From Gammaproteobacteria bacterium (lineage in GTDB: Bacteria > Pseudomonadota > Gammaproteobacteria > Xanthomonadales > Wenzhouxiangellaceae), in contig JAJFKY010000016.1 in the NCBI GenBank assembly GCA_021772975.1, forward strand, positions 310,001 to 374,000: a stretch of DNA of 64,000 nucleotides, given 5' to 3'. Within the stretch, counting starts at the first letter, position 1; each line of letters begins with the position of its first letter. Shown here piece after piece: positions 1-64,000 of this stretch. Both the position numbers and the translations under genes were made by a program. Under the pieces are notes generated by a model. The model did not search any database. It was not told the origin of the DNA and saw only the letters and a program-made list of their open reading frames with translations.

Positions 1-48
1 CTTAATCATTTTACTGCCCGTCGGTCAACGCCGCTAAGGAGTGCAAGC

Positions 49-1410
49 ATGATCAATTCTGACGCTAATCGAATTAACCGCCGCTCATTCCTGCGTTCTA
101 CCGCTCTGGCCAGTGGTGCGGTAGGGGTAGCCACGCTGACGGGTGGTTCACTGCAGGTTGCACTCGGGGCCAGCAGTATTAATAAGAATATTTTTGTGTA
201 TATTTTTATGCGTGGGGGACCCGACTGGTTAAGTTTTATTACTCCCATGAACGGGCATCCCAGCCGTGGCGATTATGAGGCGCTGCGCAGCAACGGCACC
301 CAGGTTCCCAACAATCGGCTGTTAGCACTCGCGGACGGCTGGGGAGTAAATGATTTCGGCGCCTCGCTGCAGGGTTTGTTTCAGGACGGTGATCTGGCGA
401 TTGTCCATGCAGCCGGCCTGCCGTTTTCCAATCGCAGTCATTTTGAAGCCGAACGGTTTGTGGAGTTGGGCACACCGGGTAATCGCTTTACCACCACCGG
501 CTGGATGGCCCGGCATATTCAAACAGCCATTAATCTGCCCGGCAGCGTGCCGGTGCTGGGCATGGCGGCGGAAAGCAGTATAACCCTGTCATTGCTGGGC
601 GAAGTATCCGCCCTGAGTCTGGGCAATCCGGCTGCGTTTGAACTGGAAGGCGGCAATGACATTCGCGAGGACGAACTGCAAATCGCACTGGAGCAGATTT
701 ATGCCCAGGGTGAAAGTGATATCGAAGTTTCCGGCAGTCAGGCACTGGAGGCGGTGGAGATCGTGCAGCAGGTTCTTGATCCACCTTATACGCCCGCCAA
801 CGGCGCGCTGTATCCTGATTCTGATCTGGGCGACGAGCTGCTGATTATCGCGCGCTTGATCAAAGGCAACACCGGCGTGCGGGTGGCGCAGGCGGATCGC
901 GGTGGCTGGGATACGCATAACGGCCAAGGTGTATTGAGCGCCGGAGGCTTTGGCGGCCGGGTGCAGGACATCGGTGACAGCATCGCTGCTTTTCTATCGG
1001 ATCTGGATGTGCCCACCGGCGAAGGCGATAACTGGAAAGACCGGGTGGTACTGATGTGCATGGGTGAGTTCGGACGACGTGCGTTTGATAACAACGACGC
1101 CGGTACCGACCATGGCTATGCCGGCAATATCCTGGTAGCCGGCGGCGATGCGGTCAATGGCGGACAGTTTTACGGCAGCTTCCCCGGCCTGGCGGACAGC
1201 GATTTATTTCAAGGCGCCGATGTCATGATGACCACCGATTACCGCACCGTATTCAGTGAAATGCTGATCCGGCATCTGGCCAACCCCGAGTTGGGCAGCG
1301 TGTTGCCGGGGTTCACCGATTACAACCCGCTCGGCTACATCAATGGCGCGGATATCACGCCCAACTTCGATCCGGCGGATACCATTTCCCGAATCGGGTT
1401 TGAGGCCTGA
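49..1410 (+). CDS. DUF1501 family protein, Tat-exported
   Basis: 453 aa. The N-terminus carries a twin-arginine signal (NRRSFLRS, about residues 10-17) followed by a hydrophobic stretch rich in Ala and Gly, so export in folded form is expected. The body matches the DUF1501 family (alkaline-phosphatase-like fold), with an RGGxDWLSF segment near residue 55, GGWDTHNGQ near 285 and a GEFGRR motif near 344. These proteins are often encoded next to a DUF1800 gene. The upstream neighbour lies outside the window, so this could not be checked. An AAGGAG Shine-Dalgarno sequence precedes the ATG. Substrate and role are unknown. The imperfect hairpin after the stop (about 1434-1458) lacks a T run. Confidence 0.88.
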   Translation: MINSDANRINRRSFLRSTALASGAVGVATLTGGSLQVALGASSINKNIFVYIFMRGGPDWLSFITPMNGHPSRGDYEALRSNGTQVPNNRLLALADGWGVNDFGASLQGLFQDGDLAIVHAAGLPFSNRSHFEAERFVELGTPGNRFTTTGWMARHIQTAINLPGSVPVLGMAAESSITLSLLGEVSALSLGNPAAFELEGGNDIREDELQIALEQIYAQGESDIEVSGSQALEAVEIVQQVLDPPYTPANGALYPDSDLGDELLIIARLIKGNTGVRVAQADRGGWDTHNGQGVLSAGGFGGRVQDIGDSIAAFLSDLDVPTGEGDNWKDRVVLMCMGEFGRRAFDNNDAGTDHGYAGNILVAGGDAVNGGQFYGSFPGLADSDLFQGADVMMTTDYRTVFSEMLIRHLANPELGSVLPGFTDYNPLGYINGADITPNFDPADTISRIGFEA

Positions 1411-1576
1411 TTCGCGGCAATACCTGCACTATTAAACCTTCTGGCTCCGTCAGGAGGTTGCCTGTCTGCCTGGCTGACTGATTGGCGGTCGCATTGATTT
1501 TGCTCGTTCTGGGGCGCAGATTAAGTCAGTGAGATAAGCTCACCCATATAATGACTTAGCGAAACAGGATGCAGGC

Positions 1577-1858
1577 ATGATTAAAGCGATCTGGAACAAC
1601 ACTGAAATTGCCGCCAGCGAAGCTACCGTGGTGGTTGAGGGCAACCATTATTTTCCAGCCAGTGATGTCAATCAGGATATGCTTGAACCCAGCGATATGA
1701 CCACTCATTGCCCCTGGAAAGGTGATGCCCGTTATTACCATGTGGTGGTTGACGGCCAGCGCAATGAAAATGCCGCCTGGTATTACCCCAAGCCCAAGGA
1801 TGCCGCCAAAAATATTGAGGACCGGCTGGCATTCTGGCGTGGTGTACAGGTCGGGTAG
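1577..1858 (+). CDS. DUF427 domain protein
   Basis: 93 aa, the typical length of a stand-alone DUF427 protein. Recognisable features are the N-terminal KAIWNN strand, the central TTHCPWKGDARYY motif (Cys-Pro-Trp-Lys-Gly) and the AAWYYPKPK segment followed by a short C-terminal helix. The family is widespread and small, with a beta-rich fold and no firmly established biochemical role. The gene is flanked by about 170 bases upstream and 210 bases downstream without genes and is probably transcribed alone. The family call is confident; no function is claimed. Confidence 0.9.
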   Translation: MIKAIWNNTEIAASEATVVVEGNHYFPASDVNQDMLEPSDMTTHCPWKGDARYYHVVVDGQRNENAAWYYPKPKDAAKNIEDRLAFWRGVQVG

Positions 1859-2070
1859 CCAGGTTTGTCAACGGCAAGAATATTTTGGCAGTGGTTGGTT
1901 AAGCGGTAAACGGTCGCTGTATTTCGCCAACTACTGTTTTTTACCATCGAAAGGCGCTTGCCGGCCGGTCAATTGCTGGCCGTGAGATCGAGTTCCCGCC
2001 ATTCAGGTGCTACGCTAGCGCTAGCATTTTTTTGAGCTAACACCTGTTTCAGGAAAAATCCGTTAACCGT

Positions 2071-2898
2071 ATGCATACCGCGCCTGCCAGCAGCCAGCCA
2101 TTGATCCGGGTATTGATTGTCGATGACGAGAGTCTGGCGCGCAGTCTGGTATGCAGCCTGGTGGATCAAGACCCTGCCTTACAGGTTATTGGAGAATGCA
2201 GGGACGGTGAGGCCGCATTGGTCGAGATTCGTGCCCAGCAACCCGATCTGGTTTTTCTGGATGTGCATATGCCGTTACTGGGTGGGGTGCAACTGGTCAG
2301 ACAGTTGGCCGCTACGGAAAAGGTGCTGCCCTATATCATTTTTCTAACCGCCTTCGACCAGTATGCGATTGAAGCGTTTGAGTACAACGCGCTCGATTAT
2401 CTGGTTAAACCCGTCCAGAAAGCCCGTTTCCGCCAATCACTAGAGCGTGCCAAGCAGGCTATCCGGCAAAGTCATTTATGTGATCTGGCAACGCGTATTG
2501 TGAGCCTGGCCGGTGGGCAGCCGGAGTCATACACAGACAATGATATCGGCGCGGAAAGCCTGCTGGTCTGGCAAGGCGCCGAAGCGGTGAACATCAATAT
2601 CAGTGATATTGTATGGGTGGAGGCAGCTAACCAGTACGTCCGGGTTCACCTGGCGAAAACGGAATATATGCTGACTCAATCGCTGGGTGCCTTTTATAAA
2701 AAATTAAATCGACCGCAATTTCAGCGAGTGCACCGCTCGGCAATTATCAATACGCAATGTCTGCAACGGGTTACCAGGCAAGCCAATGGTGCTTATCAGC
2801 TGATGTTGTCCGGGGGTATTGAATTACCATTGGCACGCAGTCGCAGAACATTATTGCCAACCCTATTAAGACTCAGCCAGCAATCTTCTCAGGTATGA
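2071..2898 (+). CDS. LytTR-type response regulator
   Basis: 275 aa. An N-terminal receiver domain (about residues 12-130) has the acidic pair D18-D19, phospho-acceptor D64 in FLDVHMP, the conserved Thr in FLTAFD and the Lys in LVKPVQ. A C-terminal LytTR DNA-binding domain (about 165-270) has the typical VEAANQYVRVHL and FQRVHRSAIIN segments. This is the AlgR/LytR/YehT class of regulator. The stop overlaps the start of the sensor-kinase gene by 4 bases (ATGA), so the two proteins form a translationally coupled two-component system. Targets are not evident; the exported proteins just downstream are candidates by position only. Confidence 0.93.
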   Translation: MHTAPASSQPLIRVLIVDDESLARSLVCSLVDQDPALQVIGECRDGEAALVEIRAQQPDLVFLDVHMPLLGGVQLVRQLAATEKVLPYIIFLTAFDQYAIEAFEYNALDYLVKPVQKARFRQSLERAKQAIRQSHLCDLATRIVSLAGGQPESYTDNDIGAESLLVWQGAEAVNINISDIVWVEAANQYVRVHLAKTEYMLTQSLGAFYKKLNRPQFQRVHRSAIINTQCLQRVTRQANGAYQLMLSGGIELPLARSRRTLLPTLLRLSQQSSQV

Positions 2899-4064
2899 AA
2901 GACACCAAGCCCGAGCTGCGTCAGACTGCTGCATTCGAACAGCCATTCGAAAGCCAGTTGTTTTTCAACCGTCCAGCGGGAAGGCTTGCGCTGGCACTAA
3001 CTGGCTGGACGGTGGTTGCGATCATCGCCGCCACCACCGCATTCATTGCCTTCCGGGGCAACAGTTTCGCGCAGTGGCTGGCCTTGTTCAGACCGATGAT
3101 TGTGTACTACTACAGCTGGGCGGTATTTGCCCTGCTGATTTATCAACTGGTGATGCGGTTAAATTTCAGCCTTGCCCGGTTGCCCTGGCTGCTATTGCTG
3201 CATGCCGGCTTGTTGACCTTCATCAGCCTGGCGATGCCATTTATCGTCCATGCCAATCAATGGCGGGAATGGTTGTATGGCGAGCGTGCTATTGGTTTTC
3301 GTTTTTTGGGGCTGTTTATTTATCTGTTTATTCTGATCAGTTGCCTGCTGCTGAAATCCTATCGGGTTGGCCGTGATCAGGAGCGCAGGGTCAAAGCTGA
3401 GGCACTGCGGACTTCGATGCTGGAAAATCAACTCAGCATGGCCAGAATGGACGTGCTGAAAACTCAGATCAATCCACATTTTCTATTCAACGCGTTAAAC
3501 TCGATCGCCGCCTTGATTGAAACAGCAAAAAACCAGCAGGCTTACACTGCGGTGGAATTACTGGGCGGACTGTTGCGCAGCACCTTGGATCAGGCGCGCA
3601 GCGAATTTGTATCTTTACAGCAGGAGCTGGAATTTATCCGTTGTTATTTCGAGTTGGAAAAAATTCGTTACGGTGATCGGTTAAGTTTTATTATCGATGC
3701 ACCTGCCGACTGTATTGCGCGCAAGGTGCCGTCGCTGCTGCTGCAGCCGTTGGTGGAAAATGCCATCAAACACGCAGTGGCGGTGTCGCATAAAGCGGTT
3801 ACGGTGGAGCTGCAGGTAAACTGTGACCCGGCGAGCTTGAGCGTGGCGATTCGCGATGATGGTCCCGGCTTTCAAGCGGCTTTACTGCAGGCGGATGAGA
3901 CCACGGGGGCGGCAGCTGGATCTGCGTCTGGATTGGGGCTGATCAATATCCGCCAGCGTTTGCAATTATTGTATGGGGGACGTCACAGGCTGGTGCTTAA
4001 TAACCGGGATTCCGGTGGCGCGGAAATTAAAATGACCCTGCCGACTGATGACTTAATCGACTAA
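2895..4064 (+). CDS. LytS/YehU-family sensor histidine kinase
   Basis: 389 aa. Four hydrophobic segments lie in the N-terminal 160 residues, followed by a short linker helix and the His_kinase domain with the phospho-acceptor His in QINPHFLFNALNS (about residue 195). The ATPase domain has an N-box (QPLVENAIKHAV), a G1 box (RDDGPGF) and a G2 box (GLGLINIRQRL). This is the usual membrane partner of LytTR regulators. It starts inside the stop of the regulator gene (ATGA overlap), which marks them as a pair. No periplasmic sensing domain of any size is visible, so the signal is probably sensed in or near the membrane. Confidence 0.93.
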   Translation: MKDTKPELRQTAAFEQPFESQLFFNRPAGRLALALTGWTVVAIIAATTAFIAFRGNSFAQWLALFRPMIVYYYSWAVFALLIYQLVMRLNFSLARLPWLLLLHAGLLTFISLAMPFIVHANQWREWLYGERAIGFRFLGLFIYLFILISCLLLKSYRVGRDQERRVKAEALRTSMLENQLSMARMDVLKTQINPHFLFNALNSIAALIETAKNQQAYTAVELLGGLLRSTLDQARSEFVSLQQELEFIRCYFELEKIRYGDRLSFIIDAPADCIARKVPSLLLQPLVENAIKHAVAVSHKAVTVELQVNCDPASLSVAIRDDGPGFQAALLQADETTGAAAGSASGLGLINIRQRLQLLYGGRHRLVLNNRDSGGAEIKMTLPTDDLID

Positions 4065-4223
4065 TCGAATTTCGCGGATCGCGCGCAGCTGGCCTGCCAT
4101 TGCTGACCGTTTGCCAGGCATAACAACCGGTAACCGGTTTTATGCGAGGGTGCCAAACAATAACTGGTGGACGTTCTTAGCCCGCCCTAATCTGAACTCA
4201 CTTACATACACAGGTGATTCGAA

Positions 4224-4895
4224 ATGTTCAGATTAACCACTGGAATCAACACCACTGCCATTGTCTTATTTCTGGCTGGCGCGTCGGGCGCGGCCATTGC
4301 TGATACCCGTTTTACCCCGGCCTGCGAAGAAGCACTGGCATTGTCCGCTTTGCCTGAGCGACTGCGCAGTGATGCCTCGGTTTATGTGCTGGCTGACAAC
4401 GGGTTCAGCAAAACCATTGAAGGTGCCGGCAATTTCACCTGCATCGTCGAACGCAATCATAGCGATGCGGTTATTCCGCAATGCCTGGATGCGGTTGGAG
4501 CACCGGTGATTATTCCAGCGATTATGTTCAAAACCCGGCAGGCATTAAATGGAACTGATCGTGAACAGACAGCCCGGGCATTTGCGGCCAGGGCAGCCAA
4601 AGGCGAGTTCAAGCCGGCTGCAGGACCAGGCATTTCTTACATGCTGTCGGATTACAACTATGCCTATTTAAATGAGTCGGCCGGAATCCGAAAAATACCG
4701 CCGCATGTGATGTTTTATGCACCTGAACTCAGCAACGATGATATCGGCGGCTCGCTGGAAGCGGCCCGGAAAAACCGCGGGCAGCCATTTATCGTTGATC
4801 CGGGCATTCACGGTTACATGGTCTCATTTGTTGAGCATGCCGCCAGCTCCGATGCGGTGCAAAAACAATGCGCGGGTCAATTACCCGGCGTTTAA
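4224..4895 (+). CDS. exported protein of unknown function
   Basis: 223 aa. The first ~26 residues form a Sec signal peptide: Arg near the N-terminus, a hydrophobic core, and an AIA cleavage site before Asp. The mature protein has four Cys residues that could form two disulfides. I do not recognise a family. It ends about 50 bases before an exported alpha/beta hydrolase gene on the same strand, and the two may be co-transcribed. The start is supported by AGGTG upstream of the ATG and by the signal peptide beginning directly there. Confidence 0.75.
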   Translation: MFRLTTGINTTAIVLFLAGASGAAIADTRFTPACEEALALSALPERLRSDASVYVLADNGFSKTIEGAGNFTCIVERNHSDAVIPQCLDAVGAPVIIPAIMFKTRQALNGTDREQTARAFAARAAKGEFKPAAGPGISYMLSDYNYAYLNESAGIRKIPPHVMFYAPELSNDDIGGSLEAARKNRGQPFIVDPGIHGYMVSFVEHAASSDAVQKQCAGQLPGV

Positions 4896-4947
4896 ATCAG
4901 TTTTGCCGAAGCAGGGTGGCTGACAATACTTACCAAAGGATATCGAT

Positions 4948-6072
4948 ATGAATAATGACGCATTGAATCGGCAGGTTCGCAAACTGTATCCCCGGCATTT
5001 TTTACGCGGGATAGCGGGTCTGCTGGTGCTGACCTGGGTTTGCCTGGCTGCGCCAGTGATGGCCAGCAATAATCGGCCCTTGATTAATCCCGCCTTTACA
5101 CCGCTGCTGGAATCGGCCGAACTGGGTGGGCGCACCCTGGTGTGGGCGGAACTGGGTGATGCCGGTGGCCGGCCGTTGCTGTTTGCGGTTGGATTTCCGC
5201 ATGCCGCGGCAACCGGCGCCGGTGTACTCAGTGTGCTGAATGATTTTCTGGACCGCCAGGGCGTGCGCCTGATCGCCATGGAGCGCACCGGCGCCACCAA
5301 CCGTTCCAGTTTTGATCCCGATGACACGCTGGATAACTATGTGATGGATGTGGTTAATCTGACCGCGCATCTGGGCATTGAACATTTTTCGATGATGGCG
5401 TTTTCCGCGGGTGGTCCGGGCGCGTTGGCGGTGGCCGCACAATTGCCGCAACGGGTGCGCAGTTTGCATCTGATGGCTGCCCGCGGACGCTATGAAGACG
5501 CCCTGGCGGAACGTACCGGTGAGCAGGATGTATTTAATGCACTGAGCAATGATCCTTTCGCGCTGGCGCCGTTTTTCCAAAGCTTTCCGCCGCCACGGTT
5601 TTTTCTGGACCCCGGCACGGTGAGTTTTCTGGATACATTTTTTGGTCCCGAATTCGTTGATGAGTTTATCGCGGAAGGGATTGAAAGTCTGGATCAGAAT
5701 CCGGAGGGTCTCAGTTTGAGCCGCGCCATAGGCTATCAGCCATGGAGTTTCGAACTGGCGGACGTCATCGCGCCGGTATTCGTTTATCAGGGCTGGGCGG
5801 ATCCGGTTATCCTGCCGGAAGGTTTCTCGCAGGACACTCCGGCGCGCGTGGGCGGGCTGGCCACCGTGCGTTTTTATCCCGGTGAAAGTCACTTTGAAAC
5901 CCACTTGCGGCATCTGGACCAGGTGGTGCTGGATATGCGCCATCAGGGCAGGGTCATCAGCATGTGTGGCACTCAGGGGCAGCGCCTGACCACCCGCTAT
6001 GTCAGGGTCCGCCAGGTGCGTGAGCGCCTGCAGGACGGGTTTGTGTATGGCGATTGTTTCTGGCGGCAGTAA
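4948..6072 (+). CDS. exported alpha/beta hydrolase
   Basis: 374 aa. The signal-like N-terminus has a basic region (RKLYPRHFLRG) and then a hydrophobic core ending about residue 40 at VMAS. The alpha/beta-hydrolase core follows, with an oxyanion-region GFP motif (about 82-84), a nucleophile elbow at Ser153 in AFSAGG, an acidic candidate in GWADPVI and the catalytic His in GESHFETH. The C-terminal ~50 residues beyond the His are an extension. Substrate specificity cannot be read from the sequence. An AAAGGA Shine-Dalgarno sequence precedes the ATG. Confidence 0.85.
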   Translation: MNNDALNRQVRKLYPRHFLRGIAGLLVLTWVCLAAPVMASNNRPLINPAFTPLLESAELGGRTLVWAELGDAGGRPLLFAVGFPHAAATGAGVLSVLNDFLDRQGVRLIAMERTGATNRSSFDPDDTLDNYVMDVVNLTAHLGIEHFSMMAFSAGGPGALAVAAQLPQRVRSLHLMAARGRYEDALAERTGEQDVFNALSNDPFALAPFFQSFPPPRFFLDPGTVSFLDTFFGPEFVDEFIAEGIESLDQNPEGLSLSRAIGYQPWSFELADVIAPVFVYQGWADPVILPEGFSQDTPARVGGLATVRFYPGESHFETHLRHLDQVVLDMRHQGRVISMCGTQGQRLTTRYVRVRQVRERLQDGFVYGDCFWRQ

Positions 6073-6235
6073 CTTCGATTAGTCGGTTGCGGCAGCAATA
6101 GCGGCCAGCATTGCTGGCCGCGCGGCACGATCAGAGCCGGCAAAATGCAACGGGTAAAAAATTCTGCCAGATAGTATTTCAGCCTGTTATGACGTGGCTG
6201 GAATCCATAGCCTGGATAGCGCAGAATAATCAGCC

Positions 6236-7123
6236 ATGCTCAGCAACCCGGCACTTATCAGAATCCCGGACTTTAACCGCCAACCGCTGACTGCCGCGCC
6301 AGCCGCGACAGTGGCGGAACTGGCTCAGTGGGTCCGCCGGCATCCGCGCCTACTGGTGTTGACCGGTGCCGGCTGCAGCACGGCCTCGGGTATTCCCAGT
6401 TATCGGGACCAGGCCGGGGCCTGGCAGCGTCGGGATCCGATCCTGCATCAGGATTTTCTGCGCAGCAAGACCATCAGACGCCGTTACTGGGCACGTTCAT
6501 TTCTGGGCTGGCCGGTGATGCGACAGGCACAACCCAATCCTACCCATCAGGCGCTGTTCCAACTAGGGCAACTGGGTCTGGTATCGCAGCTGATCACGCA
6601 AAATGTCGATGGTCTGCATCAGCAGGCAGGAGATATCGATTGCATCAATCTGCACGGCACCCTGAGCGAGGTCAAATGCCTCAATTGCGATCACCGCCTG
6701 GCGCGGGACTTATTGCAGCAGCAGCTACAGGCGATTAACCGAGACTGGCAGGCCGAGATTATGGGGATTAATCCGGATGGTGATGCCGAACTGGATGAGC
6801 GCGCCTATCCAGGCTTCATGGTAGCGGACTGTCCTGCTTGCCGAGGTGTACTGATGCTCGATGTGGTGTTCTTTGGTGGATCGGTGCCGCAGGCGAGGGT
6901 ACGACAGATCAATCAGGCACTGACCCGGTGCCAAGCCGTGCTGGCCATTGGCACTTCACTGGTGGTCTGGTCTGGTTATCGTATTGTGCGGGATGGGGTA
7001 GCCGCCGGTGTGCCCGCTGCCGCGGTCAATAATGGTCGCACCCGCGCGGATAATCTGCTGGCGTTCAAACTGGCCGGTGACTGCAGTGTCGTGCTGCCGG
7101 CGTTGCTGAGTGAGCTTGTCTGA
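6236..7123 (+). CDS. Sir2-family NAD-dependent protein deacylase
   Basis: 295 aa. The Rossmann NAD-binding signature GAGCSTASGIPSYRD spans about 44-58. TQNVDGLH (121-128) and the catalytic His140 in NLHGT follow. The zinc site is formed by C148/C151 (CLNC) and C199/C202 (CPAC), with a long insert between the Cys pairs. The C-terminal GTSLVVWSG and VNNGRT segments complete the NAD site. The sequence looks closest to class II sirtuins (SIRT4-like), which is an inference from motif style. It lies alone between intergenic gaps and upstream of rsfS. Likely roles are deacylation of metabolic enzymes or ADP-ribosyl transfer. Confidence 0.93.
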   Translation: MLSNPALIRIPDFNRQPLTAAPAATVAELAQWVRRHPRLLVLTGAGCSTASGIPSYRDQAGAWQRRDPILHQDFLRSKTIRRRYWARSFLGWPVMRQAQPNPTHQALFQLGQLGLVSQLITQNVDGLHQQAGDIDCINLHGTLSEVKCLNCDHRLARDLLQQQLQAINRDWQAEIMGINPDGDAELDERAYPGFMVADCPACRGVLMLDVVFFGGSVPQARVRQINQALTRCQAVLAIGTSLVVWSGYRIVRDGVAAGVPAAAVNNGRTRADNLLAFKLAGDCSVVLPALLSELV

Positions 7124-7275
7124 ACGGATTTGTCTGAGTGCTGGCTAGTAACGCGGCTGTCAGTTATCCGGGCGGTTGGTTATCCCTCGTGACCGTATAC
7201 ACATATTGCATATCGGTTTCCCTGGCCTGAAAAACGGCTTGTTTGACGTGCTGCTGACATTGTTCTGTTAAAATA

Positions 7276-7680
7276 ATGTTTCTAGATAACCACAGTGTCA
7301 AGCGATTGAGCCAAAGTCAAAGCAATTCCCTTTCAGTCCAGCAGATGCTGGAACTCATCCAGCAACAGTTAGCCGACAGCAAAGCCGAGAATATTCAGAC
7401 GATTGATATTCAGGGGCGCAGCAGTGTGGCCGATTATATTGTGATTGCCAGTGGTAATTCCGGCCGTCATCTGAAATCCATGTCCGAGCATCTGGTGGCG
7501 CAGCTCAAGCAGCATGAACTACCGCCGCTGGGGGTGGAAGGCGAACGTGAAGGTGAATGGGTATTGGTGGACGCCGGGGATGTGATCGTGCATCTGATGC
7601 TGCCCAAAGTGCGGGATTTTTATAATCTTGAGAAGCTCTGGGATGTAGCCCGCCTGCGCGAAGCCTCCAACCAGGCTTGA
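7276..7680 (+). CDS. rsfS: ribosome silencing factor RsfS
   Basis: 134 aa as drawn from the ATG at 7276. The family core (DUF143/Iojap) begins near residue 22 (VQQMLELIQQQL) and runs through SSVADYIVIASGNSGRH and GEREGEWVLVDAGD to VRDFYNLEKLW. RsfS binds uL14 on the 50S subunit and blocks subunit joining during starvation. The ~20 residues before the core are unusual and no Shine-Dalgarno sequence precedes 7276, so translation might begin at an internal start near the core. rlmH follows 41 bases later, the usual gammaproteobacterial pairing. Confidence 0.95.
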   Translation: MFLDNHSVKRLSQSQSNSLSVQQMLELIQQQLADSKAENIQTIDIQGRSSVADYIVIASGNSGRHLKSMSEHLVAQLKQHELPPLGVEGEREGEWVLVDAGDVIVHLMLPKVRDFYNLEKLWDVARLREASNQA

Positions 7681-7721
7681 ACAGCCTCAGCGGTCCAAAA
7701 TATTTCTGATACTCTCGCGGT

Positions 7722-8189
7722 ATGCGCCTGCGGATACTGACTGTCAGTGGCAACCCACCGGGCTGGATCACCGCCGGCTGGGATGAGTACGCCAAACGGA
7801 TGCCCCGGCATCTGCAGCTGGAACTGGTCACCATCGCACCCGCGCTACGCCGCAGCGCGGCTGATATTGCCGCCGCGCGTCAGCGCGAAGCCGACAAACT
7901 GCTGCAGCTCAGTGCGGATTGCTACCGAATCGCTCTGGATGGTAACGGCCAGACATGGAGTACCGCCAGGCTGGCCGATAAGCTGCGTCAGTGGCAGGGC
8001 ATGGGCCGCGACTGCGCATTTTTGATCGGCGGCGCGGACGGCCACGCGGAGCAGGTATTGCAGCAGGCGGATATGCGCTGGTCGCTGGGGGCGCTGACCT
8101 ACCCGCATCACCTGGTCCGGGTTATGCTGGCCGAACAGCTTTACCGCGCGCACAGCATTATTATTGGCCATCCCTACCATCGCGATTAA
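7722..8189 (+). CDS. rlmH: 23S rRNA (pseudouridine1915-N3)-methyltransferase RlmH
   Basis: 155 aa, the standard length for this SPOUT-fold enzyme, which methylates pseudouridine 1915 in helix 69 of 23S rRNA on the 70S ribosome. The sequence begins MRLRILTVSG as in the family. It has the trefoil-knot SAM site (FLIGGADGH) and ends with LAEQLYRAHSIIIGHPYHRD, the conserved C-terminus. It sits between rsfS and maf on the same strand with short gaps, so these are probably one operon. Confidence 0.97.
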   Translation: MRLRILTVSGNPPGWITAGWDEYAKRMPRHLQLELVTIAPALRRSAADIAAARQREADKLLQLSADCYRIALDGNGQTWSTARLADKLRQWQGMGRDCAFLIGGADGHAEQVLQQADMRWSLGALTYPHHLVRVMLAEQLYRAHSIIIGHPYHRD

Positions 8190-8203
8190 GGCGCGTCCCC
8201 GGC

Positions 8204-8791
8204 ATGCAGAATCCTTCCCAACCTATTGTTCTGGCTTCGGCCTCGCCGCGCCGCACCGAATTGCTGAAGGTGCTGGGCATCAGCCACGTGATTCATCCGG
8301 CCGATATTGATGAGCAGCCGCTGGCGAGCGAGGCGCCGGCTGATTATGTACTGCGTATGGCGCGTGAAAAAGCAGCCGTTGTCAGCCGGCAATACCCGCA
8401 GCGGGTGGTATTGGCGGCCGATACCATTGTGGTGCTGAACCGGCAACTGCTGGGTAAGCCGGCGGATGGTCTGGAGGCGGTGCGTTTTTTACGCCGCCTG
8501 TCCGGTAACACCCACCACGTCACCACCGCGGTAGCGATCAGTGGCGGCAGTCGGGCTGAGCGCCGGACCTGTCATAGCGTGCAGACCAGCCTGGTTACCT
8601 TCCTGCCATTAAGCGATCAGCAGATCAGCCGTTATGTGGCTACCGGTGAGCCGCTGGGTAAAGCCGGCGCGTACGCCATTCAGGGGCGGGGCGCGGCTTT
8701 TATTCGGCATCTGAATGGCAGCTACAGTGGTGTGATGGGGTTGCCGCTGGCGGAAACCATGGGTTTATTGCAGCAGTTTATCGAGACTTGA
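8204..8791 (+). CDS. maf: Maf/YhdE-family nucleoside triphosphate pyrophosphatase
   Basis: 195 aa from the ATG at 8204. A longer in-frame extension to 7991 would overlap rlmH deeply and is rejected. Family motifs are the N-terminal LASASPRRTELL with the substrate-binding SxSPRR, the AADTIVVL acidic motif and the GKAGAYAIQGRGA segment typical of the YhdE (dTTP/UTP pyrophosphatase) branch. The enzyme hydrolyses non-canonical or excess nucleotides to monophosphates. It precedes rng, the same order as the yhdE-rng-yhdP-tldD run of Escherichia coli. Confidence 0.95.
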   Translation: MQNPSQPIVLASASPRRTELLKVLGISHVIHPADIDEQPLASEAPADYVLRMAREKAAVVSRQYPQRVVLAADTIVVLNRQLLGKPADGLEAVRFLRRLSGNTHHVTTAVAISGGSRAERRTCHSVQTSLVTFLPLSDQQISRYVATGEPLGKAGAYAIQGRGAAFIRHLNGSYSGVMGLPLAETMGLLQQFIET

Positions 8792-9017
8792 ACAGGGCGG
8801 ATGGGGCGATCGTCCATCGGCAAAGCTTCCCAGCGGAGTATCCCGGGGGTATCCTCAGACGCTGAACGGGTTAATTTTACAGGCACAAATCCGCCTGTTG
8901 TCGGCCGATGCGTTGTAATCCCTGATGTACAGGCTGTGAGCGCGCCGTAGAATTTGCATTGGCCTGGAGTCCAACCTGACAAGGCGTTGTTGCCGCTGCG
9001 GATGAGTACCTAGATTA

Positions 9018-10532
9018 GTGAGTGAAGAAATTCTTATAAACGCCACGCCCACCGAGGCCCGGGTAGCGGTGATCGAAAATGGCATGGTGCAGGAAGTGCA
9101 CATCGAACGCCGCAGTCAGTATTCCTGTGTGGGCAATGTTTATCTGGGTAAGGTTTCGCGGGTGTTGCCCGGGATGCAGGCTGCTTTTGTGGATATTGGT
9201 CTGGAGCGGACCGCGTTTCTGCATGCCAGTGATATTGCCCGTCAGGATGTCGAGGCGGAAGTGGATGTGGAGATTCAGCCGGATATGCCGGTCGCGGTGG
9301 AGCAGAGCGAACAGCGCATTACCGAGTTATTGCATCAGGGGCAGCAGATTCTGGTGCAGGTAATCAAGGATCCGATCAGCAACAAAGGCGCCCGTCTGAC
9401 CACGCAGATCAGTATTCCCTCCAGATTTCTGGTGCTGTTGCCGAAGGCTCACAATATTGGTGTTTCAATGCGCATTGAGGATGGCGACGAGCGTGAGCGA
9501 CTGCGCCAGTTGATCAGTGAAGAACTGAATAACGGTGTGGATGCCGGCGCGGATGATTTCGGCTTTATTCTGCGCACCAATGCGGAGGGTGTTGAGCGCC
9601 AGCCACTGGCCGATGATATGGATTATCTGCGCAAGGTGTGGGCCAATATTCAGCAGCGGATCAGCAGCGCCGGTCCCGCTGACTGCGTATATGAAGACCT
9701 GTCTCTGCCGCTGCGGGCGCTGCGTGATTTCATGCACGCCGGGGTGGAAAAGGTACGCATTGATGATGTGTCCATCTATGAACATGTGGGACAGTTTGCC
9801 CGGCAATTCATGGCGGGCTGGCTTGACCGGTTGGAATATTATCGTGGTCAGCGGCCGATATTTGATTTATATGCAGTTGATGATGAAATAGAAAGCGCGT
9901 TAAATCCGACCACCTCATTAAAGTCCGGTGGTTATCTGATTATTGAGCAGACCGAAGCGATGAGCACCATTGACGTCAACACCGGCGGCTTTGTGGGTTA
10001 CCGCAACCTGGAAGAGACAGTCTACAAGACCAATCTGGAAGCCACCCAGTCGATCGCGCGGCAATTACGCCTGCGTAACCTGAGTGGCATTATCATCATT
10101 GATTTCATTGACATGCAGGATGAGCAGCACCAGCAGCAGGTATTAGCCACGCTGGAGCGGGCGCTGGAAAACGATCACGCCCGCACCTCGGTGAACGGCT
10201 TTTCCGAATTGGGACTGGTGGAAATGACTCGCAAGCGGACCACCGACAGCCTGGCCAATCGTCTGTGCGAACCCTGCCCGACCTGTGCCGGGCAGGGTTT
10301 GATCAAAAGTGCGGAAACGGTGTGTTCGGAAATCCTGCGTGAAATCGTACGCGCGGTGCAGCAGTTTGATGCGCTTGAATTGCGGGTGTTGGCGGCCACC
10401 GCGGTGGTTGATCGGATCCGTGAGGAGCATTCGGCCGCCATCGCTGAATTGGAGGAAAGCCTGGGCAAGCATATTCGTTTTCAGTCCGATGACCAGTATC
10501 CGCAGGAACAGTTTGACGTGGTGTTGCTCTAA
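9018..10532 (+). CDS. rng: ribonuclease G
   Basis: 504 aa, GTG start. The N-terminus MSEEILINATPTEARVAVIE is the family start, which fixes the initiation codon although no strong Shine-Dalgarno sequence is visible. An S1 domain lies at about 35-130. The DNase-I-like catalytic core has D319 (TIDVNTGG) and D362 (IIIDFIDM), with the 43-residue spacing of the RNase E/G metal-binding pair. The Zn-link CPTC is at 420-423. The length and the lack of a long Arg/Pro-rich C-terminal tail identify RNase G rather than RNase E. It processes the 16S rRNA 5' end. It is followed 29 bases later by yhdP. Confidence 0.97.
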   Translation: MSEEILINATPTEARVAVIENGMVQEVHIERRSQYSCVGNVYLGKVSRVLPGMQAAFVDIGLERTAFLHASDIARQDVEAEVDVEIQPDMPVAVEQSEQRITELLHQGQQILVQVIKDPISNKGARLTTQISIPSRFLVLLPKAHNIGVSMRIEDGDERERLRQLISEELNNGVDAGADDFGFILRTNAEGVERQPLADDMDYLRKVWANIQQRISSAGPADCVYEDLSLPLRALRDFMHAGVEKVRIDDVSIYEHVGQFARQFMAGWLDRLEYYRGQRPIFDLYAVDDEIESALNPTTSLKSGGYLIIEQTEAMSTIDVNTGGFVGYRNLEETVYKTNLEATQSIARQLRLRNLSGIIIIDFIDMQDEQHQQQVLATLERALENDHARTSVNGFSELGLVEMTRKRTTDSLANRLCEPCPTCAGQGLIKSAETVCSEILREIVRAVQQFDALELRVLAATAVVDRIREEHSAAIAELEESLGKHIRFQSDDQYPQEQFDVVLL

Positions 10533-10561
10533 GCCTATTTAATATGGTCTTTTAAGTCAGC

Positions 10562-13500
10562 GTGAGTAAACGATCTCCAGGCCGCCGCATCTGGCGGAGG
10601 ATTCGCAGTGTCTGCTGGACGGCGGCATTTTTGCTGGTGGTCAGCGCGGCCGTGCTGACCGGACTGGGCCGGCTGCTGGCGCCCTATGCCAACCAGCTTA
10701 CTCCCCACCTCAACAGTTATCTGAGCCGGCAACTGGAAATGCCGGTCAACATCCGTGAAGTCTCGGCTGGCTGGGATGGGCGTCAGCCGCACCTGGCGCT
10801 GCGTGATGTCAGGATGGGTGCAACCGGTCAGGACCTGCAGTTAAATGAAGTGCGCCTGCGGTTTGATCCGCTGACCTGGTTTCAGCGTGGCCGTAACAGC
10901 CTGCGCATGCAAATCATCGGCGCGGATCTGAGCTTGAGCCGGACCGCTGATGGTCAATGGCATTTGATGGGGCAGGGTTTGTCCGGCCAGCCGGACTCCA
11001 GCACCCAGCAGATGCAGAATATTACCGCTTTGCTGCGCCGCGCTGATGTGCAACTGGTGAATGCGCAGATTCATCTCAGTGATCAGCTGGCTGAATATGA
11101 ACGCATGATCATGTTGCCCAGGGTGGCGGTGGCGCAGGTGCCCGGCAGTGCCGCATCGGAGGGTGAATTTGCGCTGGAGGGCTCTGCCGGCAGCCGTTTC
11201 CAGGTGATTGCCCGGGTTCGGCCGGAGGGTGATGACGGGCATGAAGCCATCCTGCGTCTGCGCTTGCAGGCGGATAGTGATCTGCTGGCGGTGCAGGGCC
11301 ATTTTAAATCGGAGCGGCAACCGCTGCAGCCCTGGCTGGCGTTGCTGCCGGCTGAGCTCAGTCAGGCATTGAATCGGCCGGCCGCGGTGCAGAGTGAGCT
11401 GTGGTTTGAATGGCGTCGGCAACAACCACTGCAACTCAGCGGGCATATCCAGTTGGCCGCTGACGATGTGCCGGCGGCGGGCGCCCTGCGGCCGCTGTTT
11501 ATGGCGGCTGACCTGGACGGCCGGTTTGGCCGTGAAGACTGGGCGCTGGGCTTGCATAATCTGGCTTTCGCACCCAACAGTCTGGCCAGTACCTGGCTGG
11601 AAGCCGGCAGCAATGCCGAGCAGGGCTGGTCACTGGCGGCCGGACCGCTGCCGCTGGAAGCACTGCAACTGTGGCAACGCTGGTGGCGTCCTGAACTGGC
11701 TGACGGCTTGACCCTGCATGGTGAATTACACAATCTGCAACTGGCGCTGGATCAGGCTGGCCGGGTGCACACGGCCAGGCTTGAAGGCGAAGGTATTTAT
11801 CTGGATATCGGTAGCCCGGAACAGATTGCTGACTCGGTGTCATGCGGCCCGTTGCAGCTGGATTTGCAGATGCAGCAGCAGTTGGGGACCGTCAGCCTGG
11901 CCAGCCAGGACGGCCTGTGTGAGATACCCGGCTTCAGCCGCGCGCCGTATGCGCTGGAACAACTGCAACTGAAACTGCAACTGGAGCAACAGGCGGATGG
12001 CTGGTTGGCGCACTGGTTGCCCGGCTATTGGGACAGCGGCGATTTTCGACTGCGGTTCAGCGGCCATCTGGCCTGGCTGGAGCAGCGCCCCTGGCTGGAT
12101 ATGCATGCCGGGATTGATGCGCTGCTGGCGACCCGGGTGGCGGCTTACCTGCCGTACCAGGAACAACCCAAAGGCGCCCGCGAATGGATCGCGCGCGCCA
12201 TGCAGGGCGGTTATTGGCGGGACCTGCGGGCCTCGCTGCACGGCTTTCCCGAGCAATGGTCACTCACTTCCGAGCAGCCGGGTTTAAGCGCGGCAGTCAG
12301 CCTGGACGAGGTTGATCTGGCCTATGGCCGCAACTGGCCGCCAGCGCGGCAGGTCAATGCCCGCGTACAGTTGCACGGTAATAGCCTGACGGCCAGCGAT
12401 GCCGTCGGCAGCCTGTCGGGTATCCCGCTCAGCGCTGTCGATGCCAGCATCAGCAACCTGGTGCCCCAGCCGGAACTGGAGCTGCAGGCAAGCCTGCAGG
12501 GTGATGCGAATGAACTGCTGGATTTACTGGCCAGTATGCCGCTGGGCGGCACTGGCGGACTGGTCGAGCGGGACTTCAGCCTGACCGGTCCGGTGCAGGT
12601 CGATGCCTCATTAGGCCTGGATTTACGTCAGCGCTCACGCTTGCTGTACGCCAGCGGCGCAGCACAATTGATGGGGGTGACCGCCGAGACCGGCTTGCTG
12701 ACCGTGACTGACATTGCAGGTGAGCTGGGCTTTGATGAGGTGGGTGTGGCGGACAGTCAGCTGCAGGCCCGCTGGGGTGGGCATGCGTCACAACTGCGCT
12801 GGCAACGCACCGCCGCAGGTCCGGAAATTCACCTGCAGGGCCGTTATCCGGCCACGCATGTGGCCAATGTCGCCTGGCCGGATCAACCTTACGCCCGGCA
12901 GCTGATGTCAGGTGACAGCGACTGGTTATTGCGGCTGCTGATTGGCCGCGATGTCCCGCGGGCATTGCTGAGCAGTAACCTGATGGGAACTGAATTACGC
13001 TTGCCGGCGCCATTGGAAAAGTTCGCGGCCAGCAGCATGCCATTGCAACTGGACTGGGAACTGGGCGAGGCCGAGCGGCGGATCGCGATTGACTATGCCG
13101 ACATTCTGCAACTGCGGCTGCTGCAGCAATCATCCCGCCAGCTGGGTGGGGTCGCGGTTCGCCTGTATAGCCCGGCCGATAGCCTGCAATCGGTCATGCT
13201 GGCATCGGTCGCGCCGGTTATCCAGCCCGGCAAAGTCATGATTGATGGGCGCACGGAAGTATTTGATCCGATCGGCTGGATGGGGCTGCTGGCCAGCCTG
13301 AGTGACGGTTCCCATTCGGATCCGGGTTCCGGTCCGGGCCCGGTGCACAGCGATGCGGTGGAATTAACCCCTGAGCTGGAACTGGAAACCGAGCAACTGC
13401 TGCTGGACCGCCGGATGATGGGTAACACCCGGCTGCGATACCGGCAGCGAATGATGCCAACCGAGTCCGGCCAGCCTGAGTTGCAGCGTACCCTGACACT

Positions 13501-14575
13501 GGCTGGTGAGAATGTCGCGGGTCAAGTCAGCTTCGCGATTGATGACCACAGCTGGGTGATTGATACCAATCTGCAGCGGCTGAATGTGCCCAAGCCATTA
13601 ATTACCAGCGCGGCAGAAAATTCCGGCCGTGAAATTCTGACTGAGGAACGCCCGCCGGTAACCGATGAGGATCGGATTGACTGGTTGACCCTGCACTTGA
13701 TCTGTGATGATCTGACCGTGCATGGCATTCATCTGGGGCAGACCAGAATAGAAGTGCTGCCGCGGGTCGACGGGATGGTGATTGATACCCTGGAAGCGCG
13801 CTCCGCGGCCATGACGGTGACCGGCAGTGGTGGCTGGCGGCGCACTGACAACGGGGTGAAATCAACCCTGAATCTGCGTCTGGATGCCAATAACGCAGGT
13901 GACCTGTTACAGGCGATGGGCTACGAACGGCTGGTGGAAGGCAGTCAGATAACCCTTGCGCTGGAAACCAGCTGGCCAGGTAGTATGGGTGAATTCAGCC
14001 TGCGGAAAATGGATGGCAGGCTGAGCCTGGAAGCGGGTCCGGGTGTGATTCCCAAGGCTTCACCGGGGGCTGGCCGGGTGTTGGGTCTGATCAGTCTGCA
14101 GGCTTTGCCGCGCCGGCTGTTTCTGGATTTCAGTGATGTTTTTGCCGAAGGGCTGGATTTTGATCACGCTGACGGCATATTGATATTTTACGCGGGTATC
14201 GCGCGCACCAGCGGCATCGTGATCGACGCCGCCGCGGCTGAAATCACCATCACCGGGGAAACGGACCTGATCCGCGGTCAGTATGACCAGCTGATCACCG
14301 TGCGGCCCGGTATCGGCGTCGCCTTGCCGATACTCGGCGCGATCGCCGGCGGACCGATCGGCGTCGGCGCCGGGTTGGCGCTGCAAGGTCTGATAGGCTC
14401 GCTCAGCGGTCTGTCAGAAATCAAATACGCGGTGTCCGGGCCGTGGGCCGATCCGGAGTTACGGGCTATCGCGGATGGCCCGACAGTGGAGCTACAGTCC
14501 GACGCTGAGTCGTCGGCCAACCCGGACAAATTGCCGCTTAACGGCAGCATTGATGAATCACAGGAACAATCATGA
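10562..14575 (+). CDS. yhdP: YhdP family envelope phospholipid-transport protein
   Basis: 1337 aa, GTG start. A single N-terminal membrane anchor (about residues 15-42, after RRIWRRIRS) is followed by a very long periplasmic beta-rich body that ends in an AsmA-C-like region (about 1130-1310). This is the TIGR02099/YhdP architecture, an AsmA-like bridge thought to carry phospholipids between inner and outer membrane. Length is close to the E. coli protein (~1266). The stop overlaps the tldD start by 4 bases (ATGA), so the genes are coupled. The C-terminal ~40 residues after [11 protein letters not shown] are low-complexity and acidic. Confidence 0.93.
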
Positions 14576-16014
14576 GCACTGCCTTAGAGCAAGCACAACA
14601 AACCATTCTGACACCGGCCGGCGTCGATCAGCAGCAATTGCAGCAGGCGCTGGATACCTTGATGGGGCCTTCGGTCGATGCCGGCGAACTGTATTTTCAG
14701 CATGCGCATACCGAATCCTGGTCACTGGAGGATGGGCTGGTGCGGGCCGGTAATTACAGTGTTGAGCAAGGCGTCGGGGTGCGCGCCAACAGCGGTGAAA
14801 AAACCGGCTTTGCGTATGCCGACGATGTCCATTTGCCGGCCTTGCTGGAGGCCGCCAAATCGGCCCGCAGCATTGCCCGTTCCGGTAACAACGGCCGGTT
14901 ACAGGCCTGGCAGAGCAGGGTCATCAAACCGCTGTATCCCGATGTCGATCCGATCAGCAGCGTTACCGCCGCGGAAAAAGTCGAGCTGCTCAGAGAAATT
15001 GATGCCTTTACCAAAACGCTGGACTCGCGGGTTGTGCAGGTCAGCGTGAATCTGTCCGGCAGCCATGAATCCATCCTGGTGGCCGCCAGCGACGGTACGC
15101 TGGCTGGCGACATACGCCCTCTGGTGCGTTTGGATGTGCAAGTGGTAGCAGCCGAAAAGGACCGCCATGAGCAAGGCTTTTCCGGTGCTGGCGGACGTTA
15201 TCCATTGCACGAGCTGTTTAATCCGGAGCGCTGGCAGGCGCTGGCGCGCGATGCGGTCAGAAAAGCCCTGGTCAACCTGGAGGCTGGTGATGCGCCGGCC
15301 GGACAAATGCCGGTGGTGCTGGGACCGGGTTGGCCGGGCGTGCTATTGCATGAAGCCGTCGGCCATGGGCTGGAAGGTGATATCAACCGCAAAGGTACCT
15401 CGGCGTTCGCCGGGCGAATAGGTGAAATGGTCGCCAGCCCATTGTGTACGGTGGTGGACGACGGCACGCTTGAACGCCGGCGTGGCTCATTAAGCATGGA
15501 TGATGAAGGTACGCCGACCCAATGTACAACGTTAATCGAAAATGGCCGGCTGGTTGGTTACATGCAGGACAAGCTGAACGCCCGTCTGATGGGACAGCAA
15601 CCAACCGGTAACGGCCGGCGCGAATCGTTTGCGCAACTGCCGATGCCGCGCATGACCAATACCTATATGCTGGCTGGTGAGCACGATCCCGAGGAAATTA
15701 TCGCATCGGTAAGCAAGGGCTTGTACGCGGTCAATTTTGCCGGCGGACAAGTCGATACCACCTCCGGTAAGTTCGTGTTTTCAGCCTGTGAAGCTTACCT
15801 GATTGAAAACGGTAAAATCAGCCGCCCGATCAGAGGCGCTACCTTGATCGGTAATGGCCCGGACGTGCTGGCGCGGGTCAGCATGGTGGGCAATGATCTG
15901 GCCCTGGATGAAGGTGTCGGCATTTGTGGTAAGGAAGGTCAGAACGTCCCGGTAGGTGTCGGCCAGCCGACTCTGAAAGTGGATCAATTGACTGTCGGTG
16001 GTACCCAGAATTGA
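14572..16014 (+). CDS. tldD: metalloprotease TldD
   Basis: 480 aa. The zinc motif HEAVGH has H260, E261 and H265 (the HExxxH signature), and the C-terminal Cys ligand lies in the [19 protein letters not shown] region. TldD pairs with TldE/PmbA as a heterodimeric protease that degrades unfolded peptides, including the leader peptides of some RiPPs such as microcin B17. Here it follows yhdP with an ATGA overlap, and pmbA lies about 700 bases downstream. Because a RiPP locus lies a few kb further on, TldD/PmbA is a conceivable leader protease for it; that link is inference only. Confidence 0.97.
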
Positions 16015-16053
16015 CTCACGTCAGTCAGCACGATGGTAGCCGAGCCACTGCGC

Positions 16054-16590
16054 TCAGTTATTGTCTTCAGGCACAGGCGGCAGTGTCTGGTGCATATCCA
16101 AAGTGTGCAGAACACGAAACAGTTTGCGTGCGGCCACGGGCGGTTTTTCCCGTTCTGTTTCCAGGCGGGCCTGGCGCAATAACTGCCGGATGGCCTGCCG
16201 GTCAGCCTGCGGATCGGCCTCCACCAATGTCGTTAAGGCGGCATCACCCTGGTTCAGCAGATGATCGCGCCAGTGCTCTGCACGGTGTTGACGGGCAACC
16301 TGTTCGCGGCCCTGCTGAGTATGACGTTCCAGCGCGGCGAACAGGGGTTCCGGGTCTTCGCGGCGCAGTAGCTTGCCGACAAACAGCATTTGCCGTTTGC
16401 GGGCCACATGGCTGGTGATCTTGCGCAAACGCTCCAGTTCGGCGCGCAGATAGTTGTCCAGCGGCAGCGCATGGCGCGCTTCGTTGGGCAGCTTGGACAA
16501 CGCCAGGCCCAGTTGTTGTAATGCCTGGGAGGCTTCCTTGCGCTTGGTTTTGCTGAGCGTTTTATCGTGTGGGTCAGGAATATCGTTCAT
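16054..16590 (-). CDS. darP: dual-action ribosomal maturation protein DarP (YjgA, DUF615)
   Basis: 178 aa from the ATG at 16590. An upstream in-frame ATG at 16608 would add six residues, but MNDIPDPHDK matches the usual DarP start. Family segments are KTKRKEASQALQQLGLAL, LRKITSHVARKRQMLFVGKLLR and a C-terminal helix ending RKLFRVLHTL. DarP joins the assembling 50S subunit. It is transcribed towards tldD and is divergent from pmbA, a gammaproteobacterial arrangement also seen in E. coli (yjgA/pmbA). Confidence 0.95.
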   Translation of the reverse strand: MNDIPDPHDKTLSKTKRKEASQALQQLGLALSKLPNEARHALPLDNYLRAELERLRKITSHVARKRQMLFVGKLLRREDPEPLFAALERHTQQGREQVARQHRAEHWRDHLLNQGDAALTTLVEADPQADRQAIRQLLRQARLETEREKPPVAARKLFRVLHTLDMHQTLPPVPEDNN

Positions 16591-16699
16591 GCTGTTATTG
16601 TACGTCACTCGCCGCTGTTTGCCGCAGCCAGTCGCCGTTGTCGGATATCAACATTCATTTTCGTCCCAATCATTTATTTAATTACTGGTTTATTGTGTT

Positions 16700-18076
16700 A
16701 TGTCTAAACAATCTCTAGCCACCGCTGCCAACGATTCGGCCGCTTTTGATCCGCGACAATTACAGGATGCCGTTAGCCTGGCGCTTTCACAGGCCGGCGA
16801 ACTGGGTGCTGATGCCGCTGAAGCCGGGGTGTCCGCGCAACAGGGGCTGACTGTGACAGTGCGCCTGGGTGAAGTGGAAACGGTCGAACACAACCGTGAC
16901 CGTACCTTGACCATCACCGTCTACAAGGGCCGCCGTAAAGGCACCGCCAACTGTGGTGATATTCGTGACGCCAGTATTCGTGAAGCAGTTGCCCACGCAT
17001 GTGCCATCGCCACCCATACCGAAGCCGATCCAGCTTCTGGTCTGGCGGAGCCGGAGCAACTGGCTACGATTTTTTACGAGTTGGATATGTGGCATCCGTG
17101 TGAGCTTACGCCAGATCAACTGATAGAGCGCGCCCTGACTATCGAGCAGGCCGGCCGGGAAACGGACGCCCGGATTCGCAATTCAGACGGCGCCAGTATT
17201 GGCAGCAGTCAGGCCATGGGTGTGTATGGCAATACGCATGGTTTTATCGGCGCTGTGCAAGGCACCAGCTATTATCAAAGCGCGGTGTTGATTGCGGCTG
17301 AAAAGAGCAACTCGGAAGCCATGCAGAGTGATTATGCCTGGGACAGTAAACGCCGCTTTGAGTCACTGCAAAGCCCGGAGGCCACTGGCCGGAAAGCCGC
17401 CGAGCGCAGCTTGCGGAAACTGGGTGCGCGTCCGATAAAAACCATGCATGCGCCCATTTTGTTTAATGCGCGTTCGGCGCGCACACTGCTTGGGCATATG
17501 GTCAGTGCGGTATCGGGTGGTGCGCTATACCGCAAATCCTCGTTTTTGCGTGGTTATGCCGGCCAGCAGATTTTTCCGGAGTTCATCCATATCAGCGAAA
17601 ATCCGCATCAACGTTGTGGCGTGAACAGTTCAAGTTTTGACAGTGATGGGGTGGCCACCGGGTTGCACAATGAACTGGTCAAAGACGGTGTGTTGGAGCG
17701 TTACATACTCGGCACCTACTCAGCCCGGCGGCTGGGCATGACCTGCACCGGTAACGGCGGGGGAGTGCGTAATTTGCGTGTTCAGCCGGGCCAGCAGAGT
17801 TTTACTGAGTTGATCGAGCAAATGAACACAGGCCTGATTGTAACGGACGTCATGGGCCATGGCGTGGATGCCGTAACGGGTGACTATTCCCGCGGCGCGA
17901 CTGGATTCTGGGTGGAAAACGGTGAAATTGTTCACCCGGTAGAAGAAGTGACCATCGCAGGCAATCTGCGCGATATGTATGCCAATCTGCTGGCGGTTGG
18001 GAATGATTTGGATACCCGTAAAAACCAGCAGACACCATCCTGGCTGCTGGCGCCGATGATGATTGCAGGCAGTTAA
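16700..18076 (+). CDS. pmbA: metalloprotease subunit PmbA (TldE)
   Basis: 458 aa. This is the TldE partner of TldD and lacks the HExxxH motif, as expected of the non-catalytic subunit. Family hallmarks are GLTVTVRLGEVETVEHNRD near the N-terminus, AYRKSSFLRGYAG-like sequence in the middle (residue order ALYRKSSFL), and the C-terminal DVMGHGVDAVTGDYSRGATGFWVENGEI segment, here broken by positions 387-414. It is divergent from darP. The TldD/E complex matures microcin B17 and CcdA in E. coli. No terminator with a clear T run follows; there is only a small TTCGCT/AGCGAA hairpin at 18086-18101. Confidence 0.96.
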   Translation: MSKQSLATAANDSAAFDPRQLQDAVSLALSQAGELGADAAEAGVSAQQGLTVTVRLGEVETVEHNRDRTLTITVYKGRRKGTANCGDIRDASIREAVAHACAIATHTEADPASGLAEPEQLATIFYELDMWHPCELTPDQLIERALTIEQAGRETDARIRNSDGASIGSSQAMGVYGNTHGFIGAVQGTSYYQSAVLIAAEKSNSEAMQSDYAWDSKRRFESLQSPEATGRKAAERSLRKLGARPIKTMHAPILFNARSARTLLGHMVSAVSGGALYRKSSFLRGYAGQQIFPEFIHISENPHQRCGVNSSSFDSDGVATGLHNELVKDGVLERYILGTYSARRLGMTCTGNGGGVRNLRVQPGQQSFTELIEQMNTGLIVTDVMGHGVDAVTGDYSRGATGFWVENGEIVHPVEEVTIAGNLRDMYANLLAVGNDLDTRKNQQTPSWLLAPMMIAGS

Positions 18077-18454
18077 ACTGCATGTTTCGCTGTTAAGCGA
18101 AGTGGAGTAGTTGTCATGCCGAACCAGGCAAGACCAGTACCGAGAATGTGTTGAAACGCAGTGGTGTTAATCCAGTCATTCACATTTTGAAGAGCCGGAT
18201 AAGCAATGCTTGCCATACTGAGTTAAGTGTAGACAGGCATCACGGCATACTGAATAATGTGCTGTAGCAAGCTGAATTGAACAGGCGGGATTATGGCCAT
18301 AATGTATGGGATGACTTTTGGACCAACTGCACAAATCCGGGAACAGCGCTCCGGATTGATTGATTTGCGCGTCCGGGTAAAAAGCAATACAGATTGCTGT
18401 TGACCGCCTTATTCAAGCAATAAGAATCATCCACTCAAAAGCTATCCATAGATC
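18077..18454. other. 378-base gap after pmbA without a gene
   Basis: No open frame of convincing length or composition is present. The only structure I see is the small hairpin at 18086-18101 just after pmbA. The gap marks the boundary between the conserved housekeeping block and the A+T-richer accessory region. Confidence 0.6.
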
Positions 18455-19042
18455 ATGTTATCCAGCAAAAAAATATCCTCGGACCTACCCTGGAAGTTGC
18501 TCACTATCGAAGCTGTTCTGGTGGTTTTAAGCGTGCTGCTGGCGCTTGCTCTCAGCAGTTGGTTGCAGTCCCGGTCCGATCAGGTTCTGGCGCAGCGGGG
18601 CTTACAGGAATTTATGGGTGAAATACACACAAACTGTGCACGGATAACCACTGCTCATGCATACCATGAAGCTGTCGCAAGCGGTGCGAGTGAGCCACGC
18701 GGCATACAGGTCGGTTTGCTGCGTAATGATGCCTGGGACTTTGCCAAAACCACCGGAGCAGCACAGCATCTGGAGCATGACGTGGTGGCCAAGCTGGTCG
18801 AGATCAATGCATATCAGAGTGATCACAGGACTGTTGTGCAGGCTTATTTACAGGCCTTGTTTAACATAGGTCTGCAGCTCGAAAAGGAAGAAAAATGGCA
18901 TCAGGAGGGTGAGCGGGGGGTGATTAGTGAACTGGTTCGTATTCAATCAGATTTACTGGAGCAGTACCACGGTCTGTTAGCGCTGGTGGATGAGCATTAT
19001 CAGGGCTCGATTGAGACCCGGAATGTGTGTGGCAAAAGCTGA
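18455..19042 (+). CDS. small membrane-anchored protein of unknown function
   Basis: 195 aa. One N-terminal hydrophobic segment (about residues 17-37, IEAVLVVLSVLLALALSSWL) is followed by a soluble, mainly helical domain. The layout recalls a broad group of short proteins with one transmembrane helix ending in a Trp and then a helical domain, but I cannot assign a family. It is the last plus-strand gene before the convergent FlhC-like gene. A weak hairpin (stem GCTGTTG/CAACAGC, 19085-19109) lies between the two. Function unknown. Confidence 0.65.
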   Translation: MLSSKKISSDLPWKLLTIEAVLVVLSVLLALALSSWLQSRSDQVLAQRGLQEFMGEIHTNCARITTAHAYHEAVASGASEPRGIQVGLLRNDAWDFAKTTGAAQHLEHDVVAKLVEINAYQSDHRTVVQAYLQALFNIGLQLEKEEKWHQEGERGVISELVRIQSDLLEQYHGLLALVDEHYQGSIETRNVCGKS

Positions 19043-19156
19043 TGAAACAGGCCATTTTGAGCGTGGCCAGCCCGGGCCGGTAATGCTGTTGTGGTTTTAC
19101 TGCAACAGCAGCGGTGTGTTTTCAAATAAGCCCTGATCAATTATTTTTGCAACGAT

Positions 19157-19762
19157 TTATTTGTTCCGGTTTTTTGCCGCCCGGCAATCGCCGCACAGCT
19201 TTATTCTTCTTCCAATGCCTGTTTGTTTAAGTACTTTATTGCATTTTTGGCAGCGGTAGAGTTGTTGAATTTTACAGGCGGGGCACAACTGGTCGATATC
19301 GGTTAGCGGGCCAATGAAATTAACTTTACATCGCTTGCATGCGCGTACATCCCATGCGCCAATCAGCAGAAGCTGGGGTACAAAGTAGCTCCGGTGAATA
19401 TCCAAAATCGATCTACCCACGGCATGGGTATAACATTGATACAAGTTTATCAGGTGCTGTGCAGGCTCCTGGTCATCTGATCTCAACCTGCATTCCAGTT
19501 TCCATATTACGTTTGCGTGTAGCATGCGCTGTTCGGTTTGCAAGTACCAGGTGTCGGTAAAGGGATTCAGGCCGGGCGGTGAAGCCCGGCCGTGAATATA
19601 CTGATACAGTTCCTTGACTGGTGATTTAGGCAGTCCGGTTAATTGGACAACCAGCCCGGCTCTGGCACCCAGCTCAATCAGTTGAAAAGCCTGAGCTTTC
19701 TTTAAACAGTCATGATCGTGACTCCAAACCCAACTGTTTGATGACGAACTAAAGTAAGCCAC
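19157..19762 (-). CDS. FlhC-like transcriptional regulator with an extra zinc ribbon
   Basis: 201 aa, GTG start at 19762 preceded by GAGG. Residues 24-90 resemble FlhC: AFQLIELGARAGLVVQLTGL, then KELYQYIHGRASPPGLNPF, then a W-x5-Q segment. FlhC's zinc site is recognisable as C142-x2-C145 and C160-x2-C163, with a second CxxC pair beyond it (C171/C174 and C190/C193) that I read as an added zinc ribbon. The start lies 12 bases after the stop of a FlhD-like gene, the same gene order as flhDC. No flagellar genes are in the window. An FlhC-family protein is well supported; a role in controlling the adjacent RiPP genes is inference. Confidence 0.8.
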   Translation of the reverse strand: MAYFSSSSNSWVWSHDHDCLKKAQAFQLIELGARAGLVVQLTGLPKSPVKELYQYIHGRASPPGLNPFTDTWYLQTEQRMLHANVIWKLECRLRSDDQEPAQHLINLYQCYTHAVGRSILDIHRSYFVPQLLLIGAWDVRACKRCKVNFIGPLTDIDQLCPACKIQQLYRCQKCNKVLKQTGIGRRIKLCGDCRAAKNRNK

Positions 19763-19774
19763 CAGTCACCTCTA

Positions 19775-20071
19775 TCAGCTTTCAATAAAGTAAAAGCTGG
19801 TTTGTTCCGCGAGCGCTTTTATCTCGTTGCGGTTATCGTCTTTTAGGGCGCGCAGGAAGTTTGCCCACCAGGTGGATTCTTCTCTGGGTATGATCAACGG
19901 AACATTGACATTACTGATATTGGCGAGTTGTTTTGGTGAAAGATTTGCGATAGACCGCATGAAATCCGTTGACGTGCCTAAGTGCGTTGAGGCTGTAATC
20001 ATGTTGTGATTTGCGAAATCTCTGGCTGCAATAAAATACTCCAGGTTAAATTTTGAAAAATTCATATCCAT
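19775..20071 (-). CDS. FlhD-like transcriptional regulator
   Basis: 98 aa. The ATG at 20071 has GGAG about nine bases upstream. FlhD-like features are the N-terminal FNLEYFIAARDFANHN helix, the LGTSTDFMRSIANLSPKQLANI region (compare the LG-x-LTLPQMVKLA part of E. coli FlhD) and a C-terminal helix with LIIPR and FLRAL. It is shorter than E. coli FlhD (~116 aa). Its stop is 12 bases before the FlhC-like start, so the two probably form a heteromeric complex as FlhD4C2 does. Family assignment is by motif pattern and gene order, so it is less certain than for the FlhC-like partner. Confidence 0.75.
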   Translation of the reverse strand: MDMNFSKFNLEYFIAARDFANHNMITASTHLGTSTDFMRSIANLSPKQLANISNVNVPLIIPREESTWWANFLRALKDDNRNEIKALAEQTSFYFIES

Positions 20072-20696
20072 ATTAAATCTCCAAACTTAACACTCCCGCT
20101 CGTGGTACAAACCTCCAGATACAGAAGTTGAGCGCTTGAGGCTGGTGTACTCGCTGTCAGGCTGCTAAGTGATTGGTGTGTCATCCATGACAAAATAAGT
20201 CTGCTCCTTTGGTTAAATTTTCGTGATGTTGCCGGTGAGTTGAGCTGGTTATAAACAAAATCTTAAGGCATTGGCTGGTGCCTGCGCTGCCTGCAAGCCC
20301 TGACTGTATGATCAACACAAGCTGATTTAAATGATCTATCCGAAACCACCGTGAACACGCTGAGTACTATCGCATATCGAGCGTATAAAAAAAGTATCGA
20401 AAGCACGAGCCGTTGCTTAATTTTTCGTTGAATTTAAGCTGGGTGCGATGCGTTAAGCTGGCTGATTGGGCGGCGGCGCGGCCGGATGAAGGCGCTTTTG
20501 TTCTCGCTGCTGCGGAAATAATGGGCTGATAGGGCCGCGGTTATCCACTCACCACGTTAGTGGTCGGAAAAGTCAAATTGAATGCCGACTTTTCTCAATT
20601 GTTTGAGTAGCTATTGAAGGCAATACTGGAATCCGACTTGTAACGCTCAACCCGCATTATTAAAAGCTCGTTAATTTAATCAACGAGGATCATACG
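20072..20696. other. 625-base divergent intergenic region between the FlhD-like gene and the RiPP genes
   Basis: It should hold the promoter of the minus-strand FlhDC-like pair and that of the plus-strand small ORF/ATP-grasp genes. A clear hairpin GAAAAGTC-N12-GACTTTTC spans 20567-20594. I see no convincing gene: one open stretch near 20440-20530 has coding-like composition but no start with a ribosome-binding site. A CAATACTG octamer near 20620 resembles part of the precursor promoters but lacks the rest of the pattern. Confidence 0.55.
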
Positions 20697-20903
20697 TTGC
20701 CGCCAAAGCTGTCGGCTGAACATGAATCTGTGCTGGTGCGGATAAAGCCCGAACAATTGGTCAGTGTAATTGATCTGGCCAATTATTTCGGGCAATCAGC
20801 CCGGGCCATCAGTCCGGGCAGCGGATATTCAGCCGTCACCCGGGCTGCAGCAGGGCACAGACAGTGGCTAGGCCGGGCGCGGCTACATAAACCTGGAGTA
20901 AAC

Positions 20904-21062
20904 ATGAAAAATCAACCGATTCAAAAACCAGACAAGCTATTGCGAAGCAGCGATGCGGCGCGTCCGCTGGCCCGTATTTTAGCCCGCGAGTTACCCGAGC
21001 AGGTCATCCAGACACTGGTTAATGCGAACAGCAAGGACAAGCATCAACGGCGTTCGCGCTAA
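20904..21062 (+). CDS. small basic peptide upstream of the ATP-grasp gene, possible RiPP precursor
   Basis: 52 aa from the ATG at 20904, which has TGGAG five bases upstream. The peptide is polar and strongly basic at its C-terminus (KDKHQRRSR), with a central helix-like stretch (ARPLARILARELPEQVIQTL). It ends 28 bases before the ATP-grasp start and is probably co-transcribed. Position suggests a substrate or partner of that enzyme, but it lacks the Thr/Ser-plus-acidic core repeats of well-known graspetide precursors. The frame also stays open upstream to a TTG at 20697 with GAGG before it, which would give 121 aa; which start is used is unresolved. No family recognised. Confidence 0.5.
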   Translation: MKNQPIQKPDKLLRSSDAARPLARILARELPEQVIQTLVNANSKDKHQRRSR

Positions 21063-21090
21063 TCCTATAAGCACAATCAAGGAGACAATT

Positions 21091-22191
21091 ATGCACAAGC
21101 GCCCGTTGATTCTTTCGCCGCACTGGGATATCGGTGCGGCTGCAGTCCGCTGGGGGTTGGTCAAGAACGGAATCAACCCTGTCTGGTCAGCTTCGCTGGC
21201 TGAGAGCGCTATCGGCCCGCTAACGCTATACGGGAGTGACCAGTCAGAATGGCGTATGCGCAGCAATATCGATGGGTCATGGTTAAGTTCCGTCTGGTTT
21301 CGGCGGCCGCGAAAGCCCAAAGAGTTTCCTATGGCTCGCGCCTGTGATGCTGAGTGTTTGCGCATGGAATGGTCACTGCTGCATGACAATGTCTATGCCT
21401 TGAGCGATGAACTCAGTAATGTGCTGTGGATCAATACGCCAGCCGCATCAAAGCTGACGGAAAATAAGCTGGTGCAGCTGCGCGTGGCCCGGCAGTGTGG
21501 TTTACGCTTTCCGGAAACACTGGTTTCCAATAACCCGATTGATATCAGGCACTTTATCAATAAGCATGGCCGCGTGGTATACAAGGGTTTTTCGCGGTAC
21601 ACCTGGAAACAGGCATCGTCTGGGAGGATGTTTGCGCAATGGGTTAATACGCTTGATTCCGGCACTGAACTCGATGATGCATCACTGGCATTATGCCCAG
21701 GCGTATATCAGCCTTATGTTGACAAGAAGTGCGATGTGCGGGTGACTGTCGTAGGTGATCAGGTTTTTGCCATACAACTGAGTTCGGGGCAAGGTGATGG
21801 ACTTGTCGATTGGCGGCAACACGCGCTGACGGAGAAAGTTCAGGCGCACCAGTTAACGCTTCCAGACGCATATCAGTGCAAGCTTAAGCAGTTAATGCAA
21901 CGGCTAGGCATAGTCTATGGCTGTATAGATCTGGTGATAGATGCAGATGACCAGATTTACTTTCTGGAAGTGAATCAGGCGGGTGAATTTTTGTTTGTCG
22001 AAGAATTGGTGGATTGCATGCCCATGCTGCAAGCCATGTGCGCCATGCTGGCAACGGGCCGTACCGACTACTCGCTTGAAGCCTTATCGGCTGTTTCCTA
22101 TCGAGAATATCTGGACTCAGAGTCTTTTGCTGAATGGCATAGCAAGGTTAAAGATGACATGCATGCCGACACCAGGGTAATTCTTGAGTAA
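21091..22191 (+). CDS. ATP-grasp ligase of the RiPP-maturase (MvdC/MvdD-like) type
   Basis: 366 aa from the ATG at 21091, which has GGAG six bases upstream; a further in-frame start at 21022 lies inside the preceding small ORF and is rejected. The ATP-grasp fold shows KLTENKLVQLRVARQCGLRFPET (a central-domain start, residues about 117-139), VVYKGFSRYTW, the VDKKCDVRVTVVGDQVFA strand pair, the DWRQH motif and the metal-binding FLEVNQAGEF. These match the ATP-grasp enzymes that make lactones and lactams in microviridins and other graspetides. It lies between a small ORF and the lanthipeptide precursor/synthetase genes, so it may act on either type of peptide. The true substrate is unknown. Confidence 0.85.
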   Translation: MHKRPLILSPHWDIGAAAVRWGLVKNGINPVWSASLAESAIGPLTLYGSDQSEWRMRSNIDGSWLSSVWFRRPRKPKEFPMARACDAECLRMEWSLLHDNVYALSDELSNVLWINTPAASKLTENKLVQLRVARQCGLRFPETLVSNNPIDIRHFINKHGRVVYKGFSRYTWKQASSGRMFAQWVNTLDSGTELDDASLALCPGVYQPYVDKKCDVRVTVVGDQVFAIQLSSGQGDGLVDWRQHALTEKVQAHQLTLPDAYQCKLKQLMQRLGIVYGCIDLVIDADDQIYFLEVNQAGEFLFVEELVDCMPMLQAMCAMLATGRTDYSLEALSAVSYREYLDSESFAEWHSKVKDDMHADTRVILE

Positions 22192-22327
22192 TAAAAGTCG
22201 TCTGCCGGATTGCCGTGCAATGAACAGCAAGGGTGCGGGCCTGCTGTTGAGCTATCGCAACCCTGAGGCATTATCTGCTGTTTCCAGCGGTGTAGCGAAG
22301 TTAATGCCCAGCTTATTGCTGCAATAA
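22184..22327 (+). CDS. possible 47-residue ORF overlapping the end of the ATP-grasp gene
   Basis: The frame opens at a TTG (22184) six bases after AGGG and overlaps the ATP-grasp stop by eight bases; an internal ATG at 22220 would give 35 residues. The product has a hydrophobic C-terminal half (LLLSYRNPEALSAVSSGVAK and onward). No family recognised. The overlap with the preceding stop and the position ahead of the precursor gene are the only reasons to list it. It could equally be the relic of a larger gene or chance. Confidence 0.25.
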   Translation: MSNKSRLPDCRAMNSKGAGLLLSYRNPEALSAVSSGVAKLMPSLLLQ

Positions 22328-22554
22328 TCAAGCAGCGGCTTGTCTCACGTTTTAGTTAACGGCGGATAGCTGATGTTCAGCCAGGGCGGTTTTGAAAAGT
22401 GCCTGATGTTTAGCCGTTGTAGTCAATTCTACTGACCATTTTGTGCAGGCTTATCTGTTGCTGATCATCCTATTCAATTTATTTACGCTGTTTTTCAGCA
22501 AGCTCTTGGTTTAGTGCTTGAAAGCGCTTGCAGGAGACTGCGCTTTTACTATTG
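22328..22554. other. gap before the first precursor gene
   Basis: Together with the following promoter region, about 330 bases separate the last possible ORF from the precursor gene at 22655. I see no gene or clear repeat here. The sequence is A+T-rich with short poly-T runs. Confidence 0.5.
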
Positions 22555-22629
22555 TTACCGAATGCTCGATCGAAAATACTGTCTTTACGCCTTCAATTAA
22601 GAAGGTTCCAACGGTGACTGGGATGTCAC
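22555..22629 (+). promoter_or_regulatory. conserved promoter/operator region of precursor gene 1
   Basis: TTACCG (22555-22560), 16 bases, TACTGT (22577-22582), 31 bases, then the palindrome GTGAC-N6-GTCAC (22614-22629), which ends 25 bases before the ATG. The same parts with the same spacings occur before the other two precursor genes. The first two hexamers resemble a weak sigma-70 -35/-10 pair. If so, the palindrome lies in the 5' leader and could be an operator or an RNA hairpin. Confidence 0.7.
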
Positions 22630-22654
22630 AACAACTTATTGATAGGAGATGGTC

Positions 22655-22774
22655 ATGGAAAATATTCTTGCATTACAACAACTAACTGCTCATCAGGCAA
22701 CGGGTCCAATGGATATGGCTGGCAGCTTCGCCAGTATAGGCTGTGATGGTGATCCGGAGCATCAGGAAAAATAG
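22655..22774 (+). CDS. class III lanthipeptide precursor 1
   Basis: 39 aa, with AGGAG six bases before the ATG. The leader (about residues 1-22) starts MENILALQQL, close to the LxLQxL-type leader motif recognised by class III synthetases. The core holds MAGSFASIGCDGD, in which S24, S27 and C30 form the Ser-x2-Ser-x2-Cys pattern that class III enzymes turn into labionin or lanthionine. The tail is PEHQEK. It differs from the other two precursors mainly between residues 11 and 20. The LanKC gene follows about 150 bases later, after a hairpin. Identification rests on the motif, three-fold repetition and the adjacent synthetase. Confidence 0.87.
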   Translation: MENILALQQLTAHQATGPMDMAGSFASIGCDGDPEHQEK

Positions 22775-22815
22775 CTGCCACAGTGTTTTTTTTAGATCAA
22801 AAAATTAAATAATCG

Positions 22816-22854
22816 TGCGGGCGGGCAGCATTTAAGACGGCTTCCCGACCCGCA
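22816..22854 (+). terminator. hairpin between precursor 1 and lanKC, possible attenuator
   Basis: TGCGGGCGGG (22816-22825) pairs with CCCGACCCGCA (22844-22854) with one bulged base and an 18-base loop. There is no T run immediately after it. It could limit read-through from the abundant precursor transcript into the synthetase gene, or stabilise the precursor mRNA. Its right arm overlaps the upstream ATG at 22854, which argues against that codon as the LanKC start. Confidence 0.45.
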
Positions 22855-22925
22855 TGTCTTTAAAACCAACAGCCATCACGGCGTGGAATCATACGCAGTG
22901 TGCGGCAATCAGTAAGGTATCTAAC

Positions 22926-25643
22926 ATGGACTGTTTTAATCATGAGTCTTATACTGGACGATCAGATGGCAGGAATGCCTTCCTTTACACATTGGCCAGC
23001 AGCGAATATTTTGAGCCACTCGAAAAAGCCACTGCAATTGGCGATTATCAGGATTTGTTGCGTAACTATCTGCCGCGTGACTGGGTTCTGAAAAAAGCCG
23101 GACTTTGGTACCATGGCGCGCCATCCGAATCTGTTTTACCGTCAAGTGGATTCAAGCTGCACCTTTCCGCAACCCTTGATAACGCTGAACGGATTCTGTC
23201 GATTGTGGCGCCCATTTGTATTGCCGAGCGTGTCACCTTTAAGGTTATACAGTCTGCTAATCTGCTTGCGGTGGCAAACTCTAAATTCTTCCCGCGTGCG
23301 GCAGCGCATAAATTTATCACCATATACCCTGGATCAACGGACCAGTTTATTGCCTTATCTGAGTTGTTGAACGTTAAGACGCAAGCGTATGCCGGGCCAT
23401 ATATTCTGTCGGATAAGGCTGTTAGGGATAGCAAGGTGCTGTTTTACCGCTTTGGTGGATTTTTACCGGTTGCTCAACTAACGGTTCAGGGGGGTAAAAG
23501 ACTATTGATTCAGGCGCCGGATGGTCGATGGATAGATGATCTCAGAGTGCCGTACTTTCGATTGCCTGATGGGGTAACCGATCCATTGGCGTCCGGAAAC
23601 GCTGCCGGGCCGGCGGCGCAGGTGGTTTTGCATTCGCGCTATCAAATCATTGAGGTGATCACTTTTTCCAACTGTGGCGGTACTTATGTGGCCAAAGACT
23701 TAGAGTCTGGAGAAGAAGTACTGGTTAAAGAAGCCCGCCCGCTGGCGACGCTCTCACATATCCCGAAATGGCGTTTTTATGCTAAAGATGCGATGTTGAG
23801 AGAGCAAAGAATACTTAAGAAATTATCCTCGTTAGCCTGTGTGCCGGATGGTATTGAGTGCTTTGCAGAAGCCGGGCATACTTTTTCGGCTCAACAATTT
23901 ATCCAGGCACGGCCATTCAGGCAATATCGGGCGCAAGACAATATAGCGCTTATTCCGTTTGACGGTGACGGGCAAAAGGCAGATCAATTCTGTCACGCGT
24001 TTTGCAGGCTTGGATCGAATCTGATCAGATCGGTACTGGCCGTTCACAGGCGGCGGGTCATTATTGGTGATATATCTCCGGGCAATATCCTGGTAGACGA
24101 TTCGCAGGATGTTTATCTGGTGGATTTCGAGAGTGCCTGGGACAGGTCCTGGTCAAGCCAGGCTGATGAGTTGTCTTCAGTCTGGATGACGCCTGGGTTT
24201 AGTCCTGGTAAGCGTAGCAAACGCCGTCAGGTTAGTTATCAAGACGATTGGTATGCCGTGGGTATGGTTCTGTTCAGTATGCTGCTGCCGGTCAGTCGTT
24301 TGAATTCATTATCGCCAGGTGCGCACAATCGGTTTTTGGATGCCATCATTACCGCCGCGAAATTACCGGCCTGGGTTGCGCGAACAATTCGGCTATTGAC
24401 CGAGGCAAGGCCGCAGGCTGCATTGAAAATCCTGGAGTCGCACAGTCAACCCGGTTCATTGCATGCTAAGCATAGCCGGGTCAGTCAGCGCAAAGTCAAG
24501 CCAATAGATGCTTTGGCATTACGGGAGCTGACCACCACAACAGTGTCCCGGATATCAGCGCACATACTGGCCAGCTGTGATTTGAAACGTCAGGACCGGT
24601 TATGGCCATCCGATTATAAAGTATTCTCAACCAACCCCTTGAGTATTGCCTATGGCGCAGCGGGTCCCTTGCTGTTTCTGAAGCAGAATGATGTGGAGAT
24701 TCCGCACAAGATTGACCGGTGGTTCTGTCAGCAACCTGTCTCATTGGCTGAATATCCGCCAGGTCTTTATCTCGGTCTTGCCGGCGTTGCGTACACGCAC
24801 TGGCAGATCGGTCATAAAAACCGGGCTGTTGAAGCGCTTCGAATGGCTTTTCAATCTGAGCTTTTATATAACGACTGGGGAATGTTCTACGGGGCGGCAG
24901 GGTGCGGGCTGGTCAGTCTGCAGATGTACCTATGGACCAATGATGAGTTATTCCTTCACAAGGCCATTGAGATTGGCATAGCGGTTATCAACAATGCACG
25001 GCAGACCGAGCATGGGGTTGCCTGGCAGGACAGTCTGGGTGAAAAGATAGTCCCCGGATTTGCCTATGGCGCAAGCGGAGTGGCGTTATTTTTGCTGTAC
25101 CTGAGCCTGATCAGTCAGGACAAGAAATTTCTTGGCTATGCCAAAAAAGCTCTGGAGCACGAGATCGGGTCAATCAGTAGCGAATATCCTGCCAGCCAGC
25201 CCCGCTGGACCATGGATGGAAAACCCGGTGTGTGGACGCCTTACTGGCTACAGGGAGGCTGTGGCATTGGCAGTACCATGATCAGATTTTACACTGTCCT
25301 TGGGGACGATAGTTATCTGGCGCTGGCGCGGTCCATCGCGCGTGCTAACTATTCGCGTTTTGCAGTGCTTTCCGCACAGTTTGAGGGGCTGGCGGGCGTG
25401 GGCGAGTTGATGCTGGATATCAGCATGTGCACGGGTGAGCGAGAATTTGAAGATAAGGCACAGGAGATTGTCGAAAGCATCCATTTATATCAGCTTAAAA
25501 CCAAGACCGGGGTGGCATTTCCTGGCCGGTATCTATCTCGAATCAGTCATGATTTCGGCTACGGAAGCAGTGGTGTTGGCATGTTCCTGGGGCGATTTCT
25601 GAATAGAGGGAAAAGGCTATTACATGATCTGGACGGGCTATAG
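22926..25643 (+). CDS. lanKC: class III lanthipeptide synthetase LanKC
   Basis: 905 aa from the ATG at 22926, which has TAAGG about eight bases upstream; an in-frame ATG at 22854 lies in a hairpin without a ribosome-binding site. Three domains are expected: an N-terminal phospho-Ser/Thr lyase-like region (about 1-210), a Ser/Thr kinase (about 235-510) with K268 (VLVKEARP), D382 and N387 (GDISPGN) and D400 (VDFES), and a LanC-like cyclase (about 555-905). The cyclase has the Gly-rich repeats FYGAAGCG, AYGASGVA, QGGCGIG, EGLAGVG and YGSSGVG, but not the Cys/Cys-His zinc ligands of LanC and class IV enzymes (FEG stands where CHG would be). This points to class III. It phosphorylates Ser, eliminates phosphate and cyclises onto Cys. 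Confidence 0.9.
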   Translation: MDCFNHESYTGRSDGRNAFLYTLASSEYFEPLEKATAIGDYQDLLRNYLPRDWVLKKAGLWYHGAPSESVLPSSGFKLHLSATLDNAERILSIVAPICIAERVTFKVIQSANLLAVANSKFFPRAAAHKFITIYPGSTDQFIALSELLNVKTQAYAGPYILSDKAVRDSKVLFYRFGGFLPVAQLTVQGGKRLLIQAPDGRWIDDLRVPYFRLPDGVTDPLASGNAAGPAAQVVLHSRYQIIEVITFSNCGGTYVAKDLESGEEVLVKEARPLATLSHIPKWRFYAKDAMLREQRILKKLSSLACVPDGIECFAEAGHTFSAQQFIQARPFRQYRAQDNIALIPFDGDGQKADQFCHAFCRLGSNLIRSVLAVHRRRVIIGDISPGNILVDDSQDVYLVDFESAWDRSWSSQADELSSVWMTPGFSPGKRSKRRQVSYQDDWYAVGMVLFSMLLPVSRLNSLSPGAHNRFLDAIITAAKLPAWVARTIRLLTEARPQAALKILESHSQPGSLHAKHSRVSQRKVKPIDALALRELTTTTVSRISAHILASCDLKRQDRLWPSDYKVFSTNPLSIAYGAAGPLLFLKQNDVEIPHKIDRWFCQQPVSLAEYPPGLYLGLAGVAYTHWQIGHKNRAVEALRMAFQSELLYNDWGMFYGAAGCGLVSLQMYLWTNDELFLHKAIEIGIAVINNARQTEHGVAWQDSLGEKIVPGFAYGASGVALFLLYLSLISQDKKFLGYAKKALEHEIGSISSEYPASQPRWTMDGKPGVWTPYWLQGGCGIGSTMIRFYTVLGDDSYLALARSIARANYSRFAVLSAQFEGLAGVGELMLDISMCTGEREFEDKAQEIVESIHLYQLKTKTGVAFPGRYLSRISHDFGYGSSGVGMFLGRFLNRGKRLLHDLDGL

Positions 25644-26050
25644 TCCAGATCAATCTCCCCGTATTCGGGCTTGTCCAAGGCTGCTGGTGCCGGCGGTCAA
25701 TAGCTGGATTACGGACTATGCTGTCGTTGGGTGTACCGCGGTTGTGATGATGGTCACTCGTATCAGGCTCGGTAGCTGTTACCTGAGGAATCTCTGATTT
25801 AATCCGACAAGGCCGCTCCCACCAGGGGTTACGCACGAAATGGTCCAATCCTGCGTTGCGTTGCCTGGCTATAGACCGGCTATTGCACTGCGCAAAGACG
25901 CCTTGTCTTGGACCATTTCGTACCCCCAGGTAAATTATATGGTGCGGTCATGGCAGATAAATCAAAGGTTACCTAAAAGCATGCACGGCTATGAATTAAG
26001 CATAACCATGATGGGAAAAGGCCCCGTTTTGCCGCTATCTTTCAGGCTTT
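25644..26050. other. gap between lanKC and precursor 2
   Basis: About 500 bases including the next promoter region. The only clear structure is the inverted-repeat element at 25835-25921. The open frame across it has no ribosome-binding site and runs through the element and the promoter of precursor 2, so I do not call it a gene. Confidence 0.55.
25835..25921. repeat. 87-base hairpin element with perfect 14-base terminal inverted repeats
   Basis: The arm ACGAAATGGTCCAA (25835-25848) is the exact reverse complement of 25908-25921. The interior is G+C-rich and contains further short complementary segments (GCGTTGC and GCAAAGACGC). It looks like a small non-autonomous palindromic repeat (REP/MITE-like) dropped between lanKC and the second precursor. 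I see no second copy in the window. Confidence 0.7.
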
Positions 26051-26125
26051 TTATCGTGCTGGAGAAGGTCAATACTGTAATCGCAGCTTCAGTATGGAAG
26101 GTGCCTCGTGTGACGAGAGTGTCAC
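26051..26125 (+). promoter_or_regulatory. conserved promoter/operator region of precursor gene 2
   Basis: TTATCG (26051-26056), 16 bases, TACTGT (26073-26078), 31 bases, GTGAC-N6-GTCAC (26110-26125), then 25 bases to the ATG. In this copy the extended palindrome is TGTGAC-N6-GTCACA. An additional inverted pair ATACTG-N12-CAGTAT overlaps the -10-like element. Confidence 0.75.
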
Positions 26126-26150
26126 AATTGTTTAGCTATTGGAGATTATC

Positions 26151-26261
26151 ATGGAAAATGTACTTTCATTGCAGTATTTGAAAGCCGACGAAGGCAAAAG
26201 CAACAACGAAATGGCCGGCAGTTTTGCCAGCCTGGGTTGTGATGGTGATCAGGAACGGTAA
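26151..26261 (+). CDS. class III lanthipeptide precursor 2
   Basis: 36 aa, with GGAG six bases before the ATG. The leader begins MENVLSLQYL and is followed by a charged spacer (KADEGKSNNE). The core is MAGSFASLGCDGD with S24, S27 and C30, identical in position to precursors 1 and 3; the tail is QER. A strong factor-independent terminator follows at 26306-26346, so this gene is probably a monocistronic unit with its own promoter. It shares more sequence, coding and upstream, with precursor 3 than with precursor 1, consistent with a recent tandem duplication. Confidence 0.88.
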   Translation: MENVLSLQYLKADEGKSNNEMAGSFASLGCDGDQER

Positions 26262-26305
26262 AACTGTTCTTTGCTATAGCTTACATCAATCGTAAGCGAC
26301 CAGAA

Positions 26306-26346
26306 GGGCCGGCAAGCATGAATAATGGCTTGCCGGCCCATTTTTA
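26306..26346 (+). terminator. factor-independent terminator after precursor 2
   Basis: A 12-base stem (GGGCCGGCAAGC, 26306-26317, pairing with 26328-26339) with a 10-base loop is followed by ATTTTTAT. It isolates precursor 2 from precursor 3. Confidence 0.85.
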
Positions 26347-26575
26347 TGTAAACAGGCAAACCCAAAGTGTCGCTGGGGAAATAATCTAAACTGCTTTACT
26401 TTGTAAAAAGACTGAATAAATACAATTGCCTGCTGCAAATATAGAACAATATAATGCTAACCAAACCTGTCTAGCCAGTTTAGGGTGGTTCATGCATTTT
26501 AACTGGACACGCATCCTGCTGCTGAATTTCAGACCCTATCGAAAAGATACGTGTCATGTCGATCTTTTGCGCTTT

Positions 26576-26650
26576 TTATCAGCTCATCTCTAGTCAATAC
26601 TGTAATTGCATTTTCAATGCGGAAGATGCCTCAAGTGACGAGCATGTCAC
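26576..26650 (+). promoter_or_regulatory. conserved promoter/operator region of precursor gene 3
   Basis: TTATCA (26576-26581), 16 bases, TACTGT (26598-26603), 31 bases, GTGAC-N6-GTCAC (26635-26650), then 24 bases to the ATG. Between the terminator of precursor 2 and this region (26347-26575) I see nothing else of note. Confidence 0.75.
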
Positions 26651-26674
26651 GACCTTTTAAGTATGGAGATAATT

Positions 26675-26794
26675 ATGGAAAATGTACTTTCTTTACAGCA
26701 CCTGAAGTCTGATGAAACCACCAACAACGCAGAAATGGCCGGCAGCTTTGCCAGTCTGGGTTGTGACGGTGACCAGGCCCTGAATGACAGCTAA
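26675..26794 (+). CDS. class III lanthipeptide precursor 3
   Basis: 39 aa, with GGAG eight bases before the ATG. The leader MENVLSLQHL is followed by the spacer KSDETTNNAE, the core MAGSFASLGCDGD (S24, S27, C30) and the tail QALNDS. The core is identical to that of precursor 2, while the spacer and tail differ. Modified products of the two would therefore share the ring region and differ at the C-terminus. It lies about 110 bases before a Sel1-repeat membrane protein gene. Confidence 0.88.
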   Translation: MENVLSLQHLKSDETTNNAEMAGSFASLGCDGDQALNDS

Positions 26795-26902
26795 GCACAT
26801 AAGCTATTAGTTGTAATGCGGGACTTATGATGCAACAGGTTCGCATGATTTGTCCCGCATTTTTAATGCTGGTAGCAGTGTCAACGGATCAGGTATAGTA
26901 GC

Positions 26903-28327
26903 TTGGATACACCGACAGTCATTATCAGAGAGGCCATAAAAGCGGTGCCTGCAGTCAGGTATGCTCTGGGTATAGGCGGTCTTATTGGTGTCATATCGTT
27001 ACTGTTTGTATTCCAAATAAGCCCTGTTGTCGCGGTTTTAGGCTCGGTGGTTCTGTTCGTGCTGATGGGGCTGCTGGTTACGTTTGCCAGGGTGGCAACG
27101 CTTAAAAGTAATAAATTAACGCTGCCCGCGGTTGTTTTCACCTGGTTTATATTGATCATATTTATTGCGGTGACAACGGTATTGTTTAGCTCCGTTTTTT
27201 TTAGGCGTCCAGTTGATCTCCAGTTTTGGGTTATCAATAAAAATGATATCGTTATGCTGGATGGGGCGAGCGTTAATCTGCGCAGACGTAAGAACCAAAC
27301 CCAGGAAAATGCTTTGGGGGAAGCCTATCAACTGGGTAAATTTAGTAAAAAAAACCTTTCAAAAGCAGCTTTCTGGTACCAGAAAGGTATCGATAAAGAT
27401 GACCCTGAATCAATGGCAGATATGGCAGCGATGCTGGGGCTTGGTGTGGGTGTCCCGCAGGACATAGACAAAGCCATTGAGCTTTTCTTAAGAGCGGGAA
27501 GGATGGATAACGGGCCCAGGTTATATAAAACAGGGTTGTATTATCGGGAGAAAGATCAGTTTGAAAAAGCGCTCGGTTATCTGCAAAAAGCGCTAAAGCA
27601 AAAATATACTCCCGCCTATGCCGCTATTGGACGCATGCACGAAAATGGTGATTTCGGCAAAGAAAACATAACCGAAGCGGTTGGCTGGTATCTAAAAGGC
27701 GCGAGTTCTGGTGATCCTGATTCGATGTACAATCTGGCAACTTTGTACTTTGCGGGGGAGATGGTCCAAAAAAACCCTAAAGCGGCCATTAATCTGCTGG
27801 AAAAGGTTATCAGAAAGAAAGATTATGATAACTCTGCCACGGCCATGTGGGTGCTGGGTGAATATTATAATACTGAGGACCTGGCGGTTTATGACCCGCA
27901 GAGAGCCATAAAGCTGTATAGGCTGGCTATGCGCCAGGGGCAACCTTGCGCCAGGGTGGCATTGGCTGATGCGCTCATTTCCGAGTCACCGTTTTACCTT
28001 CAGGATGCCGTTAAAATTATTCGTGAGGGGGTCAGGGAGAAGCAGGTCCAGTCCATATTTTATTATGCAAAGAACCTGCTTGAAGGCAATGGCTTCAGGA
28101 AGAACGCAGTGCGTGCGGAAAGATTGCTGAAAATTGGCGTTGATCTTGGGCATACCGGCAGTATGTTGCTGCTTGCCAATGCTTATGAGACTGGGCTTTT
28201 TGGAGAACCGGATTTGCCTGCCGCGGAAACCTACTACCAATTGACCGCGGAGAGTGCGGCCGAAGACATCAAGTGGCACGAAAAACAAATATTAAGAATT
28301 AAGCATATTGACAATTGCCAGTATTAA
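26903..28327 (+). CDS. membrane-anchored Sel1-repeat protein
   Basis: 474 aa, TTG start at 26903, the only reasonable start before the first membrane segment; the ribosome-binding site is weak. The N-terminal ~105 residues contain three hydrophobic segments. After residue ~130 come tandem Sel1-like/TPR repeats of about 36 residues, recognisable by A-x-x-G-x-x-Y/L and A-x2-W-Y/F (for example AAFWYQKGIDKDDPESMADM and AVGWYLKGASSGDPDSMYNL). Sel1 proteins are adaptor scaffolds. It directly follows precursor 3 on the same strand and shares the A+T-rich character of the RiPP region, so it may belong to that system, but no precise function can be given. Confidence 0.8.
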   Translation: MDTPTVIIREAIKAVPAVRYALGIGGLIGVISLLFVFQISPVVAVLGSVVLFVLMGLLVTFARVATLKSNKLTLPAVVFTWFILIIFIAVTTVLFSSVFFRRPVDLQFWVINKNDIVMLDGASVNLRRRKNQTQENALGEAYQLGKFSKKNLSKAAFWYQKGIDKDDPESMADMAAMLGLGVGVPQDIDKAIELFLRAGRMDNGPRLYKTGLYYREKDQFEKALGYLQKALKQKYTPAYAAIGRMHENGDFGKENITEAVGWYLKGASSGDPDSMYNLATLYFAGEMVQKNPKAAINLLEKVIRKKDYDNSATAMWVLGEYYNTEDLAVYDPQRAIKLYRLAMRQGQPCARVALADALISESPFYLQDAVKIIREGVREKQVQSIFYYAKNLLEGNGFRKNAVRAERLLKIGVDLGHTGSMLLLANAYETGLFGEPDLPAAETYYQLTAESAAEDIKWHEKQILRIKHIDNCQY

Positions 28328-28531
28328 GCAAGCTCTGATTTAATCTGACACGGTCTTTGTTGATGCACTCGGCAGAGCCCATGATAGGAGTTCAAACCAG
28401 TCAGAGTTATGACCTTGTGGTATAGGTAATTGCTGTATTCAGATTGCCTTGCTATAGTGGCCAATCACCTCCTGCGCTCCGCTTCAACCTATGTATTGAA
28501 GTCCGGGCGCGGCTCTGCAGGAGAATTAGCC

Positions 28532-29212
28532 ATGTCTTTTTTACCGCAACATCCGCAACGCTTGACACAGTGGCTTCTGATAGCCCTGACGGCAGGTGTA
28601 TGGGCATTATTGCTGGAGTCTTATCTGCCTTGGGTATCCGCCAAACAAACCGTTGCGCCATCAGCGGCAACATTTGCAACACTTTCAGTACAACGGATCA
28701 ATGTTGTTGATCCCGACGGCAGCATTCGTCTGGTAATCGCCAACAGCGAGCATTTCCCCGATGCAATCCTGAGGGGCAAATCTTATACAAGAAGTATCGA
28801 GGATGCCGTAGGCCTGATTTTTTACAACCAAGACGGTAACGAGTCCGGGGGGCTGGGGCTGAGCAGACTGGCGGATAAAAATCAGAGTGCGCTTATTTTC
28901 GATTATACCCATCAACCGACCGATGGCATTGGCATGTACAAACGCGAGAGTGAAGATGGCAAGCAGTTACAGGCCGGTCTTTTTATCAGTGATCGCCGCC
29001 CCTTTGTGGCGGGGGAGTTGGTCAGCACTCAAGGCGTCGAGCGTATCTCTTTGTCCAACCAGGATCAGGACGCCAGTCTGATCATTTCTGACGCACAGGG
29101 TCAGCCCCGGATAAGTATTGGTGTTGATAAAACAGGTGAGCCGCGTATAGAGCTAATGGATGCTGCCGGTCAGGTTGTCTATCAGGCGGGTCAGGAGTCA
29201 GCAGGAGAGTAA
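28532..29212 (+). CDS. membrane-anchored protein of unknown function
   Basis: 226 aa from the ATG at 28532, which has AGGAG about nine bases upstream; an in-frame ATG at 28430 lacks a ribosome-binding site. One N-terminal membrane helix (about residues 13-33) is followed by a beta-rich soluble domain with repeated short motifs of the type VVDPDGSIRLVI, LIISDAQGQPRISI and IELMDAAGQVVYQA, each containing a turn-forming D/G pair. This suggests a repeated beta-hairpin fold. No family is recognised. It is separated by about 200 bases from both neighbours. Confidence 0.65.
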   Translation: MSFLPQHPQRLTQWLLIALTAGVWALLLESYLPWVSAKQTVAPSAATFATLSVQRINVVDPDGSIRLVIANSEHFPDAILRGKSYTRSIEDAVGLIFYNQDGNESGGLGLSRLADKNQSALIFDYTHQPTDGIGMYKRESEDGKQLQAGLFISDRRPFVAGELVSTQGVERISLSNQDQDASLIISDAQGQPRISIGVDKTGEPRIELMDAAGQVVYQAGQESAGE

Positions 29213-29421
29213 ACAAACACCTATCCCCAAGCCAATCCAGTCAAGTCAAATCCGCCTGGCCTGGCCGTGCTGAACATCACAGGCTACAGCAACGCTCAGC
29301 CCGGGTTGCTGGGTCCGCTGTTTGCCGGGGGATAACCAACCGGTCAAGCCAGGCTGATGCCCGGATACCGGCCGGCCGCGCAATTCAGGCCTGGTTAACA
29401 GTTATCGGCTACACTTGAATA

Positions 29422-29997
29422 ATGAATCGGCGATATTTAATCCTGCTCGGCATTGTGGCGCTGTTATCGGCCTGTCCGAAGGCTGCGCTGGCATCGCTGT
29501 ATTGCGGCCGGCATCTGGTTCAGATCGGTGATCTGAGCTATCAGGTTGCGCAGATCTGTCCGGAGCCGTTTTTTATCGAGCGCTGGAATTACGCGGACCC
29601 GTATCGATACACCCATCTGCACGGCGGTTACGAAGCCTGGCTGCTGAATTTCGGTCCACGCAAGCTGATTCGGCGGCTGGTGTTTTTCAACGGTTACCTG
29701 CAACGGGTGCAGGAACTGGAGCACGGCGTTGCCTTTGAGCCGGGCACCCGGCGCTGCTCGGCCCGGGATCTGGAAAATGCCGGCCCCAGCATCGGCGAAG
29801 TGTTCGCCCGCTGCGGCCTGCCGGATTTTGAGTACTTCAGCGATCCTTTTCTATACCACTCCCCCTATCTGGCCGGTACACCCGGTTTTATCGTCAACGA
29901 AACCCGCTGGATTTACACCTTCGGACGCCGCGCCCGTGACCGCGAACTGATTTTCCGTGATGGGCGGCTGCAGCGCATCAACAAAATCCGGCGCTAA
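29422..29997 (+). CDS. DUF2845 family exported protein
   Basis: 191 aa. The first ~24 residues form a signal peptide with a possible lipobox-like LLSACP, although the downstream A-x-A site also fits ordinary cleavage. Two copies of the DUF2845 pattern follow: YCGRHLVQIGDLSYQVAQIC with PEPFFIERW, and then SIGEVFARCGLPDF. Each pairs a C-G or G-x-S/D start with a C-G/E-P turn. The family is common in gammaproteobacteria and of unknown role. No operon partner is evident. Confidence 0.8.
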   Translation: MNRRYLILLGIVALLSACPKAALASLYCGRHLVQIGDLSYQVAQICPEPFFIERWNYADPYRYTHLHGGYEAWLLNFGPRKLIRRLVFFNGYLQRVQELEHGVAFEPGTRRCSARDLENAGPSIGEVFARCGLPDFEYFSDPFLYHSPYLAGTPGFIVNETRWIYTFGRRARDRELIFRDGRLQRINKIRR

Positions 29998-30306
29998 ACC
30001 TGCCTCGTTCAGGTCGGATTGGCTCAATCTTGACAGAGAGTCCGGTGTAGACCCGGCGTAGGTTGGATCAGTGTCGCAGATGTGTCATTCAACGACAGCC
30101 GCTGTATAGTCACCTGGCGCGGTCATCATGTATGATCTCCGGAGGCTGGCGGGGTCAGTCGGAAAATAAGGCCACCTAAGCATTAAGCAGCCTGAGTCTG
30201 GTTGGGGATTAAAGCGGTTCCCACGGGTTGATTCAGCCAATGCCAATGTTTGGTTATCGTTCAGACCTCCAATACCATCATTCACATCAGATTTGTTATT
30301 CATCGC
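29998..30306. other. 309-base gap before the restriction-modification operon
   Basis: No gene or clear repeat is seen. It should contain the hsdM promoter. Confidence 0.5.
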
Positions 30307-31875
30307 ATGTCAGAAGAGCATAAAAAGAATCTCAAGTCCCGACTCTGGGATATCGCCAATACCCTGCGCGGCAAGATGGGCGCGGATGAGTTCCGCGACT
30401 ATATCCTGGGTTTTATTTTCTACAAATACCTCTCGGAGCGGATGCATTGGTTCGCGGATGAGATTCTGCGGCACGACGGCATCACCTTCGACGAGATTGA
30501 TGAAACCAGTGCCGAGGGGCAGCAAATGCTTGCCGCCATCGAAGAAGAATCCGTGGAGGGGCTGGGTTATTTTCTCAAGCCGTCCGAACTGTTTCACAAG
30601 CTTGCCGAAAAGGGTGCCCGCAAGCAGGATAACTTTATCCTCGAAGACCTCGGCAGCATCCTCAAGCACATCGAGGGCAGCACCATGGGGCACGCCAGCG
30701 AGGAGGACTTCGAGGGGCTGTTCGAAGATCTCGACCTCGGCTCCTCCAGGCTGGGCAAAACCGAGAATCAGAAGAACGAACTGATCGCCAGGGTGCTCGT
30801 CCATCTTGATCAGATTGATTTCCGGCTTGAAGATACCGAGTCTGATGTGCTCGGCGACGCCTACGAATATCTTATTGGCCAGTTCGCCAGTGGCGCGGGT
30901 AAGAAAGCGGGTGAGTTTTATACGCCGCAACAGGTCAGCACCATCCTCGCCAAGATCGTCACCACCGGGAAGACCAGCCTCAAGAACGTCTACGATCCCA
31001 CCTGCGGCTCCGGTTCGCTGCTGCTGCGGGTGGCCAGGGAGGTCGAGGAAGTCGGCGGCTTTTACGGGCAGGAGATGAATCCCACCACTTATAACCTGGC
31101 GCGGATGAATATGATCCTGCACGGTGTGCATTACCAGCGCTTTGACCTGCGCAACGAGGACACCCTGGAGCATCCCGCGCCCGAGCATGCCGATCTGCGC
31201 TTCGAAGCCATCGTCGCCAATCCGCCCTTCTCCGCCAGGTGGTCGGCCAGCGTCGTCCACGAGAATGACGACCGTTTCAGCGCCTATGGCAGACTCGCGC
31301 CCAAGACCAAGGCCGACTTCGCCTTTGTCCAGCATATGGCGCACCACCTCGACCATGGTGCGACCATGGCTTGCGTGCTACCCCACGGCGTGCTGTTTAG
31401 GGGCGCGGCCGAGGGACATATCCGCCGCTACCTGATTGAGGACTGTAACTGGCTTGATGCCGTTATCGGCCTTCCAGCCAATATCTTCTATGGCACGGGC
31501 ATTCCGACATGTATTCTAGTGCTCAAGAAACAACGCGAGAATCCTGACGACATCCTGTTTATTGATGCCAGCCAGCATTTTGAAAAAGTCGGTAAAGATA
31601 ACCGGCTTCGCAGCGAGGATATCGAGCGCATCGTCAGCACCTACCGGAAGCGGGAATGCATCGAGAAATTCAGCCACGTCGCCGAGCTGAGCGAAGTCGA
31701 GGAAAATGACTACAACCTCAATATCCCGCGCTATGTCGATACTTTTGAAGAAGAGGAGTTGGTCGATCTGGCGGCGGTATCGGACAAGCTGATGGCCCTG
31801 GAAAAAGAGATGGGCGATAATGACAAAGTTATCGCGGGGTTTTGTAAGGAGTTGGGAATCAAGGCGCCGTTTTGA
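30307..31875 (+). CDS. hsdM: type I restriction-modification system methyltransferase subunit
   Basis: 522 aa from the ATG at 30307; the family N-terminus begins MSEEHKKNLKSRLWDIANTL, which rejects an in-frame upstream ATG at 30250. The N-terminal helical HsdM_N domain (about 10-150) is followed by the N6-adenine methyltransferase domain with SAM motif DPTCGSGSLLLRV (about 235) and catalytic motif NPPF (about 306). It works with HsdS to methylate adenine at the target site and joins HsdR for restriction. The stop overlaps hsdS (TGATG). This is the first gene of the hsdM-hsdS-fic-hsdR operon. Confidence 0.96.
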   Translation: MSEEHKKNLKSRLWDIANTLRGKMGADEFRDYILGFIFYKYLSERMHWFADEILRHDGITFDEIDETSAEGQQMLAAIEEESVEGLGYFLKPSELFHKLAEKGARKQDNFILEDLGSILKHIEGSTMGHASEEDFEGLFEDLDLGSSRLGKTENQKNELIARVLVHLDQIDFRLEDTESDVLGDAYEYLIGQFASGAGKKAGEFYTPQQVSTILAKIVTTGKTSLKNVYDPTCGSGSLLLRVAREVEEVGGFYGQEMNPTTYNLARMNMILHGVHYQRFDLRNEDTLEHPAPEHADLRFEAIVANPPFSARWSASVVHENDDRFSAYGRLAPKTKADFAFVQHMAHHLDHGATMACVLPHGVLFRGAAEGHIRRYLIEDCNWLDAVIGLPANIFYGTGIPTCILVLKKQRENPDDILFIDASQHFEKVGKDNRLRSEDIERIVSTYRKRECIEKFSHVAELSEVEENDYNLNIPRYVDTFEEEELVDLAAVSDKLMALEKEMGDNDKVIAGFCKELGIKAPF

Positions 31876-33086
31876 TGACAAAGAGCGAAAAAGTCATGAC
31901 GCCCTCTTTGAGGTTTTCCGGCTTCGATGACGCATGGAAGGTGCAACCTCTTTCTGAGCTTGCTGATTTCCGAAATGGCAAAGCGCACGAGCAAGCAATC
32001 TCCGAAAACGGCGATTATGTAGTAGTAAACTCTAAGTTTATTTCTACCGAAGGTAAGGTTAGAAAGTTTTCGGACTCCCAAATCGCACCGATAGCGGCTG
32101 GCGAAATTACAATGGTGATGAGCGACATCCCAAAAGGGCGAGCGCTAGCGAAATGCTACTTTGTCGAAGAAGATGACACCTATACTTTGAACCAACGAAT
32201 CTGTGCACTATCAGCGACAAACGCCCACGGAAAATTTCTGTTCTTTCGGATTAACCGCAATAGCTACTTCCTTGAGTTTGACTCTGGAGTTGGGCAGACA
32301 AACTTAAGAAAGGATGAGGTTCTCGACTGCCCATTGTGTTGTCCAGAAACTCTCCCCGAGCAGCGGAAGATCGCGGATTTTCTGACGGCGGTGGATAGGC
32401 GGATTGGGCAACTGATCCAAAAGAAAGCCCTGCTGGAGGACTACAAGAAAGGCGTAATGCAACAGCTCTTCACCCAAGCCGTCCGCTTCAAAGACGACCA
32501 CGGCAACGACTTTCCCGATTGGGAGGAGAAGAAGTTGGAGGAGGTTGTTGAGATCAAGAGCGGCTTGAGTTTGGATCAGAACGGTGACGCTGCTGGTTTC
32601 AAAGTCACCCGAATCGAAACGATCTCAAATCGAACGGTCAATCTCGACAAAATTGGCTACGTGGAAACCGACAAGAACATTGAGGATTTTAGATTGCTGC
32701 CCGGAGACATCCTATTCAGCAATATCAACAGCGTGTCGCATATCGGCAAAGTAGCATTTGTTGACCGTGATTACGATTTGTATCAGGGCATGAATCTCTT
32801 GCGGCTTCGACCGGGGCACAACTCTGATCCGAGATTCACTTTCCAACTGCTTAGCTCAGTTCCGTTCGTCCGCTACTTCCAGCGCATCTGCAATCAAGCG
32901 GTCAGCCAAGCAAGCATTAATCAGACGGATCTTAAAAAGACTCCACTCAATGTTCCCGCTCGCGACGAACAAATCAAAATCGCCGATTTCCTTTCCGCCA
33001 TCGACCGCAAGATCGAAAACGTCGCCACCCAGATCACCGAAACCCAAACCTTCAAACGCGGGCTGCTCCAGCAGATGTTTGTTTAG
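31875..33086 (+). CDS. hsdS: type I restriction-modification specificity subunit
   Basis: 403 aa, ATG at 31875 sharing one base with the hsdM stop. Two target-recognition domains (about 10-150 and 205-355) are each followed by a conserved helical spacer: PEQRKIADFLTAVDRRIGQL near 160 and RDEQIKIADFLSAIDRKIEN near 370. The second domain starts with DFPDWEEKKLEEVV. The two recognition domains differ in sequence, so a bipartite asymmetric target is expected. The gene appears intact, without internal inverted repeats or a second hsdS nearby, so phase variation by recombination is not indicated. Confidence 0.95.
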   Translation: MTKSEKVMTPSLRFSGFDDAWKVQPLSELADFRNGKAHEQAISENGDYVVVNSKFISTEGKVRKFSDSQIAPIAAGEITMVMSDIPKGRALAKCYFVEEDDTYTLNQRICALSATNAHGKFLFFRINRNSYFLEFDSGVGQTNLRKDEVLDCPLCCPETLPEQRKIADFLTAVDRRIGQLIQKKALLEDYKKGVMQQLFTQAVRFKDDHGNDFPDWEEKKLEEVVEIKSGLSLDQNGDAAGFKVTRIETISNRTVNLDKIGYVETDKNIEDFRLLPGDILFSNINSVSHIGKVAFVDRDYDLYQGMNLLRLRPGHNSDPRFTFQLLSSVPFVRYFQRICNQAVSQASINQTDLKKTPLNVPARDEQIKIADFLSAIDRKIENVATQITETQTFKRGLLQQMFV

Positions 33087-33116
33087 AATTAGGAATTAAT
33101 TGAGAGGAAAGAGGGG

Positions 33117-33376
33117 AATGTTATTGTGGAGAAGCGTTATGCGTTTGCGGTGCGTGTGGTGAAGCTTTCACAGTATTTGGCGGTGGAGAAAAAAAGAGTA
33201 CGTGCCGGACAGACAACTGCTGCGATCGGGAACATCCGCTGGAGCAAATGTGGAAGAAGCCATTGGCGCTCAGAGCGGGAAGGATTTCTACGCGAAGCTC
33301 AGCATCGCGTAGTAAAGAAGAATACCAAAAGATCATCGGCTCAATCCTAAAATCCATGCGAAACAAAAATTCCTAA
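33117..33376 (+). pseudogene. decayed four-helix-bundle (23S rRNA IVS-type) protein gene
   Basis: Three reading-frame pieces together resemble a small four-helix-bundle protein. Frame 1 (from 33117) reads VEKRYAFAVRVVKLSQYLA. After an AAAAAAA run near 33188-33196 the next frame reads DRQLLRSGTSAGANVEEAIG and then AQSGKDFYAKLSIA before a stop. The last piece, in a shifted frame, reads EEYQKIIGSILKSMRNKNS and ends at TAA 33376. About 25 family residues between the last two pieces are missing, and the usual ATG is GGG here. Such genes are often found between type I restriction genes. The frameshifts plus deletion make it a pseudogene. Confidence 0.8.
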
Positions 33377-33434
33377 CGCCTGATTCAAAACTCCCCTGCT
33401 TGACCCATAACTTGACTGATGGTTTACTGATTCC

Positions 33435-34442
33435 ATGCCTTATCAGCCACAGTATTCGATCACACCGGCTCTTCTTTCTCTGGTAGAACAGATTGCGGCC
33501 CTGCGTGAGCGGATCGAGGGGGCCAGCGTAGCGCTTGCCTGGATTCCCAATCTGCAAAAGGATACCCGCATCCGCAACGGCCATGCGTCCACGGCCATTG
33601 AAGGCAATCCGCTGACCCTTGAGCAAGTCCGTGCGCTCGAAGAGGGACGGGAACTGGTTGCCTCCGATGAGCGGTCTCAGCGGGAAGTGCTCAACTATTT
33701 TGCGGGACTGCGTTTTATCGAAAAGAACGCGCATGTTAAGCGGATTGGGCACGAACATCTGTTCGAGCTGCACCGTTTACTGGCGGATACCGTAATGGAT
33801 CAGGGACGTGCGGGTGCTTATCGGACCATCGGCGTGCAGGTGGGCAAGCACCTGCCACCGCCTGCTGCCGATATCTCACCGTTGATGTTTGAGCTGCTGG
33901 AATGGTGGAACGGCGAATCGCGGCGGCTGTCCCCGGTGCTCAGTTCGGCGATACTCCACTATCGTTTTGAGGACATCCATCCGTTTGCCGATGGCAATGG
34001 GCGAACCGGCCGCGCCCTGGCGCTGTGGGACCTCTATCGGCGTGGATTTGATGCCCACTATCTGTTCTCGATCGATGAGTACTACTGGGAAGACCGCCCT
34101 GCCTACTACGCTGCCCTGTCCCAGGTGCGTGAGGACGGCGAGGATTTGACGCAGTGGCTGGAGTATTCCGCCAGGGGTTTGCACGAAACACTGGGCCGGG
34201 TCTGGCTGCGGCTGCAGAAGTTCCAGGCCTCAGCGACGGCAAAAATCACGCTCACCCCGCGTCAGGAACATCTCCTGGGCCTGCTGCGTGATCATGGCAG
34301 CCTGGCGCCGGCAGAAATATGGGAGCATCTGAACGTCTCCCGGCAAGGCGCGATGAACATTATCACGCCACTGCTTGAAGCCGGACTGATCGAGAAACGG
34401 GGCACGCAAAAAACCGGCCGCTACTACCTGGTTCAACCGTGA
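33435..34442 (+). CDS. Fic family protein within the type I restriction operon
   Basis: 335 aa. The Fic motif HPFADGNGRTGR spans 182-193, with catalytic His182 and the anion-binding loop intact. An N-terminal inhibitory motif S52-x3-E56-G57 (STAIEGN) is also present, so activity is likely self-restrained. A C-terminal winged-helix region (about 265-335, LTPRQEHLLGLLRDHG then NVSRQGAMNIITPL) suggests DNA binding or dimerisation. Fic enzymes transfer AMP or related groups to protein hydroxyls. The stop shares one base with the hsdR start, so it is coupled to restriction. Its role there is unknown. Confidence 0.93.
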   Translation: MPYQPQYSITPALLSLVEQIAALRERIEGASVALAWIPNLQKDTRIRNGHASTAIEGNPLTLEQVRALEEGRELVASDERSQREVLNYFAGLRFIEKNAHVKRIGHEHLFELHRLLADTVMDQGRAGAYRTIGVQVGKHLPPPAADISPLMFELLEWWNGESRRLSPVLSSAILHYRFEDIHPFADGNGRTGRALALWDLYRRGFDAHYLFSIDEYYWEDRPAYYAALSQVREDGEDLTQWLEYSARGLHETLGRVWLRLQKFQASATAKITLTPRQEHLLGLLRDHGSLAPAEIWEHLNVSRQGAMNIITPLLEAGLIEKRGTQKTGRYYLVQP

Positions 34443-37372
34443 TGGTTTCCCTGCAACCCGAACAAGTCCTGGAGGACAAGCTGGTCGCTCAACTCATCGC
34501 GCAGGGCTATGCGCCGGCGGCGGTTACCGATGAGGCGTCGATGCTGGCGAACCTGAAGACACAACTGGAAGTCTTTAATGGGGTAACGCTGACCGGGAGC
34601 GAATTCACCAAGGTGCTGCACCATCTTAATAAGAGTGCCGGGGTGTTTAACAAAGCGAAGACCCTGCGCGACCGGATGCGGCTCGACAAAGAGAACGGCG
34701 AAACGGTTTATCTGGAGTTTTTCGATTCCGTTGATCCGCTGCGCAACCGCTGCCAGGTGACTCAGCAGGTGAAGATGGAGGGCAGCTACAAGAACCGCTA
34801 CGACGTGACCATCCTGGTTAATGGCCTGCCGCTGGTGCAGATCGAACTGAAGCGGCGCGGACTGGAAATGAAGGAAGCTTTTAACCAGATTCAGCGTTAC
34901 CAGAAGCACAGTTTCTGGAGCGGCCAGGGGCTGTTTCATTTTGTGCAAATCTTCGTGGTCAGCAATGGTGTTAACACCAAGTATTATGCCAACGCGCGAC
35001 GACAGTCCTTCAAGCAGACCTTTTACTGGGCGCAGCGGGACAATACCACGATCCGTGAGCTTAAACCCTTTGCGGAAACCTTTCTGAACCGCCAGCATCT
35101 CGGCGGCATGATCGGCAAGTACATCGTGCTCAATGAGACCGATAAAATCCTGATGGTGTTGCGTCCGTATCAATATTACGCCACCGAGGCCATCGTTGAA
35201 CGGGCCAAGCATCCGCCGGCTGAAGATGCCAACGGTTACATCTGGCACACCACGGGCTCCGGCAAGACGCTGACCTCCTTCAAAGCGGCGCAGATTATGA
35301 CCGGCCTGCCGGAGGTGCACAAAGTGGTTTTCTGCGTGGATCGCAAGGACCTGGATTACCAGACGATCAGGGAGTTCAACAGCTACAGCAAAGGCAGTGT
35401 CGACAGCACCGACAACACCAGCAAGCTGGTCAGCCAGTTCATCGATAATACCGAACTGATGGTGACGACCCTGCAAAAGCTGAATACCGCCATCAGCAAG
35501 CCAGCCCACCTGGCCAGAATGGAGCCGCTGCGGGACAAGCGGATCATTTTTATCTTCGACGAATGCCACCGCAGCCAGTTTGGTGAGACCCACCAGCGGA
35601 TCGTCGCCTTTTTTCGCAATCACCAGATGTTTGGTTTTACCGGCACGCCGATCTTCGCTGATAACGCGGCATCGATTTCGTCGAAGTCATCGAGCAAGAG
35701 CAGCCTGGTTAAAGATGGTGCGGGCTTCTATGCGGCCGCTCAAAATCCAGTGAGTGGCCTGAAACGTACCACCAAAGACCTGTTTCACCAGCAATTGCAC
35801 AGTTACGTTATCACCGACGCGATCAAAGATGAGAACGTGCTGAAATTCTCAGTGGAGTATGTGGGGCGCTACCGGCACAAGGAAAAAGACACCGTCGCCG
35901 CCGACATTGAGGTTGAAGCGATCGACACCAGGGAGGTGCTCGAATCGCCGCAACGGCTGGAAAAGATTACCGACTACATTATCGAACATCACCCGATAAA
36001 AACGCGCAACAAACAGTTCACCGCCATGTTCTGCGTCAGCTCAATAGATACACTGATCAAGTATTACGAGCTGTTCGCCGGGAAAAAGCAGGAGGGAAAG
36101 CACAACCTGCGGGTGGCAACGATCTTCAGCTACACCAGCAACGAGCAGGATTCTGATGCCGACGGCATGCTCGATAAGGACAGCGAGATTATCGGCGGCA
36201 AGGTCGGCGATCCGCATACACGCGATAAACTCGACGGCTTTATCGCTGACTACAACGCCATGTTCGGCACCAGCTTTTCCACCAGGGATACGCAGTCTTT
36301 TTACAACTACTACCAGGATATCGCCAAGAAGGTGAAGGAGCAGAAGGTGGATATTCTGCTGGTGGTGAGCATGTTTCTGACCGGGTTTGACTGCAAGACG
36401 CTGAACACGATGTATGTGGACAAGAATCTGCGCTACCACGGTTTGATTCAGGCCTACTCACGGACCAACCGGATTCTCAACGAGGTCAAGAGCCAGGGCA
36501 ATATTGTCGTTTTTCGCAACCTCAAGAAAGCGACTGATGAGGCGGTAGCACTGTTCTCCAACAAGGAGGCCAAAGAAACCATCTTTGTGCCGCCCTACGC
36601 AGAGTATGTGAAGCAATTTAACGCGGTCGTGTTGCAACTGCTGACCCTGGTGCCTACCGTGCGCAGCGTCAAGGACCTGCCGGACGAAGAGGCTGAACTC
36701 GGGTTCGTCAAACTCTTCCGCGAACTGATGCGGTTGCGGAATATTCTCGAATCTTTTTCCGAGTTTGATGACGACGATCTGGCGCTGCCCGGGCAACGCT
36801 TCGTGGACTATCGCAGCGCCTATCTGGACCTCTACGACAAGGTCAAAACGGACAATCAAAAACAGCAGGCATCAATTCTGGATGACGTGGATTTCGAGCT
36901 GGAACTGATTCATCGCGATATCATCAACGTGCAATACATTCTGACCTTGCTGGCACGCCTGTATGACGCTGAGGCGGCCGAGCAGTCGAAGCTCAGGCAT
37001 CAGATTCTGGATGCCGTGGCGGGTGAGATCGAGTTGCGCAGTAAGCGTGAACTGATCCAAAAATTCATTGATAGCACATTGCCCCGGCTTGGCAGTGCCG
37101 CCGAGATTCCCGATTCATTCGAAGACTTCTGGGAACAGCAACGCCGGTCTGCCTTCGACCAACTGGTCAAAGAGGAGCAACTTGATGCTGACAAACTCAC
37201 CAGGGTTATTGACCGCTTCGTCTATACCGGAATGCCGCCGCTGCCCGACCCGGATATCGTCGAGTTGATCAATCGGCCACTCAATGTTCTCGAACGTGGG
37301 CCTGTGAGAAAGCGGGTACGGGCTAAGGTCATGGATTATGTTGATACCTTTATCCACGGAATCGCCGCGTAG
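34442..37372 (+). CDS. hsdR: type I restriction endonuclease and translocase subunit
   Basis: 976 aa from the ATG at 34442; a GTG at 34439 is also possible. The N-terminal nuclease domain has a PD-(D/E)xK core (VQIELKRRG, about 130). The SF2 translocase domain has Walker A TTGSGKTLTS (about 275), Walker B DECHRS (about 375) and motif III GFTGTP (about 398), with motif VI near QAYSRTNRI. The C-terminal helical domain is present, so the protein looks full length. It cleaves unmethylated DNA after ATP-driven translocation, in a complex with HsdM and HsdS. Confidence 0.96.
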   Translation: MVSLQPEQVLEDKLVAQLIAQGYAPAAVTDEASMLANLKTQLEVFNGVTLTGSEFTKVLHHLNKSAGVFNKAKTLRDRMRLDKENGETVYLEFFDSVDPLRNRCQVTQQVKMEGSYKNRYDVTILVNGLPLVQIELKRRGLEMKEAFNQIQRYQKHSFWSGQGLFHFVQIFVVSNGVNTKYYANARRQSFKQTFYWAQRDNTTIRELKPFAETFLNRQHLGGMIGKYIVLNETDKILMVLRPYQYYATEAIVERAKHPPAEDANGYIWHTTGSGKTLTSFKAAQIMTGLPEVHKVVFCVDRKDLDYQTIREFNSYSKGSVDSTDNTSKLVSQFIDNTELMVTTLQKLNTAISKPAHLARMEPLRDKRIIFIFDECHRSQFGETHQRIVAFFRNHQMFGFTGTPIFADNAASISSKSSSKSSLVKDGAGFYAAAQNPVSGLKRTTKDLFHQQLHSYVITDAIKDENVLKFSVEYVGRYRHKEKDTVAADIEVEAIDTREVLESPQRLEKITDYIIEHHPIKTRNKQFTAMFCVSSIDTLIKYYELFAGKKQEGKHNLRVATIFSYTSNEQDSDADGMLDKDSEIIGGKVGDPHTRDKLDGFIADYNAMFGTSFSTRDTQSFYNYYQDIAKKVKEQKVDILLVVSMFLTGFDCKTLNTMYVDKNLRYHGLIQAYSRTNRILNEVKSQGNIVVFRNLKKATDEAVALFSNKEAKETIFVPPYAEYVKQFNAVVLQLLTLVPTVRSVKDLPDEEAELGFVKLFRELMRLRNILESFSEFDDDDLALPGQRFVDYRSAYLDLYDKVKTDNQKQQASILDDVDFELELIHRDIINVQYILTLLARLYDAEAAEQSKLRHQILDAVAGEIELRSKRELIQKFIDSTLPRLGSAAEIPDSFEDFWEQQRRSAFDQLVKEEQLDADKLTRVIDRFVYTGMPPLPDPDIVELINRPLNVLERGPVRKRVRAKVMDYVDTFIHGIAA

Positions 37373-37599
37373 CTAGACACGGTATTGGTCAGGGGCAAAC
37401 GGTTTTAGACGGTTATGCGATCTTTGCTGGATTGCGGTGTCACCGCCGGTAGATCCATATTCAGTTTGCCCGGATGAACCATGCTCTGGTTCAAGACTTA
37501 TCGTCGGTTTACGGCTGCGCCTAAACCGACCTACGATTAACAATCCGGCAGCCGTAGATCGGTTTAGAACCACAGGTTCGTAAACCGACATGCTATTGA
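37373..37599. repeat. REP-like palindromic repeats in the hsdR/SDR gap
   Basis: The hairpin GTCGGTTTA (37503-37511) / TAAACCGAC (37522-37530) is followed by related copies of the arm (ATCGGTTTAGAAC near 37558 and GTAAACCGAC at 37580-37589). The genes on both sides end here convergently, the usual location for REP-type repeats and bidirectional termination. Confidence 0.6.
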
Positions 37600-38424
37600 T
37601 TACTTCTCCTTCCGAAACTGCTTACCCCGTTTACGCACGATATTAATCGCCATCCGCTGCGGCAACCAGTTGGTCAGGCGGGCGATAAAACGGTTGACTT
37701 TGCCGGTGACGAGTACCGTGCGCGGTTTGCTTCTGGTCAGTTCATGCAGTGATTCGCTGACCACCTCATCAGCCGTCATCCACATATACTTGGGCATCTG
37801 CGAGACCTGTTCGCGCACGCCCACCACGTCGTGAAATTCGCTGTAGGTGAATCCCGGGCACAGGGCCTGGACCTTGATGCCCTTGTCTTCATTTTCCAGC
37901 GCCAGCGCTTCGGACATTTTGATCAGAAAAGCTTTGCTGGGTGAATACAGAGTGTGGCTGGCGGGGGCGGGCACCAGTCCGGCCAGGGAGGCAACATTGA
38001 TAATTGAACCCGCGCCCGCGGACTGCATGGCGGGCAGCAGGGCGTAGCAGAGTTCGATCACCGCGATCACCATCACCTGCATAAAATCCTGATGCAGCGG
38101 CCATTCCGATTGGGTCAGGTGGCCGCTGGCGCCGTAGCCGGCGTTGTTGATCAGGGTATGGATGGTGATGTTGTTCGCCCGCAGATCGGCGACGATAGCC
38201 TGCACCGCGTCCGGCTGGGCCAGGTCAGCGGTAATCACGTGAGTGTCGATAGCGTGGGTCTGCCGCAGTTCCGCGGCCAACTGCTCAAGGCGCTGCTGAC
38301 GGCGCGCGGTCAGCACCACATTAAAACCATCCTCAGCCAGTTGCCGGCAGAATTCGGCGCCGATTCCGGCGGAAGCGCCGGTCACCAGTGCCCAGCGTGA
38401 AGGTGATTGTGTCGTTGTTTGCAT
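37600..38424 (-). CDS. short-chain dehydrogenase/reductase
   Basis: 274 aa. The NAD(P)-binding motif TGASAGIG lies near residue 15. NNAGYGASG near 90, catalytic Ser in NVASLAG near 146 and YSPSK (Tyr-x3-Lys) near 160 complete the classical SDR set. A C-terminal basic region (residues about 240-274, RFIARLTNWLPQRM) is an extension seen in DltE/YqjQ-like SDRs. An Arg next to the glycine-rich region (TARRQQR) suggests NADP preference. Substrate unknown. It is convergent with hsdR and divergent from tpiA. Confidence 0.9.
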   Translation of the reverse strand: MQTTTQSPSRWALVTGASAGIGAEFCRQLAEDGFNVVLTARRQQRLEQLAAELRQTHAIDTHVITADLAQPDAVQAIVADLRANNITIHTLINNAGYGASGHLTQSEWPLHQDFMQVMVIAVIELCYALLPAMQSAGAGSIINVASLAGLVPAPASHTLYSPSKAFLIKMSEALALENEDKGIKVQALCPGFTYSEFHDVVGVREQVSQMPKYMWMTADEVVSESLHELTRSKPRTVLVTGKVNRFIARLTNWLPQRMAINIVRKRGKQFRKEK

Positions 38425-38518
38425 TGTTTAAGCCTGTCGGATTAGCTTGTAAGGATAACCTCGGGGGATTATTCTAGCGCGCCCAAGCGCGAATTATCTC
38501 TGACATGGGAGCACGAGT

Positions 38519-39283
38519 ATGAGCAGACGACCACTGGTGGCCGGTAACTGGAAACTGCATGGCGACAAGGTCATGGTGCGTGGCTTGACTGACGCGATCC
38601 TGGATGCACTAACCCCGGAGGGCGTGACCGAAGTGGCGGTTCTACCGCCTTATCCTTATCTCGGACAGGTTCAGGCGTTGCTGGCGGACAGCGAAGTCGG
38701 CGATCGTTTACGGCTGGGTGCGCAGAATGTCAGTGTGCATGGTGAAGGCGCGTTTACCGGCGAGGTCTCGGCGGCGATGCTCAAGGAATTCGGCTGTGAA
38801 TATGTGCTGGTCGGGCATTCCGAGCGCCGCGCGCTGTTCGCTGAGACCGATCAGCTGGTAGCCGACAAGTTTGTCGCCGCCCAGCGTTTCGGTCTGCAGC
38901 CGATTCTGTGCCTGGGCGAAACCCTGGAACAGCGCGAGGACGCCATTACCGAGGCCGTGATTGGCCGCCAGTTAGAGGCGGTGGTGGCCCAGGCGGGCGT
39001 GGCGGCGTTCGAAAACGCGGTGGTGGCGTACGAGCCGGTATGGGCGATCGGCACCGGCCAGACGGCCAGTCCGGAGCAGGCCCAGGCGGTGCATGCGTTT
39101 ATTCGGCGGACAATTGCGGATATGGATGCTAAAATAGGAGATTGTCTGCGCATCTTATATGGCGGCAGTGTCAAACCTGACAATGCCGTGGAATTGTTTA
39201 ACCAGGAAGATATTGACGGTGGTCTGATCGGCGGCGCAGCGCTGAAGGCTTCGGACTTTATTTCCATCTGCCAAGCGCTGTAA
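38519..39283 (+). CDS. tpiA: triosephosphate isomerase
   Basis: 254 aa TIM barrel. The substrate Lys is in GNWKLHG (about residue 13), the catalytic His in VGHSERR (about 98), the catalytic Glu in [12 protein letters not shown] (about 168) and the phosphate loop in YGGSVKPDN (about 215). It interconverts dihydroxyacetone phosphate and glyceraldehyde 3-phosphate. It is followed 22 bases later by secG, a conserved pair in gammaproteobacteria. Confidence 0.98.
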
Positions 39284-39305
39284 CAGCGCGTCGTCGCAAT
39301 TACTT

Positions 39306-39800
39306 ATGTTGACTGTATTAACAATTGTTCTGGTTTTGATGGCAATCGCTATGATTGCTCTGATTCTGTTGCAGCGCGGCCAGGGCGCCACTGCTGGCGC
39401 GGCCTTTGGTGCCGGCGCCTCCGGCACGGTGTTCGGCGCGCGCGGCGCAAGCTCATTTCTGACCCGTGCGACCGCCTTCCTGGCGTTGTGCGTGTTCGGT
39501 ATCGCGCTGGCCATGGCGGTGATGATTTCCCGGGGCATGGGTCTGGCCGATTCCGAAGGTTTGCAGATTCGCTCGGCGGAACCACGCCCGGATGCGGTGT
39601 TTGATCCGAATCAGCCGGTCACGCTGGAAATCCCTGATACTGATGAGACTATTACCGTCAGCACCGGCGATGGCGATGTGCCGGTGATCACTCAGCAGGC
39701 TGAGTCCGGGGATACTGACGCGGCGGCCGGCTCCGATGAGCCTGCGCCGGCCGGTGAAGAGAATACAGCGTCCGAAGACGATCAGGATGGCGCCAACTAG
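39306..39800 (+). CDS. secG: protein-export membrane subunit SecG
   Basis: 164 aa. Two transmembrane helices (about 3-22 and 52-72) flank the conserved [20 protein letters not shown] and [12 protein letters not shown] segments. SecG joins SecYE and aids SecA-driven translocation. The protein is longer than the usual ~110 residues because of an acidic low-complexity C-terminal tail (about 85-164, rich in Asp, Glu, Ala), which would lie outside the membrane. Its neighbours tpiA and tRNA-Leu are conserved. Confidence 0.95.
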
Positions 39801-39850
39801 GCGTTGCCGATCAGGCTTTGATTGAGGCGCTTGAATAAGCATTGGAACTG

Positions 39851-39935
39851 GCCGAAGTGGTGGAATTGGTAGACACGCTGTCTTGAGGGGGCAGTGGCGC
39901 AAGCCGTGCCGGTTCGAGTCCGGCCTTCGGCACCA
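39851..39935 (+). tRNA. tRNA-Leu (anticodon GAG)
   Basis: 85 bases with the CCA encoded. The acceptor stem GCCGAAG pairs with CTTCGGC. The D-arm has TGGTGGAATTGGTAGACAC, the anticodon stem-loop is CTGTC-TTGAGGG-GGCAG, a class II variable arm follows, and the T-loop is GGTTCGAGTCC. The secG/tRNA-Leu order matches E. coli secG-leuU, and here the tRNA is followed by nuoA. Confidence 0.97.
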
Positions 39936-40003
39936 GACAATGTGAATTGACTCGCGCAGCCCGCCAGCATGCTAGTGGCTGTGCAATGATGGAGAGCAGT
40001 TAA

Positions 40004-40357
40004 GTGTTAGCGGATTATTTTCCAATCCTGGTGTTTCTGGGCATCTCGGTGGCACTGGGGGCTATTCTGGTCGTGGTCGGTTCGGTATTGGGGCCGAAGC
40101 GTCCCGGTGACGACAAGATGTCACCCTATGAATGCGGTTTCGAGGCGTTTGAAGATGCCCGCATGAAGTTTGATGTGCGCTACTACCTGGTGGCGATTCT
40201 GTTCATTATTTTCGATCTGGAAATCGCCTTTCTGTTTCCCTGGGCGGTGGTGCTTGAATCCATAGGCTGGACAGGCTTTTGGGCGATGATGGTATTTCTG
40301 GGCATTCTGGTGGTGGGCTTTATTTACGAATGGAAGAAGGGAGCACTGGAATGGTAG
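40004..40357 (+). CDS. nuoA: NADH-quinone oxidoreductase subunit A
   Basis: 117 aa, GTG start with GGAGAG upstream. Three transmembrane helices; the family signature [20 protein letters not shown], with the redox-sensitive Cys, lies near residue 40-60. It is a membrane-arm subunit at the quinone-site interface of complex I. Its last seven bases overlap nuoB. First gene of nuoA-N. Confidence 0.97.
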
Positions 40358-40959
40358 CCGCAAAACCCGTGATAACCGCCCCTTCGAGTGGCTCAGCATT
40401 GGCTGGCTCAGCATCCGGTGGAACAGCTGCCAGCGAAGCATTACCCATGAATGCGCTGGACGACATCCTGCGGCCCGGAGCCGATGACAATCCGGTCCTG
40501 AACCGGGGCTTTGCCACCACCTCGGTGGACGCCCTGTTTAACTGGGCACGCACCGGGTCGATGTGGCCGGTCACCTTCGGGCTGGCCTGCTGTGCGGTAG
40601 AAATGATGCATGCCGGCGCGGCGCGCTACGATCTGGATCGTTTCGGCGTGGTGTTCCGGCCCAGCCCGCGCCAGTCTGACGTGATGATCGTGGCCGGCAC
40701 GCTGGTGAATAAAATGGCGCCCGCGCTGCGCAAGGTCTACGATCAGATGCCTGATCCGAAGTGGGTGATTTCGATGGGTTCGTGCGCCAACGGCGGCGGC
40801 TATTACCATTACTCCTACGCGGTCACCCGTGGCTGTGACCGGGTAGTGCCGGTGGATATTTACGTACCGGGCTGTCCGCCCACCGCTGAAGCGCTGGTGT
40901 ACGGGATTCTGCAGCTGCAGAAAAAAATCCGCCGTACCAACACGATTGCCCGCAGCTAG
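40351..40959 (+). CDS. nuoB: NADH-quinone oxidoreductase subunit B
   Basis: 202 aa from the ATG at 40351, which overlaps the nuoA stop; a start further upstream at 40279 would lie deep in nuoA and is rejected. Cluster N2 ligands are the tandem Cys in LACCAVEMM, the Cys in [10 protein letters not shown] and the Cys in [10 protein letters not shown]. The N-terminal ~30 residues are Ser/Ala-rich and poorly conserved, so an internal ATG ([10 protein letters not shown]) at 40447 is an alternative start. Electron output to quinone. Confidence 0.96.
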
Positions 40960-41015
40960 TATTGCCGGAACCGCGGATACCCGTATAACAAGCACCCTTA
41001 TTTAGACGCAAACCT

Positions 41016-41732
41016 ATGACTGAATCACCCAACAGCTTTGCCGAATTGCTGGCAGAAATCCTGGCCGAATATGAGGTGGTGCTGGAAACCGCGCCCAATG
41101 GCGAGCTGACCATACAGGTGCCGGTAACTTACTGGCAGGCCGTGGCGCGCAGTCTGCGCGATGACAAGCGGCTGCATTTTGAACAGCTGATTGATCTGTG
41201 CGGGGTGGATTATCTGGGCTATGGCAACGATGAGTGGGAAACCGAGCAGGTTACTACCGATGGCTTCAGCCGTGGCGTCGATGCGCTGGGACCGGGCCGC
41301 TTCGACTGGCAGCAGCGCCCGGAGGTCCAGGATTTTCCGGAACGCTTCGGGGTAACCGTGCAGGTGCTGTCTGTCCAGCATAACCGCCGCCTGCGGCTGC
41401 GCACCCATCCGGAAGGCGATGCCTTGCCGCTGGTGCCGTCGCTGGTGGAAATCTGGAACTCGGCCAATTGGTTTGAACGCGAAGCTTTTGATCTGTTCGG
41501 GATCGTATTTGAAGGTCACCCTGATCTGCGCCGGATTCTGACCGACTATGGTTTTATCGGCCATCCGTTCCGCAAGGACTTCCCCCTGATTGGTAATGTC
41601 ACCGTGCGTTATGACGAAGATAAACAGCGGGTGGTTTACGTGCCGGTCGAAATTGAGCCGCGCGTGACCGTGCCCAGGGTTATCCGCAGCGATTCCCGCT
41701 ACCTGGAAGCCGGCACCGAGCAGGATGTATAA
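41016..41732 (+). CDS. nuoC: NADH-quinone oxidoreductase subunit C
   Basis: 238 aa, stand-alone and not fused to nuoD as it is in E. coli. The 30-kDa subunit signature [22 protein letters not shown] (residues about 148-169) and the [19 protein letters not shown] segment are intact. Peripheral-arm subunit contacting NuoD. It is followed two bases later by nuoD. Confidence 0.97.
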
Positions 41733-41734
41733 GC

Positions 41735-42988
41735 ATGGCTGAGATTCGCAATTACACCATGAACTTTGGCCCCCAGCATCCGGCCGCGCACGGCGTGCTG
41801 CGCCTGATTCTGGAACTGGATGGAGAAACCGTGGTGCGCGCCGACCCGCATGTCGGTCTGCTGCACCGGGGCACCGAAAAACTGGCCGAATCCAAACCGT
41901 TCAATCATTCCATCGGTTATATGGACCGGCTGGATTATGTCTCGATGATGTGCAACGAGCATGCCTACGTGCGCGCCATCGAAAACCTGCTGGAAGTGGA
42001 AGTGCCCGAGCGGGCGCAGTATATCCGCACCCTGTTTGATGAAATTACCCGGGTGCTCAATCATCTGATGTGGATTGGCGCCAATGCGCTTGACCTGGGC
42101 GCGATGACGGTATTTCTATACGCTTTCCGCGAGCGCGAACAGTTAATGGACTGTTATGAAGCGGTCAGCGGTGCGCGGATGCACGCCACTTACTACCGGC
42201 CGGGTGGCGTCTACCGGGATTTGCCCGAAGTGATGCCCAAAATAGCTGAAAGCCGCTGGCGCAAAGGCAAGGACCTGCAGCGTTCCAATGAGTGGCGGGA
42301 AGGCTCGCTGCTGGACTTCATTGAGCAGTTTGCCGATGATTTTGACGGCAAGATCGATGACTATGAAACCCTGCTGACGGATAACCGAATCTGGAAACAG
42401 CGCACGGTCGGGATTGGCGCGGTCAGTCCGGAACGGGCGCTGCAACTGGGCTTCACCGGCCCGATGCTGCGTGGTTCGGGGGTGGAATGGGATCTGCGTA
42501 AGTTTCAGCCCTACGCCAAATACGCCGAGGTCGATTTCGATATCGTGGTGGGCGTGAACGGCGACTGCTACGACCGTTATCTGGTGCGGGTCGAAGAAAT
42601 GCGCCAATCCAACCGCATCATCAAGCAATGCGTGGCCTGGCTGCGCGGCAATCCGGGGCCGGTGATGCCCAAAAACTTCAAGGTGGTGCCGCCTTCACGC
42701 GAAGTAATGAAAAGTGACATGGAAGCCACCATCCATCATTTCAAACTGTTCACCGAAGGCTATTGCGTGCCGCCGGGCGAAACCTATGCGGCGGTGGAAG
42801 CGCCCAAAGGTGAATTCGGCTGTTACCTGATCTCCGACGGCGCCAACAAGCCGTTTCGGGTGCATCTGCGCGCGCCGGGGTTTCCTCATCTGGCGGCGAT
42901 GCATGAAATGATCAAAGGCCACATGCTGGCCGACGTGCCGGCCATTATCGGCACCCAGGATATCGTGTTTGGAGAGATTGACCGATGA
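41735..42988 (+). CDS. nuoD: NADH-quinone oxidoreductase subunit D
   Basis: 417 aa, the typical length. It starts [20 protein letters not shown], which includes the quinone-site His; [12 protein letters not shown] and the C-terminal DIVFGEIDR match the family. It is related to the large subunit of [NiFe]-hydrogenases but lacks the metal-binding Cys residues, as expected. It overlaps nuoE by 4 bases (ATGA). Confidence 0.98.
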
Positions 42989-43524
42989 GCGAGGCTTCAA
43001 TTACACCGCGGATGTCGCCGCAGACCAACGCTGCGGCGGCTGTGCTGACGGATAAAACCAAGGCCACCATCGACCACTGGTTGACTAAATTTCCGGACAA
43101 CCAGGAAGGCCGCCGCTCAGCGGTGATTCAAGCGGTTTATGCTGCCCAGCAGCAAAACGGCGGCTGGCTGAACGAGGCCGTATTAAACGGCGTGGCTGAC
43201 TACCTGGACATGCCGGCGGCGTGGATTTACGAAGTCGCCAGCTTTTATTCGATGTTTGATCTGGAACCGGTGGGCCGCCACAAGATTTCGGTGTGCACCA
43301 ATATTTCCTGCATGCTGCGTGGCGCCGATCAGACCCTGCAGCACATCGAAGACAAGCTCGGTATCAAACTGGGTGAAACCACTGCCGATGGCCGGATTAC
43401 TCTGATTGTTGAGGAAGAGTGTCTGGCGGCCTGCGTGCGTGCGCCGATGATGGTGGTGGATGGCCATTATCACGAAAACCTGACACCGGAAAAAATCGAT
43501 CAGATTCTGGAAGGACTGGAATAA
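42985..43524 (+). CDS. nuoE: NADH-quinone oxidoreductase subunit E
   Basis: 179 aa thioredoxin-like [2Fe-2S] protein (cluster N1a). The four ligands are in CTNISC (two Cys) and EECLAAC (two Cys). The N-terminal helical region has the [20 protein letters not shown] signature. Overlaps nuoD by ATGA and precedes nuoF by four bases. Confidence 0.97.
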
Positions 43525-43528
43525 CGTT

Positions 43529-44845
43529 ATGGCAGCTGAACACAACGTCTGTTTTGATTTTGATCTGGACAATCTGGCGGACGGGCAACCGGCGCCATGG
43601 ACGCTGGAATCGTATTTGCAACGTGATGGCTATCAGGCCTGGAAGAAAATTCTGGCGGATAAAACGCCGCAGGAAGACATTATCGAACAGGTCAAGGCTT
43701 CGGCTTTACGCGGCCGTGGCGGGGCGGGTTTTCCGACCGGGTTGAAATGGAGCTTTATGCCGCGTTCCGCGCCCGGTCAGAAGTATCTGCTGTGCAATTC
43801 GGATGAATCTGAACCGGGCACCTGTCATGACCGCGACATTCTGCGTTACAACCCGCATGCGGTGATTGAGGGCATGGCGATTGCAGCCTATTCGATGGGC
43901 GCGACGGTGGGTTACAACTACCTGCGCGGCGAGTTTCATCACGAGCCGTTTGAACATCTGGAAGCCGCCCTGCGGGAAGCCTATGAGGCCGGTCTGCTGG
44001 GCAAGGATATCCAGGGTTCGGGCATCGATATGGATATTCATAACGCGCTGGGCGCGGGCGCGTATATCTGTGGTGAGGAAACCGCGCTGATGGAATCGCT
44101 GGAAGGCAAAAAAGGCCAGCCGCGTTTCAAGCCGCCGTTTCCGGCCAATTTTGGTATCTACGGCAAACCCACCACCATCAACAACACCGAAACGCTGGCC
44201 AGTGTGCCGGCCATCATGCGTCGTGGCGCGGACTGGTTTTTGAATATCGGCCGGCCCAATAACGGCGGTCCGAAAATTTTCTCGGTGTCCGGGCACGTCG
44301 AAAAACCCGGCAATTATGAAGTGCCGCTGGGCACGCCGTTCCGGGACTTGCTGGCGATGGCCGGCGGGGTCTGGAAAGGGCGCGAACTGAAAGCGGTGAT
44401 CCCCGGCGGTTCTTCGATGCCGGTGCTGCCGGCCGAAACCATGCTGGAGCTGGATATGGATTTTGACAGCCTGGCCAAAGCCGGTTCCGGGCTGGGTTCG
44501 GGGGCGGTGGTGGTGATGGATGAAACCACCTGCATGGTCAATATGTGTACCCGGATTTCACAGTTTTACAAAGCCGAAAGCTGCGGTCAGTGCACCCCTT
44601 GCAGGGAAGGTACCGGCTGGATGAATCGGGTTCTGAATAGAATTATGGCTGGACGGGCCAGCCTGGAAGACCTGGAGTTGCTGCGCGCCGCCGCCGGACA
44701 GATTGAAGGTCATACCATCTGTGCGTTTGGCGAGGCGGCCGCCTGGCCGGTGCAGGGCATGTTGCGGCACTACTGGCATGAGTTCGAGTATTACGTGAAG
44801 CACAAACGATCGATTATCGACAGCCCGGTGGAGGCAGCGGCATGA
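43529..44845 (+). CDS. nuoF: NADH-quinone oxidoreductase subunit F
   Basis: 438 aa. The NADH site is in [15 protein letters not shown] (about 63-77) and the FMN site in [13 protein letters not shown] and [19 protein letters not shown]. The [4Fe-4S] N3 ligands lie in [12 protein letters not shown] plus a downstream Cys in [13 protein letters not shown]. This is the NADH-oxidising subunit. Overlaps nuoG by ATGA. Confidence 0.98.
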
Positions 44846-47232
44846 GCGCACAAGCCAAAACCGATCAGGCGCCGGAAATGGTCAGCATTGAAGTTGACGG
44901 TCAGACGCTGGAGGTCCCCAAAGGCGCGATGATTATCGAAGCCACCGATAAGGCCGGCATCGATATTCCACGTTTCTGCTATCACAAAAAACTATCCATC
45001 GCCGCCAATTGCCGGATGTGCCTGGTGGATGTGGAAAAAGCGCCCAAGCCTTTGCCGGCCTGCGCCACGCCGGTGATGGATGGCATGAAGGTGTATACCG
45101 AATCACGTCGGGCGCGCGATGCACAGCAGGGCGTAATGGAATTTCTGCTGATCAATCATCCACTGGATTGCCCGATCTGTGATCAGGGCGGCGAGTGCGA
45201 ACTGCAGGATCTGGCCATGGGTTATGGCCGCTCCGTGTCGCGCTTCACCGAGCGCAAGCGCGCGGTCAAGGATAAAAATATCGGCCCGTTGATATCCACC
45301 GACATGACCCGCTGCATCCACTGCACCCGCTGCGTGCGCTTTCTCGATGAAATCGCCGGCACCAACGAACTGGGCGGCATCGGGCGTGGCGAGAATATGG
45401 AAATCAGCACCTTCGTGGCGCGCAATATCGATTCGGAACTGTCCGGCAACATCATCGATCTGTGTCCGGTCGGCGCCCTGACCAACAAACCTTTCCGGTT
45501 CTCCGCGCGCGCCTGGGAATTGATCGCACGGCCGATGATCGCCAATCACGACAGCCTGGGCAGCAACCTGTGGTACCACGTGCGGCGTGGCCAGATCATG
45601 CGCAGCGTGCCGCGTGACAATGAAGCCGTGAACGAAACCTGGTTATCCGACCGCGACCGCTACAGTCATTTTGGTCTGTATCACGAGGATCGGCTCACCA
45701 CCGCGCGGATCAAGCGTGGTGACAGCTGGGAAACCGCTGATTGGGACAGCGCGCTGGCGGTCACTAAGGATATTCTGAGCAGTTGCCATCAGCTGCATGG
45801 CGCGGAACAGATCGGCATACTGACCTCGCCGCAGGCGATTACCGAAGATCAGTTCGCGCTGGCACGGTTTGCCCAGGCGCTGGGTGGCGCGGCGATCGAT
45901 TATCGCCTGCGCAGCCTGGACGCTGACGATACCGGTAGCGCGCATACCACGTTGCCACTGGCTGGTCTGAGCGCCGCTACCGCGGTACTGCTGGTGGGCA
46001 GCAATCTGCGGCATGAACAACCGCTGCTGGCCCAGCGTCTGCGTCAGGCCTGGCTGCGGCACGCGGCCCGGATCAGCACCCTGAACGCGGTAGCCTACGA
46101 CTGGCACTTTGATGCCGGCAACGAACTGCTGGCCGGACCACAACATTGGCTGGCCGAACTGGGCGGCATTCTGCAGGCGGCCTATACCGCTACCAACCAG
46201 GGCCTGACCGACGATGCGCTGGGTAAATGGCTGGGCAAACAGACCAGCACCGAGCAGCATCAGCGCATCGCGCAAACACTGATCGACGGCGAACGCGCGA
46301 TATTGGTGCTGGGTGCGCAGGCCGCGATGCATCCCGATGCCGGATTGCTGCGGCAACTGCTGCGCCGTCTGGCGGAGGTGTGTGAGGCCGAACGTATTGA
46401 ATTGGATTATGCCGCCAACGGGCATGGCGCCCAGCTGGCGGGCGCGCTGTCGCCGGACCGGCATTTGTTGACTGCCGAACTGGCCAGGCAGTCCAGACGA
46501 GTGCTGATTCTGCACGACATCGACCCAGCGCTGGATTGCGCCAATCCGCAGGCCTTGCTGGCCGCCTGTCAGCAGGCCGATAAAGTGATTGCCATCAGCA
46601 GCTATGTCAGTGACAGTCTGCGGGCCGTCGCTGATGTGATTCTACCGAAGGCCGCGGCCGCGGAGACCGGTGGCACGCTGCACAATCTGGAAGGCCGTGC
46701 GCAGCGCTTTGCGGCTGCCGCCAAGCCTCAGGGTGAAGCCCGCGCGACCTGGAAAATAATCCGTATTCTGAGTGAGCAACTGAAACTGGATGGCTGTCAG
46801 TGGCGATCCGCCGATGAGCTTCAGCAAGCCATGGATCAGCACTTAAGCCAGCAGGAGGTCACCCAGCGCGAGGCCAGGTGGCGCACACCGGCCAGCCCCG
46901 CAAACGGTTTGCAGCGTCTGGGCGCGGTACCGATGTACAGCGTGGATGCGCTTTGCCGGCATAGCCTGCCATTGCAGCAAAGCATTCATGCTCAGGGTTT
47001 CGATCAGATCGTGATGCATTCGGCCACCGCCGCTGGATTAAAACTGGCAGCTGGTGATCAGGCGAAAATTGAGCAGGGCGAAGACACTGTCAGTCTGGCG
47101 GTGGCGATTGATGACCGGGTCGCAGCCGATACTGCGCTGCTGCCTGCGGCAACCAACCACAGCGCTCAGCTGGGCGCGGCGATTGGCGCTATCCAGGTAC
47201 AGGCTGCCGCGGCTTCAGGAGATGCTGAATAA
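44842..47232 (+). CDS. nuoG: NADH-quinone oxidoreductase subunit G
   Basis: 796 aa. The N-terminal [2Fe-2S] site (Cys in [17 protein letters not shown] and a later CATP), the His-Cys3 [4Fe-4S] motif ([18 protein letters not shown]) and the second [4Fe-4S] motif ([13 protein letters not shown] with CPVGALT) are intact. The C-terminal molybdopterin-oxidoreductase-like domain (about 220-796) is degenerate, as usual in complex I. The stop shares one base with the nuoH start (TAATGG). Confidence 0.97.
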
Positions 47233-48260
47233 TGGACATGCAAATGCTGACCACCTTGTTATGGACGGTGGCCAAAATTCTCATGATCGTGGTGCCGCTG
47301 ATTCTGACCGTGGCTTATTACACGTATGCCGAACGCAAGGTAATTGGTTACATGCAGTCGCGCATGGGGCCCAACCGGGTGGGTCCATGGGGTTTGCTGC
47401 AGCCCTTCGCGGACGTTTTCAAGCTGCTGTTCAAAGAAATTATTCTGCCGTCCAACGCCAACAAGTTTTTGTTCTATCTGGCGCCGGTTCTGTCTCTGGC
47501 GCCGGCTTTTGCCGCCTGGGCGGTGGTGCCGTTTGATGACTGGCTGGTGCTGGCGGATATTGATGCCAGCCTGCTGTATGTACTGGCGCTGACCTCGATG
47601 GGGGTGTATGGGGTGATCGTGGCGGGTTGGGCGTCCAACTCCAAATACGCCTTTATCGGCGCGCTGCGCTCCGCGGCCCAGATTGTTTCGTATGAAATCG
47701 CCATGGGTTTTGCCCTGGTGGGTGTGATCATCGTGGCCGGCAGTATTAACCTGCGCGAAATCGTACTGGCCCAGCAGGGCGGTATTTTTGACTGGTTCTG
47801 GCTGCCGTTGCTGCCGCTGTTTATGGTTTACTTTATTTCCGGTGTGGCCGAAACCAACCGCGCACCGTTTGACGTCGCCGAAGGCGAATCAGAAATTGTA
47901 GCCGGCTTCCACGTCGAATATGCCGGTGCGGCGTTTGCGGTGTTCTTCCTGGCTGAATACGCCAATATGATTCTGATTTCCGCGCTGACCGCACTGCTGT
48001 TCGCCGGTGGCTGGTTATCACCGTTTGAAAACGTGCCGCTGCTGGCGGAGACCTTTATCGCGCAACCGCACGCGGCCTGGTTCCTGGGCAAGATGTTCTT
48101 CTTTATGTTCTTCTTCCTGTGGTTCCGCGCGACTTTCCCACGCTATCGTTATGACCAGATCATGCGGCTGGGCTGGAAGGTATTTATTCCGATTACCATC
48201 GTCTGGTTGATCGTGGCCGCTGTTTTTGTGTTGCTGGGCTGGGTCGAGCAGGGAGCTTAA
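47232..48260 (+). CDS. nuoH: NADH-quinone oxidoreductase subunit H
   Basis: 342 aa, about eight transmembrane helices. Signatures: [20 protein letters not shown] after the first helix and [20 protein letters not shown] in the middle. It links the peripheral and membrane arms and forms part of the quinone channel. It is followed by an inverted-repeat element rather than directly by nuoI. Confidence 0.98.
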
Positions 48261-48262
48261 TA

Positions 48263-48539
48263 ATGGAATCTCTAAACCATTATTCGTGTAGCGCGTTTTG
48301 GGTGAGAACACCACAAGCTATGCATTGCCAGTTAAATGATGTTGTTCCAGTGTTATATAAAAATCTGATAGGACGCGATAAGTGGTGTTCCCGCCACAAC
48401 CCTTCGGGACGGGACGCTGTGGGCGCATCGCACCACTCCACGTCGTTTATTTGGCATAGCCAAACCACTCTCCGAGGAGTTGCCCGACGCACCCACAGCG
48501 CCGACGTCGCGCCCATGAATAATGGTTTAGAGGTTCCAT
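48263..48539. mobile_element. 277-base inverted-repeat element (MITE-like) between nuoH and nuoI
   Basis: Terminal inverted repeats of 23 bases (48263-48285 and 48517-48539) match at 22 positions; the one difference would be a U-G pair in RNA. The interior holds further inverted segments, such as GCTGTGGGCG near 48417 against CACCCACAGC near 48491. No coding capacity. The right arm contains GAGG (48530-48533) and overlaps the first ATG of nuoI, so the element appears to supply the ribosome-binding site of nuoI. Neighbouring nuo junctions overlap or nearly touch, so this looks like an insertion. Confidence 0.8.
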
Positions 48540-49029
48540 GATGCACACCATTAGCAATTATTTCCGATCACTACTGCTGGTAGAGCTGTTCAAAGGCCTG
48601 GGCGTGACCTGGAAGTATTTTCTCAAGCCCAAGTACACCTTGCGCTATCCGGAAGAAAAAACCCCTAAGTCCAATCGTTTCCGTGGTCTGCATGCCCTGC
48701 GGCGCTACCCCAATGGCGAAGAGCGCTGCATTGCCTGTAAATTGTGTGAGGCAGTCTGCCCGGCACTGGCGATCACGATTGATTCGGAACAGCGTGAAGA
48801 CGGCACCCGCCGCACCACCCGTTACGACATCGATTTATTCAAATGCATTTATTGCGGCTTCTGTGAAGAATCCTGCCCGGTGGATTCCATCGTGGAAACG
48901 GATTTTTCCGAATACCATTTCGAAAATCGCGGTGAAAACATTATGACCAAGCAGCAGTTGCTGGCGATCGGCGATCGGCTGGAACCCCAGATCGCCGCCG
49001 CTCGCCGCCAAGATGCTGCTTTTCGTTAG
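48538..49029 (+). CDS. nuoI: NADH-quinone oxidoreductase subunit I
   Basis: 163 aa, or 162 from the second ATG at 48541, which is better spaced from GAGG. Two [4Fe-4S] clusters (N6a/N6b) are bound by [12 protein letters not shown] and [12 protein letters not shown]. An N-terminal amphipathic helix ([20 protein letters not shown]) contacts the membrane. The reading frame begins at the end of one inverted-repeat element, and a second element starts directly after its stop. Confidence 0.97.
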
Positions 49030-49277
49030 GTCCGGATAATGCATAAAGACGGTGCCCATGAATCATGCTTAAATTAATGAGTAAAAAATCTTTTCCGGTG
49101 GTGCGCGGTGACCTGCATATGGTGAGCAGGCACCTATTCGGGTTTAAGCCCCATCTGCCGTTGCATTTTGCCCGATCCTTACCACGCCGTAGCCGCGGCT
49201 ATGACTTAGGTAACGATCGTGCAAACTGCTTAGCCAGCTTACGCTTAAATCCCGAATCCCTTACGCATTGTCCGGAC
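49030..49277. mobile_element. 248-base inverted-repeat element between nuoI and nuoJ
   Basis: Outer arms GTCCGGATAATGCATAAAG (49030-49048) and CTTACGCATTGTCCGGAC (49260-49277) pair with a few differences. Inner arms ATTCGGGTTTAAGC (49136-49149) and GCTTAAATCCCGAAT (49243-49257) form a second nested stem. The left arm begins on the base after the nuoI stop. No convincing coding capacity; the open frame across it lacks family features. It is different in sequence from the nuoH/nuoI element. Confidence 0.72.
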
Positions 49278-49291
49278 AGGGTCAAAATTTT

Positions 49292-49906
49292 ATGAGTATT
49301 CAGGTTTTAGTCTTTTATCTATTCGGCACGATTTTGACCCTCTCGGCGTTGAGCGTGATCACCGTACGCAACCCGGTCTATGCCGCTTTGTTTCTGGTGC
49401 TGGCTTTTTTCTCCAGTGCGGCGATCTGGATGTTGCTGGAAGTCGAGTTTCTGGCGATCACGCTGGTGCTGGTGTACGTCGGTGCGGTGATGGTGTTGTT
49501 CCTGTTTGTGGTGATGATGCTGGATGTGAACCTGTCGCGTCTGCGCGAAGGCTTTGCGCGTTATCTGCCGGTCGGGATCCTGGTCGCGCTGGTCATGGCG
49601 GGAGAACTGCTGCTGGTTATCTGGACCAAGGGCGCGGAAAAACTGCCGTTGCCGCCGGGCAATCCGGAAGGCTTCAGCAATACCACCTATCTGGGCGAAC
49701 GGCTGTACACCGAATACCTGTTTCCGTTTGAAATAGCGGCGGTGATTTTGCTGGTGGCGATTGTTGCGGCGATTACCCTGACCCACCGCGGCCGCAGTGA
49801 GGGCGGGCGTTATCAGGACCCCGCCAGACAAGTCCAGGTGACGCGTGATGAGCGGGTGCGGATCGTTTCCATGCCCGCTGTTAAAGACAAGGAGAACGGC
49901 GCATGA
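49292..49906 (+). CDS. nuoJ: NADH-quinone oxidoreductase subunit J
   Basis: 204 aa from the ATG at 49292; an in-frame ATG at 49268 lies inside the inverted-repeat arm and is less likely. Five transmembrane helices with the [20 protein letters not shown] segment (pi-bulge helix 3) near residue 55. Membrane-arm subunit. The C-terminal ~30 residues are a charged extension. Overlaps nuoK by ATGA. Confidence 0.96.
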
Positions 49907-50226
49907 GTGCTTACCTGACCGAGCTGACCCTGGCGCATTTCCTGACCCTGGGCGCCATTTTATTCAGTCTCAGCGTGGCCGGCATTTTTCTGAACCGCAA
50001 AAACGTGATCATTCTGCTGATGGCCATTGAGCTGATGCTGCTGGCGGTGAACATGAATTTCGTGGCGTTTTCACGTTTTCACGGCAACGCCGACGGTCAG
50101 GTGTTTGTGTTTTTTATTCTGACGGTGGCGGCCGCCGAAGCGGCCATTGGTCTGGCGATTCTGGTGGTGCTGTTCCGTAATAGAAACACCATTAACGTTG
50201 CCGAATTAGACGATCTAAAAGGATAG
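49903..50226 (+). CDS. nuoK: NADH-quinone oxidoreductase subunit K
   Basis: 107 aa, three transmembrane helices. Two conserved membrane Glu residues, in [16 protein letters not shown] and [13 protein letters not shown], belong to the proton path. The stop is followed immediately by a short inverted-repeat element before nuoL. Confidence 0.97.
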
Positions 50227-50322
50227 CCCGAATGTTTGTAAAGACCATGATGAAAGCTATGCTTTGTTTATCAGCCAATAGCGTAACCGCGATAATCTCA
50301 ACATCCTTTATAAACATCCGGG
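50227..50322. repeat. 96-base hairpin element between nuoK and nuoL
   Basis: CCCGAATGTTTGTAAAG (50227-50243) and CTTTATAAACATCCGGG (50306-50322) are inverted repeats with two differences. The left arm starts on the base after the nuoK stop, and the right arm ends ten bases before the nuoL ATG. No coding capacity. Confidence 0.72.
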
Positions 50323-50332
50323 TTAGCAGCTA

Positions 50333-52318
50333 ATGGATATGAAAACGCTTTTACTGTTGATTCCGTTGCTGCCGCTGGCGGGTTCCATTATCGCCGGACT
50401 GCTGCGTAATCAGATCGGCCGTGCGGGCGCGCACTGGGTTACGATCCTGGGTGTGGCGGCTTCCTGCGGGCTGTCGTTTTATGTATTCAAGCTGATCGCG
50501 CTGGACGGTATGGCGGCGATCAATACCTCGATTTATACCTGGGCATTAACCGACGGCATCAGGTTTGAAATCGGGTTTTTGATCGACAGCCTGACCGTGG
50601 TGATGATGACGGTGGTGACTTTTGTGTCATTGATGGTGCATATCTACACCATCGGTTATATGCGCGATGACCCGGGTTATCAGCGTTTCTTCAGCTATAT
50701 CGCATTGTTCACTTTCTCGATGCTGATGCTGGTGATGTCGAACAATTTCCTGCAGCTGTTCTTTGGCTGGGAGGCGGTCGGACTGGTGTCCTATCTGCTG
50801 ATCGGATTCTGGTTCAAAAAAGAATCCGCGATTTTTGCCAACTTAAAGGCTTTTCTGGTTAACCGGGTTGGTGATTTTGGTTTTCTGCTGGGCATTGCCG
50901 CGATTGTGGCCAGCTTCGGCACCCTGGATTACGCGGAAACTTTCGCGCGGGCGCCCGAGGCGGTCGGCCAGACCATCAGCATTTTCGGCGGCGCCGAATG
51001 GTCGCTGCTGACGGTCATCTGCATCTGCCTGTTCATCGGCGCCATGGGCAAATCCGCGCAGGCGCCGCTGCACGTCTGGCTGCCCGACTCAATGGAAGGC
51101 CCCACGCCGATCTCGGCGCTGATCCACGCCGCGACCATGGTGACCGCCGGTATCTTTATGGTGGCGCGCATGTCGCCGTTGTTTGAGCTATCCGAAGTGG
51201 CGTTGAGTTTTGTGTTGGTGATCGGTGCGATTACCGCCTTGTTCATGGGCCTGATCGGTCTGGTGCAGAACGATATCAAACGGGTGGTGGCGTATTCGAC
51301 CCTGTCGCAACTGGGTTATATGACCGTGGCACTGGGTGCTTCGGCCTATTCGGCGGCCATTTTTCATCTGATGACGCATGCGTTTTTCAAAGCGCTGCTG
51401 TTTTTGGGCGCCGGCTCGGTGATCATCGCCATGCACCACCGTCAGGATATGCGTGAAATGGGCGGCCTGCGCAAATACATGCCGATCACTTTTATCACTG
51501 CCTGGCTGGGTTCGCTGGCGCTGATGGGGGTGCCGTTATTTTCCGGATTTTATTCCAAGGATCTGATTATCGAGGCGGTGCATCTGGCGGAGCGGCCCGG
51601 TGCGGATTTTGCCTACTGGTGTGTCCTGCTGGGGGTGGTGGTTACCGCGCTGTACAGCCTGCGCCTGCTGTTCCTGACCTTCCACGGTAAAGAGCGCATG
51701 GAAGAGTCGGTGCGTTCGCATCTGCATGAGACGCCGCTGGTGGTGACGATACCGCTGATTCTGCTGGCGATTCCCTCCGTGTTGATCGGCTACTTTACGG
51801 TCGAACCGATGCTGTTCGGCGGCTTTTTCCAGGATGCCATTTATGTTGCTCCGGGCAATGATGTGATCGGCGAGATCGGCCATCATTTTCACGGGCCGCT
51901 GGCGATGGCACTGCATGCGGTGGTGACACCGGTGTTCTGGCTGGTGGTGCTGGGCAGCGCCGCGGCGGTGATGATCTGGTTCTGGAAGCCGCAGCTGGCC
52001 ACCTGGTTCGCCCAGACGCTGTCACCGCTGCAGCGTATGCTGGATAAAAAATACTGGTTCGATGAAGTCTATCAATTTCTGTTTGCACGCGGCAGCCTGA
52101 AACTGGGCAACGGTTTGTGGCGCTATGGTGATGCCGGTCTTATCGATGGCGCGCTGGTGAATGGTTCGGCCGGAATCGTTGGCCGTCTGGCGGTGTTGTT
52201 CCGGCATTTGCAGTCGGGTTATTTATTCCACTATGCGTTTGCGATGATTGTCGGTCTGATTCTGATCATCGCGGCGTTTGTGATTCTGGACAAGGGCATG
52301 CTGGAAGGAATTTTTTGA
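50333..52318 (+). CDS. nuoL: NADH-quinone oxidoreductase subunit L
   Basis: 661 aa. Antiporter-like proton-pumping subunit: the conserved FFGWEAVGLVSYLLIGFW region holds the key Glu, MGKSAQAPLHVWLPDSMEGP the Lys region, and LIHAATMVTAGIFMVAR the discontinuous helix. The C-terminal part includes the long lateral helix. The stop is one base from the nuoM ATG. Confidence 0.98.
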   Translation: MDMKTLLLLIPLLPLAGSIIAGLLRNQIGRAGAHWVTILGVAASCGLSFYVFKLIALDGMAAINTSIYTWALTDGIRFEIGFLIDSLTVVMMTVVTFVSLMVHIYTIGYMRDDPGYQRFFSYIALFTFSMLMLVMSNNFLQLFFGWEAVGLVSYLLIGFWFKKESAIFANLKAFLVNRVGDFGFLLGIAAIVASFGTLDYAETFARAPEAVGQTISIFGGAEWSLLTVICICLFIGAMGKSAQAPLHVWLPDSMEGPTPISALIHAATMVTAGIFMVARMSPLFELSEVALSFVLVIGAITALFMGLIGLVQNDIKRVVAYSTLSQLGYMTVALGASAYSAAIFHLMTHAFFKALLFLGAGSVIIAMHHRQDMREMGGLRKYMPITFITAWLGSLALMGVPLFSGFYSKDLIIEAVHLAERPGADFAYWCVLLGVVVTALYSLRLLFLTFHGKERMEESVRSHLHETPLVVTIPLILLAIPSVLIGYFTVEPMLFGGFFQDAIYVAPGNDVIGEIGHHFHGPLAMALHAVVTPVFWLVVLGSAAAVMIWFWKPQLATWFAQTLSPLQRMLDKKYWFDEVYQFLFARGSLKLGNGLWRYGDAGLIDGALVNGSAGIVGRLAVLFRHLQSGYLFHYAFAMIVGLILIIAAFVILDKGMLEGIF

Positions 52319-52319
52319 G

Positions 52320-53852
52320 ATGTCGGTGCAGTTACTCTCTCTTCTGATCTGGCTGCCCATTATCGGTAGTCTGGCGGTATTGGCGGCTGGCGAACAGCGC
52401 CCCGGCGTCGCCCGCGCGTTGGCGTTGCTGATCACGCTGGCGGCGCTGGCGTTCAGTATTCCGCTGTATACCGGTTTTGACGGGACCACGGCGGCGATGC
52501 AGTTTGTTGAGCGCACGCCCTGGATTGAAGCCTTCAGTATTTTTTATCACCTGGGCGTGGACGGTTTTTCCATGCCGCTGATCGTGCTGACCAATTTCTT
52601 TGGCGTCATCGTGGTGATCGCCGGCTGGGCTTCGATCAGCAAGCGCGTGCATCAATACATGGCGGCATTTCTGATTCTGCAGGGCCTGATGGTCGGCGTG
52701 TTTGCCGCGCTGGATGGCATGCTGTTTTATATTTTCTTCGAAGCCATGCTGATCCCGATGTTTCTGGTCATCGGAATATGGGGTGGCGAGCGGCGTGTCT
52801 ACGCCACGCTTAAGTTTTTCCTGTACACCTTCCTGGGTTCGGTCTTTATGCTGGTGGGCCTGATCTGGCTGTATCTGCAGTCGGGCAGTTTTGCCATTCT
52901 GGACTGGCATCAGTTCCCGCTGTCATTGACTGCGCAGATCTGGCTGTTTCTCGCTTTCCTGACCGCTTTTGCGGTCAAGGTGCCGATGTGGCCGGTACAT
53001 ACCTGGCTGCCGGATGCCCATGTCGAGGCGCCCACCGGTGGTTCGGTGATTCTGGCGGCGATCATGCTGAAAATCGGTGGTTATGGTTTTCTGCGTTTCA
53101 GCCTGCCGATTACCCCGGACGGCAGTGCCTATCTGGATTGGCTGATGATCGCTTTCTCCCTGATTGCGGTGGTGTATATCGGCTTTGTGGCGCTGGCGCA
53201 GCAGGATATGAAGAAACTGATCGCCTACAGCTCGATTGCGCATATGGGTTTTGTCACCCTGGGTTTCTTTGTGATCTTTGCGATCATGCGGGGCGCCGGT
53301 GACGAGCTGGCCGCCGGTGAGATCGCGCAGGGTGCGGCGCTGGGTATCAGTGGCGGGATGATTCAGATGATTTCGCACGGATTTATTTCCGGTGCGCTGT
53401 TTTTATGCGTCGGGGTGCTGTACGACCGCATGCATTCGCGCAACATTGCCGACTACGGTGGTGTAGCCAACAAAATGCCCTGGTTTGCCGCCTTTGTGGT
53501 GTTGTTTTTTATGGCCAACAGCGGGTTGCCGGGCACCAGCGGCTTCGTGGGTGAGTTTCTGGTCATTCTGTCCGCGTTCCATGCCAACTTCTGGTATGCC
53601 GCACTGGCTGGATTGACGTTGATACTGGGCGCTGCCTACAGCCTGTACCTGGTCAAGCGCGTGATGTTCGGAGATGTGGCCAATAACAATGTGGCCGCCC
53701 TGCAGGACATCAATGCCCGTGAGGCGTTGATCATGTCGGTGCTGGCCGTGGCGGTGCTGCTGCTGGGTATCTGGCCGGCGCCGTTGATCGAACTGATGCA
53801 GCCGACGGTTGATCAGCTACTTAATCATGTTGTGCAGACCAAGGTGCCTTGA
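52320..53852 (+). CDS. nuoM: NADH-quinone oxidoreductase subunit M
   Basis: 510 aa antiporter-like proton-pumping subunit with about 14 helices. The FFEAMLIPMFLVIGIWGG region holds the key Glu, and KVPMWPVHTWLPDAHVEAPT is conserved. AYSSIAHMGFV matches the helix after the second half. Coupled to nuoN through closely spaced start and stop. Confidence 0.98.
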   Translation: MSVQLLSLLIWLPIIGSLAVLAAGEQRPGVARALALLITLAALAFSIPLYTGFDGTTAAMQFVERTPWIEAFSIFYHLGVDGFSMPLIVLTNFFGVIVVIAGWASISKRVHQYMAAFLILQGLMVGVFAALDGMLFYIFFEAMLIPMFLVIGIWGGERRVYATLKFFLYTFLGSVFMLVGLIWLYLQSGSFAILDWHQFPLSLTAQIWLFLAFLTAFAVKVPMWPVHTWLPDAHVEAPTGGSVILAAIMLKIGGYGFLRFSLPITPDGSAYLDWLMIAFSLIAVVYIGFVALAQQDMKKLIAYSSIAHMGFVTLGFFVIFAIMRGAGDELAAGEIAQGAALGISGGMIQMISHGFISGALFLCVGVLYDRMHSRNIADYGGVANKMPWFAAFVVLFFMANSGLPGTSGFVGEFLVILSAFHANFWYAALAGLTLILGAAYSLYLVKRVMFGDVANNNVAALQDINAREALIMSVLAVAVLLLGIWPAPLIELMQPTVDQLLNHVVQTKVP

Positions 53853-53854
53853 TC

Positions 53855-55288
53855 ATGACTGCTAGCGATTTATTTATTGCACTGCCTGAATTATTCATTC
53901 TGGTCATGGCCTGTCTGATCATGCTGATCGATCTGTATCTGCCGGAAAACCGGCGTGGCATGGTCAGCTTTATTTCTGTTTTGACCCTGTTGTTTGCCGG
54001 CATCATGGTGATGCGCTGGCAGGCGGTGGATAGCAGTACTGCCCAGTATGCGTTCAACGGAACCTTTGTGCGTGACCGTATGGCGGATGTGCTGAAAGTG
54101 TTCTGCTTTATCGTGCTGGGCGCGGTGTTTGTGTACGCCAAACACTATCTGCGGGTGTTCAAGCTGATGTGCGGTGAGTATTACGTGCTCAGTCTGTTTT
54201 TGCTGCTCGGCGCGATGGTGCTGATTTCAGCAGCCAGCCTGCTGACCGTGTATCTGGGGCTGGAGTTGATCTCACTGAGCTCTTATGCGCTGGTGGCCCT
54301 GAACCGCGATGACCGCCGGGGCGCGGAAGCGGCCATGAAGTATTTCATTCTGGGTTCACTGGCATCGGGTCTGCTGTTATACGGGATGTCGATGTTGTAC
54401 GGCGTAACCGGCTCTTTAAGCCTGTCTGATATCGCCGCCTCGGTAGCGATCGCCGGCGATAATGTCATGCTGGTATTCGCGCTGGTGTTCGTGGTGGTCG
54501 GGATTGCTTTCAAGCTGGGCGCGGTGCCCTTTCATATGTGGGTGCCCGATGTTTATCATGGCGCCCCGGCGGCGGTTACCATGCTGATCGGTTCGGTGCC
54601 CAAGCTGGCGGCGTTCGCGATGGCGATCCGGTTGCTGGACAATGGTCTGGTGCCGATGCAGGGTGACTGGATGGCCATGCTCACCGTGCTGGCGGCGTTA
54701 TCCATTATCGTCGGCAATCTGGTCGCCATTGCCCAGACCAACCTTAAGCGCATGCTGGCGTATTCAACCATTTCTCATATGGGTTTTCTGTTGCTGGGCG
54801 TGCTGGCTGGTACCGCGCAAGGCTATAGCGCGGCAATGTTCTATGCGATCACCTATGCGATTATGTCTACCGGGGCGTTTGCGGTACTGATCATGCTCTC
54901 GAAGTCCGGGATCGAGGCTGAGAATCTGGATGATTACAAAGGTCTGAATCAACGCAATCCGTTACTGGCGGCGCTGATGCTGATGCTGATGTTCTCGATG
55001 GCCGGGATTCCCGTGTTCGTCGGATTCTTCGCCAAATGGCTGGTCATTCAGGCCATTCTTGATGTCGGGCTGTTGTGGCTGGCGGTGGTGGCCGTGGTGT
55101 TCTCGGTGATTGGTTCGTTCTACTACCTGCGGGTGGTTAAGCTGATGTATTTTGATGAGCCGGAAACCACCGACAAAGTCACCGCACCCGCGGATTTTCG
55201 TTTTGTGCTGACGGTCAACGGGGTCGCGCAACTGCTGATGGGTATTTTCGCCAATGCGCTGATCGCACTGTGCGTGGCCAGCTTCTAA
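53855..55288 (+). CDS. nuoN: NADH-quinone oxidoreductase subunit N
   Basis: 477 aa from the ATG at 53855, with AAGG upstream; a TTG at 53849 that overlaps the nuoM stop is an alternative. Third antiporter-like subunit: LGLELISLSSYALVAL with the key Glu, AFKLGAVPFHMWVPDVYHGAP and AYSTISHMGFLLLG. Last complex I gene of the operon. Confidence 0.97.
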   Translation: MTASDLFIALPELFILVMACLIMLIDLYLPENRRGMVSFISVLTLLFAGIMVMRWQAVDSSTAQYAFNGTFVRDRMADVLKVFCFIVLGAVFVYAKHYLRVFKLMCGEYYVLSLFLLLGAMVLISAASLLTVYLGLELISLSSYALVALNRDDRRGAEAAMKYFILGSLASGLLLYGMSMLYGVTGSLSLSDIAASVAIAGDNVMLVFALVFVVVGIAFKLGAVPFHMWVPDVYHGAPAAVTMLIGSVPKLAAFAMAIRLLDNGLVPMQGDWMAMLTVLAALSIIVGNLVAIAQTNLKRMLAYSTISHMGFLLLGVLAGTAQGYSAAMFYAITYAIMSTGAFAVLIMLSKSGIEAENLDDYKGLNQRNPLLAALMLMLMFSMAGIPVFVGFFAKWLVIQAILDVGLLWLAVVAVVFSVIGSFYYLRVVKLMYFDEPETTDKVTAPADFRFVLTVNGVAQLLMGIFANALIALCVASF

Positions 55289-55291
55289 GCA

Positions 55292-55555
55292 GTGTCCGAA
55301 TTTAACTTCGGCTGGCACGATGCGATCGGCATCGCCGGTGTCAGTCTGATTTTACTCGCCTACCTGGGCATTCAACTTGAGCGCGTCAACGGCCAGAGCC
55401 TGGCCTATTCGTTGATCAATATGACCGGTGCAATCCTGATCCTGGTGTCGTTGTATTTCACCTTTAATCTGGCGTCGTTCATCATCGAATGTTTCTGGTT
55501 GGCCATCAGCATTCTCGGCATCGCCCGCTGGTTTCGGCGCAGACACCGCCAGTAG
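55292..55555 (+). CDS. small membrane protein, CBU_0592-like family
   Basis: 87 aa, GTG start three bases after the nuoN stop, so co-transcribed with nuo. Three hydrophobic helices; the AIGIAGVSLILLAYLGIQ and SLAYSLINMTGAILILVSL segments match the short CBU_0592-like membrane proteins that often follow nuoN or lie near DoxX-like genes. Function unknown. Confidence 0.8.
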   Translation: MSEFNFGWHDAIGIAGVSLILLAYLGIQLERVNGQSLAYSLINMTGAILILVSLYFTFNLASFIIECFWLAISILGIARWFRRRHRQ

Positions 55556-55681
55556 CAGCGGACCAGGCCGCGACCTGATTGGGTTTTCCGCGCAGATAAC
55601 CCACCCTCGGACTCCAATAGTTTGCGCCGCTGATGGATAACAGCTCGGGCTGGTCGATTACAGACGCGCAGATTTCCCCTG

Positions 55682-55740
55682 GTAAGAGCCCGCTTGCGGG
55701 CGAAGCAGGGTGTATAAGTCGCCCGCAAGCGGGCTCTTAC
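55682..55740. repeat. 59-base palindrome with perfect 22-base arms
   Basis: Arms at 55682-55703 and 55719-55740 are exact reverse complements around a 15-base loop. The core GAGCCCGCTTGCGGGC is typical of REP-like repeats. It lies between the nuo operon and the initiator tRNA and may also end the nuo transcript, although no T run follows. Confidence 0.8.
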
Positions 55741-55792
55741 GGATAGGGGTTGCATCAATGATGTTGCAGCGTTAGTATACTCGGCTTGCTGT

Positions 55793-55869
55793 TGCGGGGT
55801 GGAGCAGTCTGGCAGCTCGTCGGGCTCATAACCCGAAGGTCGCAGGTTCGAATCCTGCCCCCGCTACCA
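55793..55869 (+). tRNA. initiator tRNA-fMet (anticodon CAT)
   Basis: 77 bases with CCA. The anticodon arm TCGGG-CTCATAA-CCCGA has the three G-C pairs diagnostic of initiator tRNA, and the first base pair of the acceptor stem is mismatched (T opposite T; in E. coli C opposite A), also an initiator feature. The T-arm is GCAGGTTCGAATCCTGC. A factor-independent terminator follows. The 3' end from 55834 is repeated downstream. Confidence 0.95.
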
Positions 55870-55926
55870 ACTTTTCAACAGCATCAAGACCCCTGAAAAC
55901 CTGGCACACGCCGGGTTTTTTTGTGT
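55834..55926 (+). repeat. direct repeat, copy 1: tRNA-fMet 3' part plus terminator
   Basis: 93 bases identical to 56021-56113. It covers the last 36 bases of tRNA-fMet (from the variable region through CCA), a 28-base spacer and the terminator. The two copies are offset by 187 bases. Confidence 0.93.
55898..55922 (+). terminator. terminator after tRNA-fMet
   Basis: Eight-base stem AACCTGGC/GCCGGGTT with loop ACAC, followed by seven T residues. A second identical copy lies at 56085-56109 as part of the direct repeat. Confidence 0.88.
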
Positions 55927-56020
55927 CCTGTTGATTGGTTTTGTCATCCCAACTGAATCGGTTCGTCATCGCCCGACGGCCACTGCGTGGCTCGCCGGTC
56001 TCAGGCACGCATGACCCGGG

Positions 56021-56113
56021 CGAAGGTCGCAGGTTCGAATCCTGCCCCCGCTACCAACTTTTCAACAGCATCAAGACCCCTGAAAACCTGGCACACGCCG
56101 GGTTTTTTTGTGT
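56021..56113 (+). repeat. direct repeat, copy 2: orphan tRNA-fMet 3' part plus terminator
   Basis: Exact 93-base copy of 55834-55926. No 5' tRNA half precedes it; 55927-56020 is unrelated sequence that includes the palindrome-like CGGCCACTGCGTGGCTCGCCG. The tRNA part resembles an att site left by an integrative element, or the product of a tandem duplication. The terminator copy may also serve the convergent methyltransferase gene. Confidence 0.9.
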
Positions 56114-56127
56114 GTTAATGATACAGG

Positions 56128-56766
56128 TCAGCGGGGCTTCAACAGCCAGGCTTTTTCCCGCGCCGGACATTTGCCTTTCAATCCACCCGATACCGTCAGG
56201 CTCTCGAGCAGAGTCGGATGATAGCCTGACCCATAATGTCGCTGGACTTCGGCATCGCTGATGGAAAAAGGCGGGCCTGCCATCAGGCTTTGATCGTACT
56301 CGTAACACAGCAGCAGCTGCACCGCGCTATGGGTGATGCGGATTAAATGCGATGTGTATTGTTCGCGTACAGCTTGCGGCAAAGCCACCAGCGCGGCCCG
56401 GTCATAAACCGCGTCAAGCGGGCCAAGCACATCGGCGGTGAGGGCAAAAATATCGCCCACCATAATGGCAATATTTTTTGCCTGATAGCGCAGCAACTGG
56501 CCGGATTCAGAGATTGTCGGCCGCAGGCCAAGTTCCGTGAAAAGTTGCCTGACCGCCTTTTCGCTCAATTCGGACCCGGCCACCGCATAACCACTGGAAA
56601 GCAGCCAGTGGATATCCAGCGTTTTACCACACAGGGGTAAAAACACCCGGCTGCCGTGGGTTAAGCAAAGCTGATTGAAGTGTCTGACCAGCAGTGCATT
56701 GGCCTTGCTTTGATGAAAAGCGATGTCATTGTTGGCCCATACTTCATGCCAGAAACTGATCTCCAT
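56128..56766 (-). CDS. tpm: thiopurine S-methyltransferase
   Basis: 212 aa, typical bacterial TPMT length. It begins MEISFWHEVWANNDIAFHQ with the conserved FWxxxW, then RVFLPLCGKTLDIHWL (SAM motif), GSELSEKAV, and VYDRAALVALP. SAM-dependent methylation of thiopurines, selenium or tellurium compounds is the known activity. The ATG at 56766 has AAGGAG upstream. It is convergent with the tRNA locus and divergent from hypF. Confidence 0.94.
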   Translation of the reverse strand: MEISFWHEVWANNDIAFHQSKANALLVRHFNQLCLTHGSRVFLPLCGKTLDIHWLLSSGYAVAGSELSEKAVRQLFTELGLRPTISESGQLLRYQAKNIAIMVGDIFALTADVLGPLDAVYDRAALVALPQAVREQYTSHLIRITHSAVQLLLCYEYDQSLMAGPPFSISDAEVQRHYGSGYHPTLLESLTVSGGLKGKCPAREKAWLLKPR

Positions 56767-57451
56767 GCTCGCTCCTTAAAACGTTATGTTGTGATGACAT
56801 TGCCGATAGGGCCTAACTTCAAGTTAACTTGAGGCCAGGCAGGTAATGATACAAGCGCAAGCAATCGGCCTCGACGGAGGACACTGCAACAGATTTTCCC
56901 GCGAAGCCGGGCGAGCTTCTTTGCTGACTTCCTGTACCAGAAAGGCCTTTCAGAGCAGCTCGCTTGCGAGCGGTAGAACTCTTTGCGGTTGAATATACGC
57001 ATAACGTGGCAGAATTTCCCGTCATCGCGCTCGGTCGGAATAACAGGTTGTGTCGCAAGCGCCGGATAACACAGATTCCGGACGGCAGTGCGCCCAGTCA
57101 GGACTGCCGTAACACCCTATGGCGACAGGTTTTTTGGCGTATTGCAGCACTTTGCATAGCCGTTGTGACTTCGGCACTGCACGCCCCCTAAGACACGCTC
57201 GCGAGCGTGTCGGTAAACCAGGCGTTTCCTTGACACGGCAGCCGGATAACTGTTACGTTAAACCCATAAGATCATTGCTTAACGATGACAGCCAGCACTT
57301 ATAAAAACAAGTTACCAGACTGGCGTTTTGCAGTAATCCTAAGGATTTAGGAGCAGAAATTTAATTTCTGTAATTACATGATGTAATTTTTCTAGGGAGG
57401 GGTAAGTGTTTACACACCCGCGAGATTGTTTTTTTTACAGGCGATGTAATC
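56767..57451. other. 685-base divergent gap between tpm and hypF
   Basis: No credible gene. It holds a perfect 20-base palindrome at 57192-57211 (GACACGCTCGCGAGCGTGTC) and, close to hypF, three adjacent shorter palindromes at 57336-57388. The hyp promoter and its regulators are expected here. I looked for a -24/-12 (sigma-54) pattern and found none with correct spacing. Confidence 0.55.
57336..57388. promoter_or_regulatory. three consecutive palindromes upstream of hypF
   Basis: ATCCT-A-AGGAT (57336-57346), CAGAAATT-T-AATTTCTG (57354-57370) and AATTACAT-G-ATGTAATT (57372-57388) lie end to end, each with an odd-length centre. The last ends 63 bases before the hypF ATG. They may be operators for dimeric regulators of hydrogenase maturation, or RNA hairpins in the leader. 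The sequence TTTAGGAGCAG between the first two recurs as the hypC ribosome-binding region. Confidence 0.6.
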
Positions 57452-59878
57452 ATGAGCGCCATACGGACTCATGAGATTCGCGTGCGTGGCACAGTTCAGG
57501 GCGTAGGCTTTCGCCCGACCGTGTACAAGCTCGCCGCCAGAGAAAAACTGGTGGGTGAAGTTCTCAACGATTCCGAAGGGGTGCTGATACGTATCTCTGG
57601 TCAGCAATCAGAACTGCTCAACTTTGTTAAACAGCTTGATCTTGAATCACCGCCACTGGCCAAGATCGACAGCATCGAAGCGAAAGCCCTGCCGGGCGAC
57701 TGGAATTTCAAGGATTTTCGTATCTGCCCATCGCAACAGGGCACGGTAGCCACCGAAGTATCCGCCGACGCCGCCACCTGCGAGGCCTGTCTGGCAGAAC
57801 TGTTGGACGCCGATGAGCATCGTTATCGCTATCCGTTTACCAATTGCACGCATTGCGGCCCGCGAATTTCCATTGTCAAACGCATTCCCTATGACCGTGG
57901 CAATTCGACCATGGCGCCATTCCCGATGTGTGACCATTGTCGAGCTGAATACTCCAACCCGATGGATCGGCGGTTTCATGCCCAGCCGGTAGCCTGTTTC
58001 GATTGTGGTCCGACCCTAAGGCTTGAATTAAGCCATGAGGGCCGGAGCGATGTCGCAAACCAGCGACAGCATTCGGATCAAGTCCTGGCGCAGGTCGATA
58101 CTGCCTTGCGGCAGGGAAAAATTGTTGCCATCCGTGGCATTGGCGGGTTTCATTTGTGCTGTGATGCAGCCAATCATGATGCCGTCAAAACCCTTCGACA
58201 GCGCAAGCATCGCTATGCAAAACCATTCGCGCTGATGACTCACAAGCTGGACCTGATCGACGCCTACTGCGAAGTATCGCCAGTCGAGCACGAGCAATTG
58301 ACCAGTAATAATGCACCTATCGTGTTGTTGCGCCAAAAACAGCAGCTGCCGGATACGCTGCCGAGATTGTCTGAAGACATAGCTCCGGGCTCTGATTTGT
58401 ATGGTTTTATGCTGCCTTACACACCCTTGCACTGGTTGATTACCCGGCAGTTTGGCAACCCCCTGGTGATGACCAGCGGTAATTTGTCCAAACAGCCGCA
58501 GATTATCGACAACCGGGAGGCACAGGAGCAGTTGGCCGGTATTGCTGACTTGATTCTGTACCATGATCGCGATATCGCCAATCGGATTGATGACTCGGTG
58601 GTGCGCTGTATGGCTGGCCAGCCACGCATTATGCGGCGCGCGCGAGGTTATGCGCCCAGATCGTTTATTCTGCCTCCTGGGTTTGCCTCAAGCCCTGAAA
58701 TTGTGGCCTGCGGCGCTGAGCTTAAAGCCACTTTCTGCCTGCTCAAAAACGGCGCGGCGATGGTTTCGCAGCATCAGGGCGATTTGGAAGATATCAGTAC
58801 ATTTGACGATTACGTCAAAAACCTGCGCTTATACCAGCGTCTGTATGATGTTGCTCCAGATATTATCGTGGCGGACAAACACCCCGAATACGTATCCAGC
58901 AAATTCGCCAAACATGAATTGGCGGCTGAATACCCGGCAGCAAGTATCATCGAAGTACAGCATCACCATGCACACATCGCCAGCTGCCTGGCGGAAAACA
59001 GCGTTCCGCTTGCTAGTGCTCCGGTATTGGGCATCGCCCTGGATGGTCTCGGTTTTGGCGATGACAACAGTCTATGGGGCGGTGAATTTCTGCTGGCTGA
59101 TTACACCACTTCCACCAGAGTCGGGCGGTTGAAACCGGTCGCGTTACCGGGCGGCGCTCAGGCCATTAAAGAGCCCTGGCGCAATACCTACGCGCACCTG
59201 CTCAACGCCATGCCATGGGATGAATTCAACCGGCGCTATGGTGATTTGGCGCTGTGCCGGTATTTTCAGGACCAACCGCTTGAGATTCTGGAGCGGATGC
59301 TTGCCGAGGGCATCAACTCACCGCCGGCCAGTTCCTGCGGGCGGCTGTTTGATGCCGTGGCGGCGGCCGTGGATTTATGTCGTTCGCATGCCCGCTATGA
59401 AGGCCAGGGAGCGATTGAGCTGGAAATGAAAGTCAGCGGCCGGCTTGACCAGTCCGGCCTGTTTAAACCACAGCTGGGCGCCTATCAGTTCGCCACCCGG
59501 CTGATTCCGGCCACCGGGCAGACGGCGGCATTATGGGAAATAGATGCTGCCCCTATGTGGTTTGAATTACTGGATGATATCCGCCGGTCAGCCGCGACGG
59601 AAAGCATTGCAACCCGCTTTCATGCGGGGCTTGTCGAGGTGATCGATAGCGTGATTGGCAAGCTTGCCGAACAGCACCCTATCACCACCGTGGCGCTCTC
59701 CGGAGGTTGTCTGCAAAACAAGGTGCTGCTGGAGAATCTGACCGCACGTATCCAGCTGCGGGGGCTTAACTGTCTCAGTCAAACCCAGTTTCCCTCCAAT
59801 GATGGTGGTATCTCCCTGGGACAGGCGGTGATTGCGGCGGCTCAAAAGCTGAGTGCTGATGCTGGCAGGCGGAGCTGA
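57452..59878 (+). CDS. hypF: hydrogenase maturation carbamoyltransferase HypF
   Basis: 808 aa. N-terminal acylphosphatase domain (VRGTVQGVGFRPTVYKLA, about 11-28), two zinc-finger pairs (CEACLAEL, CTHCGPR; then CDHCRAEY, CFDCGP), the YrdC-like nucleotide-binding domain (about 205-390) and the C-terminal Kae1-like domain with HHHAHIASCLAE and ALSGGCLQNKVLLENL. It uses carbamoyl phosphate and ATP to carbamoylate the C-terminal Cys of HypE, the source of the CN ligands of [NiFe]-hydrogenase. First gene of the hyp operon here. Confidence 0.97.
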   Translation: MSAIRTHEIRVRGTVQGVGFRPTVYKLAAREKLVGEVLNDSEGVLIRISGQQSELLNFVKQLDLESPPLAKIDSIEAKALPGDWNFKDFRICPSQQGTVATEVSADAATCEACLAELLDADEHRYRYPFTNCTHCGPRISIVKRIPYDRGNSTMAPFPMCDHCRAEYSNPMDRRFHAQPVACFDCGPTLRLELSHEGRSDVANQRQHSDQVLAQVDTALRQGKIVAIRGIGGFHLCCDAANHDAVKTLRQRKHRYAKPFALMTHKLDLIDAYCEVSPVEHEQLTSNNAPIVLLRQKQQLPDTLPRLSEDIAPGSDLYGFMLPYTPLHWLITRQFGNPLVMTSGNLSKQPQIIDNREAQEQLAGIADLILYHDRDIANRIDDSVVRCMAGQPRIMRRARGYAPRSFILPPGFASSPEIVACGAELKATFCLLKNGAAMVSQHQGDLEDISTFDDYVKNLRLYQRLYDVAPDIIVADKHPEYVSSKFAKHELAAEYPAASIIEVQHHHAHIASCLAENSVPLASAPVLGIALDGLGFGDDNSLWGGEFLLADYTTSTRVGRLKPVALPGGAQAIKEPWRNTYAHLLNAMPWDEFNRRYGDLALCRYFQDQPLEILERMLAEGINSPPASSCGRLFDAVAAAVDLCRSHARYEGQGAIELEMKVSGRLDQSGLFKPQLGAYQFATRLIPATGQTAALWEIDAAPMWFELLDDIRRSAATESIATRFHAGLVEVIDSVIGKLAEQHPITTVALSGGCLQNKVLLENLTARIQLRGLNCLSQTQFPSNDGGISLGQAVIAAAQKLSADAGRRS

Positions 59879-59945
59879 GGGCCGTTTGATTGAACAACTT
59901 CAACGATTGCTGGAAAGATTGATAATCATAATTTAGGAGCAGGAT

Positions 59946-60224
59946 ATGTGTCTTGGAATACCCGGAAAAATTGTCCACATCGTTGATCACGAGCTGCAGC
60001 TTGGCATGGTTGATGTCGGCGGTATTCAGCGCGAGGTCAATCTAAGCTGTGTTGCCGAAGATGATCAGAAGCTGGAAAGCTACCTGGACGAATGGGTGCT
60101 GGTACATGTTGGCTTCGCGATGAGTGTCATTGATGAAGATGAGGCGCAGGCAACACTGGGTGTCTTGAACGAGCTGGGGGAAATGCAGGAAGAGCTGACG
60201 GCCATGCGCGAAGGTGCGTCTTGA
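59946..60224 (+). CDS. hypC: hydrogenase maturation chaperone HypC/HybG
   Basis: 92 aa. It starts MCLGIPGKIV; the Cys after the initiator Met carries the Fe(CN)2CO group. AGGAG lies upstream of the ATG. HypC shuttles iron with HypD and delivers it to the hydrogenase large subunit. The C-terminus is acidic and helical (ELGEMQEELTAMRE). The next gene begins about 40 bases later. Confidence 0.97.
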   Translation: MCLGIPGKIVHIVDHELQLGMVDVGGIQREVNLSCVAEDDQKLESYLDEWVLVHVGFAMSVIDEDEAQATLGVLNELGEMQEELTAMREGAS

Positions 60225-60267
60225 AATCCACTGACAATTATCCCGCGGCAGGTCGGATTCGATAGCT

Positions 60268-60966
60268 ATGAAATCATCAGGCAATAACAAAGAACAGCTG
60301 CAGGGCCTGTATCCATTCTTACACAATAAGCCACAGGATGCCGCATCACTGAACTCAGCTTTGTTTGAATCGGTTACCCAGAAATACGATCATCATCAAA
60401 GCGTTATCGAAAGTTTCGTCAAAGACAATGCGCAGTCTATCGTCGATGTCGCGCATACCATTGCCGACGCGTATTTACAGGGCGGTCAGTTATTTACCAT
60501 GGGCTGCGGCGGTTCCAGCAGTGACGCATCGCATATCGCGGTTGAATTTTTACATCCGGTCACCGCCGGCCGGCCGGCACTGGCGGCTTATGACTTAACC
60601 ATGGATAAAACCCTGATCACCGCCATTTCCAATGACGTTGGCTTTGACCATGTATTCATGCGTCAGGTCAATGCCCTGGTTAAAGCGGGCGATGTTCTGA
60701 TCGGTGTTTCCACCAGTGGTAATTCCAACAGTCTGATACGCGCTTTTAAAGCCGCGCAGGCAAAAGGCGCGGCAACCATTGCCCTGCTGGGCGGCGGCGG
60801 CGGCGAAACGCTGCACAGCGGGCTGGATCATTGCCTGGTGGTGGCCAGCGACAGCATTCACCGAATTCAGGAATGTCATGTCTTTGTCTATCACGTGCTG
60901 TGGGATCTGGTACATACCCTGCTGGCTGATCAGCGCGGCAATCTGAACGCCGCTGAGACAGCCTGA
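60268..60966 (+). CDS. SIS-domain (GmhA-like) protein within the hyp operon
   Basis: 232 aa. The SIS fold shows GCGGSSSDASHIAVEF (about 75-90) and SVSTSGNSNSLIRAF (about 151-165), the phosphosugar-binding Ser/Gly motifs of sedoheptulose-7-phosphate isomerases. GmhA makes the heptose precursor of lipopolysaccharide. Here the gene lies between hypC and hypD with short gaps on both sides and no other heptose gene nearby, so it may have a hydrogenase-linked role. The family is clear; the specific reaction is not. Confidence 0.88.
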   Translation: MKSSGNNKEQLQGLYPFLHNKPQDAASLNSALFESVTQKYDHHQSVIESFVKDNAQSIVDVAHTIADAYLQGGQLFTMGCGGSSSDASHIAVEFLHPVTAGRPALAAYDLTMDKTLITAISNDVGFDHVFMRQVNALVKAGDVLIGVSTSGNSNSLIRAFKAAQAKGAATIALLGGGGGETLHSGLDHCLVVASDSIHRIQECHVFVYHVLWDLVHTLLADQRGNLNAAETA

Positions 60967-61015
60967 CAGCAGACATGAAAGCTTATTCTCGCACTAATAA
61001 AAAAGGAACATTAGC

Positions 61016-62173
61016 ATGAAATACGTTGACGAATTTCGGGATCCTGAAAAAGCGAAGATTCTTATTAATGAAATTGAGGCACTGGCAGAAACATTGCACA
61101 GCCGCTGGCAGCGGCCGATCCGGATCATGGAGGTGTGCGGGGGGCACACCCATTCGATTTTTCGTTACGGTATCGAAAATCTTCTGCCGGAAAGCATCGA
61201 GCTGATTCACGGCCCGGGTTGTCCGGTATGCGTGTTGCCGATGGGGCGGGTGGATGACTGCGTGCAGATCGCGGAACGCCCGGAAGTCATTTTCACCACC
61301 TTTGGTGATGCCATGCGCGTGCCGGGTTCCAAGAAAAGCCTGCTGGAAGCCAAAGCCAACGGCGCCGACGTGCGGATGGTCTATTCGCCCATGGATGCGC
61401 TCAGCCTGGCGCGCAAAAACCCTGACCGGGAAGTGGTGTTCTTCGGTCTCGGGTTTGAAACCACCATGCCCAGCACGGCATTAACGATATTACAGGCCGA
61501 AGCAGAGGGCATTACCAATTTTTCTCTGTTCTGTAACCACATCACCATCATTCCAACCGTCAAGGCGGTATTGGATTCGCCCGATATGCAGCTCGACGGC
61601 TTCCTGGGCCCGGGGCACGTCAGCATGGTGATCGGTAACGATCCGTATGCGTTTATTGCCACGCATTATCACAAACCAGTGGTAGTGGCGGGTTTTGAAC
61701 CACTGGATATTCTGCAGTCGCTGTGGATGGTGCTCAAACAGCTGGAGAGCGATGAGGCAAAAATCGAAAACCAGTACAGCCGCATTGTGCCGGAAGGTGG
61801 CAACGATGTGGCGCTGCAGGCGATCGGCAAGGTGTTCAGGCTGCGGGAGTTTTTCGAGTGGCGGGGGCTGGGTTCTATCGATCACTCCGGCGTGCAGCTG
61901 ACCGACGCCTATCTGGCCTATGATGCTGAGACGAAGTTTAACGTCAAATCAATCGCGGTGGCTGATCCGAAGTCCTGCCAGTGTGGTGAAGTTTTGAAGG
62001 GCGTTATCAAACCCTGGGACTGTAAAGTCTTCGGCAAGGCCTGCACCCCGGAAACCCCGATGGGCGCGCTGATGGTTTCCAGTGAAGGCGCCTGCGCCGC
62101 GTATTATCAGTACGGTGATCTGAAAAAACTCAATGTACGTCTTGAGGTGGAAGAAGAGGTGGCCGTAGCATGA
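61016..62173 (+). CDS. hypD: hydrogenase maturation protein HypD
   Basis: 385 aa. The catalytic motifs are CGGHTHSIFRYG (about 41-52), GPGCPVCVLP (about 66-75) and the GPGHVSMVIG region; the C-terminal [4Fe-4S] site has CQCGEVLKG, WDCKVFGKAC and the later GAC. With HypC it holds the iron while the CN and CO ligands are added. The stop overlaps hypE by ATGA. Confidence 0.97.
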   Translation: MKYVDEFRDPEKAKILINEIEALAETLHSRWQRPIRIMEVCGGHTHSIFRYGIENLLPESIELIHGPGCPVCVLPMGRVDDCVQIAERPEVIFTTFGDAMRVPGSKKSLLEAKANGADVRMVYSPMDALSLARKNPDREVVFFGLGFETTMPSTALTILQAEAEGITNFSLFCNHITIIPTVKAVLDSPDMQLDGFLGPGHVSMVIGNDPYAFIATHYHKPVVVAGFEPLDILQSLWMVLKQLESDEAKIENQYSRIVPEGGNDVALQAIGKVFRLREFFEWRGLGSIDHSGVQLTDAYLAYDAETKFNVKSIAVADPKSCQCGEVLKGVIKPWDCKVFGKACTPETPMGALMVSSEGACAAYYQYGDLKKLNVRLEVEEEVAVA

Positions 62174-63267
62174 GTGAAGCACACGCAACGGCAGCCGATA
62201 CCGGCACCCCCGAAAGCACCCGGGTCAGACACGGCAAACTGGTCAGCCAGGTCATTACCCTGGCGCATGGCGGTGGCGGTAAAGCGATGCGCGATCTGAT
62301 TGATGACGTGTTTATCAGCGCGTTTGACAATCCGGCTTTAAACACCCTGGAAGATCAGGCGCGTTTTCAGTTAAGTGACCTTGCCAGACTGGGCGACCGG
62401 CTGGCCTTGACCACCGATTCGTATGTCATCGACCCGGTGTTTTTCCCCGGCGGTGATATCGGCAAGCTTTCTATCTGCGGAACCGTGAATGATCTGGCGG
62501 TGGGTGGCGCAACGCCATTGTATTTAACCTGCGGCATGATTATCGAAGAAGGCATGCCGGTCGAGACGCTGAGGAAAATCGTTGCTTCCATGGCCAGTAC
62601 CGCCCGGCAGGCCGGTGTGCAGATCGTCACCGGCGACACCAAAGTGGTGGAGCGTGGTAGCTGTGACAAGATTTTTATCAACACCGCCGGGGTCGGCGTC
62701 ATTAAGCAGGATTATCAGTTGGGTGCACATCTGGCGCAGCCGGGTGACGTGATCCTGGTGAATGGCTTTCTGGGTGATCATGGTGCGGCCATATTAAACG
62801 CGCGCGGTGATATGAACCTCAGCAGTCCGGTTGAAAGTGATTGTGCGCCGTTGCAGGGTTTAATCCAGGCTGTATTGACGGCCGCACCCGGCACCCGTTT
62901 TATCCGGGATGCCACGCGCGGGGGCATTGCTTCGGTGTTGAACGAGATTGCCCAGTCATCCAAAGTGGCCATCGAAATTGAAGAAAGTCGCACGCCATTG
63001 CGCAAAGAAGTCAAAGGTTTCTGTGAAATTCTGGGGCTGGATCCGCTGTACCTGGCCAATGAAGGAAAAATCGTTGTTGTTGTTCCGGAGGCAGAGCAGG
63101 ATGCTGCACTGAGTGCGATGCGTGCCCATGAGTTCGGTGAGGAAGCTACCTCGATCGGACAGGTACTGACCGGCGGTGTCGCGGGCCGGGTGCATATGCA
63201 GACCGGTTTTGGCGGCAAGCGCATCGTAGACATGCTGGTTGGCGAGCAATTGCCGCGAATCTGCTGA
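62170..63267 (+). CDS. hypE: hydrogenase maturation protein HypE
   Basis: 365 aa. The AIR-synthase-like ATP-binding fold (LAHGGGGKAMRDLI, TDSYVIDPVFFPGGDIG, VTGDTKVVERG) ends in the exact family terminus PRIC, whose last Cys accepts the carbamoyl group from HypF and is dehydrated to thiocyanate. It overlaps hypD by 4 bases. The N-terminal ~25 residues before the conserved region are an unconserved extension. Confidence 0.97.
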   Translation: MSEAHATAADTGTPESTRVRHGKLVSQVITLAHGGGGKAMRDLIDDVFISAFDNPALNTLEDQARFQLSDLARLGDRLALTTDSYVIDPVFFPGGDIGKLSICGTVNDLAVGGATPLYLTCGMIIEEGMPVETLRKIVASMASTARQAGVQIVTGDTKVVERGSCDKIFINTAGVGVIKQDYQLGAHLAQPGDVILVNGFLGDHGAAILNARGDMNLSSPVESDCAPLQGLIQAVLTAAPGTRFIRDATRGGIASVLNEIAQSSKVAIEIEESRTPLRKEVKGFCEILGLDPLYLANEGKIVVVVPEAEQDAALSAMRAHEFGEEATSIGQVLTGGVAGRVHMQTGFGGKRIVDMLVGEQLPRIC

Positions 63268-63337
63268 TCGCGATGCCCAACACCAAACAACTGGGCACCA
63301 GACATTTGGGTATTACTAAATTCAAGAAGGATAGATC

Positions 63338-63967
63338 ATGACGCAGACATCAAAAAAACAATTCCCGGTCAAGCAATACACACCAACTTCAGGCGTCGAT
63401 GTGCAGATCGTGGAGGGTGACAAGGTCATTAAACTCGATTATCAGGGCTCGATGACCAACCACACCAGTTCGCTGTGGTGGGGAACGGCGGTCGGCTATC
63501 GTGCCATGCAGATGGCGGCCAAGGCATTATCGGATGATTATCTGTGGAGCAGGGATAATTTACGCCTGGTCAGTGGCCATCCCGGTCCCGGGGTACTTGA
63601 TTCATTGAATTTCGTCACCGGTTGCCGTGATCGCGGCGCCATCACGGTGATGGAAAACGCCAATTGTACGGGTCGTTGCAACAGTGAAATGACCTTCGAA
63701 TGGTGGGTCAGCGATGATGAAAAAACCGCGCATGTCGCGTTGCGCGAGGATTTTGTACCGCGTGAGTTTTATGAATTAATTGACCGCCGTGTTTATCAGG
63801 AAAACACCGCTGAAGATGATCGTTTGTTTGAACTGTATAAAGTCAATCTATCAACCCGTCTGTGGGTCGCTGCGTTGGAAGATAATTTTTCAGTGACCTA
63901 TCAGGACCCGTTGGCGGTGGGTGAGTTGCCACCGGATCATGCCTGGAATAAGGCAGCAACAGGATGA
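63338..63967 (+). CDS. FmdE-like protein associated with the hyp operon
   Basis: 209 aa. The central part recalls the FmdE (formylmethanofuran dehydrogenase subunit E) fold: WWGTAVGYRAMQMAAKAL, then RLVSGHPGPGVLDSLNFVTG, then a CRDRG turn and a Cys pair in NANCTGRC. It lacks the full GHxCPG motif of classical FmdE. FmdE-like proteins bind metal, which suits a hydrogenase context. It is about 70 bases after hypE with AAGGA before the ATG, and it overlaps the next start by 4 bases. Assignment is by resemblance only. Confidence 0.55.
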   Translation: MTQTSKKQFPVKQYTPTSGVDVQIVEGDKVIKLDYQGSMTNHTSSLWWGTAVGYRAMQMAAKALSDDYLWSRDNLRLVSGHPGPGVLDSLNFVTGCRDRGAITVMENANCTGRCNSEMTFEWWVSDDEKTAHVALREDFVPREFYELIDRRVYQENTAEDDRLFELYKVNLSTRLWVAALEDNFSVTYQDPLAVGELPPDHAWNKAATG

Positions 63968-64000
63968 ACCGCACAATCGATGTAGGGATCGAGCAGGGTT
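63964..64000 (+). CDS. start of a further gene, cut by the window edge
   Basis: An ATG at 63964 overlaps the preceding stop (ATGA) with AGG just before it. Only twelve residues are visible (MNRTIDVGIEQG), too few to name. The overlap suggests it belongs to the same hyp-linked operon. Confidence 0.5.
   Translation, partial: MNRTIDVGIEQG

What the first reader, a model, noticed from the sequence alone, without database searches (positions are those of the whole stretch)
22655..26794. Class III lanthipeptide locus with three precursor genes in a gammaproteobacterial context
Three ORFs of 36-39 codons share MEN[IV]L-x-LQ-x-L leaders and an invariant MAGSFAS[LI]GCDGD core starting at the same residue (21) in each. 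S24-x2-S27-x2-C30 fits the labionin/lanthionine pattern of class III RiPPs, and a LanKC with intact kinase residues lies among them. Class III systems are best known from actinobacteria and firmicutes (established knowledge), so a clean example here is unusual, and this core is one I do not recognise.
Basis: partly seen in the sequence, partly recalled or inferred. Interest (0 to 1): 0.9.

Follow-up and report, generated by a model that had tools for sequence, protein, structure and literature searches.

The report
Class III lanthipeptide locus, gammaproteobacterium
A bacterium from a group where such genes are rare carries a small gene set that very probably makes short ring-bearing peptides of a known family, and the peptide genes share an unusual folded leader.

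Summary
Three short ORFs flank a full LanKC gene (22854-25643; likelier start 22926). The enzyme passes the NCBIfam class III cut-off but not the class IV one, has all three domains, conserved kinase residues and no zinc ligands. Among 61 relatives only the window's genome and one same-genus MAG have it (LanKC 57% identical). That MAG has four precursors; all seven keep the leader pattern M-x2-[VI]-x2-L-x2-[LI] and core GS-x-AS-[LI]-GCD. So this is a class III lanthipeptide locus: a new member of a known kind. It is rare (own genome only, 1 of 398 sampled phylum genomes) but not the first in gammaproteobacteria: Lysobacter lanKC is in print.

Beyond the finding: five of seven precursor genes carry a tandem-hairpin 5' leader with two-sided compensatory changes at 9 of 13 pairs; its model hits only those five sites in 41 genomes. 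The locus lies in a low-GC stretch with a FlhDC-like pair, although flagellin and FlgH searches found nothing. Ring chemistry, leader protease, export and function are unproven.

The parts
22655..22774 (+). precursor peptide gene 1 (LanA1), 39 aa, leader 1-20, core from residue 21
   Evidence: (NF038159 21.5 bits, cut-off 30)
22854..25643 (+). class III lanthionine synthetase LanKC: RamC_N lyase, kinase, zinc-less LanC-like cyclase; likelier start 22926 (905 aa)
26151..26261 (+). precursor peptide gene 2 (LanA2), 36 aa
   Evidence: (24.1 bits)
26675..26794 (+). precursor peptide gene 3 (LanA3), 39 aa
   Evidence: (27.6 bits)
22584..22644 (+). tandem-hairpin 5' leader of LanA1; -10-like AATACT just upstream with TTGTTA 17 nt before it
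26080..26140 (+). tandem-hairpin 5' leader of LanA2; AATACT with GCTTTTTA 17 nt before it
26605..26665 (+). tandem-hairpin 5' leader of LanA3; AATACT with GCTTTTTA 17 nt before it
21022..22191 (+). ATP-grasp peptide maturase-like gene (likelier start 21091, which has an AGGAG upstream); conserved neighbour, probably its own graspetide-type unit
20904..21062 (+). small ORF before the ATP-grasp gene, motif ARPLARILARELP shared with the relative
19775..20071 (-). FlhD-like protein, candidate regulator
   Evidence: (25.9 bits, cut-off 27)
19157..19762 (-). FlhC-like protein, candidate regulator; the only FlhC hit in the genome
   Evidence: (49.8 bits, cut-off 27)

Best explanation
A class III lanthipeptide locus. 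Three near-identical precursor genes are transcribed as short units of their own. LanKC binds the helical leader (M1, V/I4, L7, L/I10 face), phosphorylates Ser24 and Ser27 with its kinase domain, eliminates phosphate with its lyase domain to give two dehydroalanines, and its metal-free cyclase lets Cys30 attack, closing one ring (lanthionine Ser24/Ser27-Cys30, or labionin joining all three) followed by an acidic tail (D-G-D). A protease and exporter encoded elsewhere finish the peptide. Several copies with one core and a structured 5' leader point to high dosage of one product, such as a signal or surface peptide, rather than to chemical diversity. Shown: genes, domains, motifs, conservation. 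Inferred: every chemical step, processing, export and function.
For: LanKC above the class III cut-off and below the class IV one; three Pfam domains over their gathering scores; closest solved chains are LanKC enzymes (8sam, 8sap and others); kinase Lys, catalytic Asp/Asn and metal-binding Asp aligned, zinc-ligand positions of LanL replaced; leader hydrophobic pattern and S-x2-S-x2-C in 7 of 7 precursors (the pattern as quoted from PMC12328550); purifying selection on six genes; precursors, LanKC and ATP-grasp gene each found in the same 2 of 61 genomes; nearest plasmid-borne LanKCs (Deinococcus, 31%) have multicopy precursors with the same S-x2-S-x2-C spacing.
Against: No precursor of the six scanned reaches a curated family cut-off (16.1-27.6 bits against 30). 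No transporter or dedicated peptidase was seen among the ORFs next to the genes, whereas an ABC transporter gene follows LanKC in both Deinococcus loci. No expression data. Both genomes are known only as assemblies; the named relative is a MAG.
Confidence: 0.88

Rival explanations
1. Hybrid peptide: the adjacent ATP-grasp enzyme also works on the same precursors, joining the conserved acidic tail (CDGD/E) to a Ser, Thr or Lys side chain, so the product carries both a thioether ring and an ester or amide ring.
For: ATP-grasp gene conserved beside the precursors in both genomes and absent from the other 59 relatives, like LanKC; it resembles graspetide maturases (TIGR04187 175.7 bits; PDB AMdnB and CdnC); the acidic tail is conserved; the small ORF before it in the window has no obvious core.
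Against: TIGR04187 cut-off (350) not reached. A small ORF with an R-x-[LM]-A-x-[QI]-LA-[RK] motif precedes the gene here, in the relative, and in Bradyrhizobium and Legionella loci where the annotated stretch shows no LanKC, so it probably has its own substrate.
Confidence: 0.08
2. The LanKC makes only linear dehydrated peptide or plain lanthionine, not labionin.
For: The core Ser-to-Cys spacing is x2; the passages seen quote Sx2Sx3C and say that it gives lanthionine in some peptides and labionin in others (PMC7268733). Residues that decide labionin are not conserved by sequence (PMC10604976).
Against: Both serines and the cysteine are invariant in 7 of 7 precursors.
Confidence: 0.35
3. The two inverted repeats upstream of each precursor are DNA operator sites (for instance for the FlhDC-like pair or another regulator) and not RNA hairpins.
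For: Dyad symmetry produces the same two-sided changes; GTGAC-N6-GTCAC is identical in the three window copies and occurs 8 times in the genome against 3 for the reversed control.
Against: Half-sites differ between genes (GTGAC, GTAAC, ACGGC); G-U pairs, which break DNA symmetry, make up 6 of 40 cells in hairpin 1; the five other genomic GTGAC-N6-GTCAC sites were not seen to share a setting.
Confidence: 0.3
4. The three ORFs are chance repeats without product.
For: Short; none reaches a curated family cut-off.
Against: Conserved across two species with excess synonymous change, tied to LanKC.
Confidence: 0.02

Closest known systems
Class III lanthipeptide systems (LanKC), e.g. ThurKC of Bacillus thuringiensis
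   Same: Lyase-kinase-cyclase order, no zinc ligands, leader with an L-x-LQ type motif, S-x2-S...C core (ThurKC: passages of PMC10604976).
   Different: Different phylum; one short acidic core with S-x2-S-x2-C; no transporter or protease seen beside it; tandem-hairpin 5' leaders.
lanKC loci of Lysobacter (gammaproteobacteria)
   Same: Class III cluster in a gammaproteobacterium, precursor and LanKC genes (passages, PMC9410377; PMC11451712; PMC10380237).
   Different: Their sequences were not retrieved here, so core, enzyme clade and surroundings could not be compared.
LanKC loci on Deinococcus plasmids (D. gobiensis P4; Deinococcus sp. QL22)
   Same: Best-scoring plasmid-borne LanKCs (395 and 382 bits against 265 or less for the rest), nearest rows in the tree by path; several precursors with S-x2-S-x2-C.
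   Different: 30-31% identity only; cores WSTVSNHC or WSTSSYGC; ABC transporter after LanKC; LuxR-type regulator instead of FlhDC-like pair.
NCBIfam NF038159 (lanthi_III_b) precursors
   Same: Best-matching precursor family for 6 of 6 scanned.
   Different: All below the curated cut-off (16.1-27.6 of 30 bits).

Membership tests
Class III lanthionine synthetase (LanKC) | Whole-protein match over the curated class III cut-off and not over the class IV one | tested here: met
   638.2 bits (cut-off 575); class IV 461.9 (cut-off 650)
Class III lanthionine synthetase (LanKC) | Lyase, kinase and LanC-like domains in one chain | tested here: met
   RamC_N 171.4, Pkinase 38.7, LANC_like 53.8 bits, each over its gathering score
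Class III lanthionine synthetase (LanKC) | Zinc ligands of the cyclase absent (as stated in PMC7268733, and PMC12328550) | tested here: met
   LanL HWC and CHG positions read YWL and FEG in the window and its relative
Class III lanthionine synthetase (LanKC) | Kinase residues kept | tested here: met
   VKEARP, GDISPGNIL and VDFES align with the corresponding stretches of the other LanKCs, (roles of residues recalled)
Class III lanthionine synthetase (LanKC) | Dehydration and ring formation | not testable with these tools
   needs co-expression and mass spectrometry
Class III lanthipeptide precursor | Leader pattern of hydrophobic residues every third position (quoted in PMC12328550) | tested here: met
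   M1, [VI]4, L7, [LI]10 in 7 of 7
Class III lanthipeptide precursor | Core S-x2-S-x(n)-C | tested here: met
   S24-x2-S27-x2-C30 in 7 of 7; n is 2, while the passage quotes 3
NCBIfam NF038159 lanthi_III_b subfamily | Curated score cut-off of 30 bits | tested here: not met
   0 of 6 scanned precursors reach it (21.5, 24.1, 27.6; 23.9, 19.5, 16.1); the seventh was not scanned
Pfam RamS (SapB precursor) | Gathering score 24.3 | tested here: not met
   13.4, no hit, 16.1 bits for the three window precursors
Graspetide maturase (neighbouring ATP-grasp) | Curated cut-off of TIGR04187/04184/04185 | tested here: not met
   175.7 of 350, 144.2 of 475, 143.3 of 425 bits
FlhDC flagellar master regulator (neighbouring pair) | FlhC and FlhD domains over gathering score | tested here: inconclusive
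   FlhC 49.8 of 27 met; FlhD 25.9 of 27 just missed
FlhDC flagellar master regulator (neighbouring pair) | Flagellar genes to regulate | tested here: not met
   flagellin PF00669 in 0 of 1 genome, FlgH PF02107 in 0 of 2; other flagellar genes not searched

The most novel reading that the evidence does not exclude
The precursor genes are controlled by a new cis-acting RNA element: a tandem hairpin (8-bp stem with 6-nt loop, 4-5 nt linker, 5-bp stem with 6-nt loop) placed where the mRNA should start, specific to these lanthipeptide messages, acting as an mRNA stabiliser or regulated attenuator, in a locus governed by a FlhDC-like pair that has left the flagellar system.
Probability: 0.3. Interest if true: 0.6.

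Novelty: new member of a known kind. Interest (0 to 1): 0.42.

Why it matters
It gives a compact class III system from a gram-negative lineage where such loci are rare, with two divergent enzyme-precursor sets (57% identical LanKCs, seven precursors) that are ready for co-expression. The core is short and has only two Ser and one Cys in the conserved part, so it is a simple substrate for asking what decides labionin against lanthionine in a metal-free cyclase, which the authors of the ThurKC structure list as open (PMC10604976, passages). The tandem-hairpin leader and the FlhDC-like pair without detected flagellar markers are two testable regulatory leads.

Tried and rejected
Chance ORFs: rejected. 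Class IV or class II enzyme: class IV cut-off not reached, LanM model 60.5 of 304 bits. FlhDC-like pair as flagellar regulator: unlikely. GTGAC-N6-GTCAC as a genome-wide operator: 8 sites, 3 of them here, reversed control 3; ORF listings around the other five showed no common theme. Known RNA family: 12 kb around the locus gave one match, FourU, 23.4 bits against a gathering score of 60 and not at the leaders. Relatives elsewhere: precursor tblastn in plasmids gave only two chance-level matches, E 8 and 9; viral contigs none; the single genome-contig scan used two short peptide patterns and found only the same-genus MAG, so it does not show absence in Lysobacter, whose LanKC I could not retrieve.

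Results that weaken the leader reading: single-sequence folding energies are only mildly low (z from -0.23 to -1.92 in six leaders); one of five measures in the pair count is no better than shuffled (further pair types 14 against 13.7); a loose form of the architecture occurs at 216 of 127,880 window positions on both strands; two of seven leaders (both in the relative) lack hairpin 2 and were left out of the alignment; the promoter scan lists none of my proposed promoters, and lists hairpin 2 of gene 2 as terminator-like. Terminators after the precursors were seen by eye only.

Paper searches on regulation: FlhDC with lanthipeptide, three papers, listing only; stem-loop and untranslated region with lanthipeptide, listing held no lanthipeptide paper among the ten shown.
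Full report
Observation. The three ORFs and the LanKC gene are present at the stated coordinates. The three precursors are 39, 36 and 39 aa, and the M-A-G-S motif starts at residue 21 in each. The genes and about 72 nt before them form one repeat family. In the window's genome a precursor query finds these three and no other, and an alignment of six precursors finds three here and four in a same-genus genome, in 2 of 61 genomes in all.

The relative. G001 carries a LanKC of 660 bits. Its contig has the same length, 187,711 bases, as JAJFKX010000058.1, a gammaproteobacterial MAG, isolate OFTM154, found by name. Its LanKC is 57% identical to the window's. Four precursors lie between its ATP-grasp gene and LanKC (L006 14375-14497, 14763-14879, 15137-15241, 15591-15695, all minus strand). 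All seven precursors keep M1, L5, L7, Q8, M21, G23, S24, A26, S27, G29, C30 and D31. On six of them the mean pS/pN is 0.62/0.20 for ten leader codons and 0.62/0.09 for eleven core codons.

The enzyme. LanKC scores 638.2 bits with NF038151 (cut-off 575) and 461.9 with the class IV model (cut-off 650); Pfam finds RamC_N, Pkinase and LANC_like; the best solved chains by sequence are class III synthetases. In an alignment of 16 synthetases the kinase stretches VKEARP, GDISPGNIL and VDFES line up with those of the others, and the HWC and CHG positions of LanL are YWL and FEG. A tree of the same 16 rows pairs the window with its relative (100/100); its nearest rows by path are the two Deinococcus enzymes, on long branches, and the order among the window pair, Deinococcus and LanL is unresolved. 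The tree holds only plasmid-borne rows besides the two gammaproteobacterial ones.

Rarity and prior art. LanKC over the cut-off occurs in 2 of 61 relatives, 2 of 43 genomes of the family, 1 of 369 sampled class genomes and 1 of 398 sampled phylum genomes; in the last two the one is the window's own genome. In the class and phylum runs no more than two first-look candidates per genome were scored in the rows shown. Passages of PMC7268733 say that most LanKCs are from Actinobacteria and Firmicutes. Passages of PMC12328550 name Actinobacteria, Firmicutes and Myxobacteria for experimental class III clusters, and of PMC9576775 report modified class III peptide from Myxococcus fulvus. For gammaproteobacteria, passages report lanKC in Lysobacter (PMC9410377; PMC11451712) and raised expression of a class III precursor and LanKC in L. 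capsici (PMC10380237). So the locus is unusual but not the first.

The 5' leaders. Each precursor has an AATACT, AATAAT or AATTCT about 71-80 nt before its start codon; exactly 17 nt before it stands GCTTTTTA or a near form in five of seven (w2, w3, sB, sC, sD), TGTTTTAA in sA and TATTGTTA in w1. In five of seven a hairpin follows at about -67 and a second at about -40, just ahead of the AGGAG/TGGAG site. On the five, the named structure pairs 95.4% of cells, has two-sided changes at 9 of 13 pairs (shuffled mean 3.1, 0 of 500 as high), and slid versions pair 38.5-50.8%. A covariance model finds three sites in the window's genome and two in the relative, all at precursors, and none in the other 39 genomes. 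Two leaders of the relative have only a hairpin-1-like stem. If the -10 guess is right, transcription would begin at the foot of hairpin 1, which suggests (inference) an mRNA-stabilising or regulatory leader. A DNA operator remains possible.

Neighbours. The stretch 18.4-29.2 kb has a GC of 0.48-0.51 and GC3 of 0.50-0.56, against 0.56-0.57 overall and GC3 mostly 0.59-0.73 on both sides, which suggests foreign origin. A FlhD-like and a FlhC-like gene lie upstream on the other strand, also in the relative; FlhC has a single match in the genome, while flagellin (0 of 1) and FlgH (0 of 2) were not found. I infer a regulator of this locus or of something else than flagella; no binding evidence. An ATP-grasp gene of the graspetide-maturase kind stands beside the precursors in both genomes. 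A small ORF before it shares a motif with small ORFs before relatives in Bradyrhizobium and Legionella plasmids, so I read it as a separate peptide unit. No transporter was seen among the listed ORFs between 18 and 30 kb. TldD and PmbA, over their cut-offs, lie 14.6-18.1 kb; TldD/E removes leaders of other RiPPs from outside their clusters (PMC10885120, passages), so it is a candidate protease, untested; I take the adjacency itself to be an old housekeeping arrangement (recalled).

Function. Copies with one core argue for dosage, not diversity; the tail is acidic, unlike the hydrophobic SapB (recalled). Signal, surface-active or antibacterial roles are all open; I lean to a signal or surface role with low confidence.

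Noticed in passing
window 19157-20071: FlhC-like and FlhD-like genes beside the locus in both genomes, although flagellin (0 of 1 genome) and FlgH (0 of 2) were not found.
   Followed up: partly
window 20904-22191: Graspetide-type ATP-grasp gene with a small ORF before it whose R-x-[LM]-A-x-[QI]-LA-[RK] motif recurs in Bradyrhizobium and Legionella adelaidensis plasmids; in the window the small ORF has no clear core.
   Followed up: partly
window 18400-29200: Low-GC stretch (0.48-0.51) between higher-GC housekeeping regions; ORF 28430-29212 looks similar, by eye, to one on the other side of the block in the relative (L006 19610-19810).
   Followed up: partly
window 14572-18076: TldD and PmbA (TldE) protease genes close upstream, with a YjgA gene between them; candidate leader-removing protease.
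   Followed up: partly
window 30250-37372: ORFs that look like a type I restriction-modification set (HsdM, HsdS, HsdR) with a Fic-like ORF (33435-34442) between; judged by eye, not scanned.
   Followed up: no
window about 55859-56092 (minus strand): The same 47-nt stretch appears twice, 187 nt apart, in the hairpin scan output; short tandem duplication.
   Followed up: no
L006 8064-9455: JmjC/cupin-type oxygenase gene downstream of LanKC in the relative (Pfam JmjC_2 over gathering score); not seen at the window locus.
   Followed up: no
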